Shown here one piece after another: positions 1 to 64,000 of a stretch of 64,000 bases of DNA. The translations under genes and the position numbers were made by a program. This DNA is from Rhytidiadelphus loreus (taxonomy: Eukaryota > Streptophyta > Bryopsida > Hypnales > Hylocomiaceae), in contig OX344763.1 in NCBI GenBank assembly GCA_947034895.1, positions 1,118,501 through 1,182,500 on the forward strand. The letters run 5' to 3'. The notes under the pieces were generated by a model, which saw only the letters and a list, made by a program, of their open reading frames with translations, was not told where the DNA came from and did not search any database. Numbering within the stretch: the stretch's first letter is position 1; every line of letters starts with the position of its first letter.

Positions 1-1364
1 GATGTTTTGCATTATCTCCTGATGACTAGTTTTTTCCCTCCCAATGACCATTACTAATTCTAAACTTTTCAAAGTCCAGAATTAGTTAAATGTAGCATTT
101 AGTAACGAAAGCTTGAGAATGAAATGCAAAGTGTTTGTATGAAATTCAAAACACATAAATACTTGCCAAAGACTTCAAAGGGACTCCAACGTCCTTTGAA
201 TGGGATTTAAAAGAGCACAGACAATTGAAGTAAGAAGACAAAAGCAAAGCTTCTACGTATGAATCAACAAAGATTTTTGGTCTAAATGGCCAAAATTCAA
301 ACAACGTGGTGATATTGAGCTACAACTTATGAAAAGAAAATGGCTACAAATGAAAAAAGGTTCAAATTGAAACAAAAGGGGATATTATCACTTTGTTTAA
401 GTTGCTCAACATGTTGAAATTCTGAAATGCTAAGAATAAACAAACAAAATCCAAAACCCTCACGGGCTAAATCCTTAGACTCAACGCCTCCTCTAGAAAC
501 ATGCTTATTCTACTTTCAACCCTAATCAGTCCACTATGAAAGCATGTTGTACAAGTGTAAGTAGCGCGATTGAAATTAAAGATCGAGATATTGCAATCAC
601 ACACAAACATTGACTACATTTTTGGCAGCCTTTAAACACAGCAATGCAATAAGCTCAACAAAATATCACCTCAAAAATAGCGAACCCTTCATGTAGAAAC
701 ATACCTGCAAGATACTATTCAGATTTAAAGATCAAGGTGTGAAACCCTAATTATCAAAACGCTACAGACCATTGGCGAACCCTTTATGTGGAAAGATGCC
801 CTCCAAATGTCTCAATGAGCTGTGTCACAACAGAAAAAATTAGACATGAGATTACAACCCTCTCTTCTCAACCGTTTTGCATCCAAATAATATCGAAGCA
901 ACACAAGAAGACCCTACACCCTGCCGAAAATGTACAAAACCATCTCCAATCTGTTCCTCGGCTTTCTTTCAAGAACTACAACTCCATACTCTACTCGTCA
1001 ACCTATGTTGTTGAGCTGTACAACTTCGATTCTGCCATCACACAAAACTCTAATTGTTCAAAATCCTAACATAAGGCAAACGCCCCAATTCTAACGATCA
1101 CACACAAAAGTCACAAAAGTTATTAGGAAAAAGTGTCAAAAACATCACGGTGATCTATCAACATCTCAAGGGCAGAAGTGGCACCAATTTGGTGACAACA
1201 AATCCTAAGTATTTGACCCTCACTACCAGAAAACCCTCAAGTTTTCTTCTTGACTCGAACCCTTCAAGTGGAAACATACTTGTAGGATGTTGGCGCTCTA
1301 CAAATACCTCAAGGAGTTGTGCCACTATACCCGATCGGCTAGGAAGAACTTTGCGCAAACCAAC
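1..1364. repeat. Non-coding; diverged dispersed repeat, possible third copy of family W
   Basis: No credible gene is seen. Short blocks in the same order as the repeat at 9400-10990 occur here, for example a 'tttgaagggaccccaatgtc'-like block near 180 and a 'ggcctaaaaatggcccaaaa'-like block near 290, so this may be a worn copy of that family. From about 480 to 1320 a line resembling 'gaacccttcatgtagaaaca' recurs near 670, 780 and 1257, a loose internal repetition. Short open frames here show no recognisable domain. Confidence 0.35.
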
Positions 1365-1367
1365 CTC

Positions 1368-2546
1368 CACTAGTAGAAAATTTGCATCTAAATCAACAAA
1401 AAATAGACAAAAAAGTGTTGATTTTATTAGTTCATTTTTTGTTGATTTGGACGTGTTGACTTGGACACTATGAAACAAGAAAGTGTTGATTTTTTTGTTA
1501 TTTTTTTTATTGATAAGGTCAATTTTTATTTTTTTTAAATATTTTTTTATAAATTTAAAACTAATTTTTCTTAATGCCACATGGCAGAGGCAAGTCACAC
1601 CACATGGGAACCCGCCACGTAGGCGGCCACAGCCACCACCATGGGGGTTTGAACCTTGGACCTCACGGTTGAGGTCCAAGGCTCTAACCATTGAGCCACC
1701 CCAAAATCTACATGTTAATAAGACAACTAAAATTTTATTTATATTGTTTTCCATTTTTTTGGTAATAACAGAAGACTTTGGTGACCGTTTTGGAATAGTA
1801 AAATACCTTTTTTGAAGAAACTTTGAACTAATAAAAGTTATACAATCAAGCTAAATTTCACCTCCAAAAATCCGTTTGACATTTGAAGTCTCCAATCAAA
1901 AGTTATGAACAAAATTTAGAGCGGGTGTTTAAAAATGTCAACGAAAAAGTCCATTTCAACCCCGCTCTGAATTTTGTCCATAACTTTTTATTTGAGACTT
2001 GAAATGTGAAACGGATTTTTGGAGGTGAAAGCTAGCTTGATTTTCTAACTTTTATTAGTTCAAAGTTTTTTCAGAAAATATATTTTACTATGCCCAAACG
2101 GTCATCAAAGTCTGATGAGTTCAAAAAACACAGAATTGTGAGTAATTAAGTATTAAATTAAATTAAAATTCTAGTTAGAATTGAACCTTAAGGAATTTAA
2201 AACTTTGCCCCAATTACATAAACTTATTTAAAACTTTTGTAAGTATAAATGAACAAAAAAGTGTTGATTGTTTTGTTGATTTGGACGTTGACCTACCAAA
2301 AGTAACAAAAAAATTTAACCATTTTGTTACCTTGTACCAAATCAACAAAAACTTGTGAAAATGAACAAAAAAGTGTTCATAGTTTTGTTGATTTGAACGT
2401 TGTACTACCAAAATTAACAAAAATTTGTAACCATTTTGTTACCTTGTGCCAAATCAACAAAAAATTGTGAAAATGGTTGATACAGTACCCACATTAACAA
2501 AAAATTGATGATTTTTTGTTGATCTGGACATCATTTTCTACTAGAG
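1368..2546. mobile_element. Non-autonomous CACTA (CMC/EnSpm-type) element, 1179 bp
   Basis: The ends are inverted: the left begins CACTAGTAGAAAAT and the right ends ATTTTCTACTAGAG. The element is flanked by a 3-bp direct duplication CTC (1365-1367 and 2547-2549), as expected for CACTA transposons. No transposase is encoded. Inside are a tRNA-like segment (1632-1706), a large foldback whose arms (about 1815-1925 and 1960-2070) pair almost throughout, and a roughly 125-bp unit in tandem (about 2248-2480). A related element lies at 57354-58567 and shares the B-box-like block and the foldback. Confidence 0.8.
1632..1706 (-). repeat. tRNA-like (SINE-head-like) segment with A-box and B-box motifs
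   Basis: On the minus strand TGGCTCAATGG matches a Pol III A box, within a perfect D-arm-like hairpin GCTC-AATGGTTA-GAGC. GGTTCAAACCC matches a B box. Where the anticodon arm should be there is instead an 11-bp stem CTTGGACCTCA/TGAGGTCCAAG with a 4-nt loop, so it is not a normal tRNA. It sits inside a CACTA element. A degenerate B-box counterpart occurs at about 57690-57745 in the related element. It is more likely a tRNA-derived relic than a functional gene. Confidence 0.5.
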
Positions 2547-2549
2547 CTC

Positions 2550-4259
2550 GCTAGCACGTTTAAATGCATGTAAATTTTCATAGCCCGCGGTCACCAAGTT
2601 TTTGATATCATCATCTTTGATTTTCAAATCTGGACATTCAGTCATCAATAGTGCCCAAAAGGCAATTGCATTCCTTGCTCATTACAAAAAAATTGCAAAG
2701 AAATAAAGAAGAGAAGTTTGTGAGTACAAGAGCCGCTATAAGACAAAAGCCTGGAGAAGAAAAAAGAGACAAAAATACATAAAAAAAACACCAACACAAA
2801 CCGCAGTGAATAGTAACAAGCACCACAAAAAGCCATGATGCACGCACAAGGAGATTTAGCGTGCGAAAGTAAAAGATGTGGGGGCCCAAGTTTGAGTCGC
2901 AATACCTCTTTGTCGTCATCAGCCTTGGAGGAGGAAGAGGGGTCGGGGTGGGGATCCATGTCAACATCAATAGGAGCAAGAGGTAGGGTGGCATCCACCA
3001 TAGTGGCAAGCTAACTGAACTTAGGGCAGGGCAGGAAAGGCAGGATTCTTCTTTAGCGTCAGTAGAGAGACAGTGAGTACATGAGAGAGGAGGCTGCGGA
3101 TGGCGAGAAGGGAAGCGACAAGAACAAAGAATAAAAATTAGGTCAAATTGAAATAAAATTGAAATCACCGATATCACATAATAAGTCACAATATTAAACA
3201 CAATACAAACAATTTCAGTCCTTTGCTATACCCTAAGCATCATACAACTAGATAAATGAATGTGGTCCACCTCAACTAAAACGTGACTAAACGTCAATCT
3301 TCCAAAACTTGACTTCCAAAAAACATTAGAATGCTTGGGTGGAATAGACAAATAATCTATAATAAATAAACAAATGCTTCCACACTCTCCACAGGACAAA
3401 AACGATAATACAGAAGCATAAAAAAAACCCATAAAAGACTCATGCCATTGTACCTGATGGAAGCAAAAACTATAAATCATAAAAGACCTAAACTATTGCA
3501 CCTAATGGGACTGAATAGAAAAAATCACTGAAACTCTGAAAGAGTCAAAATCTTGCACCCTTGAACTCAATAAAAAAAAGAGTAATATATCATATAGCAC
3601 CTCAAATTTTGAACCAAATCCTCAATCCGCTCTGCAGATTAAACTTTGCAACAAATTTTTTCCAAATTCCTTTTAATATGAAGTCTATACTACCCATGGA
3701 TTACTCTCCTAATTCCACAACCTGATCCAGCATCATATACCAAACTAGTTCAGTGGATACATCTTCACAAATAAGTAACATCAACTTGCATCACTAATTT
3801 ATTCCATCTCAGAAACTTGATGCACCCAAGAGTCACCGTGGATGAAACTCAAAGAGGGCTCAACTTGCACTGGAGCTTCAAAGAGCAAGCAATGACCCCA
3901 AGAAAAATTGAAGATGAAATTTCTAGGAACCCCATGACCCTCCGCTACTCTATCGCCAATCGCCACTCCAATCAGCAGTGAAAACATGAACTCCCCTTAA
4001 ACCCAAAACTACACTAAAACTTGGTCCAACACAAACACTTGTGAACTTTGTCTACCTCATTGGCATTGCAAGAAATTGGAGCTTCCTTGCAATCTTCACA
4101 TTACCCAAACTGCAACGGCACAAAAGGCAAACGATGAAACCAAAATTGTAACACAACAATCACATCTAATATGTGTTGGGAAGCTTTCAATGTCTGCAGA
4201 CAAAGACTGTCCATAGCTTCAACTATCACTCCTTGAGCGCATCAAACCCTAGTCTCAAC
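2550..4259. other. No confident gene; possible isolated exon on the minus strand
   Basis: This stretch is mostly AT-rich and featureless. A GC-richer patch at 2880-3110 holds, on the minus strand, an ATG at 3001 followed by about 36 codons rich in Pro, Asp and Ser that end at a plausible GAG|GTATTG donor near 2893. It could be the first exon of a gene or a captured fragment, but I see no following exons and do not recognise the peptide. Confidence 0.2.
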
Positions 4260-4800
4260 AGTAAGCAGCGACCACCCATTTCGGATACCCGGAGTTTGTG
4301 ACCAGGGTACATGGGCAGGTATAGGCATTTAATTGAGATCTTGGTGATGAGTAGAAGTTTTATACCTTTCTTTAGTGCGGAAAGTGGTTAATTATTAATT
4401 CTTAAATACACCAAATTCTGGTACCCGGAGTTTGTTTATAGGGTATTGCTAAAGTCTAAGGGCATTATATGAAAAAGGGCCTGATGAGGAGGTCCATTTT
4501 TTCATAGAATGCCCGAAGGACGAGGCCACGAGGATGTTACGCGGCGCAAATCACGAGCATCACGAGCAAAAAAGGATGAAAATTGGAGATGAGAAATCGA
4601 AGTCGGATGAGAAATCTATAACGCCCGATTACGTAGGAAATTCTGCGCAATCGGGCATTACGTTGCAGAAACCTCCCAGGAAATGAACGGGTAGTTCCTG
4701 GGAGTGGTTTACGACTAAGGTACATGAGCGGATAAAAGCATTTGATTAAGATCCTTTTGAGGGGTTGTGAGCGCTTATTTACCCACCCATGGTAAACTAA
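4260..4800. repeat. Dispersed repeat with an internal duplication
   Basis: A 'tacccggagtttg' word occurs twice (near 4288 and 4421). The block around 4305-4345 is echoed near 4715-4765, both reading like 'ggtacatgggcaggtatagg'. The segment 4363-4425 closely matches 10926-10985 (both include 'agttaattattaattcttaa'), so it shares an end with repeat family W. No coding content was recognised. Confidence 0.45.
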
Positions 4801-4889
4801 CTAACACAACCAAGTTCTTTAAATTTTTGGATCCAATCTTATCCTAAGGGGTGCCAAACGTCAGTCCATTGTGCCTTCCAAGCAATGGA

Positions 4890-5900
4890 TCTTTTCTAAT
4901 TCCTAAGTAGACCTCGAGTATGAGATCATTTAATCAAAATAGGACCTAGATTGTTGTCTATCAAGTGTTTTCAAATTCTAATAAGTTGTTGTGGTTATTT
5001 CGTGAAAATTGATTCAGATGAAAACTAAGTATACCATCTTGTAGATGACTAAATACCCTTTCCAAAACTATAAAAATTACCCTAATTGGACATTCCTAGC
5101 AAAAGTTATGGGCGGATGAAGTTTGACCGCTAACCGGTGCATAAAAACTTCATCCTTTAATATCTTGTTAGTTTTTTAATCTTTTCTCAAAATTGAGGGG
5201 TCTATGGGTCCTAATTATCATCTTCTATGAGCTTAGTGATTCTAAGTTGTCATTCTAATCTAATTTCTAAACTTCGATTAGTTTTCCTTGTATTTTGAGT
5301 CTCGGTCTAACTTTTGTAAGTTTACTAATTTTAGAAAGTTTAAGCTTCTACCTTTTAGCTCCTAATTCTAGATTTCTATATTGGGTTCACGCTTGTTAAT
5401 TGGACTCTCCTACTATAAGTTATTGATGGATGAAGTTTGACCGCTAATCGGTTCTTCAAACTTCATCTGCTAATTCCTCCTAATCTAAAATTTGAATTTA
5501 AGTTTTTATTTTGGTTATGAGCTTAGCTAATAACTTTTTACTAACTTCCTCAACTTGTTCCAAAGTTTTCGTTGTTATCTAATTTTCATCCATTTTTGAC
5601 TCTAAACTTCACCCGCTTCTATCTTCCTTGTTTTGAATCGGATTTCTACGTGTGATGTGTTTTTGGAAACCTCTAAACTAATTCTACAGGGTTTTCAGTC
5701 TAAAAATAAAAATAAAAATTGCCTTAGTACTCTGAAATGGACTTCTAGTTCGGCTGCTTGGTCTAAATGCTAAACTTTAAACATCCAAAAGAAATAGGAG
5801 AAGTTTAGTTCATACCTCGATTTGGGCATCATCTAGTAGGTTATCCATCACTCCCACGAACTCCTTGTCATTTGCCATTAATTGAAGTTGTTTGGCAATT
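4890..5900. repeat. Dispersed repeat, inverted relative to 60050-61250
   Basis: This stretch contains two copies of a 'gatgaagtttgaccgctaa' block (near 5114 and 5428). The reverse complement of a similar block lies near 60655-60710, embedded in comparable AT-rich text, so the two regions look like opposite-orientation copies of one family. No open frame of note is present. Confidence 0.4.
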
Positions 5901-6589
5901 TTGCTCATGCCTTTAAAAGGTGGTTTTAATACAAAAATTTAGAATTTCTAACTTCAAACCTCTAACTACTTGCTTCATTCTTTTCCTTTACTATCACTCT
6001 TTCCATTCTTTATCTTCTAAATATCTACTTCAATGGTTCTAAATGGAAGTTTTGGATGGCCATACGTCTTAATCTATCTAATTTATGGTTGGTAGAGGTG
6101 GGATTCTATCCTATTCTTTCTTCTTCTTCTTTAGAAATTGTCATATATTTGTTTTCCATAAATTTGGATACAATTATTGACCATGAGAAGTTACGCTAGA
6201 ACCTTATGCCCTTTTACAAAATGGTTAAGCCCATTTTTTGTTTAATTTTTTATTCCCTTTTTGATGCCTCATTAATGAAATTAAAGCACACACCTTTTTA
6301 TTTTATTTTGGTTGCTTTCCAATACAATATAGATTAGCAGTTAAATACCAAAATGTTCCAGGGTTTTTTCATTCCATTAATAGTGGTTTTGGAATGGTCA
6401 TAAATCAATTAGATGTTGTTCTAGGTTAATAAACCTACTCTAGAAATTAGCAAATCAAATCAAATCAGGCATGGTAGTACATTATACTACTCACTCAACT
6501 CACTAAGGGTATGGCCTTAATTAAAAAATTCTACAACTATGGTAGGTGGTTATTACCATCTACCTCATTATGATCACTTTGAGTCTCTT

Positions 6590-8400
6590 TCCCTCCAAAT
6601 GTGTAAACTTGAAATAGCCTACCATCCTTCTTGCCTCATATCTTTTGAGCTTCTGGTTGTGGCATTTCATTTGGTGTGGAAGTTTTGTGCTTGACTCCTA
6701 GGCTCCAATTGTGTCACGAAAATGGCAAAGGTCTCTTTGCTTTGTAACTTTGTAGTTTGTTTGAAGAGCTTGCTGTGACATTGATGCTTTCTACCTTTAG
6801 TTGTGACCTTTTTTTACTGGTTCTTGATTTTGGTGTGTTGGATTTGTGACATAGATAACAATTGGCTGTAGCTAAAGACACCTATTACAACCTCACTAAC
6901 ATAACATTGGCTTGTTGTGTGTATTGGGATGGGTATAGGTGAGTAGCCTTCAAATTTGATATCTCCATTTTTGGAATTGGCCCAAGATTTTTATCAAGCA
7001 TATGGACTTCTCTTTAGTTTCATTTTCTTATGTTTTAACTTGTGAATAGACATTGATGGATTTTTGTACTATTAAAATAGTTTCAAGAATCTATCCAACA
7101 TAGCTTTGGGCAGGTTCTAGTTTGATACTATGGACACTATGGACTACAATTTATAATGATATAAAGGTGATGTAATTTTCAAGTGAGTACGAGGTTAGGT
7201 TTTGACAAGAGTGAAGCCCTGTTTTAAGGATGTTTTAGTCTTAGTCCCTTCTTCTTCTTTGACTATGGTGTAGTATATACCAACAATTTGTAAAAATTAG
7301 GGTATTACATCCTAATAGCCACATGAAGTATGCCCTCAAAATTAAAATTAAATTATATTTATATATAAATTTTAAGACCTTCATTCATTTATAAGAATGA
7401 AATTCTATGCCTATTTAGCACACATCATGTAACCTTTTCTATTCATTTTTATTTTAAAAATATTTAGAAATAAATAAACTATTTTAAACATCCCTAGCCA
7501 ATCTACACATATTGTGCCTATTTCATAACATGGGATTTTTTTGAGTATCAAATAAACTATTTTAGATTATGAGTACCTCCACCCCCCTCTATAGGTGGTT
7601 CATTAATTGGGATAATTCCACTAACATGGTCTAGTTGTTGTTCAAAACTACCTAATTAATACCACTATGGTATTGTTTCCCCCCAAATTTGGTAACTATT
7701 TGATGGCTTTTTCTCGCCATTCCTCACCATCTTGTTGTGACAGTTCCATTGGGTGATGTTTTGTGAGAAGAGTGTTTGTGCAAACTCTTGAGCTTTCTTC
7801 TTCTCTACAAAATGGCAAATGTCTTTTGGGCAATTATCTTGGGATGTTTGATGTTTATTATTTTTATTTGGATTACTATGCCTTGTGTTTTTGACCTTGT
7901 GATTTCCTTGACAAAAGAATTAGTGATCTATGACATAGATAGCAATTGGTTGCAGCTGTAGACACCTCGTGCAACCTCACTGACATAACATTGGCTTGTT
8001 GTGTGTTTGGGACAAGCACAAGTGAGGTTGGGCCTTCAGATCTTGAATTCCTTTTTGATGTTCATGGAAGAAGAAATTTTCAAGCACCTAAATTTTTTGT
8101 TTACATTGATATGTTTGTTTAGGATATTTTGTAGTTTCTTATGGACATGGTGAATTGGTGATATATATTTGACTCCAAAGTTGGGAGGTCACATCAAGAT
8201 AAAAGTAATATTGTTTCTATTTTTTAGTGTCTTATCTTGATACTATTATAGAAAATTACCTATGAATAGTTAGGTCATACCTCTTTTTTGTAAAGATATG
8301 CCTATACTTGATTGGTTATTAGTTAAGTGGTGACAAGATGAAGCCCAGTTTTCAGTTTTGGGATGTTCAATCTTAGTCTCTTCAAAATACTATAACAATT
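6590..8400. repeat. Tandem direct duplication, two units of about 0.7-0.8 kb
   Basis: Text at 6840-6950 (a block with 'gacatagataacaattggct' and 'aacataacattggcttgttg') recurs at 7925-8010 in the same orientation. The surroundings agree too: 6600-6700 with 7680-7780, and the ending 'gaagccctgtttt...cttagtccctt' near 7213 with one near 8340. Unit spacing is about 1.07 kb. Both units are diverged and non-coding, and the short frame at 7776-7961 is not convincing. Confidence 0.6.
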
Positions 8401-8744
8401 AACTAGTGGTGTTTTCAAAACACAATTGTAATGTATTTTGTATTCAAAACACACTTCTATTAGTGTTTTTAAGCTAGAAGAGAGAAAGAATGGTGAGATA
8501 GGATGCTAATTCTACAACTTTGTGTGGCTAACTGCTAGTTTTGACTTCAATTTTTAATTCTAAATGCTAATTCCTTCAAAATTCCTCCCTTCACCTCTCC
8601 CTACTTCTAAACTCTAATTTTAACATTCTCCCTGTAATTTCCTTCTCCTCTTTCTACTAATCTCACATTCTACTTGTATTAAAAACAATACAATTTTTTT
8701 TTTTAAAAAGAAAAAAAATCAAATTTTGGGAGGGGGTAATTAAG

Positions 8745-8825
8745 CCCCCTTTCGGCCTGGAGCTCCCTGGGGCTTCCTCAGGGGCCTCTTGGGGCCTCTC
8801 GAGGCTCCACTGGGGCTAGCTTTTA
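8745..8825. other. Short GC-rich island of repeated GGGGCCTC-like words
   Basis: About 80 bp of strongly GC-rich sequence stands out in an AT-rich background. It is built from near-repeats of 'ctggggcttc', 'aggggcctc', 'tggggcctc' and 'ctggggct'. No coding or RNA gene is evident. Confidence 0.5.
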
Positions 8826-9399
8826 AGTTGGACCCTAAATTTAAATTAAAATCGGATTTTTTTTTAGGGAATTTGGTAGGGGGTTGGGGAGCCTTTGGAA
8901 ACTATAAACTACAATTCTTGATGTAGGATTAAACAAAAAAAAAAAAATTACACACACAACTAACTACAACAATTTAAGGTTTTGTTTTTTTGATGTTTTT
9001 TGTTAATGTTTTGGGGAAGAGTTGCTACAACAAGGGAGAGTTTTTTGGTTCTATTTTCTAAACAAAAGTAAGAGGTTTGTCAAGAAGAGATTTCTTCCCA
9101 CAATTCTAAAGATGAAATTAATGGGGAAGAAATTCTAAGTTTCTAAGTTCAAAGCTTCGCCGTCTTTTTAAACATAGGCAAATTTCTATCTAATTTTTTC
9201 AAGGGCTTCCGCCAAGGGCAAAGAGGGAGTTTCTAAACTCTCAACAAGTTTGACTACCAACACATTCAAAACTTCGTTGTGTTTTTGAAACACGGGGAAA
9301 TTTCTAAATTAAATTGCAAGAGCTTCCACTCACTATTAGAAACTGGACAAAAAACCTTGTAGATACAAGACCACAACAAAAACTTGCAACAATCCTACA

Positions 9400-10990
9400 A
9401 AATCACACAAGAAACCCCTAGAGTGGCATCAACAAATAATCAACAAACAACCAATAATTTGTACAAGTGCAAAAAATGGTCCAAAAAACACATACAAGAG
9501 ATTTGAAGGGACCCCAATGTCTTTCAAAGCTCAAATATAAACAACAATGGAGCATAAAAGGCTCCAAAAACACCAAGTTTACAACTTTGGCCTAAAAATG
9601 GCCCAAAACTCCACGTTAGTGGAGCACGTGCGGACAATGCCAAAATAATGGCAAGAAGGAGTCTTTTAAGAGGAGAAGGGGTTCCCTTATATACTCTTCC
9701 AAGGGCACCCACCTCCTCTCATTTTTACAAGGTAAACTTATCACTTAGGATTTTCATCCTAAATTCCCCAATTTTGACTTTTACACTGGTCCAAAATCAT
9801 AATTTTTGGAGATTAACTCTAAAACACATATGGATTGCACCATTGGCTTTAGAAGGCCATTTTAAGTTCAAGAAAACCCTCACCCCTTTTCCCTACACTC
9901 AAAACGCAAAGAATCCTAGCACCAACTTAACACCAAAATGGGGTAAAAATCCAACTTTTGGAGTTTGATTTTTCTATGAAAAGTAACTGGCTTAGGCTCT
10001 TTAGTAGGTATAAAGGAGTAAGAAAAGACCCCGCTTTGACTTCATTCCAACTCCGTGTGCTCCCAATACGCCGGTCAACTCCACGTTAAATCTTCAAATT
10101 TATTGGTCTTGGAGGATCTTGTTTATTTTTTATACTTTCGACTATCAAAATACTACGAAACTTGTCGGAGCGCATTATTAACATAAAATGAGCTATGCCA
10201 ATTTTTAGTGAGATTTTACTGCATCCCGGGTAATTTCCACGAATTTCTCATCATAGGTTTATGCGGTCGAGACTTTTTGTGGAATTTCTTATGAAATCCC
10301 ACAACACATGTGCAAGTTTAGATTTCTTGCCTTGACCTTTTCTAAAGAAAATCAAATCCAGCTATTTTCTTTTTATTTCCGATAAATAGGAAATCTTCCA
10401 AACGGAAGGGAATCTTAGCAAACTGATTGCACCGCTGGACTCCTAGCATGATTCTTACTTCAAATCACTATACTTAGATGCCCTTCTTTGGTATTTCTTG
10501 AGTTTTCTTCACCTGCAGGCTAACAATTGGAGTTTCTACTATTTCATCAATGGAATGGGGAAATTGAAACTTTTCTTTGGGAAACTATCTTAGGATTCTC
10601 ACATAGTCCCCTCGGACCATTTTTAGCCAATTTGTGTTCACATGAACAACAAGTTTAGACAATTGGGCGTTTTTACTAATCTACACTACTATGTACAATT
10701 TGTGAATTTCTACCCTATTTACACGTGGGATTAGGTACTTTTATAAGAAAATACTTCAAAATAGGACCAAATGCTATATTGATATGTGACATACCTATTT
10801 GGTTTTACACTCTTTTTAGGGCTTTTCGTATAATAAACTACACTCAAAACTACAAGAAATTCAAAAAAATAAATTATGAGTCCCAAATGACAAATATGGG
10901 ACTCACAAAGGTAGAAGTTCTAAATTCTTTCTTTAGTGTGGAAAGTAGTTAATTATTAATTCTTAAACGCATCAAATTTTGGTGTCGACA
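9400..10990 (+). repeat. Dispersed repeat family W, copy 1
   Basis: The sequence matches the reverse complement of about 39190-40720 over many separate blocks. Examples are 'aagtaactggcttaggctct' near 9988 against its counterpart near 40240, and 'acaagtttagacaattgggc' near 10650 against one near 39310. The far end (10926-10985) is also shared with 4363-4425. No transposase, reverse transcriptase or LTR pair is visible. It may be an old LTR or the untranslated part of a retroelement. Confidence 0.55.
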
Positions 10991-11220
10991 TTACTTTGAA
11001 GCTTTAAAGAAAAATTAGTACTTGTAGTAATTCATATTCTTATAAGATTCTTTTTGAAGTTTTATCATCAAAAATCCAATTTTGAAAATGGCGGAACAAT
11101 TATGATTTTTTTATTTAAGGTTTTGTGTAAGGGAGTCCATTGCAAATCTTGATTTTCTAATGTTTAGAGCTCTTGGAAATAAGCTTCAAATACACTATAT
11201 TTCGGAGAATTGATATTCAT

Positions 11221-12153
11221 TTAATCCCTAAAGGACCATTGTTTCCCTAGGGGACAAATGGGATTTTGGGCAAGTACCTATGGGCTGAATTTTTGTCTTG
11301 ATTTTTTAAAACTTTTTTTGAAGATAAAAAAACTGATAAGCTTTGTGGGAATATTATTATTTTTTAATCGGTGCCTGGGAACAAAAGTTATGCCCAAATA
11401 AGCTCAAAATAGGGGAGAGGGGGCAACAAATTTCTTTTTGCAAAAATTTGATTTTTGAATTTTTGAATTTTTTTTTCTCATAGATTGTATTTTTTTCTAT
11501 CTGGAAAGTTTTTATTCGTTCCATTTGGATTTGTTATGAGAAAGTTATGAACAATTAGGCAATTAGAGGATCTTCTTGAAAAAATAAGTTGTGATTTTCA
11601 TTTCTGAATGCAATTTTTACAATTTAAAAAAAAATCCACGTGATTTTATTTGTTTGCTAAAACAATCTCACCATTGGGATTAGTACATCAAAATTCTATC
11701 TTAGAGATATTAATATTTTAGATTTTCCTTCTATCTCGTACCTACTTCTATTTTAACAATTTCTTAAAGAATAAAAATTAAGTTTCTTTTAATTTTTAAA
11801 AGAAATTCCTAGACTCTCAATTCAATTCTCAACCATAAAAATTTAAAGCTCAAAACTTTGTAGTGCAAAAAAATTAAGTTAAGAAGGTTCAAAGTCAAAT
11901 AATCTAATCCAGAAATGTGTTGAATTTTTTTTTTTTTTTTTTTTTAATTTTTTACTTTAAATGCAGATATCTTGCAATCTATGCAATCAAATTTTCTGAA
12001 ATTTTTTTCACACATTTTCATACTAGTTAGGTAAAAGATCCTATGGTTAGATGTCCAAAAAAAATTCCAAATTATTTTTTTACTCTTTGCTATAGAAATG
12101 GCAGTTTTGAGTGGTTTTTGGCAGAAAACAGGCCTTGGTCCTGTAGGGGTCAA
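11221..12153 (+). repeat. Family R element, copy R1 (TTAA-ended inverted-repeat element)
   Basis: It begins TTAATCCCTAAAGGACCATT and ends GGTCCTGTAGGGGTCAA, which are inverted repeats of each other. Near-identical layouts occur at 30073-30972 and 58733-59664, with reverse-oriented copies at 13007-13934 and from 63208. There is no coding capacity. TTAA at or next to the ends would fit a piggyBac/Kolobok-like TTAA target, or may simply be part of the inverted repeat. Confidence 0.7.
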
Positions 12154-13006
12154 AAGACTATAGAGTAGAAGCAGTAACTCAATTGGAGTCCTATATAATA
12201 ACCTTGCATTTTTTGGGTGACCAATTTTTTAGATTAGACATCGGAAAAGAAGACTAAAGACTTCAAATCTAAGAAATTGGTAACCCAAAAAATTTACTTG
12301 ACCATTTTGTTCAATTCAGAGCAAATTCCAAGAAACTCAAAAAAGGCATTGGGCATATAGGGATTAAAGATCCTAAGCCTCAACAAGTGAATGAAGCAGC
12401 ATTAGTGAAAAATGGAATACTTGGTAAAGTGCAAATGTTTGGAAAATAAGAAGATGTTTTGCACTTGACTATTATATTGGTCTAACTTCAAAATTGTAAG
12501 GCCAAAATTCATTGCGCTTCTAGAGATTATAAGGTTTAAAATTGGATCCTCTTAAAATTTTATTTTATTTTTGTGAAGATTTTCTAAGTTTTGAGGGGGC
12601 TACAAAAACAAGTAGCCACACTTTAGACAAGCAAATGGACCTTTGGAATTAGCTGTGTTGGTGGTGTGTCTTTGAAGTTTGATTCTTTTATGAATTATCT
12701 ACATCCTCCAAAACATTCAAATTATTTGGGCTTATAGACTACCTATTACAAAAAAAAATGTTTAGATTGGTACATATGAAAAATCACACTTACAAAGTCT
12801 GAAATTTCAAATTCCATACCCAAAATAAACAGAAATAGAATTTCAAAACTAAAGTATTAAAATAATATTTGGCTACAATTCTACCCAATGAAAGAAAACG
12901 TAAAGTTGTTATAGAAAAATTTAAGATTAGATTAAGTTTTTGGTTGGCTTAATCCCTTAAATTGCATGCAATGGAATTTTCATTTGATTCAAAAAAAAAA
13001 AAAAAA
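12154..13006. other. AT-rich, no feature recognised
   Basis: I see no gene, RNA or clear repeat boundary between the two R copies. Confidence 0.4.
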
Positions 13007-13934
13007 TCCCTTAAGATCCTTGACTCTATGCTTTTAGCCCGAACGCTCCAAAACTATTGTTTCTAGTACAAGTACCAAATTTTAGGGAAAAAAAACATTG
13101 TTTGACACATGTAACCGTAGGATCTGATAATATGTTGCTTTGAAAGATGTAGAAAAAGTTTGGGAGATTTCCACCGCATGGATTGTTACATATTAACATT
13201 TGAATTGACCCAAAAAAAAATTGGGCCTTGTAAAAATCCTAGGAGCTACACTTTCCGAGGTCACATTTGTATCAAATAATGTTGAAAATGGTAGTGCTTT
13301 TTTGGATTCAGTCTACGAGGCAAGTTGGCCACATAGTCTTTCAAATATTTCAGATCGATTAAAACTGTACGATATACATGATAAAAAACAATAAATAGAA
13401 AGAAGTGGAGGATGATTCGAAATACTATAAGTTGCTAAAGAATTTAGTTATGGAATTGAAAAATGCCAATCCTGATGGTTTTAACGTTCTAATAAACAAT
13501 CTACATCTTATGGTTTTATTTTTTTCAAAAAATATTGATAAATTGAGTTAAATAAAGGACTTCAAAGTTTATTTGAAGGTAGAGAATCCGTAACTTGTTG
13601 CTCGCAAACTAAAACTCATTAATGAAAATGGAATGATTCAAAGCTTTCCACAAATACAATAATCTAGAAAACCAATTTCAAATTTTTGTTTTTTAAGAGT
13701 GCGTTTTTAAAAAAAAAAATTGAGTTGCCCAGACTGCCCACTAAACAATGAAAACTACATATTATATGATAACTTTTCAACCATGCAATCAAAAGTTATG
13801 AAAATTGTTGAGTACTTAAAGAAAAACCTTGGGCACATGTTGTGTGACGAATTCAAAGAAAATAAGAAAATTTTATTTGTAGTTAGCTTTCCAAAATTGC
13901 CATGTAAATCTCAGTTTGATCCTTTAGGGGTCAA
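13007..13934 (-). repeat. Family R element, copy R2 (reverse orientation)
   Basis: It reads as the reverse complement of R1: the start has 'cccttaagatcct' and the end has 'gatcctttaggggtcaa'. Internal landmarks ('acaagtaccaaattttag', 'taaccgtaggatctg') match the copy starting at 63208. It is non-coding; the 13720-13995 open frame runs across its end and is not a gene. Confidence 0.65.
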
Positions 13935-15719
13935 AGGTAGAAGTAAGAAAATGAGTGTGCCAATGTGGATAATGGAATTTGGGTTCCTAGGATAAGATAG
14001 GTTGGCCTTTGCTTAACCATGGTTGATAGCCTCTTGTAACTCCACTTGTTATGTTTAGCTTTTATCCTAAAATTGACAATATTTTGTTTGTAAAGGGATT
14101 AAGAAGGAATTTTGAAATTTCCCTTTTAATTTTTTTTAGAAAAATAGTGGTGATGGTGATTGGTGAATCTAGCCATATAGATGGAATCTAATATTTAAAG
14201 CCTAAAACTTTTGTTTGTATATTGATTCCAAAATTTTCTTCCTTCCTAATTGATGATCCTTCCTAATTGTCAATTCTAGAGAAGATTACAGATGTTCAAG
14301 GGTTAATCAAAAAGCAAATATACCAATATTCCATGACCAAAAAAATCCCTGCATATAATAGTGCGTTCAATGATTGCAATGGTTATTTCTATCCTTTCAT
14401 TTACAAAGTCCCCCAACAATTCTTAGAATTTTCATTTCCATTTATTGTTTTTATTGTAGAAATGACTTCGGTATAGAGCACCAATAGACTGGGTTCAAGT
14501 TCTTACTTCATAAATTTATAAATTACCTTTTGTCCCACGGTCATAGGGCATCCATGACCCATGGTCATAGATACAATTTATTTGTTAAATGAAAAAAAAA
14601 AATCTCAAATTTTTTCAAATTTCTTTTTACTATTTAGTGACCAAAATAGATTTTAATAAGTACTAAGTTTCCTGCCATATTTTGAGCAAGCTTTACACTC
14701 TACACTCTACACTCACATACTATCTTTGTTCAAATGGGAGATGCTAGTTCATATTAAATCATAAGCGAATTAGAAAAAATTGATTTTCCTGTATGGCACT
14801 TGGCAACTCCGGTGATGAACCATGACATGTACACACAGGAAAGAAATATCAACATCTTTATTTTGAAAAACCCTATTCAAGATATAGTGGAGTATGGGAT
14901 TATGTGGGCCGAAGACATTCAACGACACTACATAGTAAAATTAGGTTGCCTTTACATTTAGGTTGCTTTACGCCAAGAAAGTTACTCTATAAGCCATCAA
15001 AGTGAACATATATTTCAACAAACACTTCCATTCGTATACACAGAGGTTCATGAGTTCCAACAAAACCCAATAACTAATTAAAAAGTAGTGCATTCTTGTA
15101 CAATAACAATAAATATTTATATAGTGTGGAATGTTGGCAAATTAGCAAGGGGCACCTTAATTTTACTATCTAGCATAGAAAACATGATATAATCGATGCA
15201 TGAAGGCAACGCATGGAAAATAAAGTCTTAACTATACAAAACTACTATACAAAACTAATAGTATGGAATTTGTGGACTATATGTACGTGGTACAATATGC
15301 TTAAACCACTTGTAGGATTGGAGTATACAAGCATCAACTAGTTGCCGTACCTTTGGGATAATTTATTTGTGGGGATATTTTTATTTAGAACATGTTATTA
15401 TATTTCTGTAAGATTTCATTTTTTTGATATCTAATATTTCAATGGGACTTTTGATCATAAGCTTTGTAATTTACATGTTAAAAATATTGGACATTTATAT
15501 AGCACCAAATGATTACATTCTCCTCCTTTTGCAATTTGTGATGAATTTTTTAGATGGAAAATGTTGTAATCTGTACATAGGAATTTTGTTTGCAAAAATC
15601 TTGAATTTTTATGAATAATTTAGGTTATTTCTATTAATATTTTCTACACTAATCAATAGAGCCACCTTCTAATTTTGTTACATGCCATATTTAATTATCA
15701 AATTTAACATAGTGATAAA
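13935..15719. other. AT-rich, no gene recognised
   Basis: The only structured item is a short 'ctacactctacactctacac' tandem near 14700. Open frames at 14267-14476 and 15424-15618 have no recognisable domain and look incidental. The last part may be the unrecognised 5' region of gypsy element A. Confidence 0.4.
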
Positions 15720-15722
15720 AAT

Positions 15723-15953
15723 TTGGATAAAGCCATTCAAAATTGGTTAACTGATTCCCCATTGTATGGTGTGAATTCTGAGTGGGAAATGAATGATAGT
15801 AGTGAAGATATTTATGATAACAAATTTGGAGATATGCCCATTCAATTGTATGTATCTAAAAATCATTTCCAAACCATTAATCTGGGGTCTGGGAACAAAG
15901 AAAAAAATATACAAATAACTAATAGGCTAAGTTCTTCCGAATTGGCTATTTGA
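15723..15953 (+). pseudogene. Element A fragment upstream of RT, no domain recognised
   Basis: A 76-codon open frame directly upstream of the RT-like frame. Just after its stop, in the same frame, comes text resembling the segment that leads into gypsy RT (a His-x-Ile-Asp-Ile-Glu-Asp motif near 16034). It may be the protease-to-RT linker. No protease active site was found. Confidence 0.4.
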
Positions 15954-15999
15954 GTTGAATTCTTTAAAGAAAATTCTAAGACATTTGTTTGGTCTTATA

Positions 16000-17190
16000 A
16001 GGACCTAAGGGGAGTTTTTCCAAGCATATGTCAACATCATATAGATATTGAAGATGAAGCCAAACCAATTTGGCAAAGGCCTCACCATCTTAATCAAAAT
16101 ATTCCTTACTAGTAAAAGATGAAATTGAAAAATTCGGCCCCTAATAGCGAATGGATAAGTCCTATAGTAATAGTTCCCAAGAAAGATGGGCTTATTAGAA
16201 TTTGTCAGGATTTTAGAAAGTTGAACGCTGTCACAAAGAAGGATGGATTTCCCTTACCTTTTACTAATAGTATTTTAGATACGGTGGCCGGTCATGAATG
16301 TTACTCATTCATGGGCAAATTTTTGAGATACAACCAGATCCAAATCGCTAAAGAGGACCAGGCTAAAATTGCCTTTGTTACCGATTTGGGTATTTATGCA
16401 AGTAAAGTTATGTTATTTGGTCTTTGTAATGGAGCGACCACGTTTCAAAGTGTGGTCACGATGGCCTTCCAAGATTATCTCCGTAAATTTATGGAGATTT
16501 TCTTGGATGATTTTTGTGTGTTTGGTACCAAATTGGAACATCCTGAACAATTAAAGAAATATTTTGATAAATGTTTCTAATTTGGTATTTCGTTGAATGC
16601 GACCAAATGTCAATTTGTTGTCCCTTATGGGAAATTGTTAGGCCATAAAATTAGTAAGAGGGAAATTAGCACCAACCCTGATAAGGTGTCTAAAATTGCA
16701 AATTTGCCCATATCTTTTACCATTACTCAGGTTAGGGGATTTTTGGAGCATGTAAGCTATTGCCGTAGATATATTGAAAACTATGCAAAGATAGTTGCAC
16801 CCCTTACTAATCTTTTAAAAAAATTGGAGGTTGGAACTAATCCAATTTAGACTCCTCAATGTGATGAAGCTTTTATAACACTAAAACAAAAGCTAATGAC
16901 CGCTCAAGTTTTAGTACTCCCTAATTGGACAAAACCCTTTCATGTGTACATAGATGCTAGCAACATAGCTATGGATTGTGTCATAAGTCAAAAAGACGAG
17001 TTAAGTAGGGACCACCCTATATATTATGCTAGCCGCCAATTCATCTTGGCAAGAAATAATTATACCACTACCGAACGAGAGGCCTTAGGTATGGTCTATG
17101 CGGTCCAAAATTCCACTATTACTTTCTTGGCTATAAATTCATTTTTTATGTGGAGCATGACGCTGTCGGGTAGAGAGGAGCATGCTTAGG
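16000..17190 (+). pseudogene. Element A reverse transcriptase and N-terminal RNase H (broken)
   Basis: Gypsy RT copies element RNA into DNA. The frame shows the fingers/palm motifs in order: SPIVIVPKKDG near 16155, the RICQDFRKLN region near 16200, an FGLCNG motif near 16420 and the catalytic box FLDDF near 16500, with both aspartates kept. The RNase H start (VYIDASN, then a TTTEREALGMVYAV stretch) follows near 16950-17110. In-frame stops fall at 16578-16580 and 16848-16850, an earlier one precedes 16119, and the frame shifts near 17120. The RNase H fold is then interrupted at 17164 by element U and resumes near 19235. Confidence 0.85.
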
Positions 17191-19229
17191 AAACACGCGG
17201 AGTGTCTGGCTGCTAATTGTTGAGTGAAAATTAACGAACGTTGAAAACTTGAATCTTCACTTAATCTTCCCTTGGCCTATCATGTGGTGGCTCTATAGGA
17301 ATAAAGGTAAAGGTGTGTAAAAAGAAACAAATCATCGGACAGATAAAACGGGACGGCCAAACCACAAGTTGGCCATCTGAAAGATTGGCTCCTAAACTTC
17401 AAACCCACAGTGATCAACAATCACGCCTCACCGATGGGAACAACAAAATGTGACCATGTGGGTGATCAATCCCACTTCGTCACTACAAACAGAAAACAGG
17501 GCTACACTTGGAAATCCACATAGCCTGCAACTTAATTTACAAAACAAAATTGAAAAAAACGAGTCTCCAAAGCTAGCTAGGAACAACTAGAAAAATGACA
17601 ATGGACCACAAGCTACAACATACAAAGGTCCCAAGTGATGGACCTTCAAGTCTTCTTGTCTTCAAGCTTCATTTCTCAATTCTTGAAGTATTCAAAAACA
17701 CTTGAAGAGAATCCCGAAACTCTTCAAACTATATCTAATACTCAAATTAGTGCCACAGATACCTCACAACTCCAAATTTCAAGTGCAATAGCTTTTTAGA
17801 AAGCTAATAAAATAATCTAACATTTCTTTAAATTTCATCTCTTTCTAAGCTATTGTCCAAGCGTTATGGCCGATCAAAGTTTCAACCTTCCCTCTTTAGT
17901 TTTAATAGACCTTTCCACACTCAAAGTACCACATCTCCCTCAAAACAAATTTAAAGCTCAAGTGTAATAACTTTTTGAAAAGCTAACCCTATGATCTCTA
18001 ACTTCATTAAATTTCATTCAAATCTAAACTACTATCCATTAGTCATCGGCCTCTAAAGTCTTGGCTTCTTTTAGCCGGGTCACCACAAACTTCAAAACTT
18101 CAAACTATCATAATTCTCTCGATAAGAATCCAAATCAAGCTTGCAAACACAATTCGGAAAGGTAATTGCACAAGGAACAATCTCACCAAATTTCATTTCA
18201 AAACTTTAGTACACAACGAGATATTCCCCTCTCCAATTCGGGTTTTTTTCTCCCTTCACACGCACACTTCCTAACCTCTACACACCAAAACTAAGCATCT
18301 TTTCCTACTTTCCCTCCCCATCGATGGTGAGGGGTGGGGCACATCAGCCCCTGCCCGGCCCCTACCAAGACCCCATCTAAGATTCCAACTACACCCCCAT
18401 TCACACTCTCTCAACTTCAATTTCCCTAAGGCTAGTTTATTATTACTAACTTTTCTTTCAACAACTATAATCACACTTTGAAATTACTGTAAAATACTCA
18501 AAATATAACAACAAGTGCTAACATCCAATAGATGTCTATTAGAGGTAAAAAAAATTAGAAATCCAATCGAAGTTTCACTCCATCTATAGAAACTTGAGGA
18601 TGCGTTTGACGGTGGCAGCAACGTAGTCCGCACGATCCGCTTTGGTTAAAAGATTGACCGGCCCCTTTAACCAACGTTGGTGGCCACGACTCCCCTTTAT
18701 AGGCTTGACCATACAGTAATATTGGTCGATGTTTAAACCTTCAAAGCATCCTTCAAATATCACTTCACGGCTACCGAGCTCAATACACCCAACTTGTAAC
18801 AAGATCAACAAAGCTCGAGCGTCCGGCTGAAGGTTTCCGTGCCACTGTTGCTCTACATGAGGTTGCTTCAATGGTCAAGAACGTCCAACTTCATCTCGAA
18901 GATGCCCATATGACAATGCAAGATCCTGCGCTAGAAGAGGCTAATCCGACAGTTGTTTAAATGAAAGCTCAAATTTAGCCTTTGATTGAGGCTCTTCATC
19001 TTGGGATTCAGAAAAAACCTTCCAATTCGATATTCTAAATCTAAAGTGAAAAAACACATATTACTAATGGAATTCAATGAAGCTCTAAGGCAAACCTGTC
19101 CTTTTAAATAGATGTCATGCATTTCAAGGGAACAACATCATTTTGAAGCTTCTCAACGAAATAGCGTCAACATGAAGCTATTCAATAAAACGTATTATAA
19201 TATATTTTTACACTGTGTACAAATGTACA
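17164..19229 (-). mobile_element. Family U element, copy U1 (2066 bp, minus orientation), inserted in element A
   Basis: This block splits the RNase H frame of element A. Read on the minus strand it starts TGTACATTTG and ends CTACCCGACA, so it has LTR-like TG...CA ends. The flanks GACGC|T and ACACT look like a decayed duplication of target ACGCT, off by one base and with a G-to-A change. On the minus strand it carries a TATA-like box (TATTTAAAAG, 19110-19101), then an unknown reading frame (19033-18584), then a long AT-rich tail. A homologous full copy is U2 (49173-52826). No retroviral domain is present, so it could be a solo LTR, a non-autonomous LTR element or another class. Confidence 0.65.
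18584..19033 (-). pseudogene. Unrecognised conserved frame of element U, copy 1 (150 codons)
   Basis: I do not recognise the family. The frame aligns without gaps for much of its length to the copy at 49337-49795. The best-conserved parts are an SNW(K/R)VFSE start, a PLKQP segment, an FEGLN..QYYCMV..I block, an HQRWLKG block and a YVAAT tail ending in a Lys-Phe-Leu. The start codon is ATA here (ATG in copy 2). An in-frame TAG at codon 31 (18943-18941) occurs at the same codon in copy 2, and another stop precedes the PLKQP part. The region after codon 31 still shows codon-wise similarity between copies, so the protein was probably once under selection. Confidence 0.6.
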
Positions 19230-20641
19230 ACACTATGAAATATGTCATTAACAAGATTCAGTTGAGTGGCTGATTAGCAAGATGGGTATTGCTCTTATAG
19301 AAATTTAATTTTGAAATTGCCGTACATCCTGATAAGTAACACTCTAATGCCGATTTTCTCTCTAGGTTGGAGGAACCTTTAGATCCAAATGGGTCACCGG
19401 TTGAAGATGATATTCTTGACATGGATTTATTTGAAGTTGATATTGTCCATTCGAAATATGTGGATATTCTTAATTATTTATCTACCGATTTATTTCCTAG
19501 GGATTATAATGTTAAACAAATAGAGGCCCTTATAAGGAAAAGTGCCCTTATACCCTTTTAGATAAAACTTTATACAAATTGGGTCATAATGGAGTCCTTA
19601 GGCGTTGCATCTATAAAAGTGAAATTCAAGATATTTTAGAAGGTTGCCAGTCGGATTCATGTAGTGGCCATTTTGCCAGAATTTCTACAACACAATAGGT
19701 ATTGTTGGCAAGCTATTGGTGGCTATCCTTATTTAGGGATGCCCATACTTTTGCCAAGAAATGCGATCCTTGCCAAAGGATTGGTAGACCCTCACCTTCT
19801 ACGGCAATGCCGTTAATACCTCTTTAGTTATGGCATTGGCCCCATTTGAAAAATGGGGAATTGACTTTGTAGGCCCCATTGCCCCAGTCACAAAATATGG
19901 GCATAAAAAATATATCCTAGTAGCAATAAAATACGCTATAAAATAGGCCGAGGCCATGGCCACCTGTAATGATGATGACAAAACTGTGGTACAATTTTTA
20001 TACAAAAATATCATTTCCCAATTTGGGTGCTCGAAAGAGTTAATTAGTGACTGGGGCACTCATTTTTTAAATGCCACAATTGAGGAATTAACAAATCAAT
20101 TTTTAATTAAACACCGTAAAACGGACCCTTACCATCCTCATGCTAATGGGCAAACCAAAAAAACAAATGGGATATTATGTAAGATCTTAACAATTCATAC
20201 AAAGGCACTACGGGTTTTTTCCCATTCCAATTAGTCTACGGTCAAGAGGCCATTTTCCCAATTGAGTTTGAGATTCCTAGTTTGAGAATTGCTATAGAGA
20301 CCAAATTGGGGGAAGAAGAAAGCCTAAGGGTAAGACTTACTCAATTGGAAGCCCTTGATGAGAAACGGCATGAGGTCTATTTGAATACTTTAGCCACCCA
20401 AAATAGAAGAAAATCTTATTATGATTATAAATTGCGTCCTAAGGAATTCAAAGTGGGTAGTTTGGTGTTATTGTATGATAGCCGTTTCTTCAAGTTTCCT
20501 GGTAAATTACAAATGCATTGGCTAAGTCCGTATGAAGTTATAGATGTCAATCCTAATGGATCATTGCAACTTAAAGATTTTGAGGGAAATTTGCTTCCAA
20601 CTAGGATTAATGGTTACCGGCTTAAGGCATATTTTCTTTGA
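19230..20641 (+). pseudogene. Element A RNase H end, integrase and C-terminal domain (broken)
   Basis: Integrase joins the cDNA to host DNA. After the U insertion the RNase H tail resumes (a Gln-Leu-Ser-Gly box, then an NADFLSRL-like end near 19350). The zinc-binding region follows, with its second half near 19755-19785 (CDPCQRIG). The catalytic core starts with WGIDFVGPI near 19857 (first Asp) and has DWGTHF near 20050 (second Asp). The expected catalytic Glu in the HPHANGQT.KTNG segment near 20150 reads Lys. The C-terminal domain at 20282-20641 is open and includes an FKVGSLVLLYD beta strand typical of gypsy integrase tails. Stops and frameshifts lie between 19561 and 19956 and at 20234. 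Confidence 0.8.
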
Positions 20642-20680
20642 AATGCCAAGGGCGGCATTTTCAATTTGAGGGGTAGTTTT

Positions 20681-21289
20681 TTATAGACAATTAAAAATTA
20701 AAACATATATATTATTATTAATAAAAGAAAAAAAGAAAAAAAAGTGTAAAAGAAAAAGAAAGACAAACTAATTGTCAAGCCAGAGGTGACAACTCAAATC
20801 GGAATGGCAAGTACCCCTTAGGAACAAAGGGTATCATTTCAAATCGGAATCATACTGCAAACACCAAAGAAGTAAGAGCACCAGTGGCAAGCCGGGAGGT
20901 AGTGGCAAGCTAACTTGGGAAATTCAAGCGAGTGGGGAGAATTCTATTGGAGAAGGTCGGGTTCCCTGTGAATTTGTGGGTTTCAGAGTGTCGTGAGTTT
21001 TGATGTCCAATTTGTGTTTCCATGCTTTGTTTTCTTAATTGTTCGAGTGGTTCACAAGGGTTGAGTTCTATTTGGGAAAAACCCGCAAAAAGGGAAGCAA
21101 TTGCAGTATCTATTTCTAATTAGGGTTTAGTGGAGGAGCGGTTGAATGATTGAAAGAAAAACATCCGATTAGGAAAGGAATTTTCTTTGGTTGTATGTCA
21201 AGTCGTATTCTGGACTAAGCCAAGTTGGAAGCGCCATTGCCGAGTGAGCAGTAAGAGTTCACTACAAATTGGAGCATTTTCGGAGAGAT
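20681..21289. other. Spacer between element A and the unknown frame D
   Basis: No gene is recognised. 'caaatcggaat'-type words (near 20795 and 20839) begin here and continue for about 6 kb downstream. The (A)n-rich stretch at 20700-20765 could be untranslated sequence of element A. Confidence 0.35.
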
Positions 21290-24200
21290 TGTGAGATTGT
21301 GGGTTGTAGGTGCAATGGCAAATCTAGTCAGCAAAGGGAAAGAGCAAGTGGGCGAAAAAATTGAATTACTCAAGCTAGGGGAGCATGTAGAGAAGAAGCT
21401 GAGATTGGATGCAGAGGAGAAATTTCTAATTGAAATATTCCAACCAGAGTTTCGGCTTGGCCAAGTTGCAGTGTTTAATATTGCCAAGTGGCAGAGAGTA
21501 CAGTTCATCAAATTATAGAAGGCTAGGTTGTAGGATTTTGTGGAAGTAATGCAGAACATTGGAGAGGTGAACCCAAATTGGTTGGAAGTGTTTGTCATAG
21601 TATATTCCATTGCAGAAAGAAGGAGTTGTGTATGGGAAGAAGAGGTGGAGTTGCAGTCTTGGTGTATTGCTAAAGTGTTCAAACTTCCCTATGTGGGGGA
21701 ATCTTTGAGGTCAGTGCAAGCAAGTGCATTGTATTTAGTGATTGGTTGTTTCTCAGATAATTGGGTGAATGCAAGAAACACTGGTACTATTTGGTGTCAC
21801 AATTGGAATGATGGAGATGCAATTTGTCATATCTTTTGGGAAATGAAGTCCATGTACTTGAAATTTTTATTGGAGATGGCTAATTTAGAAGTCCTCAGAT
21901 TCCTTACTTTTGAGAAATTTTGAAAAAAAATCTTTTAATTAAATTGTAATTTATCTAATTTGTCACACTTTGCGTTTTAGGGGTTTTTAGTACTGTGGAG
22001 CATCCAAAAATGATGATGTATGTCTAGGATTGTTGTGGGCTATTGCCACAATAGAAGGGCATGTGCCCACCAAAGGGCATTCAAAAAAACACAATTCTTT
22101 GTCTTCAACATGCATGCAAATAGGGGTCCCTTGCCCATAGCACTCCTAACATTTATGATGGTTTCAATTTTTAGTTTTTGGTGAAATGTAATCACTATCA
22201 AGTCTCTACAAATGGCCAATTTTTAGTTTTTTTTTATTCATGATTTTCTAATTATTATTAATTTATACTTAATTTTATCTACTTTCTGTGACAAACTGTC
22301 ATTTTTTTTAAGTAGTACAATTTTAGTATTATAAAGTACTCAAAAGTACTATTGGCCGTTGATTTTTCAGATCAACGGTTGAGATTGCTCTGTTTTGCAG
22401 TACTAGCAGTACTTGTAGTACTGGGCAGAAAAAACACAGTTTTGGCAGAACGCTCCCTAAATCGTTCAGTGTTTCTTGCATCCACCCAATTGCCTAGTGG
22501 AGCAACTTGCAAACAAACAATGAAAACTGGAGTGGTTGCTTCCTAGTTTGTTACTTTGGATTGAATTGGTTTGTGGACAACTATTGATCGAACTACCAAC
22601 TGAGGTGATTTCCAAGAAAAATTTGCGAGTGGTATTGGCGGTCTAGAGAGGTGTCTATTTAAATTGGGCCCTGTATTTATCACAACACTTGCATATGTTA
22701 ATAGTGGAGTTTAAAAATGAGCTCATACCCAAGCTGAAAGGTGTTGAATTTCTGCCCTATTTAGTGGATAAGAGCTGCCCAAGCTTGCCTGAGTTGCTTC
22801 TTGAGCCGAAGAAAGATCCAAGCAATTCCATGGTGCGAGTTAGGGAAGCTAGAGTTGCGTTTCCAGTTCAAACTAGGAGTTCATTTAAGTCCCAATTGGA
22901 AGCAGTGTTATCCAATTTGGATGATATTGATCCTGCGTAGATGGAGATTGTCAAGATACAAAATGCGAAGTTGATTCTTGAAAATGAGTAGCTTCGGGAG
23001 GAGTTGAAATCGCTTAAGCATGAGCAAAAGGAGTATGAGATCAGGTTATTGGTAGATTACTAGGAGGTGCTTGACCAGAAGGACCTGTTTAAACTTAAGG
23101 CTGAGCATTTCGAGAAACAAGCTAATTTGGAGAAGGGGAAAAAAGCGAGTTCTTGAGTATAAGAATTCTAGTTTGGAGCTTGAATTGGAGGGTTATAGGA
23201 GAAATTCTAAGGAAAGGCAACCAAAGTCTTCCACATCTGAATTGGATGAAGAATTAATTACATTGAAGGCAGAAGAACCAACGGGAATAGAAGCGGAAAT
23301 TCTCTGAGTACAAGTCTGGTATCATACTAAGAAAGAAGCCAACATGAAAGAAATTGAGGACAAGTCAACTCCAATTAGGAAACAACAAAAAACTTTGTGC
23401 ATTTCCGACTTGGATGCGTTGTTTGAGTTAATTCCTCCAACGTCCAATTTGGAATTTGCTTATGCGTAGGAGCGGGAGGTGTTTTTCCTTTCCACAGGTT
23501 TGTTATACATACAAAATGTGTTGAGAGCAAAATTTAGGGTAATGTGGAATCGATCAGTTCAGCTGCGTAGTGAAAATTTGTTTACGAAAATTATTGCCCG
23601 AGGAGATGTTTGTCTAGTTGACAATGTAGCTGCCTTTTGCCAAATTAGAGACTATAGAGCCAGAAGTTTATTATTTTATTCCAAGTTGGATGGAGTGTTA
23701 GAGCGCCGCTGACGTATGGCAGAATCCTATTTAGGATGGCAGAGAGTCTATGTCAGCCAGAGGTTGAATGAGGACTTGGAAGCGGCAATCAAATTGGAAG
23801 CAGCTTCGTCTAGAAGTAAAAGTTGGTTCTTGATGATGAATGGCAGAAGACTTTGTCCAACTTAGAAGCGGTTTTCAAGACACAAGACCGAGTCCACAAT
23901 TTGATCAAGAATGCACAAGAGCAAATGGTACAAGGCCAAGTGATTGATATTCATCCTACTGCATGCGTATTGAAGTACAGCATGGTGAAGTCACGTCTTG
24001 AGACAAAGTTGAAAGCTAGGATGGTACAAAATATTCCAATTTAGAATATTACTACCGAGTTGATCTATCGACAACCCCAAGTGGATGAGAAGGTTTACTA
24101 AATACCGGGTTTGAATCCAAATTTGATTCTATAGGCGCTTCCTCCGCTTTCCTATTTAGATGCGGATGATCATTATTTGGGGAAATACTCAAATTTGTTT

Positions 24201-24900
24201 GTTAATTCAAAGGATGTACCTTTTTCAAGTTGGGATGCGATGCTCTGGATTGGTAAAGATCATGTTCACGTATCTTGTGCATCAATTGTTCCGCTAGACA
24301 AGTTGGATCATACAGAGCATGCTACGCGATCACTGGTTCCTCCTCCGACTGTCTCCGGTGATATCCGATTCTGCCCTTGTCCAAGGTGTTATTTGTGGCC
24401 GCAAGATTCCAAGTTGGATTCCATCTGGCATAATTGACCAATTATTCTAGGGCATTTTACTACGTTTGAGGAATGTGAATAGACTTATATGCAGTTTGCT
24501 TTGGAGCACCAGTCACATAAAGATCCAGTATGTTTTCGTGCAAATATTTTGCTGCAATTTTGGCTACTTGGTGTCGGGAGCATCAGTTTGTGGTAGATTA
24601 TCAAGTAGGTGCCAGATTGAGTACTAACATTGAAATCTTTTCTAAGGTCCATTACCATTCAACTAAGTGTGTCCGGATGTTGGAGTTGATGTGTGCGACC
24701 CAGTTCTTACCACGAGCTTACAATGTCCTAATTGGTGATGCATGTATTGCATTGGGTACTTGGAGGGGTTCAGCTATGGCCTTTTATCAATAGCAGAATT
24801 TATTATGGAAGATGCGTACCAAGTTGGCACTTAAGTTGGAAGCGGACGAAGAGAATCCCCCACTTCAGTTGGCAACAGTTGCAAGATCATCGAAGTACAA
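21290..24900 (+). pseudogene. Large decayed reading frame D of unknown function, split by element V
   Basis: A once-continuous protein of perhaps 900-1000 residues can be followed through successive open stretches: 21291-21923, then after element V 22520-22940, 22941-23150, 23150-23712, 23823-24044, 24177-24437 and 24530-24793. Stops are mostly TAG/TGA and there are a few frame changes. Removing V plus its 5-bp duplication (729 bp) keeps the frame. A hydrophobic GVYLNWALYLSQHLHML-like segment near 22650 recalls plant-mobile-domain or plant 'putative transposon protein' frames. A Lys/Glu-rich, coiled-coil-like stretch spans about 22945-23300. It could be an extra 3' ORF of element A or part of a separate element. 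I do not recognise it firmly. Confidence 0.45.
21763..22486 (+). mobile_element. Family V DNA element, copy V1 (724 bp)
   Basis: The ends are inverted: the left is GGGTGAATGCAAGAAACACT and the right end, reverse-complemented, is GGTGGATGCAAGAAACACTG. A 5-bp near-duplication flanks it (TAATT / CAATT). The body matches copy V2 at 43615-44337 in the same orientation nearly end to end. It has no coding capacity and is inserted into frame D. The superfamily is uncertain; a 5-bp target duplication with GGG-starting ends does not fit a common plant family that I can name. Confidence 0.75.
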
Positions 24901-25155
24901 CCTAAAGACCAAATAGGTGTTTGCAGGGATGCAAACAAGTTCGTGTGGGGCTATGTAGATTACCTAGTGGAACATAACTTTTAGCTTTTTGTGTGTATTT
25001 TTTAGGCTTTTTGAATGTCCTTGTCTTGTGTTTGTTGTGTTTGTTTACCAATTTGGTGTTTATGTACATACTTTTATCAAATTGGAGGGTGTTTATTTTA
25101 AAGTAATTTTTGAGTCTGTAATCCAATTTGGAATCTTTGAGATGTGATGGGTGAA

Positions 25156-25389
25156 TACTATAAGAAACCCTTGTTTTAGGTGACGTTTTGTAATTTTTTC
25201 AGATGGATTTTAGGTGATGTCAAAAAAAAACTTATGATTTTTTGTCAAAAATCACGTCAAATATAACATGTGGATGTTATATTGAACGTGATTATTGACA
25301 ACAAAACACAAGTTGTTTTTTCTGAGGTCACCTAAAATCCGTCTAAAAAAATTACAAAACGTCACCTAAAACAAGGGTTTCTTATAGTG
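25156..25389. mobile_element. CACTA-type miniature element (MITE), 234 bp
   Basis: It begins TACTATAAGAAACCC and ends GGGTTTCTTATAGTG, with arms of about 60 bp that are nearly perfect inverted repeats. The flanking 3-bp duplication is GAA (25153-25155 and 25390-25392). A second inverted pair lies inside (near 25240-25310). The left end has T for the first C of CACTA. It shares its terminal motif with the element at 41824-42805. Confidence 0.8.
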
Positions 25390-28014
25390 GAATGCCAATT
25401 AGGTCCTAAGTGGTTATCTGGTTTTCAATTTGGTAGTCAATAGAAGCCAAGTTGGAATTTTGTAATTGTATGCAAGTCGGAGATTTTGGAGTGATTCCGA
25501 TTTAGAATGTTATCGTTGTTTTCTACAAGCGCGGTGGTTGGTTTTTGCGATTCCAAGTTGGAAAATTGGCTGGCAGTTCCAATTAGGTAGTTTTGAGGAG
25601 CAATTAGTCTATTGTCTTCTCTGAATTGGTAACCGTCTGTGTGATTCTTATTTGGTTTGATTTCTTTTCTATTTTTGACACCCACTGTTTGAGCGAAGTC
25701 TAGTGCGAGTCCCAGTCCCAAATTGGCTATGTTTGTGTTTTTCTATTTGATTTTTGGGTGTTTGTGTGTAATGTGAAATGGAGATTGTATCCAAGTGGGT
25801 GTAATTTTGAATGTTGTGGTTTATGTTCAAGGACCAATTTGGAACGATGTAATGAAATGCTTAAGTCCAAATTGGTGTGTTTGTACTATAATTCGGAATC
25901 TGTTCAAATTGGCCGCGTGAGTGATTGCAATAGTTGCTGTGAAGGTTAGATTTGGAAAAATATCCGAGTGGCGGAGCAGGAGATTTAAATTCCAAATCGG
26001 TATGTCTGAGGAAACAACATCGTGAAGATGATTGTGTGAAGAGTGATTAAGTCCTATTAGAATTTGTGCATGATGATGCTAATCTATTAGGATAATGTAC
26101 TAATGTTTTGGATGGAAATTTAGAAGAGCGTGAAGCTAATTGGAAGCATGCATTTTACTGTCCAAGTTGGAATGTTGTGAAGCAATGAGTGGAACTAATA
26201 GGTGATATTCCAATTTATGGAACATTATTTTTGTAATGGTGATATGTCACCAATTCGGCTGAATAAAGATGAATTAAAGCGAATTGGTGTATGTTGGGTG
26301 AATGTGATGTATTGAGATGTATGTGTGAATTTTGTGTATGTTTCCAATTGGGTTTTTGAACAATGGTGTCATTATAGTCAAATCGGAGTTTGGCAGTCTA
26401 TTAGTTAATCCAAATTGGGAAGTTAATGACTGAATGATTCAGTTAATGTGTGCTCCAAATGGGTTGTTTGGTTGATTGGAGAGAGTTTTGAATAAGTTTG
26501 AATCAAAGTCCAATTTGGAGTTGCCAATGTAGTTGTAATAATTACAACAATTTCCAAGTCGATGTGTAGGGAGTTTTTGGCTTATAGCTATCCAAATTGG
26601 AGTTGGTGTTAAAGTCTGAATGTTGTCTATTAACAATTCCAATTAAGATCTAGAATCCAGTATGAGTATTTTATCGATTTGAGAGTTAATGTTGGCAAAT
26701 AGAGAATACCGAGAGTAAGAAGAAAAATACCAAATCAGTGAAAGGAGAATGTAGATTTTGTAAGTGTTAGAGTTATGTGAGGCCAAATTGTAACAAGGGA
26801 AATGGTGATTCCAAATTGGTGAAAGAAGATTTGGTGGCTCCCTGTATTGGTAACAAGAGCAAAGGAGAGAAGTGATTGATTCAAATTGGAAGTCCAAGTG
26901 CCGCGGTAAGCTTGTGTTAGTAGTAGCAGTTCAATTTGGTTGAAGATGAAGATCCAGTGAAAGACAAAAGATTCCAAATGAAAGATTAAAGATCAAATTA
27001 ATTGGGTGATACTTGACCTTGGTGGCTTATAAGAATGGTGTGATCAAGGAATTAAATAATTAATTGTGCAAATTGTGAGGAAATTATATTAATACTAGTT
27101 GGAAGTATGTTTTTCTTGAATGTTTTGTTCTCTAATTAGTTGTCTTATTGTCATTGTAGAAGTAATCCTATTAAATTTGCCTCCCTAGGAACAAACTTTA
27201 GATATTTTTAAATAAAATCTAAACATATCTACAATGAACAAGCTAATAAAATCAATTGTCTTTTTGCATTGAAGACTTCATGACAATGAATGATATCTAA
27301 TGCATGCCTTGAGCCTAGAAATCAATGGTGTATTCTAGAAGACTTCACTAAATTTAGTGACATATAATTTTTTCAATGAAAAACATTTAAAAAATGAATA
27401 TCTTATATATTTATATCATATTGTAATACTTCAAAATGAAGCAACCTTATTAGCATGTTTCTAGCCAAAAGAATGAAAAACAAAACTAAATATTAGGTTT
27501 GCTTATTTCCAAAAATCATTGATGATTTTATTAAAGGAAAAATCTGAAATTTTATTTTATTGTATGATTAATGAATCAAAATCTATTGTTCATTTATATA
27601 TGTTTTTATCAATTTCATGAATATTGACTTCATTCAAAAATATTTTATGATAATTTTTTTTTAATTTAAAAAAAAAATGGAATCTAATATTTAAATGTGA
27701 AAGTACAAAATACGTACTAAAATTCCTTCACAATAAACCATATGTAATATTAATGATTTTTTTTCTTGTATTGTATGAAGATCAAATATATTGATAATCG
27801 TTTATATAATATGAAATTTTAGGTTCATACAACTCTCAAACTTCCATTTTAGTTTGATTCAATTTCATTTTCTTAAGAGTAATTCATTAATCTTGATCAT
27901 AATTGTAGATTTCCAAAAGGATTTACATTGTAGCAAAATAATTACAACATCAATTGTAAAGGCCAAATATACATTCAAAGGATTAAAATACCACAATTGA
28001 CTTCACTTATTAAA
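25390..28014. other. No gene recognised; word-rich non-coding DNA, then dynein upstream region
   Basis: From 25390 to about 27000 the sequence carries many spaced CCAAATTGG/CCAAGTTGG/CCAATTTGG-like words but no believable frame. From 27000 to 28014 it is AT-rich and contains whatever promoter and 5' leader serve the dynein gene. I see no distinctive TATA box or motif I would defend. Confidence 0.4.
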
Positions 28015-31000
28015 ATGGCGGAAATGTCAATAGCAGAGAAGATGGCAATTCTAACAGGGAGGAAGAAAGTTGAAGAAAAACCTCCTACACCTCCACCACG
28101 AGGTTTTAATAAATAAATAAATACTATATATATATAATTTAAACTTAAAATTTTGAAATGCATTTTAAAAGTAGAAATGATAAGAAAAAATAATAATGAA
28201 ACATTGAATGATATTATACAACGTTGATGATTTATTTAAACCATATTGTAACCATCTTGATATTGGGTGTATTGAATGGACTACAATTTACAAGAATTGT
28301 TGAATCAAAGTACTTAATTTTTTTAATTTAATTTATTATAGTGCCTGAAGAACATCCTTTTGGAGTGGTGTCATTGTACATCTCGGACGATACTTGTAAA
28401 AAGATGAATATTGAAAAAAAAATAGACACTGAAAACAATGTGCATTTTAAAGTTGATACTAAAGCTGTCAAAAAAGATATAAAAGAATTGGAAGCTACAT
28501 CTGATTTTTATCTCGTGAAAGACTCATTGATGGTGATTTCTAATCATTCAATTAGTTATATATTTTTCAATTAAAAATATATATTTATGATTATTATTGA
28601 TATAATATTTTATATTATTCGAAGATATTCAAGTATTGAAACTTAACTAAAATATATTTGATTTGATATTAGTTGTTAATCAATATGAAATAATGACTAT
28701 CTTATTTTAAATGAATTTTGGATTTATTTGCAGAATTATCATGAAGATTATTTCCTACTTCGTTATATTACTGATGATCGATATGTGTGTAATCACAACT
28801 TCGAACTTGTTGTTGTAATGGAAGTTCGAGAAGCCATAGAAAAGGTATAGAAATTCAGTAAAATAAATAAATGCTTCTTCTATCTCAAAAGCATCTTCTA
28901 GTTGGACTAAATGTTTGGGATTTTTTGCTAAAAATAACATTACTTATTGAATTAAAATTGTTGCAATAAAATTAAAGGGAACCAGATTGTCATTTTGGTA
29001 TAAGGAGGAAGTACAAGATTTTATTAATATAACTATTTTTATTCAATGCTTGAATACATTATTCTACATAAAAAAGAACATTGATTAAAATAAACATATG
29101 GTTATTCTTAATTGAAATTGGTATGGATTTTTTAATATAAAAAAAAGAAATTTATAGGCCTTCCAAGATAAACTCGATGCCGCAAAAGCAGCAGAGGGAC
29201 CAAGATTTTGGGTCAATATGGGTAGTGATATGGAAGTGGATGCTGAAACTATAAAAGCTGCACAAGATCCTGTGCAATTCATTTCCTTGTATAAACTTCA
29301 ATAAAATATAAATCTATAATTTTTAATTCATTAATCTCTTTTATTTTATTTTATTTTTCACTCTACAAAATCTATAGTTAATTCTAATTTGAAATTATGT
29401 AATTATATTTTTCCATTTGAGAAGTTGCAAAGTTTCACTAATTGTTTTTATACTTACCTTGTTGTAAAATAGGTTGTTATCTTAGCAACAAAAAAGTTCA
29501 AAGAATTTTATAAAAAAGAAACATTTGCTGATAGAGAAGCTTATGTATGTGCGTATTTGTTTTTTGTTAAGTGATAAATGTTTCAAAGTGACATAGAATA
29601 ACTATAATTATTTATGAATATCTAAAAATTTATGAGATGATTTATTAAATTATGATACTAGAAAACTTATTACTTTATTACATGACTTTGTTTTTTTATT
29701 TTTATTTTCTCACATAAAACTGAAATAAAATGGTTTGAATGTGAAGAGGTTGTTTGGTTGCACAAAATGAAACTTGTTTTTATTATTACTTCAAAATGAT
29801 GACCATATTAATAGAAAATTTTGATATGATAAAATAGGAAACTTGGACTAGTAGTAGTATGGAATGTCGACCTTTCAAAGACCCTTCTTTTGACAAGTTT
29901 ATGATTGAACAAGACACAGGAATACAAGCAATACCAGTTGTAAAAGACACCGGTGCCCAAACATTTCAGTTAAGATCATTTTTTAATTTATATTCACATA
30001 TTGATTTTATATAAATAAATAAATAGCTTTCCAAATTTATTTTATTGAATTTTCTTTTTCGTTTTGATTTCTTTAACCCCTAAAGGACTATTGTCCCCTT
30101 GGGGGACAAAATAGATTTCTGGAAGGTTCCTATGACCTCAATTTTTCATGAAACTTTAAATTGAAACTTCCTTACAAGATAGAAAAACTTCTTAGCTTCA
30201 TGGGAATATCATTTTTATTTCAATCCAAGCATGATAGCAAAAGTTATGCCATCCTATACAAAACTTTCACGTCGCCAAGTAGAAAATAAATCCACAAAAA
30301 CTTGAAATTAAATTCTTAATTTTTTTCTCATATATTTTTATCTACATGTAAAGGTTTGCTTCTTTCCATTTGGATTAGTGATCTAAAAGTTATGAACAAT
30401 CTTATTTTTGAGCAATCTAAGCTACATGAAAAAATAACTTATAGAATGCATTTTTTAATGCAATTTTCACATTTTTTCAAAAAACATTGTTTGACAAGGT
30501 TAAGTATTTTGGATAGAACAATCTCACCCTTGGAAATATTGTGTTTCAATTCCATCTTAGAGCTATTAACAATTTAGTTATTCTTTCAATCTTGAACCTA
30601 CTTCTACTTAAAAAAAAAATTTAAGAATGAAAATCAAGCATTTAAAAAAAATCAACACAAAATAATTTTAATTTAAAGTCCATAATGCAAAAAGAATTCT
30701 ACAAATGGTGGTCAAAGTCCTCGTCAAAGTCATCAAAAATTGCAAGCTACTGTTCAAAAAACTTTTTTTCCAATTTCGAATGCTAATATCTTCCAATCTG
30801 TACAATAAAACTTCATGAAAATTTTACCACATGATTTCAAACAAGTAAAGTGATCCTATGGTTAGATTCTAAAAAAATTATTCTTTTTATGTTTTCTTGG
30901 ATGAATGCAACAGAAATGGTAGTTTTTAGTGGTTCTTGATAGAAAAATGACCTTGGTCCTTTAAGGGCTTAATTATCATTTTACTGTTTATTTCTATAAG

Positions 31001-34000
31001 TTAATAAATCTGATTTACTTTTATACAATTTTGTTCATCAGAAAAGTTCATAGAAACAACCAAATGCAATATCAACCTGTTACTAAAGAAGTCCTTGAAG
31101 CAAGAGAAGTCTTAAGTAGTAATGAAGTGGGTGACTTTCTTACTAAAGCAAAATATAGGTATACAATACTTTATAACTATTCATAAGATAAGATTCCATA
31201 TTGAATGGCTATCAAATTTTCAATCAAAGAATTCTATTCAAATGTTATAATTTATGTTATAATTCTACATAACAAAAGAATTTGCATTTATTTATAATAT
31301 TAAAATATCAATTTTATTCTTAATCTAATTCTATTTGGGACAAACTAGGTATGTAGATGCACTACAACAAAATGAAGTATTTGACTTGTTTGAAGATGAG
31401 TTTGCCCACTTTATTGATGAAGAATATCAACATGGAGACCGAGTAGTCACTTCTGTATCTGTACGTTAACTTCTATATTTGTACCCTACATAAAGGCCAA
31501 ATTTGAATTCTTTTTGTTAATTAAAATTAATCGTAAAGTTTGTCTTGTGTTTGCAAACTTGAGTCAAAGGAAGAATAGAACAAAACACACAGAGCACCAA
31601 ATTCAATCAGACCTGGGCTTGGGTGCTCAAGGGAGTTTGGTCCTGTGTTTTAACCGAACTGGGCTCTTGGTCCTGCCTTGCACACACTTTACAATTAACT
31701 CTATTATCAACCACAGTCAATTTGACATGATATCTTTAGTCTACAAATTAAATGTGCTCTTACTACTATTTGTTTCTACTTTATAAAAACAATGAAATTC
31801 AATTATTTTTTTTATAGATTTTTTTCTTAAAGATATTAATGAATCTCTAATTATTATTTTTAATAATACTAACAGGAATATCAATCTTTTATGAGTCTCC
31901 ATTATGGGAAAAACAAAATGGTATCAGCTATTGACTGGATGCCTGGGAAAAGAGGGATCATTGCAGTTGCACTTACAGCATCATATTCATTTGATGAAAG
32001 AATCCAAGTGGCAGGCAGGCCTGCCCATTCACATGTTTTATTATGGAATTTTGCAGATCCAGTTCATCCATGGGTAGTCAATTTTTTTTAGTTTAAAAAA
32101 ATAACAATAATAATTGAAAATCAATAATACTAGCATGAGGAAACATAAGGTAACTACACCTAAAATTGCACACTAGAAATTTTTGCTTAAAATGTACTCC
32201 CACTATTCATGAGACTCTAGGATCACTTTTAGGAACACTTGTTTTCACAACACTTTGAAAATTCATGGTTTATTCATCTAGTGTCAAAAAAATTATATTC
32301 TAAGAGAATCTAGAATCCCCCTTTACTATCAACATGACCCCACAAAAAAAAATTAATGTAATAATGGGAACCATGTTGAATTGTTTATTTGTGTGATTTT
32401 AAGTGTAGTTAAGGTAAACCAGCCTATGACAGGCAGATTGCCTGGTTTGCCTTGTTGACATATTTGAAATTTTGATTTTTTTTTTTCATATAAAGGCAAA
32501 CATGAAAAATTGGTAGAACAATTGAAATTTTATTTTTTTGACAAAGTATGAATTTGTTACAAATTTTTGAAGTGAACTGGCCAAATGGCTCAAAACAGTC
32601 TCTAGACTATCCCACAACCATCAAAAACTATACCCATGGTGGTCATCAAACCACCCAATGCAGTTACAATATTTCCTAACATGGTTGAAATATTTTCTAA
32701 CATGGACATGACATAAAGGAATAAAAAAAGTTAGTTCGTGTAATGAATTACACTAGGAAGGGACGAGTTCCTAAAACAATCTCTAACATCTCCATCACCA
32801 TCATACAAAACATTGATTTTAGCCATCAACCTACCTAATGAAGTTTTGCTTACATTAATTAGAAAAAACTTGGCACAGATTGATGGAAAACTGTAATGAG
32901 TCATCTTATAGATGTTTGTATTAGGCACTTGGTCTGTCATGGGCTGGTTTACCTTACCTTATGCATGATGAATCATAAGAATGTTTGCCGCACTCTAGGT
33001 TTTCATCCTAATGAAATAATTGGATGATATTTCTATGAGATGAAAACATGATGGTTTTTGTGATAGGGGTTGTGTGATACTACATACTCAATATAGATAG
33101 ATTATGTTTGTTAAGATTCAAATTTAATGCCCAATGAAAACACGCAGGCCGTTCTTGAAAGTGCCTCTGATGTGTTTAGTATTCGCTTTAATCCGGTGAA
33201 ACCAACTATTATAGCGGGTGGTTGTTTTAGCGGTCAGGTATGAATGGATGTTTATTGGTTGTATTAATCATATTTTTTCATTCAAATATAATAGAAATAG
33301 TGTCTAAATAGGAAAGTTACAAATTAACAAAGTTACAAATTAACATGTAAAAAACATATTGGTGTAATTCATTTTTTTTCTTTCAAAACTACAATGACAA
33401 ATAAAGATTTATAAAAAGTATAAACTAAAGAAAAATCTCACAATTCATTGGGTTGAAAAAATTAATATTATATATAGGTCATGGTTTGGGACATTATAAA
33501 AGCCCAAGAATATCAAGATAGGAGAGATAGAAAAGAGCCTGAGGAGCCAGTAAATTATTTGGCCACAGAAAACAAAGGGGAGAAGAAAGTGGTGGAGCCT
33601 CCAGTTGTTTTATTTCAATTACTTAGCACCACATCCACTTCTCATAAGTCGATTGTTTCAGACATACATTGGCTTCCAAAAGACTTTCAAGTAATTAAAA
33701 TATTTTGTTGCATCACTTTATATATCTATTCATTTGAATTGTATAAAATAAAAAAAATACATATATCATGGTAATTTAATATATTATCCTTTGATTATGG
33801 ATGAACATTGAATATAAATGTTTTAACATTTCTTTTCTTTTCTTTTCTTTTCTTATAGAAATTGCATCTTTAATTAAATCTAATTAATGAAGTGACTTTT
33901 TTGTGATTAATAATAATAATAATAATAATTTTTTGCTACTATACCCTTTTGTCATAGATAAGTGCTGATGGTGTTGCAAATAACGGTGAAACAAATCTCA

Positions 34001-37000
34001 TTGCCTCTGTTTCTGCAGACGGAATGGTATGTCGTTTTAAGAAAAAATCAAATTTTAATAGGCTTATCTTCTAATTATGAATATTTTTGATTATAATGTT
34101 TAATTTTCAAAACAATTAAAAATAATATTGATTTAAATATAGATTATATTTTGGGACATCACAACAACAAAGGAACCTGAGTTGGATCCAAATTGGTCAG
34201 ATGAACGAAAATGGGCGGCATATGAACAACAAAAATATATGTGGACACCCTTATATAGATTAGAGTTAAAATTTGGAAGTCGACAAGTGGGACCTTTAAA
34301 AATGTCTTGTGGCTTTGGGGGCACTATCTATTTTTGCAGTACAGAGGTTCATTATTTTGTCTTATTTTCAAACTAAATTATTGTAAAAATCAATCAATGT
34401 ACTTGTGTAAATTTTTATTCACTTTTATATTATGGTTTAGGGTTGTTTGCCTTGGAATTTTAAAATGATGGCCTTCATTTTTTTGTGCAGTTTGGAGAAG
34501 TAGTGGAAGTAGATTTGAATATTCCTACAGGTAGTCCTAATATTTCAAAAAATACCGAGGTTCACGAAGGGCCCGTGAGGGCACTTGTTCAATCCCCCTT
34601 TTTTGATAATGTGTTATTGTCTGTTGGTATATGGACATTTGCCTTGTGGAGGGATAGCATTGAGGTATATATCGTAACTTTGTTTATCTACTTTAAAAAA
34701 ATATTAACTATTTTTTTTTCCAAATAGAGTTTTTATGGTCAATTTCGTTAAAATGGCAGTATTCCGCATGCCATTTTAATGGAATATCTTCTACAAATGG
34801 AGAATAAGTGTGCCACGATAGGGTCATACATGTGCCAATTTTATACCTAGCACATTCAAATCACTCCTAGTTCACGCATTTCTACTCCCCTTGGACAATC
34901 TTTCCATTGTTTTCATTTTTTCAGTGGTTTCATTTTGTGCCATTTTAATGGAATACTGCCATTTTAACGAAATTGACCATTTTTATAATAGTGATCAATC
35001 ATTTTTTGAGCAAAAGCACATAAACACATGAATATAAAACCATATGCACAAAATTTTTATTTACATCTTTGTATAAAATAATTTATAATATTCAAAATAC
35101 TTTAAATATAATTTTTTGACATCATTTTATATTCTCTTCTATTTATTTAGGAAAAGATCATGAATTAAATATAATGTAATTACATTCTAAGGTTAATAGT
35201 GATTGGCTATTAGAACATAAACATTATCTTATTTCTAATTTTTCACTGTAGAAACCAATATATGTTTCAAGATCATGTGATAGTTATCTTACCACTGGAT
35301 GTTGGAGCCCATCTCGACCTGCAGTTATATACATAGGACTCATTGATGGAACTATTGAAATATGGGATTTGCTTGATTGCACTCATCAACCATCCATGAT
35401 AGTACATGCTAGTTCGTGCCAAGTGACTGCTATGGAATTTTGGAAATTAAAAAGTATTCATGTCATACTTTGTATCACTACAATTCTAAATGAAGATTTA
35501 GGAATTAATACGTTTAGTTTTTTTTGTAATATGCTACTTAATTCCATTGGTGATAGATATATTATTTGTTTTTATTGAAAATTTATATTTAAAATATATA
35601 TATATATAAACTTCTTAAGTGACAAAACTTGACTAACATCTTTACCTTAATGTCAATGAAATCTTGGAAGTAAATTTTGTTCTGGTAAAAAAATGAGAAG
35701 AAAAACAATTATTATGTCTTGTACTAATTGAATTAACATAAGTATTATACAATCAATGTTCATAATATTATCTATATCCTACATGCAAAGAAACTTTTAT
35801 ATTGATCAATCAATGTACTTCATAGTAGTACCAAAAATATTTTAATACTTCATACATGATCGAATTATATTTGGGTATAATGTGGTAGCACCCCAATTTC
35901 TTGCCGTTGGTGATATATCGGGTAATTTGCATATCATGGAGATCCCTAGGAGCCTTCGTCGTGCTACTCACAAAGAGGTATTATGTATTATTTAATAATT
36001 GATGTATTGAATGACTTAACAATTTTTCAATCATAAAAATATAAAATGATGTAAGTTTTTAACCCCTTAAAGATGTACTATCATTTGAATTTAGATTGAT
36101 GGGTGTTTTCAAAATTTTGATATTGTTTGTCAAAAGCGTTTGTATATGATTTTCTTTCTGGAAGCACCTCAATGAGATTAATTTGCTATACACTAGTGAA
36201 ATTTGACATAAATTGAATGTATATTAAAGAATTGTGAGGATAGAAATATGTAAAACATTGATTGTGTTGGCTTTGTATTTAATAATAGAAATGAAAAGTG
36301 CAATTTTGTATATTTAAGCAATAAAATTTCTCATAACTTTACCACCATAAAATCATCTAACTTTAATGAAATGCCAACAAATTTCAATAAAAATTATCAA
36401 CATCTTTGTTTTTATACAAAGTTAAAATAGATACAATCATCCAAATTTTGAATATTATATTAAGAAACAGATTTTTAGAAATGATAGGTTTATTTATTCA
36501 TATGTACAATTCAAAATTCAAAATCTAGAATATACACTAGAAGAAGCCCGTGTTTTTTTGAGTGTTTTAGGCATCAAAGTTGATGGATTTTGCTAGACAT
36601 CTTTTATAACAACTTGTGTTTTTATGTCAACAATGACATCTAATGTAATGTCTAGATGTTACATTAAATGTCATTGTTGACATAAAAACACAAGTTGTTA
36701 CAAAGGATGTCTAGCAAAATCCGTCAACTTTGACGTCGAAAAATTAAAAAAAAAACGGACTTCTTCTAGTAACATATTCATACATCATATATTTTCATAT
36801 TGTGCTTTATAACATTTCTACACAAATTCTAAAAATCAAGACTATGTATCTTTAAGGGGTTAACTCAATTTGATTTATAAAATTCACAATTTATATATAT
36901 TTATATGCAATGTTTGGAAGATTTTAATCATATTAAAATATACAAATAATTGATTCCATAGAAGCCTGCTTTCAAAAACTTTATGATGAGACAACAAGCT

Positions 37001-38940
37001 TGGATAGAAGATGTAGAAAAAAGAGCTGCGGGGCGTGATGCTGAGATTGCAAAACAAAATGCTATACTAGCTGCACAAAAGGTATTCAAAACAATATTTA
37101 ATTGTAAGAAAATCAAATTGAAAGAAAATTGTTTTCACATAGTGATTTTAAAACACATGATTCTCATATGTAAACTATTTTCAATCTTATTTAAGAACTT
37201 GATTTTTCTAGGGTGCACTATTTATGAAGGTTTGTTTATGTTTATATTAAGACACACTTAATTTTTTTTTATAGGACTTATTATGTCAATCTTAATCTTC
37301 AAGGTTGTTTTCATTAACTTATTTCATGATGATTTTATAAAATGCTATCTTTTACATATTTCTACACTAATAGAAATATGGTTTAACTTAATAAGATAAA
37401 TGAGCCATGTGAAGACCCAAATAAGAGTTAGATTTGTTTTGGATTTGATTTGCATGGTCTATGTAGATCATGTTTCTTCTTGTGTTGGCTCATATATGTG
37501 TGGGCTCAAAGAATTTAAACAACTTCATTGCATGGATTGAATGTTTGAAGTTGAAATATAAGTCTTGTTTGATGTCTTGTTTTATTACATTAATTGACTT
37601 TGAATTTCAAAACAAAATATTGTATGAAGGTCAAAACCTACCAAATTGTATCCAAAATATGTTAAGTATACTAAAAAACCAAATGTAAAAGTTGAAAAGC
37701 AATAAAAGATAGACATATCTATATTTTTTTAATAAAAAAAATGTGGTTGATAAGAAAGAAAATAAATGTCTAATTACCTTATGATAGGATTAAAAATTGT
37801 CAATTTCAATGTTAAAATTATTGCAACAGTTCTTTTAATCCCACATAATTTTTAATTTTCAAATGTTGTAAAAATTGAGCTTAAGAAATGAGCTTTTAAT
37901 TCATTTATTTATCCATCAATAATATTTTTTGAGCAAAGAGACAAAAGCATCTTTAGAGGCCCAATTATGGCTAGTGTTTAGTTTTATTGATACAACATGA
38001 ATGAAATTACCACTTTGTGTGTTAGCATGTTCAAGATTTTTTATTCCCTTTCGGACTTAGTCTAAACTTTTATTATCTAAAAAAGTCAAATTTTCTGTCC
38101 TAAAAAGACTTATATTTGATGAATTTTGAGACATTAACAAAGTAAAAAGATTCTTGTTTCTTTCTTTTTGTCTTTTGAATATAAATAGCCTAGCCTAGCC
38201 AAATAATGTTAAACAATTGTCTACAATATAATGTGCTCATATATTTCCCTTCACTAGTAAAAATCAAATAAATGAATGATTTATATTCAGATTTTAGTCT
38301 ATCCAACATAATCTAATTTTTTGAAATATAAATTTATTTATTTTTAATCTAATTTTCGAAAAAATAAATTGTAAAATTTTGCAAAAGCTTTTCAAATTTT
38401 TTGTAGAAGAATGCTAAAAAAATAATTAAAATATAGAAATATATCTAAAATTAATTTTGATAAGAATGTTTTTTTCTTAAAAATTAGTATAAAATCAAAT
38501 TTAGCATCTAACATTCCACATTTCTCATGATGAAAAAAAATAATGTTTTTGAAACTGTCATTTCAAAGATACTATCAATTCAATTTCAAGAATTTAATGT
38601 AAGCAATGGTTGATTTTTTTTTGTCTATATCTTATTTATGTAATATTTTATATTTTCAAATACCTACCATAATCTTAAATTCAAAATAAAATCGTTTAAT
38701 GTTTATTATTTAAATCAACTAAACCAAATACTAATATTAACTTTAATGCTTTTGGTGTGTAATAATTTTTAGGAAAGAGAAGAACAATTTTATAAAATTT
38801 CTACATGGGATGAACAAGCAGAGACAAATTATCTCAAATTTGAAGAAGAATGTAGGCAAAAGTTTCGTAACGGAGAACATAATATGTCATCAACAGAGTC
38901 TAGTCCTCCTATTTCTCCTACTTCAACCTCTCCAAAATAA
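28015..38940 (+). CDS. DNAI3: Axonemal inner-arm dynein intermediate chain, DNAI3/WDR63 (IC140) type; 18 exons, 820 aa
   Basis: A WD-repeat intermediate chain that anchors and assembles the two-headed inner-arm dynein (I1/f) in motile cilia and flagella; here presumably the sperm flagellum. Exons: 28015-28102, 28342-28532, 28734-28844, 29158-29271, 29473-29544, 29838-29968, 31042-31158, 31349-31460, 31876-32073, 33148-33237, 33478-33690, 33958-34026, 34143-34346, 34491-34664, 35252-35453, 35889-35977, 36962-37081, 38773-38940. All introns are GT-AG and the joined frame has no stop before the terminal TAA, so the gene looks intact. Residues about 1-315 are the family N-terminal region, with the EGPRFWVNMGS-like and GIQAIPV segments. 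WD repeats span about 320-725 (VLLWNF, QVMVWDI, MIIFWDI, FALWRD, TIEIWDL, LHIMEIP). A charged helical tail follows. Human DNAI3 is about 890 aa. The least typical donors are at exons 1, 4 and 13. Confidence 0.9.
30073..30972 (+). repeat. Family R element, copy R3, in dynein intron 6
   Basis: It starts TTAACCCCTAAAGGACTATT and ends GGTCCTTTAAGGGCTTAA, inverted ends as in R1 and R6. It lies wholly in the intron between exons at 29838-29968 and 31042-31158 and accounts for most of that intron. Orientation is the same as the gene. It is non-coding, and the open frame at 30356-30577 is incidental. Confidence 0.75.
33829..33930. repeat. (TTTTC)n and (TAA)n microsatellites in dynein intron 11
   Basis: A run of 'ttttc' units near 33829-33856 and a run of 'taa' units near 33909-33929, both upstream of the exon that starts at 33958. 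Confidence 0.8.
34735..34980. mobile_element. MITE-like inverted-repeat element in dynein intron 14
   Basis: The left arm reads ATGGTCAATTTCGTTAAAAT and the right arm is its exact reverse complement over about 30 bp (ends GAAATTGACCAT). Inner sub-arms 'ccattttaatggaata' also repeat in inverted order. I could not define a clear target duplication. It differs from the CACTA and R families. Confidence 0.6.
36535..36771. mobile_element. CACTA-type MITE (about 237 bp) in dynein intron 16
   Basis: It starts CACTAGAAGAAG and ends CTTCTTCTAGTA. Long inner arms around 'caacttgtgtttttatgtca' pair with their reverse complement to make a near-complete foldback. The flanks ATA and ACA agree at two of three positions, compatible with a worn 3-bp duplication. 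Confidence 0.7.
37082..38772. other. Dynein intron 17, 1.69 kb, no inserted element recognised
   Basis: Very AT-rich intron between the last two coding exons. Open frames inside it (for example 37470-37688) show no domain and are not supported. Confidence 0.5.
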
Positions 38941-38953
38941 AAATCTTGCTATA

Positions 38954-39130
38954 TTAATTCCTAAATGACCAAGGCTTTTTTTTGGTTAAAAAACACTCAA
39001 AACTACCATTTCTATTACAAAGTGATTTTTTTATATTTTATTTTTTGCATATCTAGTAATCATGGGATTATCATTTATGACTCATAGTTTTTTTGTTTTT
39101 CTTAAAAAAAATTTACAGTTTAAGAGAAGA
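38954..39130 (-). repeat. Family R fragment R4, immediately after the dynein stop codon
   Basis: It begins TTAATTCCTAAATGACCAAG only 13 bases after the TAA at 38938-38940 and continues with the 'aaaacactcaaaactaccat' text typical of the reverse-oriented R copies. It is truncated after about 170 bp. It probably forms part of the dynein 3' untranslated region. Confidence 0.55.
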
Positions 39131-39189
39131 TTATTGTGCAAGAAGTCCCCCCCAAAAGTGTTGAATCCTAAATATGGTATTTGGTCCAA

Positions 39190-40720
39190 AATAGAGGTAT
39201 TATATCCTAAATAATCCAAAATTTTGCATATATAGAAATTAGGCTAGAAATTAGGCTAGAAACTTAGAATTTGTAGAAATTATGAATATTGAGTGAAAAA
39301 TGCCCAAATTGTCTAAACCTATCATGCATGTGACTCATTTTGGCTAAAATGGTCAGAAGAAAACCCAAAAAAGATTCCTAATTCAATTCCTGAGAATAGG
39401 TTTCAAATTCCTCGTCAATTTTAAGAAATAGTAGAAACCTCAGTGTTGGCTAATAACTGACATAAATCCAAAATGGACTAATAGAGTGCATCTTTAGACA
39501 AAGTATTGTGTTTGAAGGTTGAAACTTGAGGGTTGAAATCACAACAATGAAATCAGTTAATAAAGATTTATTTTTGTGTGAAAGATTCTTTGCTCACACG
39601 TAAATAAAAGAAATAACAAGATTTAATTCTCTTTTCTCAAATGTAAAATTTGATGAGAGGTTCCATAAAAAAATCCGGAATATTTCGACTTGTAGAAATT
39701 AGATATTTTTTCATGCCTTTGGGAGACTACAAGTTCTCATGCTATGAGAACCCAGTGAACGTGATTGCTGGCCTAACACCTCATTGGTTCTACGTGGCCG
39801 AAAGGTTGCCACCACATTTCTGGAAGAAAAAAAAATTCAATTTAAAAAAAAAATTATTATTATTATTTTTTTGGAAGCTGACCGTCCTTCACTGCGGGGG
39901 GAATAGTGAAGGGAAACAACCCTCAAATGGTATCTTGGCGGCCCAAAAAAACATCTAATGATTCTCTTCCAAAAGGACAATTGCTAAAATCTGTAATGAA
40001 AAATTCCTAGAAATTATACAGGGTGCAATAAAATCTTACTAAGAATTTCTATGGCTTCTTTTATACTAATAACACACTCTAACAAGTGTTGTGACATTAC
40101 AATATTCAAAAATACGTGAACTAGAAAATTTCTTCAAAATTAGCAAAATTGAAGATATTCGTAGAGTTGACTAGCGGTTTGGGAGTATACAAAATTGGAA
40201 TGAGGTTAAAATAGGGTCTTCTTTTACTCCCTTGTACCTTCCAAAGAGCTTAGACTAGTTACTTCTTCTTAAAATCTAAACTGTAGAAGTTGATTTTTTC
40301 ACCCCTTTTTTAGTCTTAAGTTGGCGCTAGGTTTTGTCGATTCTTTTGCAATGGAAAAGGGAAAACAATCTTAGTGATTAAAAACAACATTTTAAAGCCA
40401 ATGGCACAATCTACTTGTGAAATGGAATGTTTCTCCAAAAGTTAGAATTTAGGACTAGCTTAGAAAGTCAAATATCCAAAAGTTAGGATAAAAATTTTAA
40501 TTGATAAGTTTACCACTAGTAAAATGAGAGGGGGGTGACCTTAGGAAAGTATATTAGGTCACCCATTTCCCTCTCAAAAATACCCTTTATTGATACTTTG
40601 ACTTCGTTGTGTTTGTTTTTGTGGATTTGGGCCTTTTTTGAGTCAGCTCACCAAACAGTTGTTTTTGGAGCATTTTTTGAAGGACATTGAGGTTTCTTCA
40701 AAGCTTGTTCTTGAATGCAC
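39190..40720 (-). repeat. Dispersed repeat family W, copy 2
   Basis: The reverse complement matches 9400-10990 in ordered blocks (see copy 1). No coding domain was recognised; the 39650-39958 open frame carries none. The remaining DNA to 41400 is unassigned and may include the 3' end of retroelement B. Confidence 0.5.
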
Positions 40721-41498
40721 TCATTTTTTGTTGTTACCTCACTAACTTGTTGGTTTTAAGTTGTTTGTTCAATTGTACTAATCATAGAGTTGTCCTCCTC
40801 CATATCTTGGCGATAATGCTTAGAGAGGACTTCTAGTTGTTGTTTTTAAGTTGCCTACTTCTAAGTGGGAATTTCGTAAGTGTGAAATCTTTTAGGAATT
40901 GTGTTTTGTACTAATGTGTTTGTATTACATGTTCTTTGTCTAAACTTTATCTACAATTTCACTACTTCTCTTATAGATGGCAAAATTTTGAACTCCCTTG
41001 TGCTAAAAGTGTTTAGATTTTGTGTTAAAATTGTCGTGTACAAACACATTGTGCCAAGATCATATTGAGCCAACATGAGAGAAAGCATGCAATAAGTTAA
41101 CAATGGACCCTGTCATTGGCTAGTAATCACACCACACCAAGGTCCAATAGCTCCTGACCAACGATGGACACCGTGGTCATAGGGAAAACGCCTCGTGACT
41201 TGTGATATGAGTCACAACCACGGTAAAACCCAACAAACAATGATAGCAATGCGAAAAACATCCTATCACCATAAGCACTAACACTGGTGACATCCATAGC
41301 CTAGTAAAGAAATAAAATTCCATAATACTCAGTACACAGGTGTAGAAAGTGGTTTCACAACCACTCCTTTATTCGCCCTCTTCGTCAGTGCTAAAGCCCC
41401 TTTCACACTGGCGAACTCAATGGTCTTCTCCAAAGTACTAATGAAAACCCAGTGGAAAACCCATACTAAGATGTTAGTGGTTTATGTTGCCTGGACAC

Positions 41499-41820
41499 AC
41501 ATTTGGGGCAAACCCAATGGCCCGTTGGGATTTCTTCCAAAGGAAGATTCAAACAATCCATATGCCACCCTGTGGAATAAACATCACACAACACCAAAGT
41601 GGCAGCGCTTTAGGCGCTTCCACACAACACGCATTTTAACCCAGCCAAAATTCGTGACTTGCTGGAATTAATATGTCTATCAATGTGTGGCAAATGACAC
41701 AGCGCACAATTGCGTGTGTGATCCTTCCAGATCTTGTCGTTACGACCCTCCAAGAGTAATACTCCCGGCTTGAGCACCTCGCGCACTTGTAGAATAATAC
41801 ACCTTGTTGTCACATCGAGG
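41499..41820 (-). pseudogene. Element B integrase C-terminal tail and PHD finger
   Basis: PHD fingers bind histone H3 tails. This one sits at the extreme C terminus of the integrase polyprotein. From 41820 to 41640 the integrase tail continues (a GVLLLEGR segment and an NCALCHLPH segment). The finger shows C-V-L-C (from 41633), a CD-V-Y pair whose second ligand Cys is Tyr (TAT at 41579-41577), G-WHMDCL, then W-V-CPKC ending at 41499, i.e. the C4-H-C3 spacing. An in-frame TAA lies at 41612-41610. The motif runs straight on from the integrase tail, so it belongs to the element. A zinc-finger type other than PHD is possible but the WHM.CL and W.CP.C signature argues for PHD. Confidence 0.7.
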
Positions 41821-41823
41821 GTG

Positions 41824-42805
41824 CACTATAAGAAACCGGAGTTTTTTAAAACGTCTCAAAAAACGCGCTATGATGTCCAGCTTGGCGTGGTCCACGTCTG
41901 CGTAGATGTATAAAAAAATCCGTTACAACTAACGGGAAAAAAACGTACAATAGACATGTTAAAACATGTCCGATTTTGGCATGTTTTTTGATGACGTCAA
42001 GAAGAACGTGTGTTTTTCAGCTTCAAAAAACAAACCATGTGGACGACACATCAACGACGTGTCACCTATATTTGGCGGGCAATGCCATGTGTGAAATTTT
42101 TCATCGATCCAGTCAGATCATTTTGTATTATTTGAAAATTTTATTGGTGATTTCTAAGATGTCAAATTAGACGTTTTTTGAAACATCAATTGGTACATAT
42201 TCTATCCATAAGGCAAGATAAATTAAAAAATTAATTTTTTTTGTCAAATTCAACAAAAATTTAAAAAAACCTATCATTTACCTTCAAGTAAATTTTGGAT
42301 GGTAAAATGAAGGAGTTTCTTCATCAAAATTTAGTGAAAATGAAGGATTTCGAGGTTTTACTTATATTCTTTCTCTGCCTATAGAGAGACAAACGATATG
42401 GGATAAGTAAAAAAAGGGATGTAAAATGAATTGCATTTTTTGGGATGTTCTTGTTGACGTCTTCAAAGATGTACATGTCTCACTTGACATCTTTGCTTTC
42501 TACCCGAATTGCATTTTTTACCAGCGATCAATACTCTACTGCTGACCGCACTAACTTTTGCAAGTGCAAAATGTAATTAATGCTGATGTGGACAAACTTG
42601 TTGTAAGTGATGTTTTCTGGGACATCTTCAAAGACGTACACGTCTCATTTGACATCTAGTGTTCTGATGTTTATAGCACCATGTCCGTATAGAGGTCAAA
42701 AAAAATTTGCACGACTACATACGTTAGCTTGAAAACGTAGGACGTCTCAAAAAACATGTGCCGTTTTATGGCTAACGTAACCAAAAATGCAATTTTCTTA
42801 TAGTA
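41824..42805. mobile_element. Non-autonomous CACTA element, 982 bp, inserted in element B integrase tail
   Basis: It begins CACTATAAGAAA and ends TTTCTTATAGTA, flanked by a perfect 3-bp duplication GTG (41821-41823 and 42806-42808). Taking it out with one GTG rejoins the integrase tail in frame (PTT to LDV). The inside is non-coding, with subterminal 'gacgtctcaaaaaa'-type repeats near both ends. Confidence 0.85.
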
Positions 42806-42829
42806 GTGGTAGGTACCGTTTGTTGCAAG

Positions 42830-43614
42830 TAGACATAGTCCCCATGTAGAAAACGTCGCACCTGAGGCCTATAGCCCTCTTCTAGTATCGTGGCATAACG
42901 CAAAGTGTCTCTATCAGCTGCACAATAAAGAGGTTCTCCAAAGCCATTGGCATCACTCTCTTGTATAATTCCGCACGTTGTTCGCATACGCGAGCCCACG
43001 TGTCTGGATCATTCATGTGATCCAATATCTTGTCTGCATCTTGTTTGATTGCCATTGGTAAAACCGGATGACGCCCAAACAATAAGTAATAGGGTAAAAA
43101 AGAAGCAAGAGAGGCTTGCTTACTGAACCGATAGCCCATTGCTATCCATGGAAGTTGTAAGTCCCAATCTCCATGATGCCTTTTCTTCAAGCTATACTTT
43201 CGAAGCCCCCTCTTGACAGTTTGCACCATGCGCTCCACCAATCCATCTGCTTCGGGATGATCTCTTGAAGTAGTGCGGTGATCAATCGTCGCTTGTTCAC
43301 ACAAGGCTTGAAATTTTCCGAGAAACTCACGTTCTTGGTCAGTCAATACCTCAGCTAGAACTCCAAAGCGACTCAAAACACGATCCAAAAATGAATAAGC
43401 AGTTCCTTCACTGAACTTGTCAAGCAATGCCACCAATTCAATCCATTTAGAAAAATGTTTGATCATCACCAACACATACTTGTTATGTTGTGAAGTCACC
43501 GGCAATGGTCCTACAAAGTCCAAACTCCATTGATAGCCCAATCCCATGATTGGCAACGGTTGTAACTGGGGCATCGGGGCATTAAAAGATGCCCGCACTC
43601 TATCGCACATTGTG
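42830..43614 (-). pseudogene. Element B integrase catalytic core and start of tail
   Basis: A DDE-type retroviral-like integrase core. The first Asp is in SLDFVGPLP (near 43540), the second in the LTDQERE stretch (near 43350), and the catalytic Glu in a DHPEADGLVER segment (near 43250), so all three catalytic residues are kept. A long downstream part (W.LQLPW.AMGYR, then LLFGRHPVLP) is typical of gypsy integrases. The frame is open from 43652 to 42882, then shifts, and the tail resumes in another frame (GYRPQVRRF..GDYVYLQQ, about 42890-42810). V2 is inserted just before the core at 43615. Confidence 0.9.
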
Positions 43615-44337
43615 GGGTGATTGCAAGAAATACCGGTCCTATGAAGTGTCACAATTGAAGTGACAGAGTTGGTTTTGGCCGTAACTTTTGGAAATTGAAG
43701 CCAATGGACTTGAAATTTTTATAGAAGATTGCTAACTCAAAAAACATGAGATTTTTTATTTTTCAATTTTTTTCAAAAATCATGTTATAATTAAATATCA
43801 ATTTAGCTAATTTGTCACACTTTGCGGTTTAGTGGGTTTTAGTACTGTGAAGTATCCAAAAAACATGATGTTCACTTGACTTTTTTGTGGCCTACTCCGA
43901 CACTAAATGGGCATATGTCCACCAAAGGGAATTCAAAAAAACACAATTATCTGTCTTCAACATGCATGCAAATAGGGGTCCTTTGTGCATAGCACTCCAA
44001 ACTTTCATGATGGTTTCAACTTCTAGTTTTTGGTGAAATGTAATCACCATCAAGTCTTTATAAATGGCCATTTTTTAGTGTTCTTTTATTCACGATTTTC
44101 TAATTTTTATTAATTTATACTTAATTTTATCTACTTTCTGTGACAAATTGTCATTTTTATAAGTAGTCTGTTTTAGTATTATAAAGTACTCAAAAGTACT
44201 ATTGGCCGTTGATTTTTCAAATCAACGGTTGAGATTGCTCTATTTTGTAATACTCCTAGTACTTCTAGTATTGGGCAGAAAAAACACAGTTTTTGACCAA
44301 ATGTTACCAAAATCGTTCGATCTTTCTTGCAATGACC
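43615..44337 (+). mobile_element. Family V DNA element, copy V2 (723 bp), inserted in element B integrase
   Basis: The left end is GGGTGATTGCAAGAAATACC; the right end, reverse-complemented, is GGTCATTGCAAGAAAGATCG. A perfect 5-bp duplication TTGTG flanks it (43610-43614 and 44338-44342). Removing it restores the integrase ARC..MCDRV reading. The body matches V1 (21763-22486), sharing blocks such as 'acacaattctttgtcttcaa' and 'caacatgcatgcaaataggg'. It is non-coding. Confidence 0.85.
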
Positions 44338-44850
44338 TTGTGCATCTGGCTACCAATTGTTGAACTTGCATTTGCATACCTTGTCAGCAATAGTGAATTT
44401 GCAGCAAACTATGAGTTCTCCGCACTCCAAAGTGCCCCAAGTTCTTGTGTGCAACTGTGCATGCATTATCAACTTCACTCTTTCATGAGGTGCCGGTACC
44501 ACCTTCTTGTTGCCATCTGGCCAAACTCAAAGCAAATGAGCCCCCTCCTAGACGAACCGCTTTGCTCGTTGTAGAATCCGATCTTTCTCCTCAGTTGACA
44601 TGTTGACCGCCAATTCACCATGCTTCAAGTATTTCATCACCTCCATGTCATCAAAAATATCCTTGGCGCCCCTAGACTCTTCACCACCATCCACATCCAT
44701 CATGGCCACAATAGCTTCCTCGGTGTCGTCTTCAGTCATCGCCAATATACTCAAATAAGTGGCAAAATGCTAGCCTGGTAATGAATCTTCTCCCTCCTCT
44801 ACATGCCATCGGGCTCCTGTAGAGTCTACTTAGCTAAGACTTGGATTGCG
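44338..44850 (-). pseudogene. Element B linker and integrase HHCC zinc-binding region; RNase H largely deleted
   Basis: From 44754 an acidic linker (MDVDGGEESRG, then a DDMEVMKYLKHGEL segment) leads into a WPDGNKKVVPAPHERV-like stretch and the integrase zinc-binding region near 44460-44345 (His-x3-His in AHKNLGHFG, then VARC before V2). Only about 100 bases separate the RT end (44853) from this linker. The usual 200-plus-residue connection and RNase H domain is therefore missing, most simply by internal deletion. Stops are TAG or TGA at several former Trp or Gln positions. Confidence 0.75.
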
Positions 44851-44852
44851 GC

Positions 44853-45746
44853 TCAAACCGTTGGCATCCCCCAAAATGCCTGCAATCTACTCATATCCTT
44901 TGGCCTTGGAATAGAAATCATCACCTCCATCTTACTAGCCATCACACCCAATCTTCTAAGATATATCATGTGGTCCAAATACTCCACCCGGTCATAATAA
45001 AACTTACATTTGTTCGGATGTAGTTTTAACCCATGAAGTCTTAGTCTCGCAAAAACCTCCTTCAAGTGAACTCTATGTTGTTTTTGATTCGTACTATAGA
45101 CAATAATCTCATCAATGTAGCATTTTACAAAATCCAAGCCAGAAAATATGCGATCCATAACTCTTTGAAATTCAATAGGTGCATTTTTCAAACCAAATAG
45201 AAGGAACCTCCATTGATAGAGTCGGTCCTTTCCATCTTCATCAATTCCCCAAAACGCTGTTTTTTCCTTATCACCTTTTCGAATACCAAATTGGTGATAT
45301 CCCGACCGGAGATCCAAAGTACTAAATACCTTAGTGTAGCCAATGGCATCAAAGTTCTCCTCTGGTGTTGGCATTGCATAATAGTCTGACTTCGTGAATT
45401 TATTAATTCTACGATAGTCTCTACACATCCTTTTCTCATTCCAATTACCAAAAATGTCCTTCTTGGATGGCTTAACCATTGCCGATGCATACTTACAATC
45501 CGATGGTGCTACTTCCACCAATCCAACCTCCAATAACTCCTTGGTCCAAGCTTAAATCATCTTGCGTTCTACCTCACTATACTTGTACGGCTTGCGATAA
45601 ATTGGTGCATCATCCATCAAGTTAATACGTACCTCTTGTCCCTTCAATACTCCCAAATCTTTGAGAATAAAGGCAAAATAATCAACATACATCCTGAGGA
45701 ACTCTTGCTCCCCTTTCTCCTTTGCTTCACTTTCTAGGCCTACCAA
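44853..45746 (-). pseudogene. Element B reverse transcriptase
   Basis: Gypsy-type RT. Motifs in order: a KPYKYSEVER entry (near 45590), KPSKKD..GNW (near 45450), a CRDYRRINKFT segment (near 45420), FSTLDLRSGYHQ (near 45310), FLLFGLKNAP (near 45190) and the catalytic box at 45119-45108, which reads YIDE. The usual second Asp of YIDD is Glu, expected to impair catalysis. One in-frame TAA (45554-45552) splits two parts of the same frame, and the frame closes at 44853 in the connection domain. Confidence 0.9.
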
Positions 45747-45799
45747 TGGTTTCTAAGTTTCTTTGGTCACCGCCTCCTTCTAATCTTCCCTTGAAGCAG

Positions 45800-46129
45800 T
45801 TTTTTCTACCTTTGGTTGCTATTGCACACCAGCTAAAGTAGAGTCTTCTTGCTCCATTCTAGCCATACCATATTGCTCTTCCACTTGGCTCAAATGCCAT
45901 AGCTCATCAGTTTGACCTTCAATATGGCCCTCAAAGAATAATTTTTCCACGTACTCCTCCAATTTGATTTTTGTGCCTATTCTTCCTAAATAGGCCAACT
46001 CGTTTTTGGAGTTGTGAAAAATGGAGTATCCTTCCATAAATCCCATGGATGAGTTGTGAAGGCCTCTTTGCCCCCAACCATCATGTGTGGACTGCTAGAA
46101 CTTGATGGTTTCATAGCCGCTCGTAGTTC
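45800..46129 (-). pseudogene. Element B linker between methyltransferase and RT
   Basis: Frames at 46219-45986 and 46046-45819 continue the polyprotein without a recognised domain, with a frame change where they overlap near 46000. A Glu-rich DELWHLSQVEEQYG-like part precedes the RT. It probably formed a spacer between two enzymes of one polyprotein. Confidence 0.5.
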
Positions 46130-47290
46130 ATAAAAAACCAAGTGGTTCAATGTTGAAGCTCGACGCTTTTGCTTTGCTACAGCAAGTGATACTATCCAAG
46201 AGAGACAATTTAAATCCATAGCTTGGCCAATAAGATATCGTCTCTAGAATTTTGTGATACCTAAGACATTAGTAATGCCTGTTTAGAACTCCATAGCCCG
46301 TTCCTGCTCATTGGCATTAGGCTCCACCATTTCTTCAGTGTGAGCATCCCACATTAAACCTGGTCTATTATCTTTAAAGGCATAGGACCTTGAAAAACTC
46401 ACCAATGTAGGCAAAGCCCTTCGTGGTTCACCTTTGTGGTTGACAACCACTAACAGAGCTTGGTCATCATGATAAACACACTTGGGTGATCGGTAGAGAT
46501 CCAAAATATCTTTCAAATATACATTGGTTTGTTGAATATGCCCTACTGCTACATGTAACAACTCACGTGGTGTCATATTGATCCACCAAAGCCGCAGTTT
46601 GTGAGCTCGTGAACCCACTACAACCACATCCAATAGAATGAGAATTCCAAAAATTTCACGAATGTAATGGATACTCTCAAGTGTGCGTGTACGTGAAGTA
46701 TTTACCACTAGCACATTTTCAATAATATACCCTGGTGGCGGCGGTTGAAAAGTCTCAATAGAACGTATCACCCGCACCATATCGTAAAATAGTGAAGAAC
46801 GGTTGTCCTTCAAGCCATTCTACTTACCTGCCATAGACATGCCTTGGCATGGCTAGCCCGCAATAATTAAATCCACATGCTCCACTCGTACAATGTCTTC
46901 ATGTGAATCAAAGAAATATCGCTCGGTGGTACAACAAATGCGGTCTTAATAGCATTGGTGCTTAATAAGGATGGAAAAGTTTGGCGCATTCGTTGAGCAT
47001 GATGCTTGGCCACTCATCGTGCCTTGTTGTCGTTGTCCACATAAACATAATGCCTCACTTTTACACCCGCTTACAACACTGCCGCCAATCCATTGCCAAT
47101 CCCACCAAATAACTCCAGAAGTGTAATACCTTTGTCTGGCGGCTTCCAATGGATTGTAGAAGTATCCAGAGGTGGGCCGTTATCATCCGCACCTCCACCT
47201 TCCTCCTCATTTTGTGGCAACAAAGATTGTTGCCACGCTTCTTGGATTGTAGTTTTTGCGGCATGTTATAGCTCGGCGGTACTGTTCCAT
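46130..47290 (-). pseudogene. C5 cytosine DNA methyltransferase domain carried by retrotransposon B
   Basis: C5-DNMTs transfer a methyl group from S-adenosylmethionine to cytosine. Visible conserved motifs: motif I ELFGGIGNGLAAVL (FGGIG at 47109-47095); motif IV with the catalytic Cys, PCQGMS (PCQ at 46852-46844); motif VI ENV (46730-46722); motif VIII GSRAHKLRLWW (about 46616-46580); an LPTLVSFSRSYAF stretch; NEQERAMEF, motif IX-like; and GQAMDLNCLSWI, motif X-like (about 46231-46195). Motif spacing gives a roughly 300-residue catalytic domain. The SRAHRxR and SYAF style resembles DNMT3/DRM-like enzymes more than DNMT1, but this is by eye. Inactive: stops at 47073-47071, 47016-47014, just before PCQ, after the motif and after NEQERAMEF, plus a frameshift between 47014 and 46852. 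It lies between protease and RT. Confidence 0.85.
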
Positions 47291-47469
47291 GCTAATTCCA
47301 CCCCAAGTTGATATAATTCTTCGCCCCCAGCTTCCAAAGTCTGAATGTCATCCGCTTTTACGATTGAAGCGATCATAGAAGGATTTTCAAAATCCTCCTC
47401 AAACCAGAATGGATCGTTTGCTACAAGCCCCAAAAAACAATAGAGAACAACCAAATTTTTTGTGAGAAT
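47291..47469 (-). pseudogene. N-terminal extension before the methyltransferase motif I
   Basis: An acidic stretch (FWFEEDFENPSM, then LEAGGEELYQLGVELAW) in the frame ending at 47266 leads into the methyltransferase through a Glu/Gly-rich linker near 47200. No targeting domain (PWWP, UBA, chromo) was seen. Confidence 0.45.
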
Positions 47470-47916
47470 TCATATAAAACGAGCTGACAGTTGAGCTTTG
47501 CATCTATCCCCTGCTTGCCATTCCGGTCTATATGACGCTATCTCCTCCCAGAAGTCCAAGGTGAAATCCATAGGGTATAAAACCATAGCGCCTACCAAAA
47601 CATCATAAGATTTGGCTTTCGTGACTATAGCTTTCACCTTCATGAAGCTAGCATCCTCAACATCATTATAGCGTAGTTGTAGTGTCAACTTGCTCCGTGT
47701 GATGCCATTGGCTTGCTCCGTCCCTTCCATGAAAGTACTAATCATCCATGGACATGTTTCCAACTTGTCCTTGGTCAAATCCAAGCCTTCAATGGCTGAA
47801 TCACCTAGCATCAAGGGTTGTGCATCAGAATCCAATAGTACTCGTCGAGGCACAAAAACCTTCCTTTTGGGCCCAACTAATTGGAAAATGCCTTGGGAAT
47901 TGTCAAGTACCACCAC
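47470..47916 (-). pseudogene. Element B retropepsin-like aspartic protease
   Basis: The protease would cut the polyprotein. The active-site loop reads LLDSDAQPLMLG (DSDA at 47832-47821) where the family has D-S/T-G-A; the Gly is Asp here. An AIEGL flap-like stretch follows, then a KAKSYDVLVGAMVLYP segment matching the end of retropepsins in gypsy elements. The 148-codon frame is open. It sits upstream of the methyltransferase, as expected if PR follows Gag. Confidence 0.75.
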
Positions 47917-48599
47917 TCATAGAGTGATGGATGATTGCTCTATTGCCGAATGTGCTGGCATAGTCTTCAACCGAGCAGCTGTTGATAAAAGCCCCTCCGA
48001 CTCGGTCCAATCACCATCATTCGCCGCTTGTGGCTCAAGCGTAGTTTCTATGGCACTAACCAATATTGAGGTGCCTTCTTCACACATGATAGTTGCCAAT
48101 TAGAACACTGTAGCATCGCTGAACTGCGCATGTGCAATCATGGATGCTGAAAACAACAAAGCATGACAAATGGTGGTCGCTACCTCAAAAAGTGTGCCCG
48201 TATCTAGGCCACTAGTCTTCGTAACTTGAGCGGCTTGGCGATTGCTGAAATTTTGAATTGATAGAACCATGGATGAAGTGGGCACCACATCCTCCAATGT
48301 GAATGACTCTAGCAACCTAGCTTATCAGTTGGCTTCACCTCGTTGTGGGTCCAGCCTTGAACTCGCCTTTTATGGTGCATCATGCACCACGATTTTACTC
48401 CGTGTTGCAGCAAAAGCATCCCTTGGCATGCCGTTGGCATCCGCCATACCACATAATATGTGATCATTTTTTTTTGCATAAAAGTACGTTGTTGTCCTTT
48501 GTGAAGAAGATCCCTTGGCCTCCATGGTAGCACTCATTACTGCCATCTTGGCCTCCAACTCTGTAAATCAGGCCTTCCACGATTTCTTCTCTCCTCCTA
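47917..48599 (-). pseudogene. Element B Gag-protease linker, several stops
   Basis: Open pieces on the minus strand (48558-48370, 48315-48100, 48099-47917) continue between the zinc knuckle and protease. They contain a second Cys/His cluster just after the knuckle (CSGCNVKGHG...C, near 48700-48660) and Ser/Thr/Ala-rich spacers. No enzyme motif was seen. Confidence 0.45.
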
Positions 48600-49165
48600 T
48601 AGACTTGGTCTCTTTAGAGGCACTTCCCTTGGCATCTTTGGCTCCTTTAGGCTTGAGTTTTGGATGCAACTTCTAGCATCCTCTCCATGGCCCTTGACAT
48701 TGCAACCAGAGCAGAATCCACCAATCTTGGCAGTTTATTTCTTTGGTGTCTTCTTGCAATCTCGTTGATGATAACCAATCCCACCACAATTAAAACAAAT
48801 AATATCTGCATCCTCCACATTGGCTGAAATACTAGCCTTAGTGGATTCAGTCTTCTCGGGTTGTTTTTCCTCCTTTCGCAAGAACCTCATGGCCGCTTTT
48901 TCCTCCAAGAGATTAATCTCAATTCCTTCAAAGGTCTCAAAAACATATCTCAAGGTAGGTGGGACACCCAACCTCAAGGCTTCACCTCAAACAAGAGTTT
49001 TGAGCTCTTTATCTAAGATGTTGTACCAGTGTTGAACAACTTGCTGCTCAATCACTTCGTGAGTGGCGGAAATCAATCGCCTCAGTCTCGAATGTGCCTC
49101 TTGCAACGACTCATCACTTCCACATGCAAACGCGCGAAGTGATTTCATTTTATCGACCCTTTGTC
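48600..49165 (-). pseudogene. Element B Gag, C-terminal part with zinc knuckle
   Basis: The frame resumes after U2 with a KMKSLRAFA..SDESLQEAHSRLRRL segment, the C-terminal capsid region of plant gypsy Gag, then a VVQHWYNILDKEL segment. The zinc knuckle at 48797-48756 reads C-FN-C-GGIG-Y-H-QRD-C. A histidine at the Y position would give the canonical C-x2-C-x4-H-x4-C, so a CAT-to-TAT change probably broke it. One TAG splits the frame near 48980. The 5' part of Gag is at 53434-52835. Confidence 0.8.
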
Positions 49166-49260
49166 CTATATATGATTTAAATAGATTTAAATATTTGTAG
49201 CATTATAAAGAAAATGATGTCATTTGAGGTGGCTTAAAGGTGACGTCTTCTCTCTCCGAC

Positions 49261-49268
49261 TATATAGA
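49261..49268 (+). promoter_or_regulatory. TATA-like box of element U2
   Basis: TATATAGA lies 76 bases before the ATG at 49337. In U1 a TATTTAAAAG occupies the same place, 77 bases before the equivalent codon. Conserved position in both copies is the only support. Confidence 0.4.
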
Positions 49269-49336
49269 GAAGGATTTACTTGAAAGCTTCATCTCATTTG
49301 ATATCCTTCTTTTTTGTGTTTTATTTAGATTATACT

Positions 49337-49795
49337 ATGTCGAACTGGAGGGTTTTTTCTGAGTTTCAAGATGAAGAATCTCAATCAGAGCGTGAGTTTG
49401 AATTTTTTTTATTGCAATTGTCGGATTAGACACAATTGCCATTAGGTCTTTCATTGCTATATGGACAACCAGAAGATGAAGCTGGGCCATCTCGACCACT
49501 GAAACAACCTCGCATGAAGAAACGATGGCACGATAACTTTCAACGTGACGCTCGAGCATTGATTATTTAATTGCAGATTGGATGTGTTGAACCTGGCAGT
49601 TGTAAAGTGACATTTGAAGAATGTTTTGAAGGCTTAAACAACAAGCAGTACTATTGCATGGTGAGGCCTATTGAAAGGAATCGTAGTCATCAACGATGGT
49701 TGAAAGGGCGAATTAATTCTTTAACTAAAACAGATAGTGTCGGTTACGTTGCTGCTACCGACAAATGCATCTTCAAATTCTTGCAAATAGAGTGA
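49337..49795 (+). pseudogene. Unrecognised conserved frame of element U, copy 2 (152 residues, two stops)
   Basis: Starts ATG TCG AAC TGG (M-S-N-W) and runs 153 codons to TGA (49793-49795). In-frame stops: TAG at codon 31 (49427-49429), also at codon 31 in copy U1, and TAA at 49568-49570, where U1 has a sense codon. The C-terminal third is best conserved: VGC-type start, FE.CFEGLN, QYYCMV.PI, HQRWLKG, YVAAT. It begins with an acidic Ser/Glu-rich section. There is no signal peptide, membrane segment or catalytic motif I can name. Confidence 0.6.
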
Positions 49796-50661
49796 CATTT
49801 CGATTGGAGCTCTATTTTTTTAACTCTATTAGATATATGTTGCATTTTAATTTTTCATTTCATATTTGAAGTAATTTATTACAATAAATTTGTATTTGTG
49901 AAGTAGTTTGAGGAAAATATTCAAATAGTTTATTTTCTAGGTGAACTTGAAGTGAATTTCCTTTAAAGTTAAAGATAAAGAAATAGTTGTGGGACCAAAT
50001 AAATGCTCAATTATTCATGTTGTAGTTTTGGGAGTGAGTTAGAGGCTGACTCCACTTGTTTGTGTGGTTAGAGTGAAGATAAAATGGAGGAAAATTGAAC
50101 ACTATTCATCTTCTCTCCCGTTGTGAGTTTAGGGAGAACCCGAATGTTTGGAGAGCCATTGTGTTGTGAGTTTGAAGAAGTTTGAAATGAAATTTGGAGA
50201 AGTTGTGTATCATGGTGTGCAATTTCTAAATTGTTCTCACTTGCTTAATTTGGAGTTATGAATCAAAAGTTGTGCTAGTTTGAGTGGAGATAGGTTTGTT
50301 GCCTTTGAAATTAAAAGGCAAAGATTTCGACTGGCCATAAAAGACAGACAAATTCTTGATTTGAAATGATATTTGAAAGAAGTGTAAGAAATTGTATTAG
50401 CTTTTTATAAAAATATCATTCATTATGTTTGGGATTTGTATGAGTGAGTTGTGAGTGTGGAAGTGAAGGAGGGTTTGCTGCCTTTCTTTTCTCAAGGCCA
50501 AACACTACAAGAAAAACAGTGTATAAATGACTGCAAAGACTGACTGCATAGGAGTCATTGTGGACAAAAATGACTGCACTGTGATTTTGGCCCTTGGAGT
50601 CATAGTGGACTAGTCATTTTTATAAAAAACTGCCATAGTATTATTACCATCCATTGTGAGC

Positions 50662-50776
50662 TTGGATGGGGTTTTGGATGGGATTTTGGATGAGGTTTTG
50701 GATGGGATTTTGGATGGGGTTTTGGATGGGGTTTTGGATGGGATTTTGGATGGGGTTTTGGATGGGATTTTGGATG
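50662..50776. repeat. 12-bp minisatellite, about 9-10 units
   Basis: Units alternate GGATGGGGTTTT and GGATGGGATTTT. On the minus strand this gives an artificial Pro-Lys-Ser-His-Pro-Lys-Pro-His repeat, which I do not regard as a protein. Confidence 0.85.
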
Positions 50777-51139
50777 AAACTTCCAAAGTGGTAAAGAAAA
50801 AAGAAGTTTAACCCCTAAGCGCCCCAACGAAGGACTTCCGTCTCTCCAACATGAAAGTTTGTTGGGTTTGACTATCATAAGCTTTTGAAGGGTACGAACA
50901 AATCGTTTGTCCTTTTCCCTATCAATGAAGGGTTATTTGTACTTTCAATTGATACGGTTAGTTTTTTTGGATCTTTTTTTGAGTAATAGTATGATTGACA
51001 TTAGTTGTGAAAGGTTTGGATTCTGATAAATATGAACTAGGTGCTCAGGGGTTAAGGAAATGACTCCTATGTTGCTATGTAGCCAATCATTCTGAAGTCA
51101 TCCGATAGTCACAAATGACCCCTTTTTTTAATCATTTTC

Positions 51140-51440
51140 TGAAATCTAAGATTATATTTTGAAATCTAAAAAATTTGAATATTTTTCTTCTAAAATCTAG
51201 GTTTGTATTCTAAAATCTAGGAAATGTGAATATTATTTTTTGAAATCTAGGATTATATTCTGAAATCTAGGAAATGTGAATATTTTTCTTCTAAAATCTA
51301 GGAAATGTGAATATTATTTTTTGAAATCTGGGATTATATTCTGAAATCTAGGAAATGTGAATATTTTTCTTCTAAAATCTAGAATTGTATTTTAAAATCT
51401 AGGAAATGTGAATATTATTTTCTAATATCTAAAAGATTTG
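51140..51440. repeat. Tandem array of a 35-50-bp unit
   Basis: The words 'ttctgaaatctaggaaatgt', 'gaatatttttcttctaaaat' and 'gaatattattttttgaaatc' recur six or more times with variable spacing. They lie inside the CACTA element at 50503-52520. Confidence 0.75.
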
Positions 51441-52071
51441 AAGATTATTTTCAAGTTGTGGTGAAATGTGCAAAATGAGTACACCATATACCGAACACCA
51501 TACACCATACACAAATACATGATTCATATATCATACACCATATACAAATACATGATACACAATACACTATATTTTGCATATGTGTCAAATGGATTTCAAG
51601 CCATTTAGTGTGTGAATACAAGGAGTTCAAATAACAAGCATTTTATATAAGTGGGGTGGTAGGAGGCAAGACAAACCATGTGGGATTTGTAAAATGTTGA
51701 TGCAATAGTAGAGTAGTGATGTGGAAGTCATTATGTAGTTGTGTTAAAGTAAATCACAATCAAAATAGTAGAGTAGTGACACGGAAGTCATTATGTAGTC
51801 ACCTTAGAGTAAATTGTAGGTTTAACAATGTAAGTTGTGAACAAAAACCAATGGATGCAACATAGACATTGTGAAAGTTATCAACCTAATTCCATAAAAA
51901 TTAGAACCAAAAATTGTTTTTTTATCTTTTAGAGGTGCTAAATGTCATCTAAATTTTAATTTTTGGTCTTTGCATTGTCAATCTAACTTTATTTTTTTAG
52001 TTTGTTTTGATAAAAGCATTAGTAAATAGAGAATTTTTTTTAAAAAAAAAAGTCTCCAAGAATGCATCATT

Positions 52072-52290
52072 TTAATCCCTACAAGAGCAAGGCCTTTTTT
52101 CTACTAAAGAAACATTGAAAACTGTCAATTCTGTAGCAAAGAGTAAAAAAGAATTTAAAATGTTTTTCTTTGACATCTAATCGTAGGATCTTACACCCAA
52201 CTAGTATTTAGAAGTGTGGAAAAAATTTCAGAATTTTTGACCGCATAGATAGCAAGATATTTGCATTTAAAGTGGAAAAAAAAAGTTTTT
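52072..52290 (-). repeat. Family R fragment R5
   Basis: Starts TTAATCCCTACAAGAGCAAG and continues with text matching the reverse complement of the end of R1 ('catctaatcgtaggatctta', 'gtggaaaaaatttcagaatt'). It is truncated and lies near one end of the CACTA element at 50503-52520, so it was probably carried along or inserted there. Confidence 0.6.
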
Positions 52291-52834
52291 CAGCACATTG
52301 CGGGACTAGATAAAGACAGCACGTTCTGGATGTAAAAATGTGGATGAAGACTCCTTGCCACTAAATCGTCATCCTGTAGTCGCGAATGTGACTCTGAATT
52401 GACTCTAACGATGGCAACTCCAAACCCTTAGTGCAAATAGGGAACACGAGTCATATTCAAGTCGTTCCGAACAAGTAGTCATTCTTCTATGGTTACATTT
52501 ACCCCCATTTCCTTGTAGTGGAAACTTTGGACGGTCATAGAAGTTGGATAGAGTTTTAGAATTGCTTGAAATTTAGAGAAGAAGTAGAAGTTTATATTTA
52601 GAAATACTATAGGATAGGACAACAAGTAGCAGTTTGAAGATTTAAAGATTTAAAGACTCGAAGATTTAAAGATTTAAAGATTTAAAGACTCGAAGATTTA
52701 AAGATTTAAAGATTCTACAAGTAACAAATTCATTTGTTTATATCATATTACAACTTTTTTCATTCCCAAGCCATTTTTGGTCATAGCTAGAATACTCGTG
52801 ATTCCCCACGGCAAACGCTCTCAACACGATACCG

Positions 52835-53434
52835 CTGCAGCTATAAAAAAAATTGAGCTATGGGATTGAAGGGGGGTGGATTTGGCACTGGCACTAGGCC
52901 CGTAGTCACGGTAGCCTCTTGGCCTCCTACGCTCACGCCCCCTTCTTCTTGTTTTCCTTTGTTGACAAGCACTATGGTCGTGGATCCCCCTCCCCAAACA
53001 TCAGCATAGTTTAGGGCATAGTAATCAGATTGCCAAGCTACAATCTCAGTAAAATGAGCAAGTTCAAATTCCCCATAGTCTGCCAAAGGGGCCCCTTCAA
53101 GACACCCGAATAATGCCCTCCACACCATATATGGGTTGAAACTAGTATTTTAGGACTTTTGGAGTTCATACCAAATGGTGAACTCCCTACGGAAGTCATC
53201 CACCTCCATATTGCCATTGGCACCAGAAAATTTCCGAACTCCTCGATCAACACCTCCATATGGTGTAGTCATCTCGTCCCATTCAAATATAGATTCGCTA
53301 TGAGCAAGTGTCACTTCGTGGTCAACTGTGATGACGGGTAGCTCTCCTCCCTCGTCACATTCAATATCTCCCACCCAATCTACTTGCTCGTTGATAAAAC
53401 TTGGAATAAAATCACTTCGGATCATTCTACCCAA
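52835..53434 (-). pseudogene. Element B Gag, N-terminal part
   Basis: The 53434-53150 frame has an acidic start and a VRKFSGANGNMEVDDFRREF segment, the hallmark opening of gypsy Gag capsid (RF.G....V..W...). It continues as WRALFGCLEGAPLADYGEF and WQSDYYALNY, then a Pro-rich NPPPFNPIAQFFL end. The frame changes near 53140, and a TAG at the end of this part precedes the U2 insertion. It joins the 49165-48600 part. Confidence 0.75.
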
Positions 53435-54950
53435 GAAAGGCTTCTAACTACAAGGGCGCACTTATACAACAACACTAGTGTCTGATGACTCAAAAACGGT
53501 GTCCCTAGCAAATGGTGTCGCGCTCCTGGTATAACCCGGCCTCCCAAGCGAATCCAGCTTTTACATATAAAACAAAGTTTATATGTAAAGCTGCCAAGCC
53601 TCGTGTGTCCCTTCCACAGCTTCACAATAAATTGTGGGTAGCACCTTTATGTCAAGGAAACCAAGTGTTAAAGAATCCCAAATACTATATGCTCTCTCAA
53701 GCCACCAACCTTGTTCCCACTGCCACGTGGTGTGAAACAAGTAATCCCCAGCTCGAAACTTAGTGAAGATCAATGAGAATGTTGGCAATTGAATTGTACC
53801 CTTGAAGACGTGTCTTACCACTTCTCGACGTTGACCCTCGTTCTTCAACACCACTACCACTTGTAGGATGACGAAATCAACTACCTCCACACGCCCCCTT
53901 GTTCAACTCAACGGTGCTCCAATCACGGGTAACTCCGCTTGTAAGTCCCGAATGATGCGTCCCCCACGTTGTTGAGTCCAAAAGTTGATGGCCTTTGGAT
54001 CTAAAACTTTATACCTAGTTGCCTAAATTATTGGACTTCAAGTCAATCAAGAGCCAACGGTGAGAGTACAAATGGTAGAGTTGCTGCTTGGGGCTGATGT
54101 CTTAGAGGAGATTCACTGGATGACCCTACGTGAAGAGTTTGGAAGGATTCAAGAACCCCATGGAGGTCATTTATAGTCAAGTGAATTTGTACTTCTTCTT
54201 CTTTCGTACTTCCAATTGGTATCAGTCTAAAAGGCTTAGGAATACCTGGCTTTGCCTTTGTCCATGTCGATACCATATGGTCCCAACTACCATTGCAAAT
54301 TCCACCAAGTAAAACCCACAAAATATCAACAATATGTTGTAGTCAAGCAAGTAATCAAACTTAGGGAATGAACCCTAAATTTTCATATATAAACCGGTGA
54401 CTAGCACATACCGCCAAGTCACCCTACATAAGCTCTAGCTAATAATTGTTAGGCTAACTCCATCCAACTACTATGAAACTAGGAGGAAATCTGAAAATCT
54501 ATCATCTAATTACGGTTGAGATATTTGCAACCCACCATGGCAATAGTAGCCTCAACCTCATGCAAAAACCATGCATATATGAAGTATTGCAATATCGTGT
54601 CACGGTCGTCATCCCAACACTCCAACGTAACAAATAGTGTCAACTCTATACATAAGTGATGTGCCATCATGCCAAGCTAACCTACATCGGCGCACTGTGC
54701 TTGTGCCAAGTCTACCTGCCATATCTCCCAGAACTCAGACTCAAAGTATTGTAGTCTACGTGCTGGCAATCGCTCTAAAATAAATTTGAGCAGCGCTGCA
54801 ATAAAATCTGCCTTTTGCAACCACTCTTCATATCCTGACAACATCTGTCGCTCTGGTGGTCTCACATCTTTGGATTGGGTAGCCGCCTGTGCTCCAGTAG
54901 TAACCATAAGTAGGCAATGCTTGGGTCTCCTAATCCTAAACACTCCCTAA
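53435..54950 (-). pseudogene. Element B 5' coding region, unrecognised
   Basis: Several consecutive minus-strand frames (54943-54677, 54321-54043, 53890-53579, 53625-53422) look like a decayed continuous coding region upstream of Gag. The first includes SGYEEWLQKADFIAALLKFILERLPARRLQYFE. The 54321-54043 piece has FRLIPIG..KEEEVQIHLT. I see no known domain. It may be a Gag N-terminal extension or a separate ORF. Confidence 0.4.
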
Positions 54951-57353
54951 GATGATCCAAAGACACCTACAATCAACAAGTCTCAAAAACAGTCGTCGTT
55001 TTTTTGTTTTTACAAAAATCGAGCCTTAAGCGCCCTAGGTGATCGGTTGAGTCGGTCACCAAGTCCCGAATGACCGGTAATCACCGGTCACTTGCGATTT
55101 TAGATTGGGCGCCTTAGTCACCAAAACTCCAGGTTGCAATGTATCCGCCAAACTCTAGGTTGCAACGTATCAACCAATTGCAGCAGATATTTCTTCAGGT
55201 TATAGTAGATCATATAATATGTAGCTTTAGGAAAAAGAAAATCTAACACACAATTTCACCATGCGCGACAAGATCACATTGCTCACGCGGGCCACTAGCT
55301 CAGCAGGTGGGAGGGTTCATGAGATGACCGACTTTCCTAATGTCAATCGATGTTGACGAGAGAGATCATGACCTTTTATTGTGGATCACGTAGAAGTAGA
55401 GCAAGTGCTGTCAAAAAGGAATGACATGCTGTCTTGCAACTATGCAGATGCATCTTTTTGAAAAGGATCAACTAGTCAAAATATCTTGAGTTGCACAACG
55501 AGCTCTCGTATCTTGGAGTGACCTTCTGTAGATCTAACAAGGTCGTGTTCCTCCCGAAAGTGTAAACCCTAGAATTAAACTACGGCCGATAGTGGGCTGT
55601 GAGATCTGACACAATCTACGCGTGCTGGAATTCCTTGACGATCGCACTACTGAATCCAGGGAAGGTTCAACTCCTTGCAGAATCTTGCGCATCCCACAAC
55701 AAACTTCACGATCATGCACGCAACATGGCAAAATTAGAATTTCTTGTATATGCAAATACATTGATGAAGAACAATCGCACTAGATCTCATCTTCGGCACC
55801 CCCACTTCTCAATAGAACCACAACAAGACTCATACATATACCAAGATTTTCTTCACAAGCCCCCCCCCCAAAAAAAACGCTCCTCTCCTTGCATATAGAT
55901 CTTCCAAATTTGCCACAACTACAACCTCCCTTCCACATACACAAGTTGTTGATTGAAGACGAGAGTTTGCAAAGGAGAGAGCTTTATCAAAGTGACAATA
56001 TTGACATGCAGCTACCAAATCGAGTCACTAGCATGTGCAACAACACAAACACAACAAAGAATTTGGCACGCCTTCTACGCAGGTATTAACTTGTTCAGGT
56101 GTGAAGGGACTCTCTTAGCCTACATTGATTGATCATCAACGTAAGGATCGCTTGCACCGACTCCATAAAGCAAGCACCCTCGTCGTATTTTCATATTCAC
56201 CGTATTCGACAAGCCACCATTCCCCATACTGCCACTGCAAGCCTATGAAGTCTCATCCCCTCCCCGGTGTGTGGCCAAAAACTCCAAGTCCTAACTTTGA
56301 GAGTTTGTAAGAGAGAGAAACTTTTCTCCTAAAGTTTTGGGATTCCCTTAGGTGGCTCACTCCTACCCAGCCTTTTCTTATCCTAATCCCCAAAGCAAAG
56401 CCAATAATGCTCCTAACTTCCAAATATGGGTTTAGGACCCATTTCCAAGGCTAAAATCCCCTAAAGCCGTGGTCATGGTGCCCAAGCTCCAACTTTGCTA
56501 GCAATTCCAGCACACTCAAAACACCTCAAAAACACTTCAAAACTCATTTTTCTACTACTTTGGGTGTCGATTTTCACTACATGTACACCTATAAATGTAG
56601 TGAGATCTTTTTCAAGTAATAAAATGTGAAGAAAAGCTTCTAAAGAAACTGGAAAAACCTCACAACGAACTACAAAGTCAAGTCAATGCCATTCTTAAAA
56701 AATGATCGCATGTTTAGATGAAGCCCACGAGGCAAAACCTCTCACTCCATCACGTGGGAGACTCAACTTAAAAAAGATGAGTCTCCAAGAACTCTACGGC
56801 GAGGTCAAAGGGTTTGAGGTCCCCAAACGAGATGCTAAGTTTCCGTTGGTGTCTTGGGCCCTCCAAGCCTTCTTGAACACCTCCCTAACTCCGTAAATGT
56901 CACCTTGATACGGAATCAACATCCACGCGCCTCTCATGACAAAATCAAAAACATGGTAGAGCTTTGAACCTCCTTGTACCCTAAGTACTTAGAGTTGTGT
57001 TAGGATCAAAAACATGGCACAACTTTGATTATAGGTGTTAGAAAATACTCCAAAGAAAATCCCAAAACATTTTAAAGTAAGCCCCAAGTTTAGTTCTACA
57101 CCAATGGTCTCTAAGCCAAGGTTTAGTTTCCAAATATCCACAATCTTATGTTTTTATTAGTTTTAAAATATCCAATATGTGACTATAAAGTAGTTTCTCA
57201 AATATCTAAATTACGTTCCGAAGTCCAAAAATCACTCTATAGTTCAAAACCCAAATTCTCCAAATGAATTCAAAAACCAGCCTCTAGTTTAGCCCTAGTC
57301 TCCTAATCACCAAACCACCCCCTTGCCGATCCCCCTAAGGTGGATACCAGATC
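54951..57353. other. Unassigned DNA, possible 5' untranslated or LTR region of element B
   Basis: A direct pair 'aaactccaggttgcaatgta'/'aaactctaggttgcaacgta' lies at about 55124 and 55152, and GGTGA/TCACC inverted words (gaccggtaatcaccggtc) near 55070. The sequence is GC-richer than the flanks to about 56300. No gene is recognised; open frames at 55599-55898 and 56702-56896 carry no domain. Confidence 0.35.
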
Positions 57354-58567
57354 CACTAGTAGAAAAATTTGCGACCAAAACAACTAAAAACTATTATTTA
57401 CTCATGGTGTTTCAATCCCCTTATAATGGTCAAAATTACACTAAAATTTGTTGATTCAATCAATTTTTAAAAATTGACACTAGTAGAAAATCTGAAATTT
57501 CTGTCATTTTGGACACGTTGTTTTGGACAGAATTTAACTGAAATTTGTTGTTTTGGACAGATTTCAGTTAGATTTTGTCCAAAACAACGCGTCCAAAATG
57601 ACAGAAATTTCAGATTTTCTACTAGTGTGATTTTTTTTGCCATTGTCCAAAATTTCAAGGCAACCATAAATTAGCTTGTGGTCTACTGAATAGATTTGAA
57701 CCTTGGACGTTGCACTTGAGAGCCCATGGCTTCTTGCAATTTGGGGATTTTACAACTCGATCAACAGACTTCATAGTTCTTTTAGGCATAGTAAAACAAC
57801 TTTGAACCAACAAAAGTTGTAATATTATTCAAACTTTCACCTTCAAAAATTCATTTCAGATTTTGAGCCTCCAATTAAAAGTTATAAACAAAATTTAGAA
57901 AGTATATTTGAAAATGTCAAAGAAAATGTCCCATGCAATCCCTCTCTCAATTTGTCCACAACTTTTGATTGGGGCTCAAAATCTTAGAGGGCTTTTGGAG
58001 GTGAAAATTTACTTACTTTATCAATTTTTGTCAGTTCAAAGTATTTTATAAACTATTTTTTAACTATGACTAAATGAACTTTGAAGTCTGCTAAGTTTGT
58101 AAAAAGACCAAATTGTGAAAGATCAAGTTTAAAAAATTGTTTCCTTAGTTCATAGAATTTCAACTATGGTGTTTTAAAATAAAATGTTACAAGAATTGCA
58201 TTCAATAAATATTGCATTGAGAAGGATCTACCAACAAGTGAAAATGGTTTGAAATCATGCCTCAAGACTTTAAGGGTTAAAGTTATTTGGCATCAATGTG
58301 CTAACCTTACCCTATTGCTAGGATACAAGAACATTCTATAATATTATGAATGTGCTAAATAGAGTTTGAAGATTCCAAAAGACTCTAATAAGATTTCACA
58401 TTCCCTAAAATTCTATTGATTAGGTCATTGCACTATTCGAATCAATAGAAATCTAGCAACCATTCTATTGGAGTATTGGCCTCTACCAAAATTAAGTGAA
58501 AATAGTCATTGTAGTGCTTGAAACAACAAATTATTAATTGTTGTTTTTGTATGATTTTCTACTAGTG
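57354..58567. mobile_element. Non-autonomous CACTA element, 1214 bp, related to the one at 1368-2546
   Basis: It begins CACTAGTAGAAAAA and ends TTTTCTACTAGTG. Flanks ATC and ACC match at two of three bases. The 57690-58110 part has the same B-box-like block and foldback arms as 1640-2110 ('ctccaattaaaagttataaa' against 'ctccaatcaaaagttatgaa'). A smaller element is nested at 57478-57627. No transposase is present. Confidence 0.75.
57478..57627. mobile_element. 150-bp palindromic CACTA MITE, nested
   Basis: It begins CACTAGTAGAAAATCTGAAA and ends with its reverse complement; the element is a nearly perfect palindrome around 57550. A perfect 3-bp duplication TGA flanks it (57475-57477 and 57628-57630). 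The palindrome makes both strands read almost the same peptide, which is why matching open frames appear on both strands. Confidence 0.9.
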
Positions 58568-58732
58568 ACCAATCATCGGGCCAATTTGGGCGATTCTCAG
58601 ATAGGTATCAAGCCAATTCATTGGCAATTCATCAGAGCCAATACATTAGCAATTCAAAGAGGTATTGGATCTAGAGAGTGATGAGGAATTTGGTTTTCTT
58701 GGGTGGAGACTAGTCCAAAATAATTTAAGAAT

Positions 58733-59664
58733 TTAACCCCTAAAGGACCATTGTCCCCTCGGGGGACAAAATGGATTTCGGGCAAGTTCCTATGATCTCA
58801 ATTTTTAGTGAATTTTTTTGAAACTTTCTCATAAGATAGGAAAACTTATGAGCTTCGTGGGAATATAAATTTTATTTCAATTGGTGCCCGGGAGCAAAAG
58901 TTATGGCATCTTAAACATAATTTTCACGTCATTGGGCAGAAAAATAAATCTACAAAAATTTGAAATTTATTTTTTAATTTATTTTTTCTTAAATGTAATA
59001 TTTTTGTCTACATGTGAAGCTTTGATTCATTCCATTTGGATTAGTAATGTGAAAGTTATGAACAATCTTGTTTTTCGGGCAATTTGAGCATCTTCTTGAA
59101 AAAATATCTTATAGGATTCAATTCTAAATGCAATTTTCACAATTTTTCAAAAAAATTGTTTGGCAAGGTTAAGTTTTCTATTTAGAACAATCTCACTGTT
59201 GAGATTATTGTGTTTCAATCCCATTTTAGAGCTATTAACAGTTTATTTTTTCTTTCAATCTTGGACCTACTTCTATTGAACAATTTTTTAAAGAATGAAA
59301 ATCAATCGGGTTTTTAAAAAAAAATTTATTCTAGACTTTCAACTCAATTCTTCAACACAAATTTTTTTAAATTCAAGGTCCATGGTGTAATTTTTTTTCC
59401 CAAATGGCATTCAAAGTCATCTGAAATTGCAAGCTAGTGTTAAAAAAACTTTCTTTTTTCAACTTTGAATGCTAATATCTTCCAATCTGTACGGTCAAAC
59501 TCCATGAAATTTTTACCACGTGATACTAGACTAGTAAAGTACAAGACCCTACGGTTAGATTCTAAAATAATAATTTTTTTTTGTTTTTTTGGATGAATGC
59601 AGCAAGAAAGGGAGTTTTTGAGTAGTTTTTGATAGAAGAACGGCCCTGGTCCTTTAGGGGTTAA
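58733..59664 (+). repeat. Family R element, copy R6 (best-preserved ends)
   Basis: It begins TTAACCCCTAAAGGACCATT and ends GGTCCTTTAGGGGTTAA, clean inverted ends. The body follows R1 and R3 closely ('gggggacaaaatggatttcg' near the start, 'tttgaatgctaatatcttcc' near the end). Non-coding. Confidence 0.8.
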
Positions 59665-61379
59665 TTGACAAAGTAGAAGTTAGCTAGGGGAAGGGAAGAG
59701 CTAGGGAGGAAGGGAATACTATGGAGAAGAAGTAAGGTTGAAGCAAAAACATTTCAAACAAAATAGTTAATTGATAAAAGTACATTAATAACTAAAACTG
59801 ACACTTTCTTGCTTGCATCAAAATACTATAAATTTTTTAGCACCAAACTCACAAGTGCAATGAAGCCATGATGGAACGAGGTGTTGATTAGAGGTTCGAG
59901 GCTTAGCAATTGAAGTAGATTAGGTAGAAATCTTAGAGAATTCAAGTTAACTATTAGGAATTAGATTAGAAGATAATTGACTGGGATAGAAAGACAAGAA
60001 TCTTGCAATAGTCAATTATTTTCTTGAAGTTTGGGAACAAATATTCCATTTCAAATCAACTAGTATTCTAGTAGAATATCAACTATTGAATAGAATAGTA
60101 TTAGAAGGAAAAGAAGTAGTAGAAAAAGAAAAAGAAAAAAATGGAAAACAAGGAAATTTAGGATTTAGTTTTGCATTTCAAATTCACAACTTGTATAAAA
60201 AAAATCATAAAAAATTAAGTGGTGAGCATAATTTCAAAAGAAAGCAAGATTGCAAAAAATGATGCATTTGAAGGAGTTTTTGATCACGTCATAGATGAGA
60301 TTCACTTTGAGGTGAGCACTTAAATCTCATTTCCCCAATGAATGTCTTAATTAGAAAACTTAAAACAATTGCCAAATTAAAAGTTAGATTCAGACCTATA
60401 AGGCTAAATTTTATTTCAAATTTAGTTGTAGAACTTGTAGGGCAGGTCTAGAGGTTTCTAAAACCATAAAACACTTAGAAAATAAGTTTAAAACAAGTAA
60501 GTTACAAGCAAATGAACTTTAGGAGCTAAATTGGATGAAAATTAGTCAAATTCATCACAAAAAGAATGAGAATGGGAATTTGAAAGAATTCAGACTTAAA
60601 AAATAAAATTTAAAGTTGATTTGGAATTATAAGTTGAATGCAATTAGCAGATGAAGTTTGAATTATTGAACTATTGATTAGCGGTTAAACTTCATCCATC
60701 TATAGCTTTCACTAGGAAAGTTCAAACTTCAAGTAACTTAGCATTTTAGGTAGGTGAATTCAAAATTGTTAAGGAAGTAGTCTTGAAAGTCTAAATATAG
60801 TAATTCAATATTCTAAGTATGAAAGAAATGTCAAATAATTATTTTTGAAGATAACCAAGGAAATAATTTAAGTTTAGAATCTTATAAAATAAGATTAGCA
60901 AAGTATAGAACTAATTCAAACTTTAAAAACCTCTTAAAAACCCTTGAGATAATGTAGGATGAAGTTTCGAATGAAGAATGGTTGAATTTAAGAAGATTTT
61001 GTCCATCCGAGTCTAAACTTAATATTTAAATAGTGTTTTTTAATTTAGATTCTAGTAAAAATTCCAAGTCAAATCAAGTTTAGGAGTTGATAGAAAAAGA
61101 TGGATGAATTTTAAATTGCCATTTCAAAGTCTAAACTTCATCTGGTCATAATTTTCTTTAGGAGTATTAAATGAACTTTATGTTTTTAGAAATGTAATGA
61201 TTTGATCTTTCATTTAGAATTGATAAATTAGGATTGTAAATTTTTAACATAAAAACACAATAGCCTTATTCAATTTGGTTGTTTAGCCAAAAGTTGTGTT
61301 TTTGTTATATTTTTTTGGTCTAATTTCCAAATACACATCAAATAAGCAATTCCTAATTGTTCTCATATAAATAGCAAGA
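59665..61379. repeat. AT-rich repeat DNA; 60050-61250 is an inverted relative of 4890-5900
   Basis: Contains 'gatgaagtttgaattattga' followed by 'gattagcggttaaacttcat' near 60655-60710, the inverted counterpart of the 5100-5460 blocks. No coding sequence is recognised. Confidence 0.35.
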
Positions 61380-62690
61380 GTGGGTATTGAAATGCTCACA
61401 CTTACCTACCATTATTGAGATTTGTCTATTGTGATAATCACTATTGATTGAGTAACTATATGATATTAATGTTGATGCTTACCTTCCATTGTACATAGAT
61501 GTTTGTTTAAGATGATGATCACCCTCCACTTGCTATAGGATGTTGATGTCAATTTGCTTACCATTGTAGATATTTATTTAGTATGATTATCACCCTTGGT
61601 TGTAGAATAGTGACGTTAATCTATCGTTGTAGATATTTTCGTAATATCATGGTTATTTTTAACAGTTGTATGTCGTTGATGTTTTCCTACCGTTGTTCGT
61701 ACTTGGCTAACGTCATGATCACTTTTAACGACTATATACCGTTGATGTTTTCCTACCATTGTTCGTACTTGGCTAATGTCATGATCACTTTTAACAGTTG
61801 TATGCCGTTGATGTTTTCCTACTGTTGTTCATGCTTGGCTAACATCATGATGACTATTAACGGTAGGGTGTTGATGTTTGTCTACCATTGTACATACATG
61901 CCTAACATGATGGTGACCTTTAATGATTCAATGTTGTTGATGTTTTAATTTCCTACTATTGAAGATATTTGCCTAAAATGATGAACACCCTTGATTGGGT
62001 GTAAGATATTGATATTTGTTTATTGCAAAATTGTGATGATCATTATTGATTATGTGACTATATGGTATTGATGTTGATGCTTACCTTCCATTGTAGATGT
62101 TTGTCTAAGATTATGATCACCCTTCACTTGTTGTAGGATATTGATGTTTGCTTACCATTCTAAATATTTCTTTAGTGTGGTGGTCACCTTTAGTTGTAGA
62201 ATGTTTATTTTAACCTACTATTGTGGATATTTTCCTAACATGATGGTCACCTAGCCTTTCATAATTGCATGCCATTGATGTTGATGTTTTCCTACCATTG
62301 TTCATATTTGGCTAACATCTTGGTCACCTTTAATCATAAGATGTTGATGCTTGCCTACTATCACAAAGATTTGCCTGATTTCATGATCACCCTTAACTGT
62401 AGAATGTTGATGCATGCCCACTATTGAAGATATTTGCCTAATATGATAATCACCTTTAACTAACTAAAAAATGTTGATATTGAAGTTTGCCTAATATGAT
62501 GGCCACCTTTTAATTGTAGAATTTTGATATTTGTTTACCATTGTATAAATTTGTTTAACATGATGGTCACACTTATTTGTGAGACTTTGATGTTTGCCTC
62601 AAGGTTTGCCTATTATTGTAGATAATTGTCTATTGTGGTAGTCACCCTTAATTGATTGTATGATGTTGTGAGCATTTTATCTCCACCCTT
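61380..62690 (+). repeat. Degenerate minisatellite, about 60-66-bp period, about 20 units
   Basis: Units read like 'gttgatgttttcctaccatt' + 'gttcgtacttggctaa' + 'catgatcacttttaacg'. In the clearest part the starts fall at 61675, 61741 and 61807, an exact 66-bp spacing; elsewhere the unit length drifts. Because 66 is divisible by three, an open frame (61583-61948) with a 22-residue repeat arises. I regard that as a by-product rather than a gene. Confidence 0.8.
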
Positions 62691-63207
62691 AAGATGAAAC
62701 AAGCACAAATTGGGTTCTACATTGTTACTTCAAAATCATAAGGTGTGGATGTCTAAATGTTGTTCAATTGGCCTTTTAAGCATTGAACATGCATTTCCTA
62801 ATAAAAAGTTCTAAATGTTCCAAATTATAACGAAGATTGTTAAAAATATTCCAAAAGTAAGAATTTTGCAATTTTCAAGCCAATATTGTTGACATTGTTA
62901 GGATTTGAAAAAATAACAACTATTTTGAAGAAAAATAGCTTCAAAATGTTTTTTGGATAAAACTTCTATTGTATTCCTTGAAGAAGATTATATCAAATAA
63001 AAGATAATTTTTTTTCAAATTTTTCTTTTGATATTAGCATAAAATGTATTGTGGCTAGTCATAAGAAGAGCCTAGGGTTGCTTACAAGTATGCATATTTT
63101 AAGCTCTTTGAAAATTCATTGTTCATTCATATTGTATCCAAAATATAAAAGAAGATATCCTAAAATCTCCTTTTGACTTGCAACAAGATCCCGCAAAAAT
63201 CAAGCAT
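62691..63207. other. AT-rich, nothing recognised
   Basis: Spacer between the minisatellite and the last R copy. No gene or repeat boundary was identified. Confidence 0.4.
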
Positions 63208-64000
63208 TTAACCCTTAAAGGTTAGAGACTATGTTTTCACCAAAAACACTCCAAAACTGTCATTTCTAATACAAGTACCAAATTTTAGTAGAAAAATATT
63301 TTTGAACATATATAACCGTAGGATCTTGTATTAATCTAGTTTGAGAAGACGTGGAAAAAATTTCAGAAATTTCCACCATGTAGATTGCAAGATATTAATT
63401 AGCGTTTGAATCCACAAAAATTCTTTTTTTGGCCCTGCAAAAACTTGGGTCGTTGCACTTCACAAGGTCACATTTGTATGAAAAAATGTCCAAAATGGTG
63501 GTTACTCTTTGGGTTCATTCTTCAAGGCAAATTGTATACATTCTTGAAAAAATTTAGATAATTTGGAATTGCACAACATATAGAAGAAAAATAGTAAGTA
63601 GAAAGAAGTAGAGAATGATTCAAAACACTAAATTGTTAAGAATTTAATTATGGAATTGAAAAATTCCAATACAATGGTTGTAATGTATTAATAAAAAATC
63701 TACATCACATGCTTTTATTTTTTCAATTTAAAAAAAAAATTGAGTTAAATAAAGGACTCCAAAGTTTATTTTAGAATAGGAAATCTATAACTGCCTGCAA
63801 ACTAGAACACCTCATAACTTTCATCTTGTAAATCAAAATGGAATGATTCAAAGCATTCCACTTATATATATATATAGAGAGAGAGAGAGAGAACCAATTT
63901 CAAATTTTTATTTTTGAGAATTTTAAAGAAATTTTTGGGTTGCCCACTGAGCATTGAAAATTACATATCATGCAACAACTTTTGAAGCATGTAGTCAAAA
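63208..64000 (-). repeat. Family R element, copy R7, cut by the window end
   Basis: Starts TTAACCCTTAAAGGTTAGAG and follows R2 closely ('tacaagtaccaaattttag', 'taaccgtaggatcttgt', 'ccaccatgtagattgcaaga'). Its other end lies beyond 64000. A (TA)n(GA)n microsatellite sits inside at about 63865-63893. Confidence 0.65.
63865..63893. repeat. (TA)n(GA)n microsatellite
   Basis: About seven TA units are followed directly by about seven GA units. Confidence 0.9.

What the first reader, a model, noticed from the sequence alone, without database searches (positions are those of the whole stretch)
41400..54950. Gypsy retrotransposon whose polyprotein carries both a C5 DNA methyltransferase and a C-terminal PHD finger
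Seen: on the minus strand, Gag, protease, DNMT motifs I, IV (PCQ), VI (ENV), VIII and X-like, RT, integrase core with D, D, E, and then a C4HC3 PHD-like signature continuous with the integrase tail. Known: retroelement-borne DNMTs have been reported in charophyte algae and dinoflagellates. Inferred: a single element combining a DNA-methylation writer with a histone reader could methylate its own DNA and choose or read chromatin at the target. The DNMT position between protease and RT, rather than at an end, implies release by the element's own protease. I do not know of a described element with this exact domain order.
Basis: partly seen in the sequence, partly recalled or inferred. Interest (0 to 1): 0.92.

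Follow-up and report, generated by a model that had tools for sequence, protein, structure and literature searches.

The report
Jumping gene with methyltransferase and PHD
The window holds a decayed copy of a plant-type jumping gene whose family carries both an enzyme of the kind that methylates DNA and, at the end of its integrase, a finger of the kind that reads histone tails; relatives with these parts occur in liverwort and peat-moss sequence.

Summary
The finding holds up. On the minus strand (coding matches 53293-41499) lies a decayed Ty3/Gypsy element: Gag, protease, DNMT3-type methyltransferase, RT, integrase, PHD finger. It is no chance juxtaposition. The DNMT piece has 103 relatives; nine full-length relatives encode Gag-PR-DNMT as one ORF; PHD follows integrase in 19 of 22 chains long enough to tell. 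One public contig, L001, has Gag-PR-DNMT, one stop, then RT-RH-IN-PHD in the same frame. New: that stop is UAG-CAR-YYA in both L001 and the window, the signal needed for leaky termination in tobacco mosaic virus, and the only such UAG in either element. So DNMT probably travels with Gag, and RT-IN-PHD needs readthrough. Named relatives are Calypogeia, Marchantia and Sphagnum. Precedent: Gypsy-Dnmt3 of the charophyte Klebsormidium (2018). This copy is dead: stops, frameshifts, RNase H missing, a lost zinc ligand, inserts. Host and own-genome copies are untested, because the genome server did not complete. Methylation, histone reading and readthrough are inferred.

The parts
52841..53443 (-). 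Gag, N-terminal part
   Evidence: tblastn L001 Gag 53293-53042 E 8.7e-5; P0260 53245-53024 E 2e-8; extent to 52841 and 53443 from open frames read by eye
49190..52840 (.). foreign sequence inside Gag, one or more inserts, limits approximate
   Evidence: Gag matches stop at 53024 and resume at 49232
48735..49232 (-). Gag, C-terminal part with a CCHC zinc knuckle
   Evidence: P0251 49223-48837 E 5e-21; zf-CCHC_4 E 0.011, below cut-off
47470..47916 (-). aspartic protease region (active site read as DSD, DSG in relatives)
   Evidence: inside the P0258 match 48297-46888, E 3e-155; PF13650 E 0.072
46163..47131 (-). DNMT3-type C5 methyltransferase, motifs I to X, broken by stops and a frameshift near 46.9 kb
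   Evidence: P0225 47730-46888 and 46906-46109, 57 and 63% identity; frames; 103 relatives of 46283-46819
45822..46162 (-). linker after DNMT up to the end of ORF1
   Evidence: P0091 and P0057 45980-45822
45813..45821 (-). ORF1 stop with readthrough context: TAG CAA CCA (UAG CAR YYA)
44853..45752 (-). reverse transcriptase
   Evidence: RVT_1 1.5e-28; L001 ORF2 45725-44865 E 1e-97
44865..44883 (-). junction where RNase H is missing
   Evidence: L001 ORF2 residues 320-485 unmatched in this element
44338..44883 (-). pre-integrase stretch and integrase H2C2 zinc-binding domain
   Evidence: P0116 44868-44339
43615..44331 (.). nested insert with terminal TTGCAAGAAA / TTTCTTGCAA; second copy at 21763-22480
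   Evidence: 83% over 720 columns; ends
42903..43613 (-). integrase core
   Evidence: rve 6.6e-12; P0116 82% identity
42805..42936 (-). integrase C-terminal domain, first part
   Evidence: P0117 and P0128 68-70% identity
41826..42804 (.). nested insert with CACTATAAGAAA-like ends, resembling a CACTA-type element (resemblance recalled)
   Evidence: relatives are continuous across this point; ends
41634..41825 (-). integrase C-terminal domain, rest
   Evidence: P0117 41822-41499 E 1e-37, P0128 41822-41496
41499..41633 (-). PHD finger, with an in-frame stop and the fourth Cys replaced by Tyr
   Evidence: PF00628 6.9e-8; frames

Best explanation
It is a decayed copy of a Ty3/Gypsy family that encodes Gag-protease-DNMT as ORF1 and, in the same frame after one probably leaky UAG, RT-RNase H-integrase-PHD as ORF2. 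Shown: this layout in L001 and, decayed, in the window; its parts in many relatives; kept catalytic residues; a DNMT3-like fold; UAG-CAR-YYA at the boundary in both DNAs at hand. Inferred: most ribosomes stop after DNMT, so the methyltransferase is made at Gag level and enters the particle, while readthrough gives less RT-IN-PHD. The DNMT then methylates the new cDNA, probably at CG, before or during integration, so the copy arrives marked like host DNA. The PHD on the integrase binds the H3 tail, most likely unmethylated at K4, and steers insertion to quiet chromatin where a methylated copy is tolerated.
Against: The charophyte Gypsy-Dnmt3 domain gave no methylation in yeast; the authors call it inconclusive because human DNMT3B failed too. 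Motif VIII Arg is kept in 88 of 108 and the last Gly of motif I in 28 of 42 chains, partly because many are decayed. A complete C4HC3 pattern was found in 8 of 21 PHD chains, several being truncated. Only two DNAs show the stop. One search also lists PHD complexes with H3K4me3, H3K4me1 and H3K14ac, so K4me0 reading is not settled; the PHD model has pTM 0.43. No activity, packaging or integration data. In the second layout DNMT is in the IN-PHD chain, so Gag-level dosing is not general.
Confidence: 0.6

Rival explanations
1. Chance juxtaposition: unrelated DNMT, Gypsy and PHD fragments brought together by nested insertions.
For: The window copy has at least three inserts and the pieces lie in different frames.
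Against: L001 has all parts in two adjacent in-frame ORFs; P0255 has RH, DNMT, IN and PHD in one chain; PR-DNMT and IN-PHD chains match the window collinearly.
Confidence: 0.01
2. The DNMT is a self-restraint or host-directed tool: it methylates and quiets the element's own integrated copies or host defence DNA, or acts on RNA, and not the cDNA in the particle.
For: PMC5890265 (section 11) itself lists RNA methylation, protection of cDNA and slowing of transposition as open options; copies of the charophyte element are methylated in the genome (section 9).
Against: Fusion to Gag-PR in nine full-length ORF1 proteins and L001 places the enzyme in the particle. No direct test of either.
Confidence: 0.25
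3. The stop is an ordinary terminator and ORF2 is made in another way (re-initiation, internal entry, splicing), or the UAG context is coincidence.
For: Two DNAs only; the match was noticed afterwards; 4 of 1123 TAGs on the whole minus strand of the window have the context.
Against: Same frame across the stop in L001 and window; the context is at this stop in 2 of 2 and at no other TAG of either element, chance about 3-6 in a million from the rates. Candidate readthrough in rice gypsy elements is mentioned in PMC2754532 (passage).
Confidence: 0.15
4. The PHD does not choose the target site: it is a structural zinc module of the integrase tail or binds another protein.
For: No binding data; low-confidence interdomain model (pTM 0.43); many PHD fingers bind non-histone partners (recalled).
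Against: The PHD lies at the place where chromoviruses carry the chromodomain (recalled), and its nearest solved relatives are mostly histone-tail readers.
Confidence: 0.3

Closest known systems
KnitGypsy-Dnmt3 of Klebsormidium nitens (de Mendoza 2018, PMC5890265; sections 9-11 and passages read)
   Same: LTR Gypsy element with a DNMT3-type methyltransferase in its coding region, in a streptophyte
   Different: The paper puts the DNMT in the Pol ORF and describes DIRS-like repeats; the word PHD is not in its main text. Here DNMT ends a Gag-PR ORF, a leaky-type stop follows, and a PHD ends the integrase. Sequences could not be compared; the L001 clade may even be its kin.
SymbioDIRS-Dnmt3 and SymbioLINE-Dnmt of Symbiodinium (same paper)
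   Same: Retrotransposons that took up cytosine methyltransferases; the DIRS ones methylate CG in yeast
   Different: DIRS and LINE classes, not Gypsy; described as independent acquisitions
Chromoviruses (Ty3/Gypsy with an integrase chromodomain)
   Same: A chromatin-reader module at the C-terminal end of the integrase
   Different: PHD finger in place of a chromodomain; no chromodomain match in L001 ORF2
PHD-bearing CR1-like non-LTR retrotransposons (Kapitonov and Jurka 2003; only its title seen, in a reference list)
   Same: PHD in a retrotransposon protein
   Different: Non-LTR class; not on an integrase
Arthropod retrotransposons with a methyl-CpG-binding domain (de Mendoza 2019; only its title seen, in a reference list)
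   Same: An epigenetic reader captured by a retrotransposon
   Different: Reader of DNA methylation, no writer named in the title; other hosts
RIRE2-type rice gypsy elements (mentioned in PMC2754532, passage)
   Same: Candidate stop readthrough among plant gypsy elements
   Different: No DNMT or PHD known to me; sequence not compared

Membership tests
Ty3/Gypsy retrotransposon | order PR, RT, RNase H, integrase | tested here: met
   L001; window in the same order but without RNase H
Ty3/Gypsy retrotransposon | flanking LTRs and tRNA primer site | tested here: inconclusive
   none found in the window; L001 contig ends overlap by 127 nt, LTR not delimited
KnitGypsy-Dnmt3 | DNMT3-type methyltransferase without DRM-type rearrangement | tested here: met
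   motifs I, IV, VI, VIII, X in linear order in relatives; DNMT3 by profile and fold
KnitGypsy-Dnmt3 | DNMT inside the Pol ORF | tested here: not met
   in L001 and nine full-length ORF1 proteins DNMT ends Gag-PR; met only in the second layout (P0255, P0257, P0261)
KnitGypsy-Dnmt3 | sequence kinship with the Klebsormidium element | not testable with these tools
   no named Klebsormidium sequence was retrieved
DNMT3 methyltransferase | catalytic Cys in PC motif, ENV Glu, RxR, cofactor Gly | tested here: met
   45 of 45, 79 of 81, 88 of 108 (each Arg), 40 of 42 (motif I, first Gly) in relatives; the window copy is broken
DNMT3 methyltransferase | activity on DNA | not testable with these tools
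   no assay
PHD finger | C4HC3 zinc ligands and PHD fold | tested here: met
   L001 PF00628 4.3e-10, complete pattern in 8 of 21 chains, PHD structures in Foldseek; the window copy lacks the fourth Cys
PHD finger reading H3K4me0 | binding to the unmodified H3 tail | not testable with these tools
   resemblance only
Chromovirus | chromodomain after the integrase | tested here: not met
   no chromodomain match in L001 ORF2 or in P0116, P0117, P0122, P0125 at E 0.01
TMV-type leaky stop | UAG followed by CAR YYA with the next ORF in frame | tested here: met
   window and L001, 2 of 2 DNAs; later stops in the window are decay
TMV-type leaky stop | measured readthrough | not testable with these tools
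   needs a reporter

The most novel reading that the evidence does not exclude
A streptophyte retrotransposon lineage that builds its own epigenetic niche: a DNA-methylation writer made at Gag dose by a leaky stop and packaged to mark the cDNA, and an integrase with a histone-tail reader that puts the marked copy into chromatin unmethylated at H3K4, so that each new copy arrives already in the silent state of its site.
Probability: 0.35. Interest if true: 0.88.

Novelty: new variant of a known kind. Interest (0 to 1): 0.74.

Why it matters
Why a transposon would carry the enzyme used for its own silencing has been open since 2018. This family gives the question a structure: the writer sits with Gag and protease, a likely histone reader sits on the integrase, and a probably leaky stop sets their ratio. 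It also takes such elements into liverworts and peat mosses, whereas a 2019 opinion (PMC6338049, passages) held that methylase transposons are not present in land plants such as tracheophytes. Marchantia is a tractable host in which cDNA methylation, insertion sites and readthrough can be measured, if it holds working copies, which I did not test.

Tried and rejected
Rejected: chance juxtaposition (L001, P0255). Rejected: a bacterial or phage Dcm origin of the hit; apart from L001 the genome and viral scans gave only short Dcm-like matches in Streptomyces, Bosea and viral contigs (L002-L012, 32-58%). Plant DRM is circularly permuted (recalled); the chain 4onj, named only 'DNA methyltransferase' there and a DRM as I recall, scored E 0.0011, and no DRM shows in the 50 rows, which does not exclude it.

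Led nowhere: LTR and primer-site search; Rfam and tRNA scans (no hits); viral contigs with the window-clade DNMT and with IN-PHD (no relatives); PDB by the single window DNMT piece (only unrelated E 0.26 or worse); NCBIfam (dcm below its cut-off); Pfam on the extra C-terminal part of P0253 (nothing). One stop count (46888-47131) was made in the wrong frame and is not used; the CpG ratios are not used either. The contig length 39631 shared by a DNMT hit (P0102) and an IN hit (P0124) hints at linkage but proves nothing. Trees used rows picked by hand: 29 family rows plus one partial outgroup for DNMT, 36 rows for IN, out of 265 chains; the DNMT tree warns of long branches meeting (P0253, P0255) and of the outgroup's length.
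Full report
What is in the window. Stop-to-stop frames and Pfam give RT, integrase core and PHD above cut-off and DNA_methylase below cut-off. tblastn of relatives lays out the minus strand: Gag 53293-53024, Gag and knuckle 49232-48735, protease and DNMT 48297-46109, linker 45980-45822, RT 45752-44853, H2C2 44883-44338, integrase 43613-42805, integrase tail and PHD 41825-41499. RNase H is absent from this copy. Inserts break it at about 49.2-52.85 kb, 43615-44331 and 41826-42804.

Is it more than chance? The 178-aa open DNMT piece finds 103 proteins at E 0.01 or better among 203 candidates, 50-78% identity, 100 from JGI and 3 from ENA, none named by organism. The integrase piece finds 233 at E 1e-30 or better among 1059 candidates; of the 120 listed, 14 bear both rve and PHD in the precomputed Pfam column, one named Calypogeia fissa (P0122); Marchantia polymorpha appears as P0207, P0213 and P0220 without PHD in that column. 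A longer DNMT query finds 40 among 3545 candidates, with Calypogeia fissa (P0242, P0252), Marchantia polymorpha (P0251), Sphagnum fallax (P0260) and Sphagnum magellanicum (P0262) named. These named proteins are gene models, several broken, so working copies in these plants are not shown.

Architecture of the family. With profiles made from L001, 265 chains were typed (263 retrieved proteins and two L001 ORFs): 112 DNMT only, 98 IN only, 24 PR-DNMT, 16 IN-PHD, 6 RH-IN, 2 DNMT-IN-PHD, and one each of PR-DNMT-RH-IN, PR-DNMT-IN-PHD, PR-DNMT-RT-IN, RH-DNMT-IN-PHD, RH-DNMT-IN, RT-RH-DNMT and RT-RH-IN-PHD. Single-domain chains prevail because the searches limit length and many copies are decayed. Among chains long enough to tell, PHD follows IN in 19 of 22; of the 3 exceptions, P0132 and P0139 read like the PHD region in another frame (my reading) and P0213 is unexplained. 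PR precedes DNMT in 22 of 25; the other 3 (P0255, P0257, P0261) have RNase H upstream. So there are two layouts: Gag-PR-DNMT, stop, RT-RH-IN-PHD, and RH-DNMT-IN-PHD. The DNMTs of the second layout (P0253, P0254, P0255, P0257, P0261) form one clade (100/99), and the three with a full integrase form one clade in the IN tree (99, quick method without bootstrap). Rows present in both trees keep similar company (window clade, Marchantia with S. fallax, L001 clade, second layout), except P0262, which is poorly placed in the IN tree. That fits joint descent of DNMT and integrase.

L001. The only genome-contig scan gave a 9285-bp contig filed under a cyanobacterial bin. Its ORF1 (running across the contig ends, which overlap by 127 nt) is Gag-PR-DNMT; ORF2 starts directly after the stop, in frame, and is RT-RH-IN-PHD. 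There is one internal stop from base 3 to 6635. GC is 0.524. The host is unknown; a soil alga such as Klebsormidium is possible (my guess).

The stop. Window: CAA TAG CAA CCA; L001: AAG TAG CAA TCA. PMC2754532 (passages) names CAR YYA after UAG as essential for readthrough in TMV. CARYYA follows 1 of 101 TAGs of L001, 1 of 166 TAGs of the window element (53300-41400) and 4 of 1123 on the whole minus strand; in both elements the one is this stop. With 0.0015 (all positions) or 8 of 2210 (codon pairs) for L001 and 0.0018 for the window element, the joint chance is about 3-6 in a million, but the match was noticed afterwards. Five window-clade proteins (P0049, P0057, P0091, P0101, P0102) end at ...IQ, and nine full-length ORF1 proteins (P0233-P0238, P0241, P0245, P0249) end 87-146 residues after the DNMT; their DNA was not seen.

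The PHD. Nearest solved chains by sequence are CHD4, PHF12, BHC80 (PHF21A) and KDM5A, by fold UHRF1, PHF1, DPF, BAZ2, ATXR5 and BHC80 (model pLDDT 73, pTM 0.43). Titles name complexes of UHRF1 and BAZ2A with unmodified H3, but also UHRF1 with H3K4me3, Ehd3 with H3K4me1 and DPF3 with H3K14ac. K4me0 reading is therefore a lead, not a test.

How it probably works. Gag-PR-DNMT is the main product; readthrough adds RT-RH-IN-PHD. The DNMT enters the particle and methylates the cDNA; the PHD helps choose the site. The first part rests on the ORFs, the second on the known activity of dinoflagellate retrotransposon DNMTs, the third on analogy with chromodomain integrases. The charophyte domain tested in yeast gave no methylation, judged inconclusive by the authors.

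What is known. Read: sections 9, 10 and 11, abstract and passages of PMC5890265; passages of PMC6338049, PMC12344493, PMC2754532, PMC5408684, PMC8912903 and PMC9516144. Other papers were seen only in listings. PMC12344493 (2025) mentions DNMT3 in retrotransposons of streptophytes and dinoflagellates, citing the 2018 work. I found no account of a PHD on a Gypsy integrase, of a leaky stop after a DNMT, or of such elements in bryophytes in searches, whose listings I read only in part; subscription papers are not covered, and figure 4c and the supplements of PMC5890265 were not seen.

Verdict. New variant of a known kind.

Noticed in passing
15909-20641, + strand: A second, unrelated-looking Gypsy element (RT 16116-16580, integrase about 19.5-20.6 kb) matches the family only at about 29-35% identity.
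   Followed up: partly
21763-22480 and 43615-44331: Two copies (83%) of a 0.7-kb repeat with TTGCAAGAAA-like ends; one sits inside the integrase of the element.
   Followed up: partly
61383-62673: Array of diverged tandem repeats (copies 60-88% alike, one family spaced 66 nt).
   Followed up: no
36553-36754 and 57469-57636: Two long inverted repeats (101 nt with no loop; 80 nt with an 8-nt loop), possible hairpin or MITE-like elements.
   Followed up: no
L001:1-9285 and protein P0231: Pieces of this eukaryotic element family are filed in public records under bacteria (Synechococcales bin CADCWO010000201.1; 'DNA cytosine methyltransferase' of Candidatus Obscuribacterales), so bacterial methylase annotations there are probably contamination.
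   Followed up: partly
P0253, residues about 907-1262: In the RH-DNMT-IN-PHD layout the chain runs on some 350 residues after the PHD; a DPTAGRGN...APWP pattern recalls adenine methyltransferases (impression only), Pfam finds nothing.
   Followed up: partly
P0102 and P0124: A DNMT hit and an integrase hit share the longest-contig length 39631, which suggests one metagenome contig with both.
   Followed up: no
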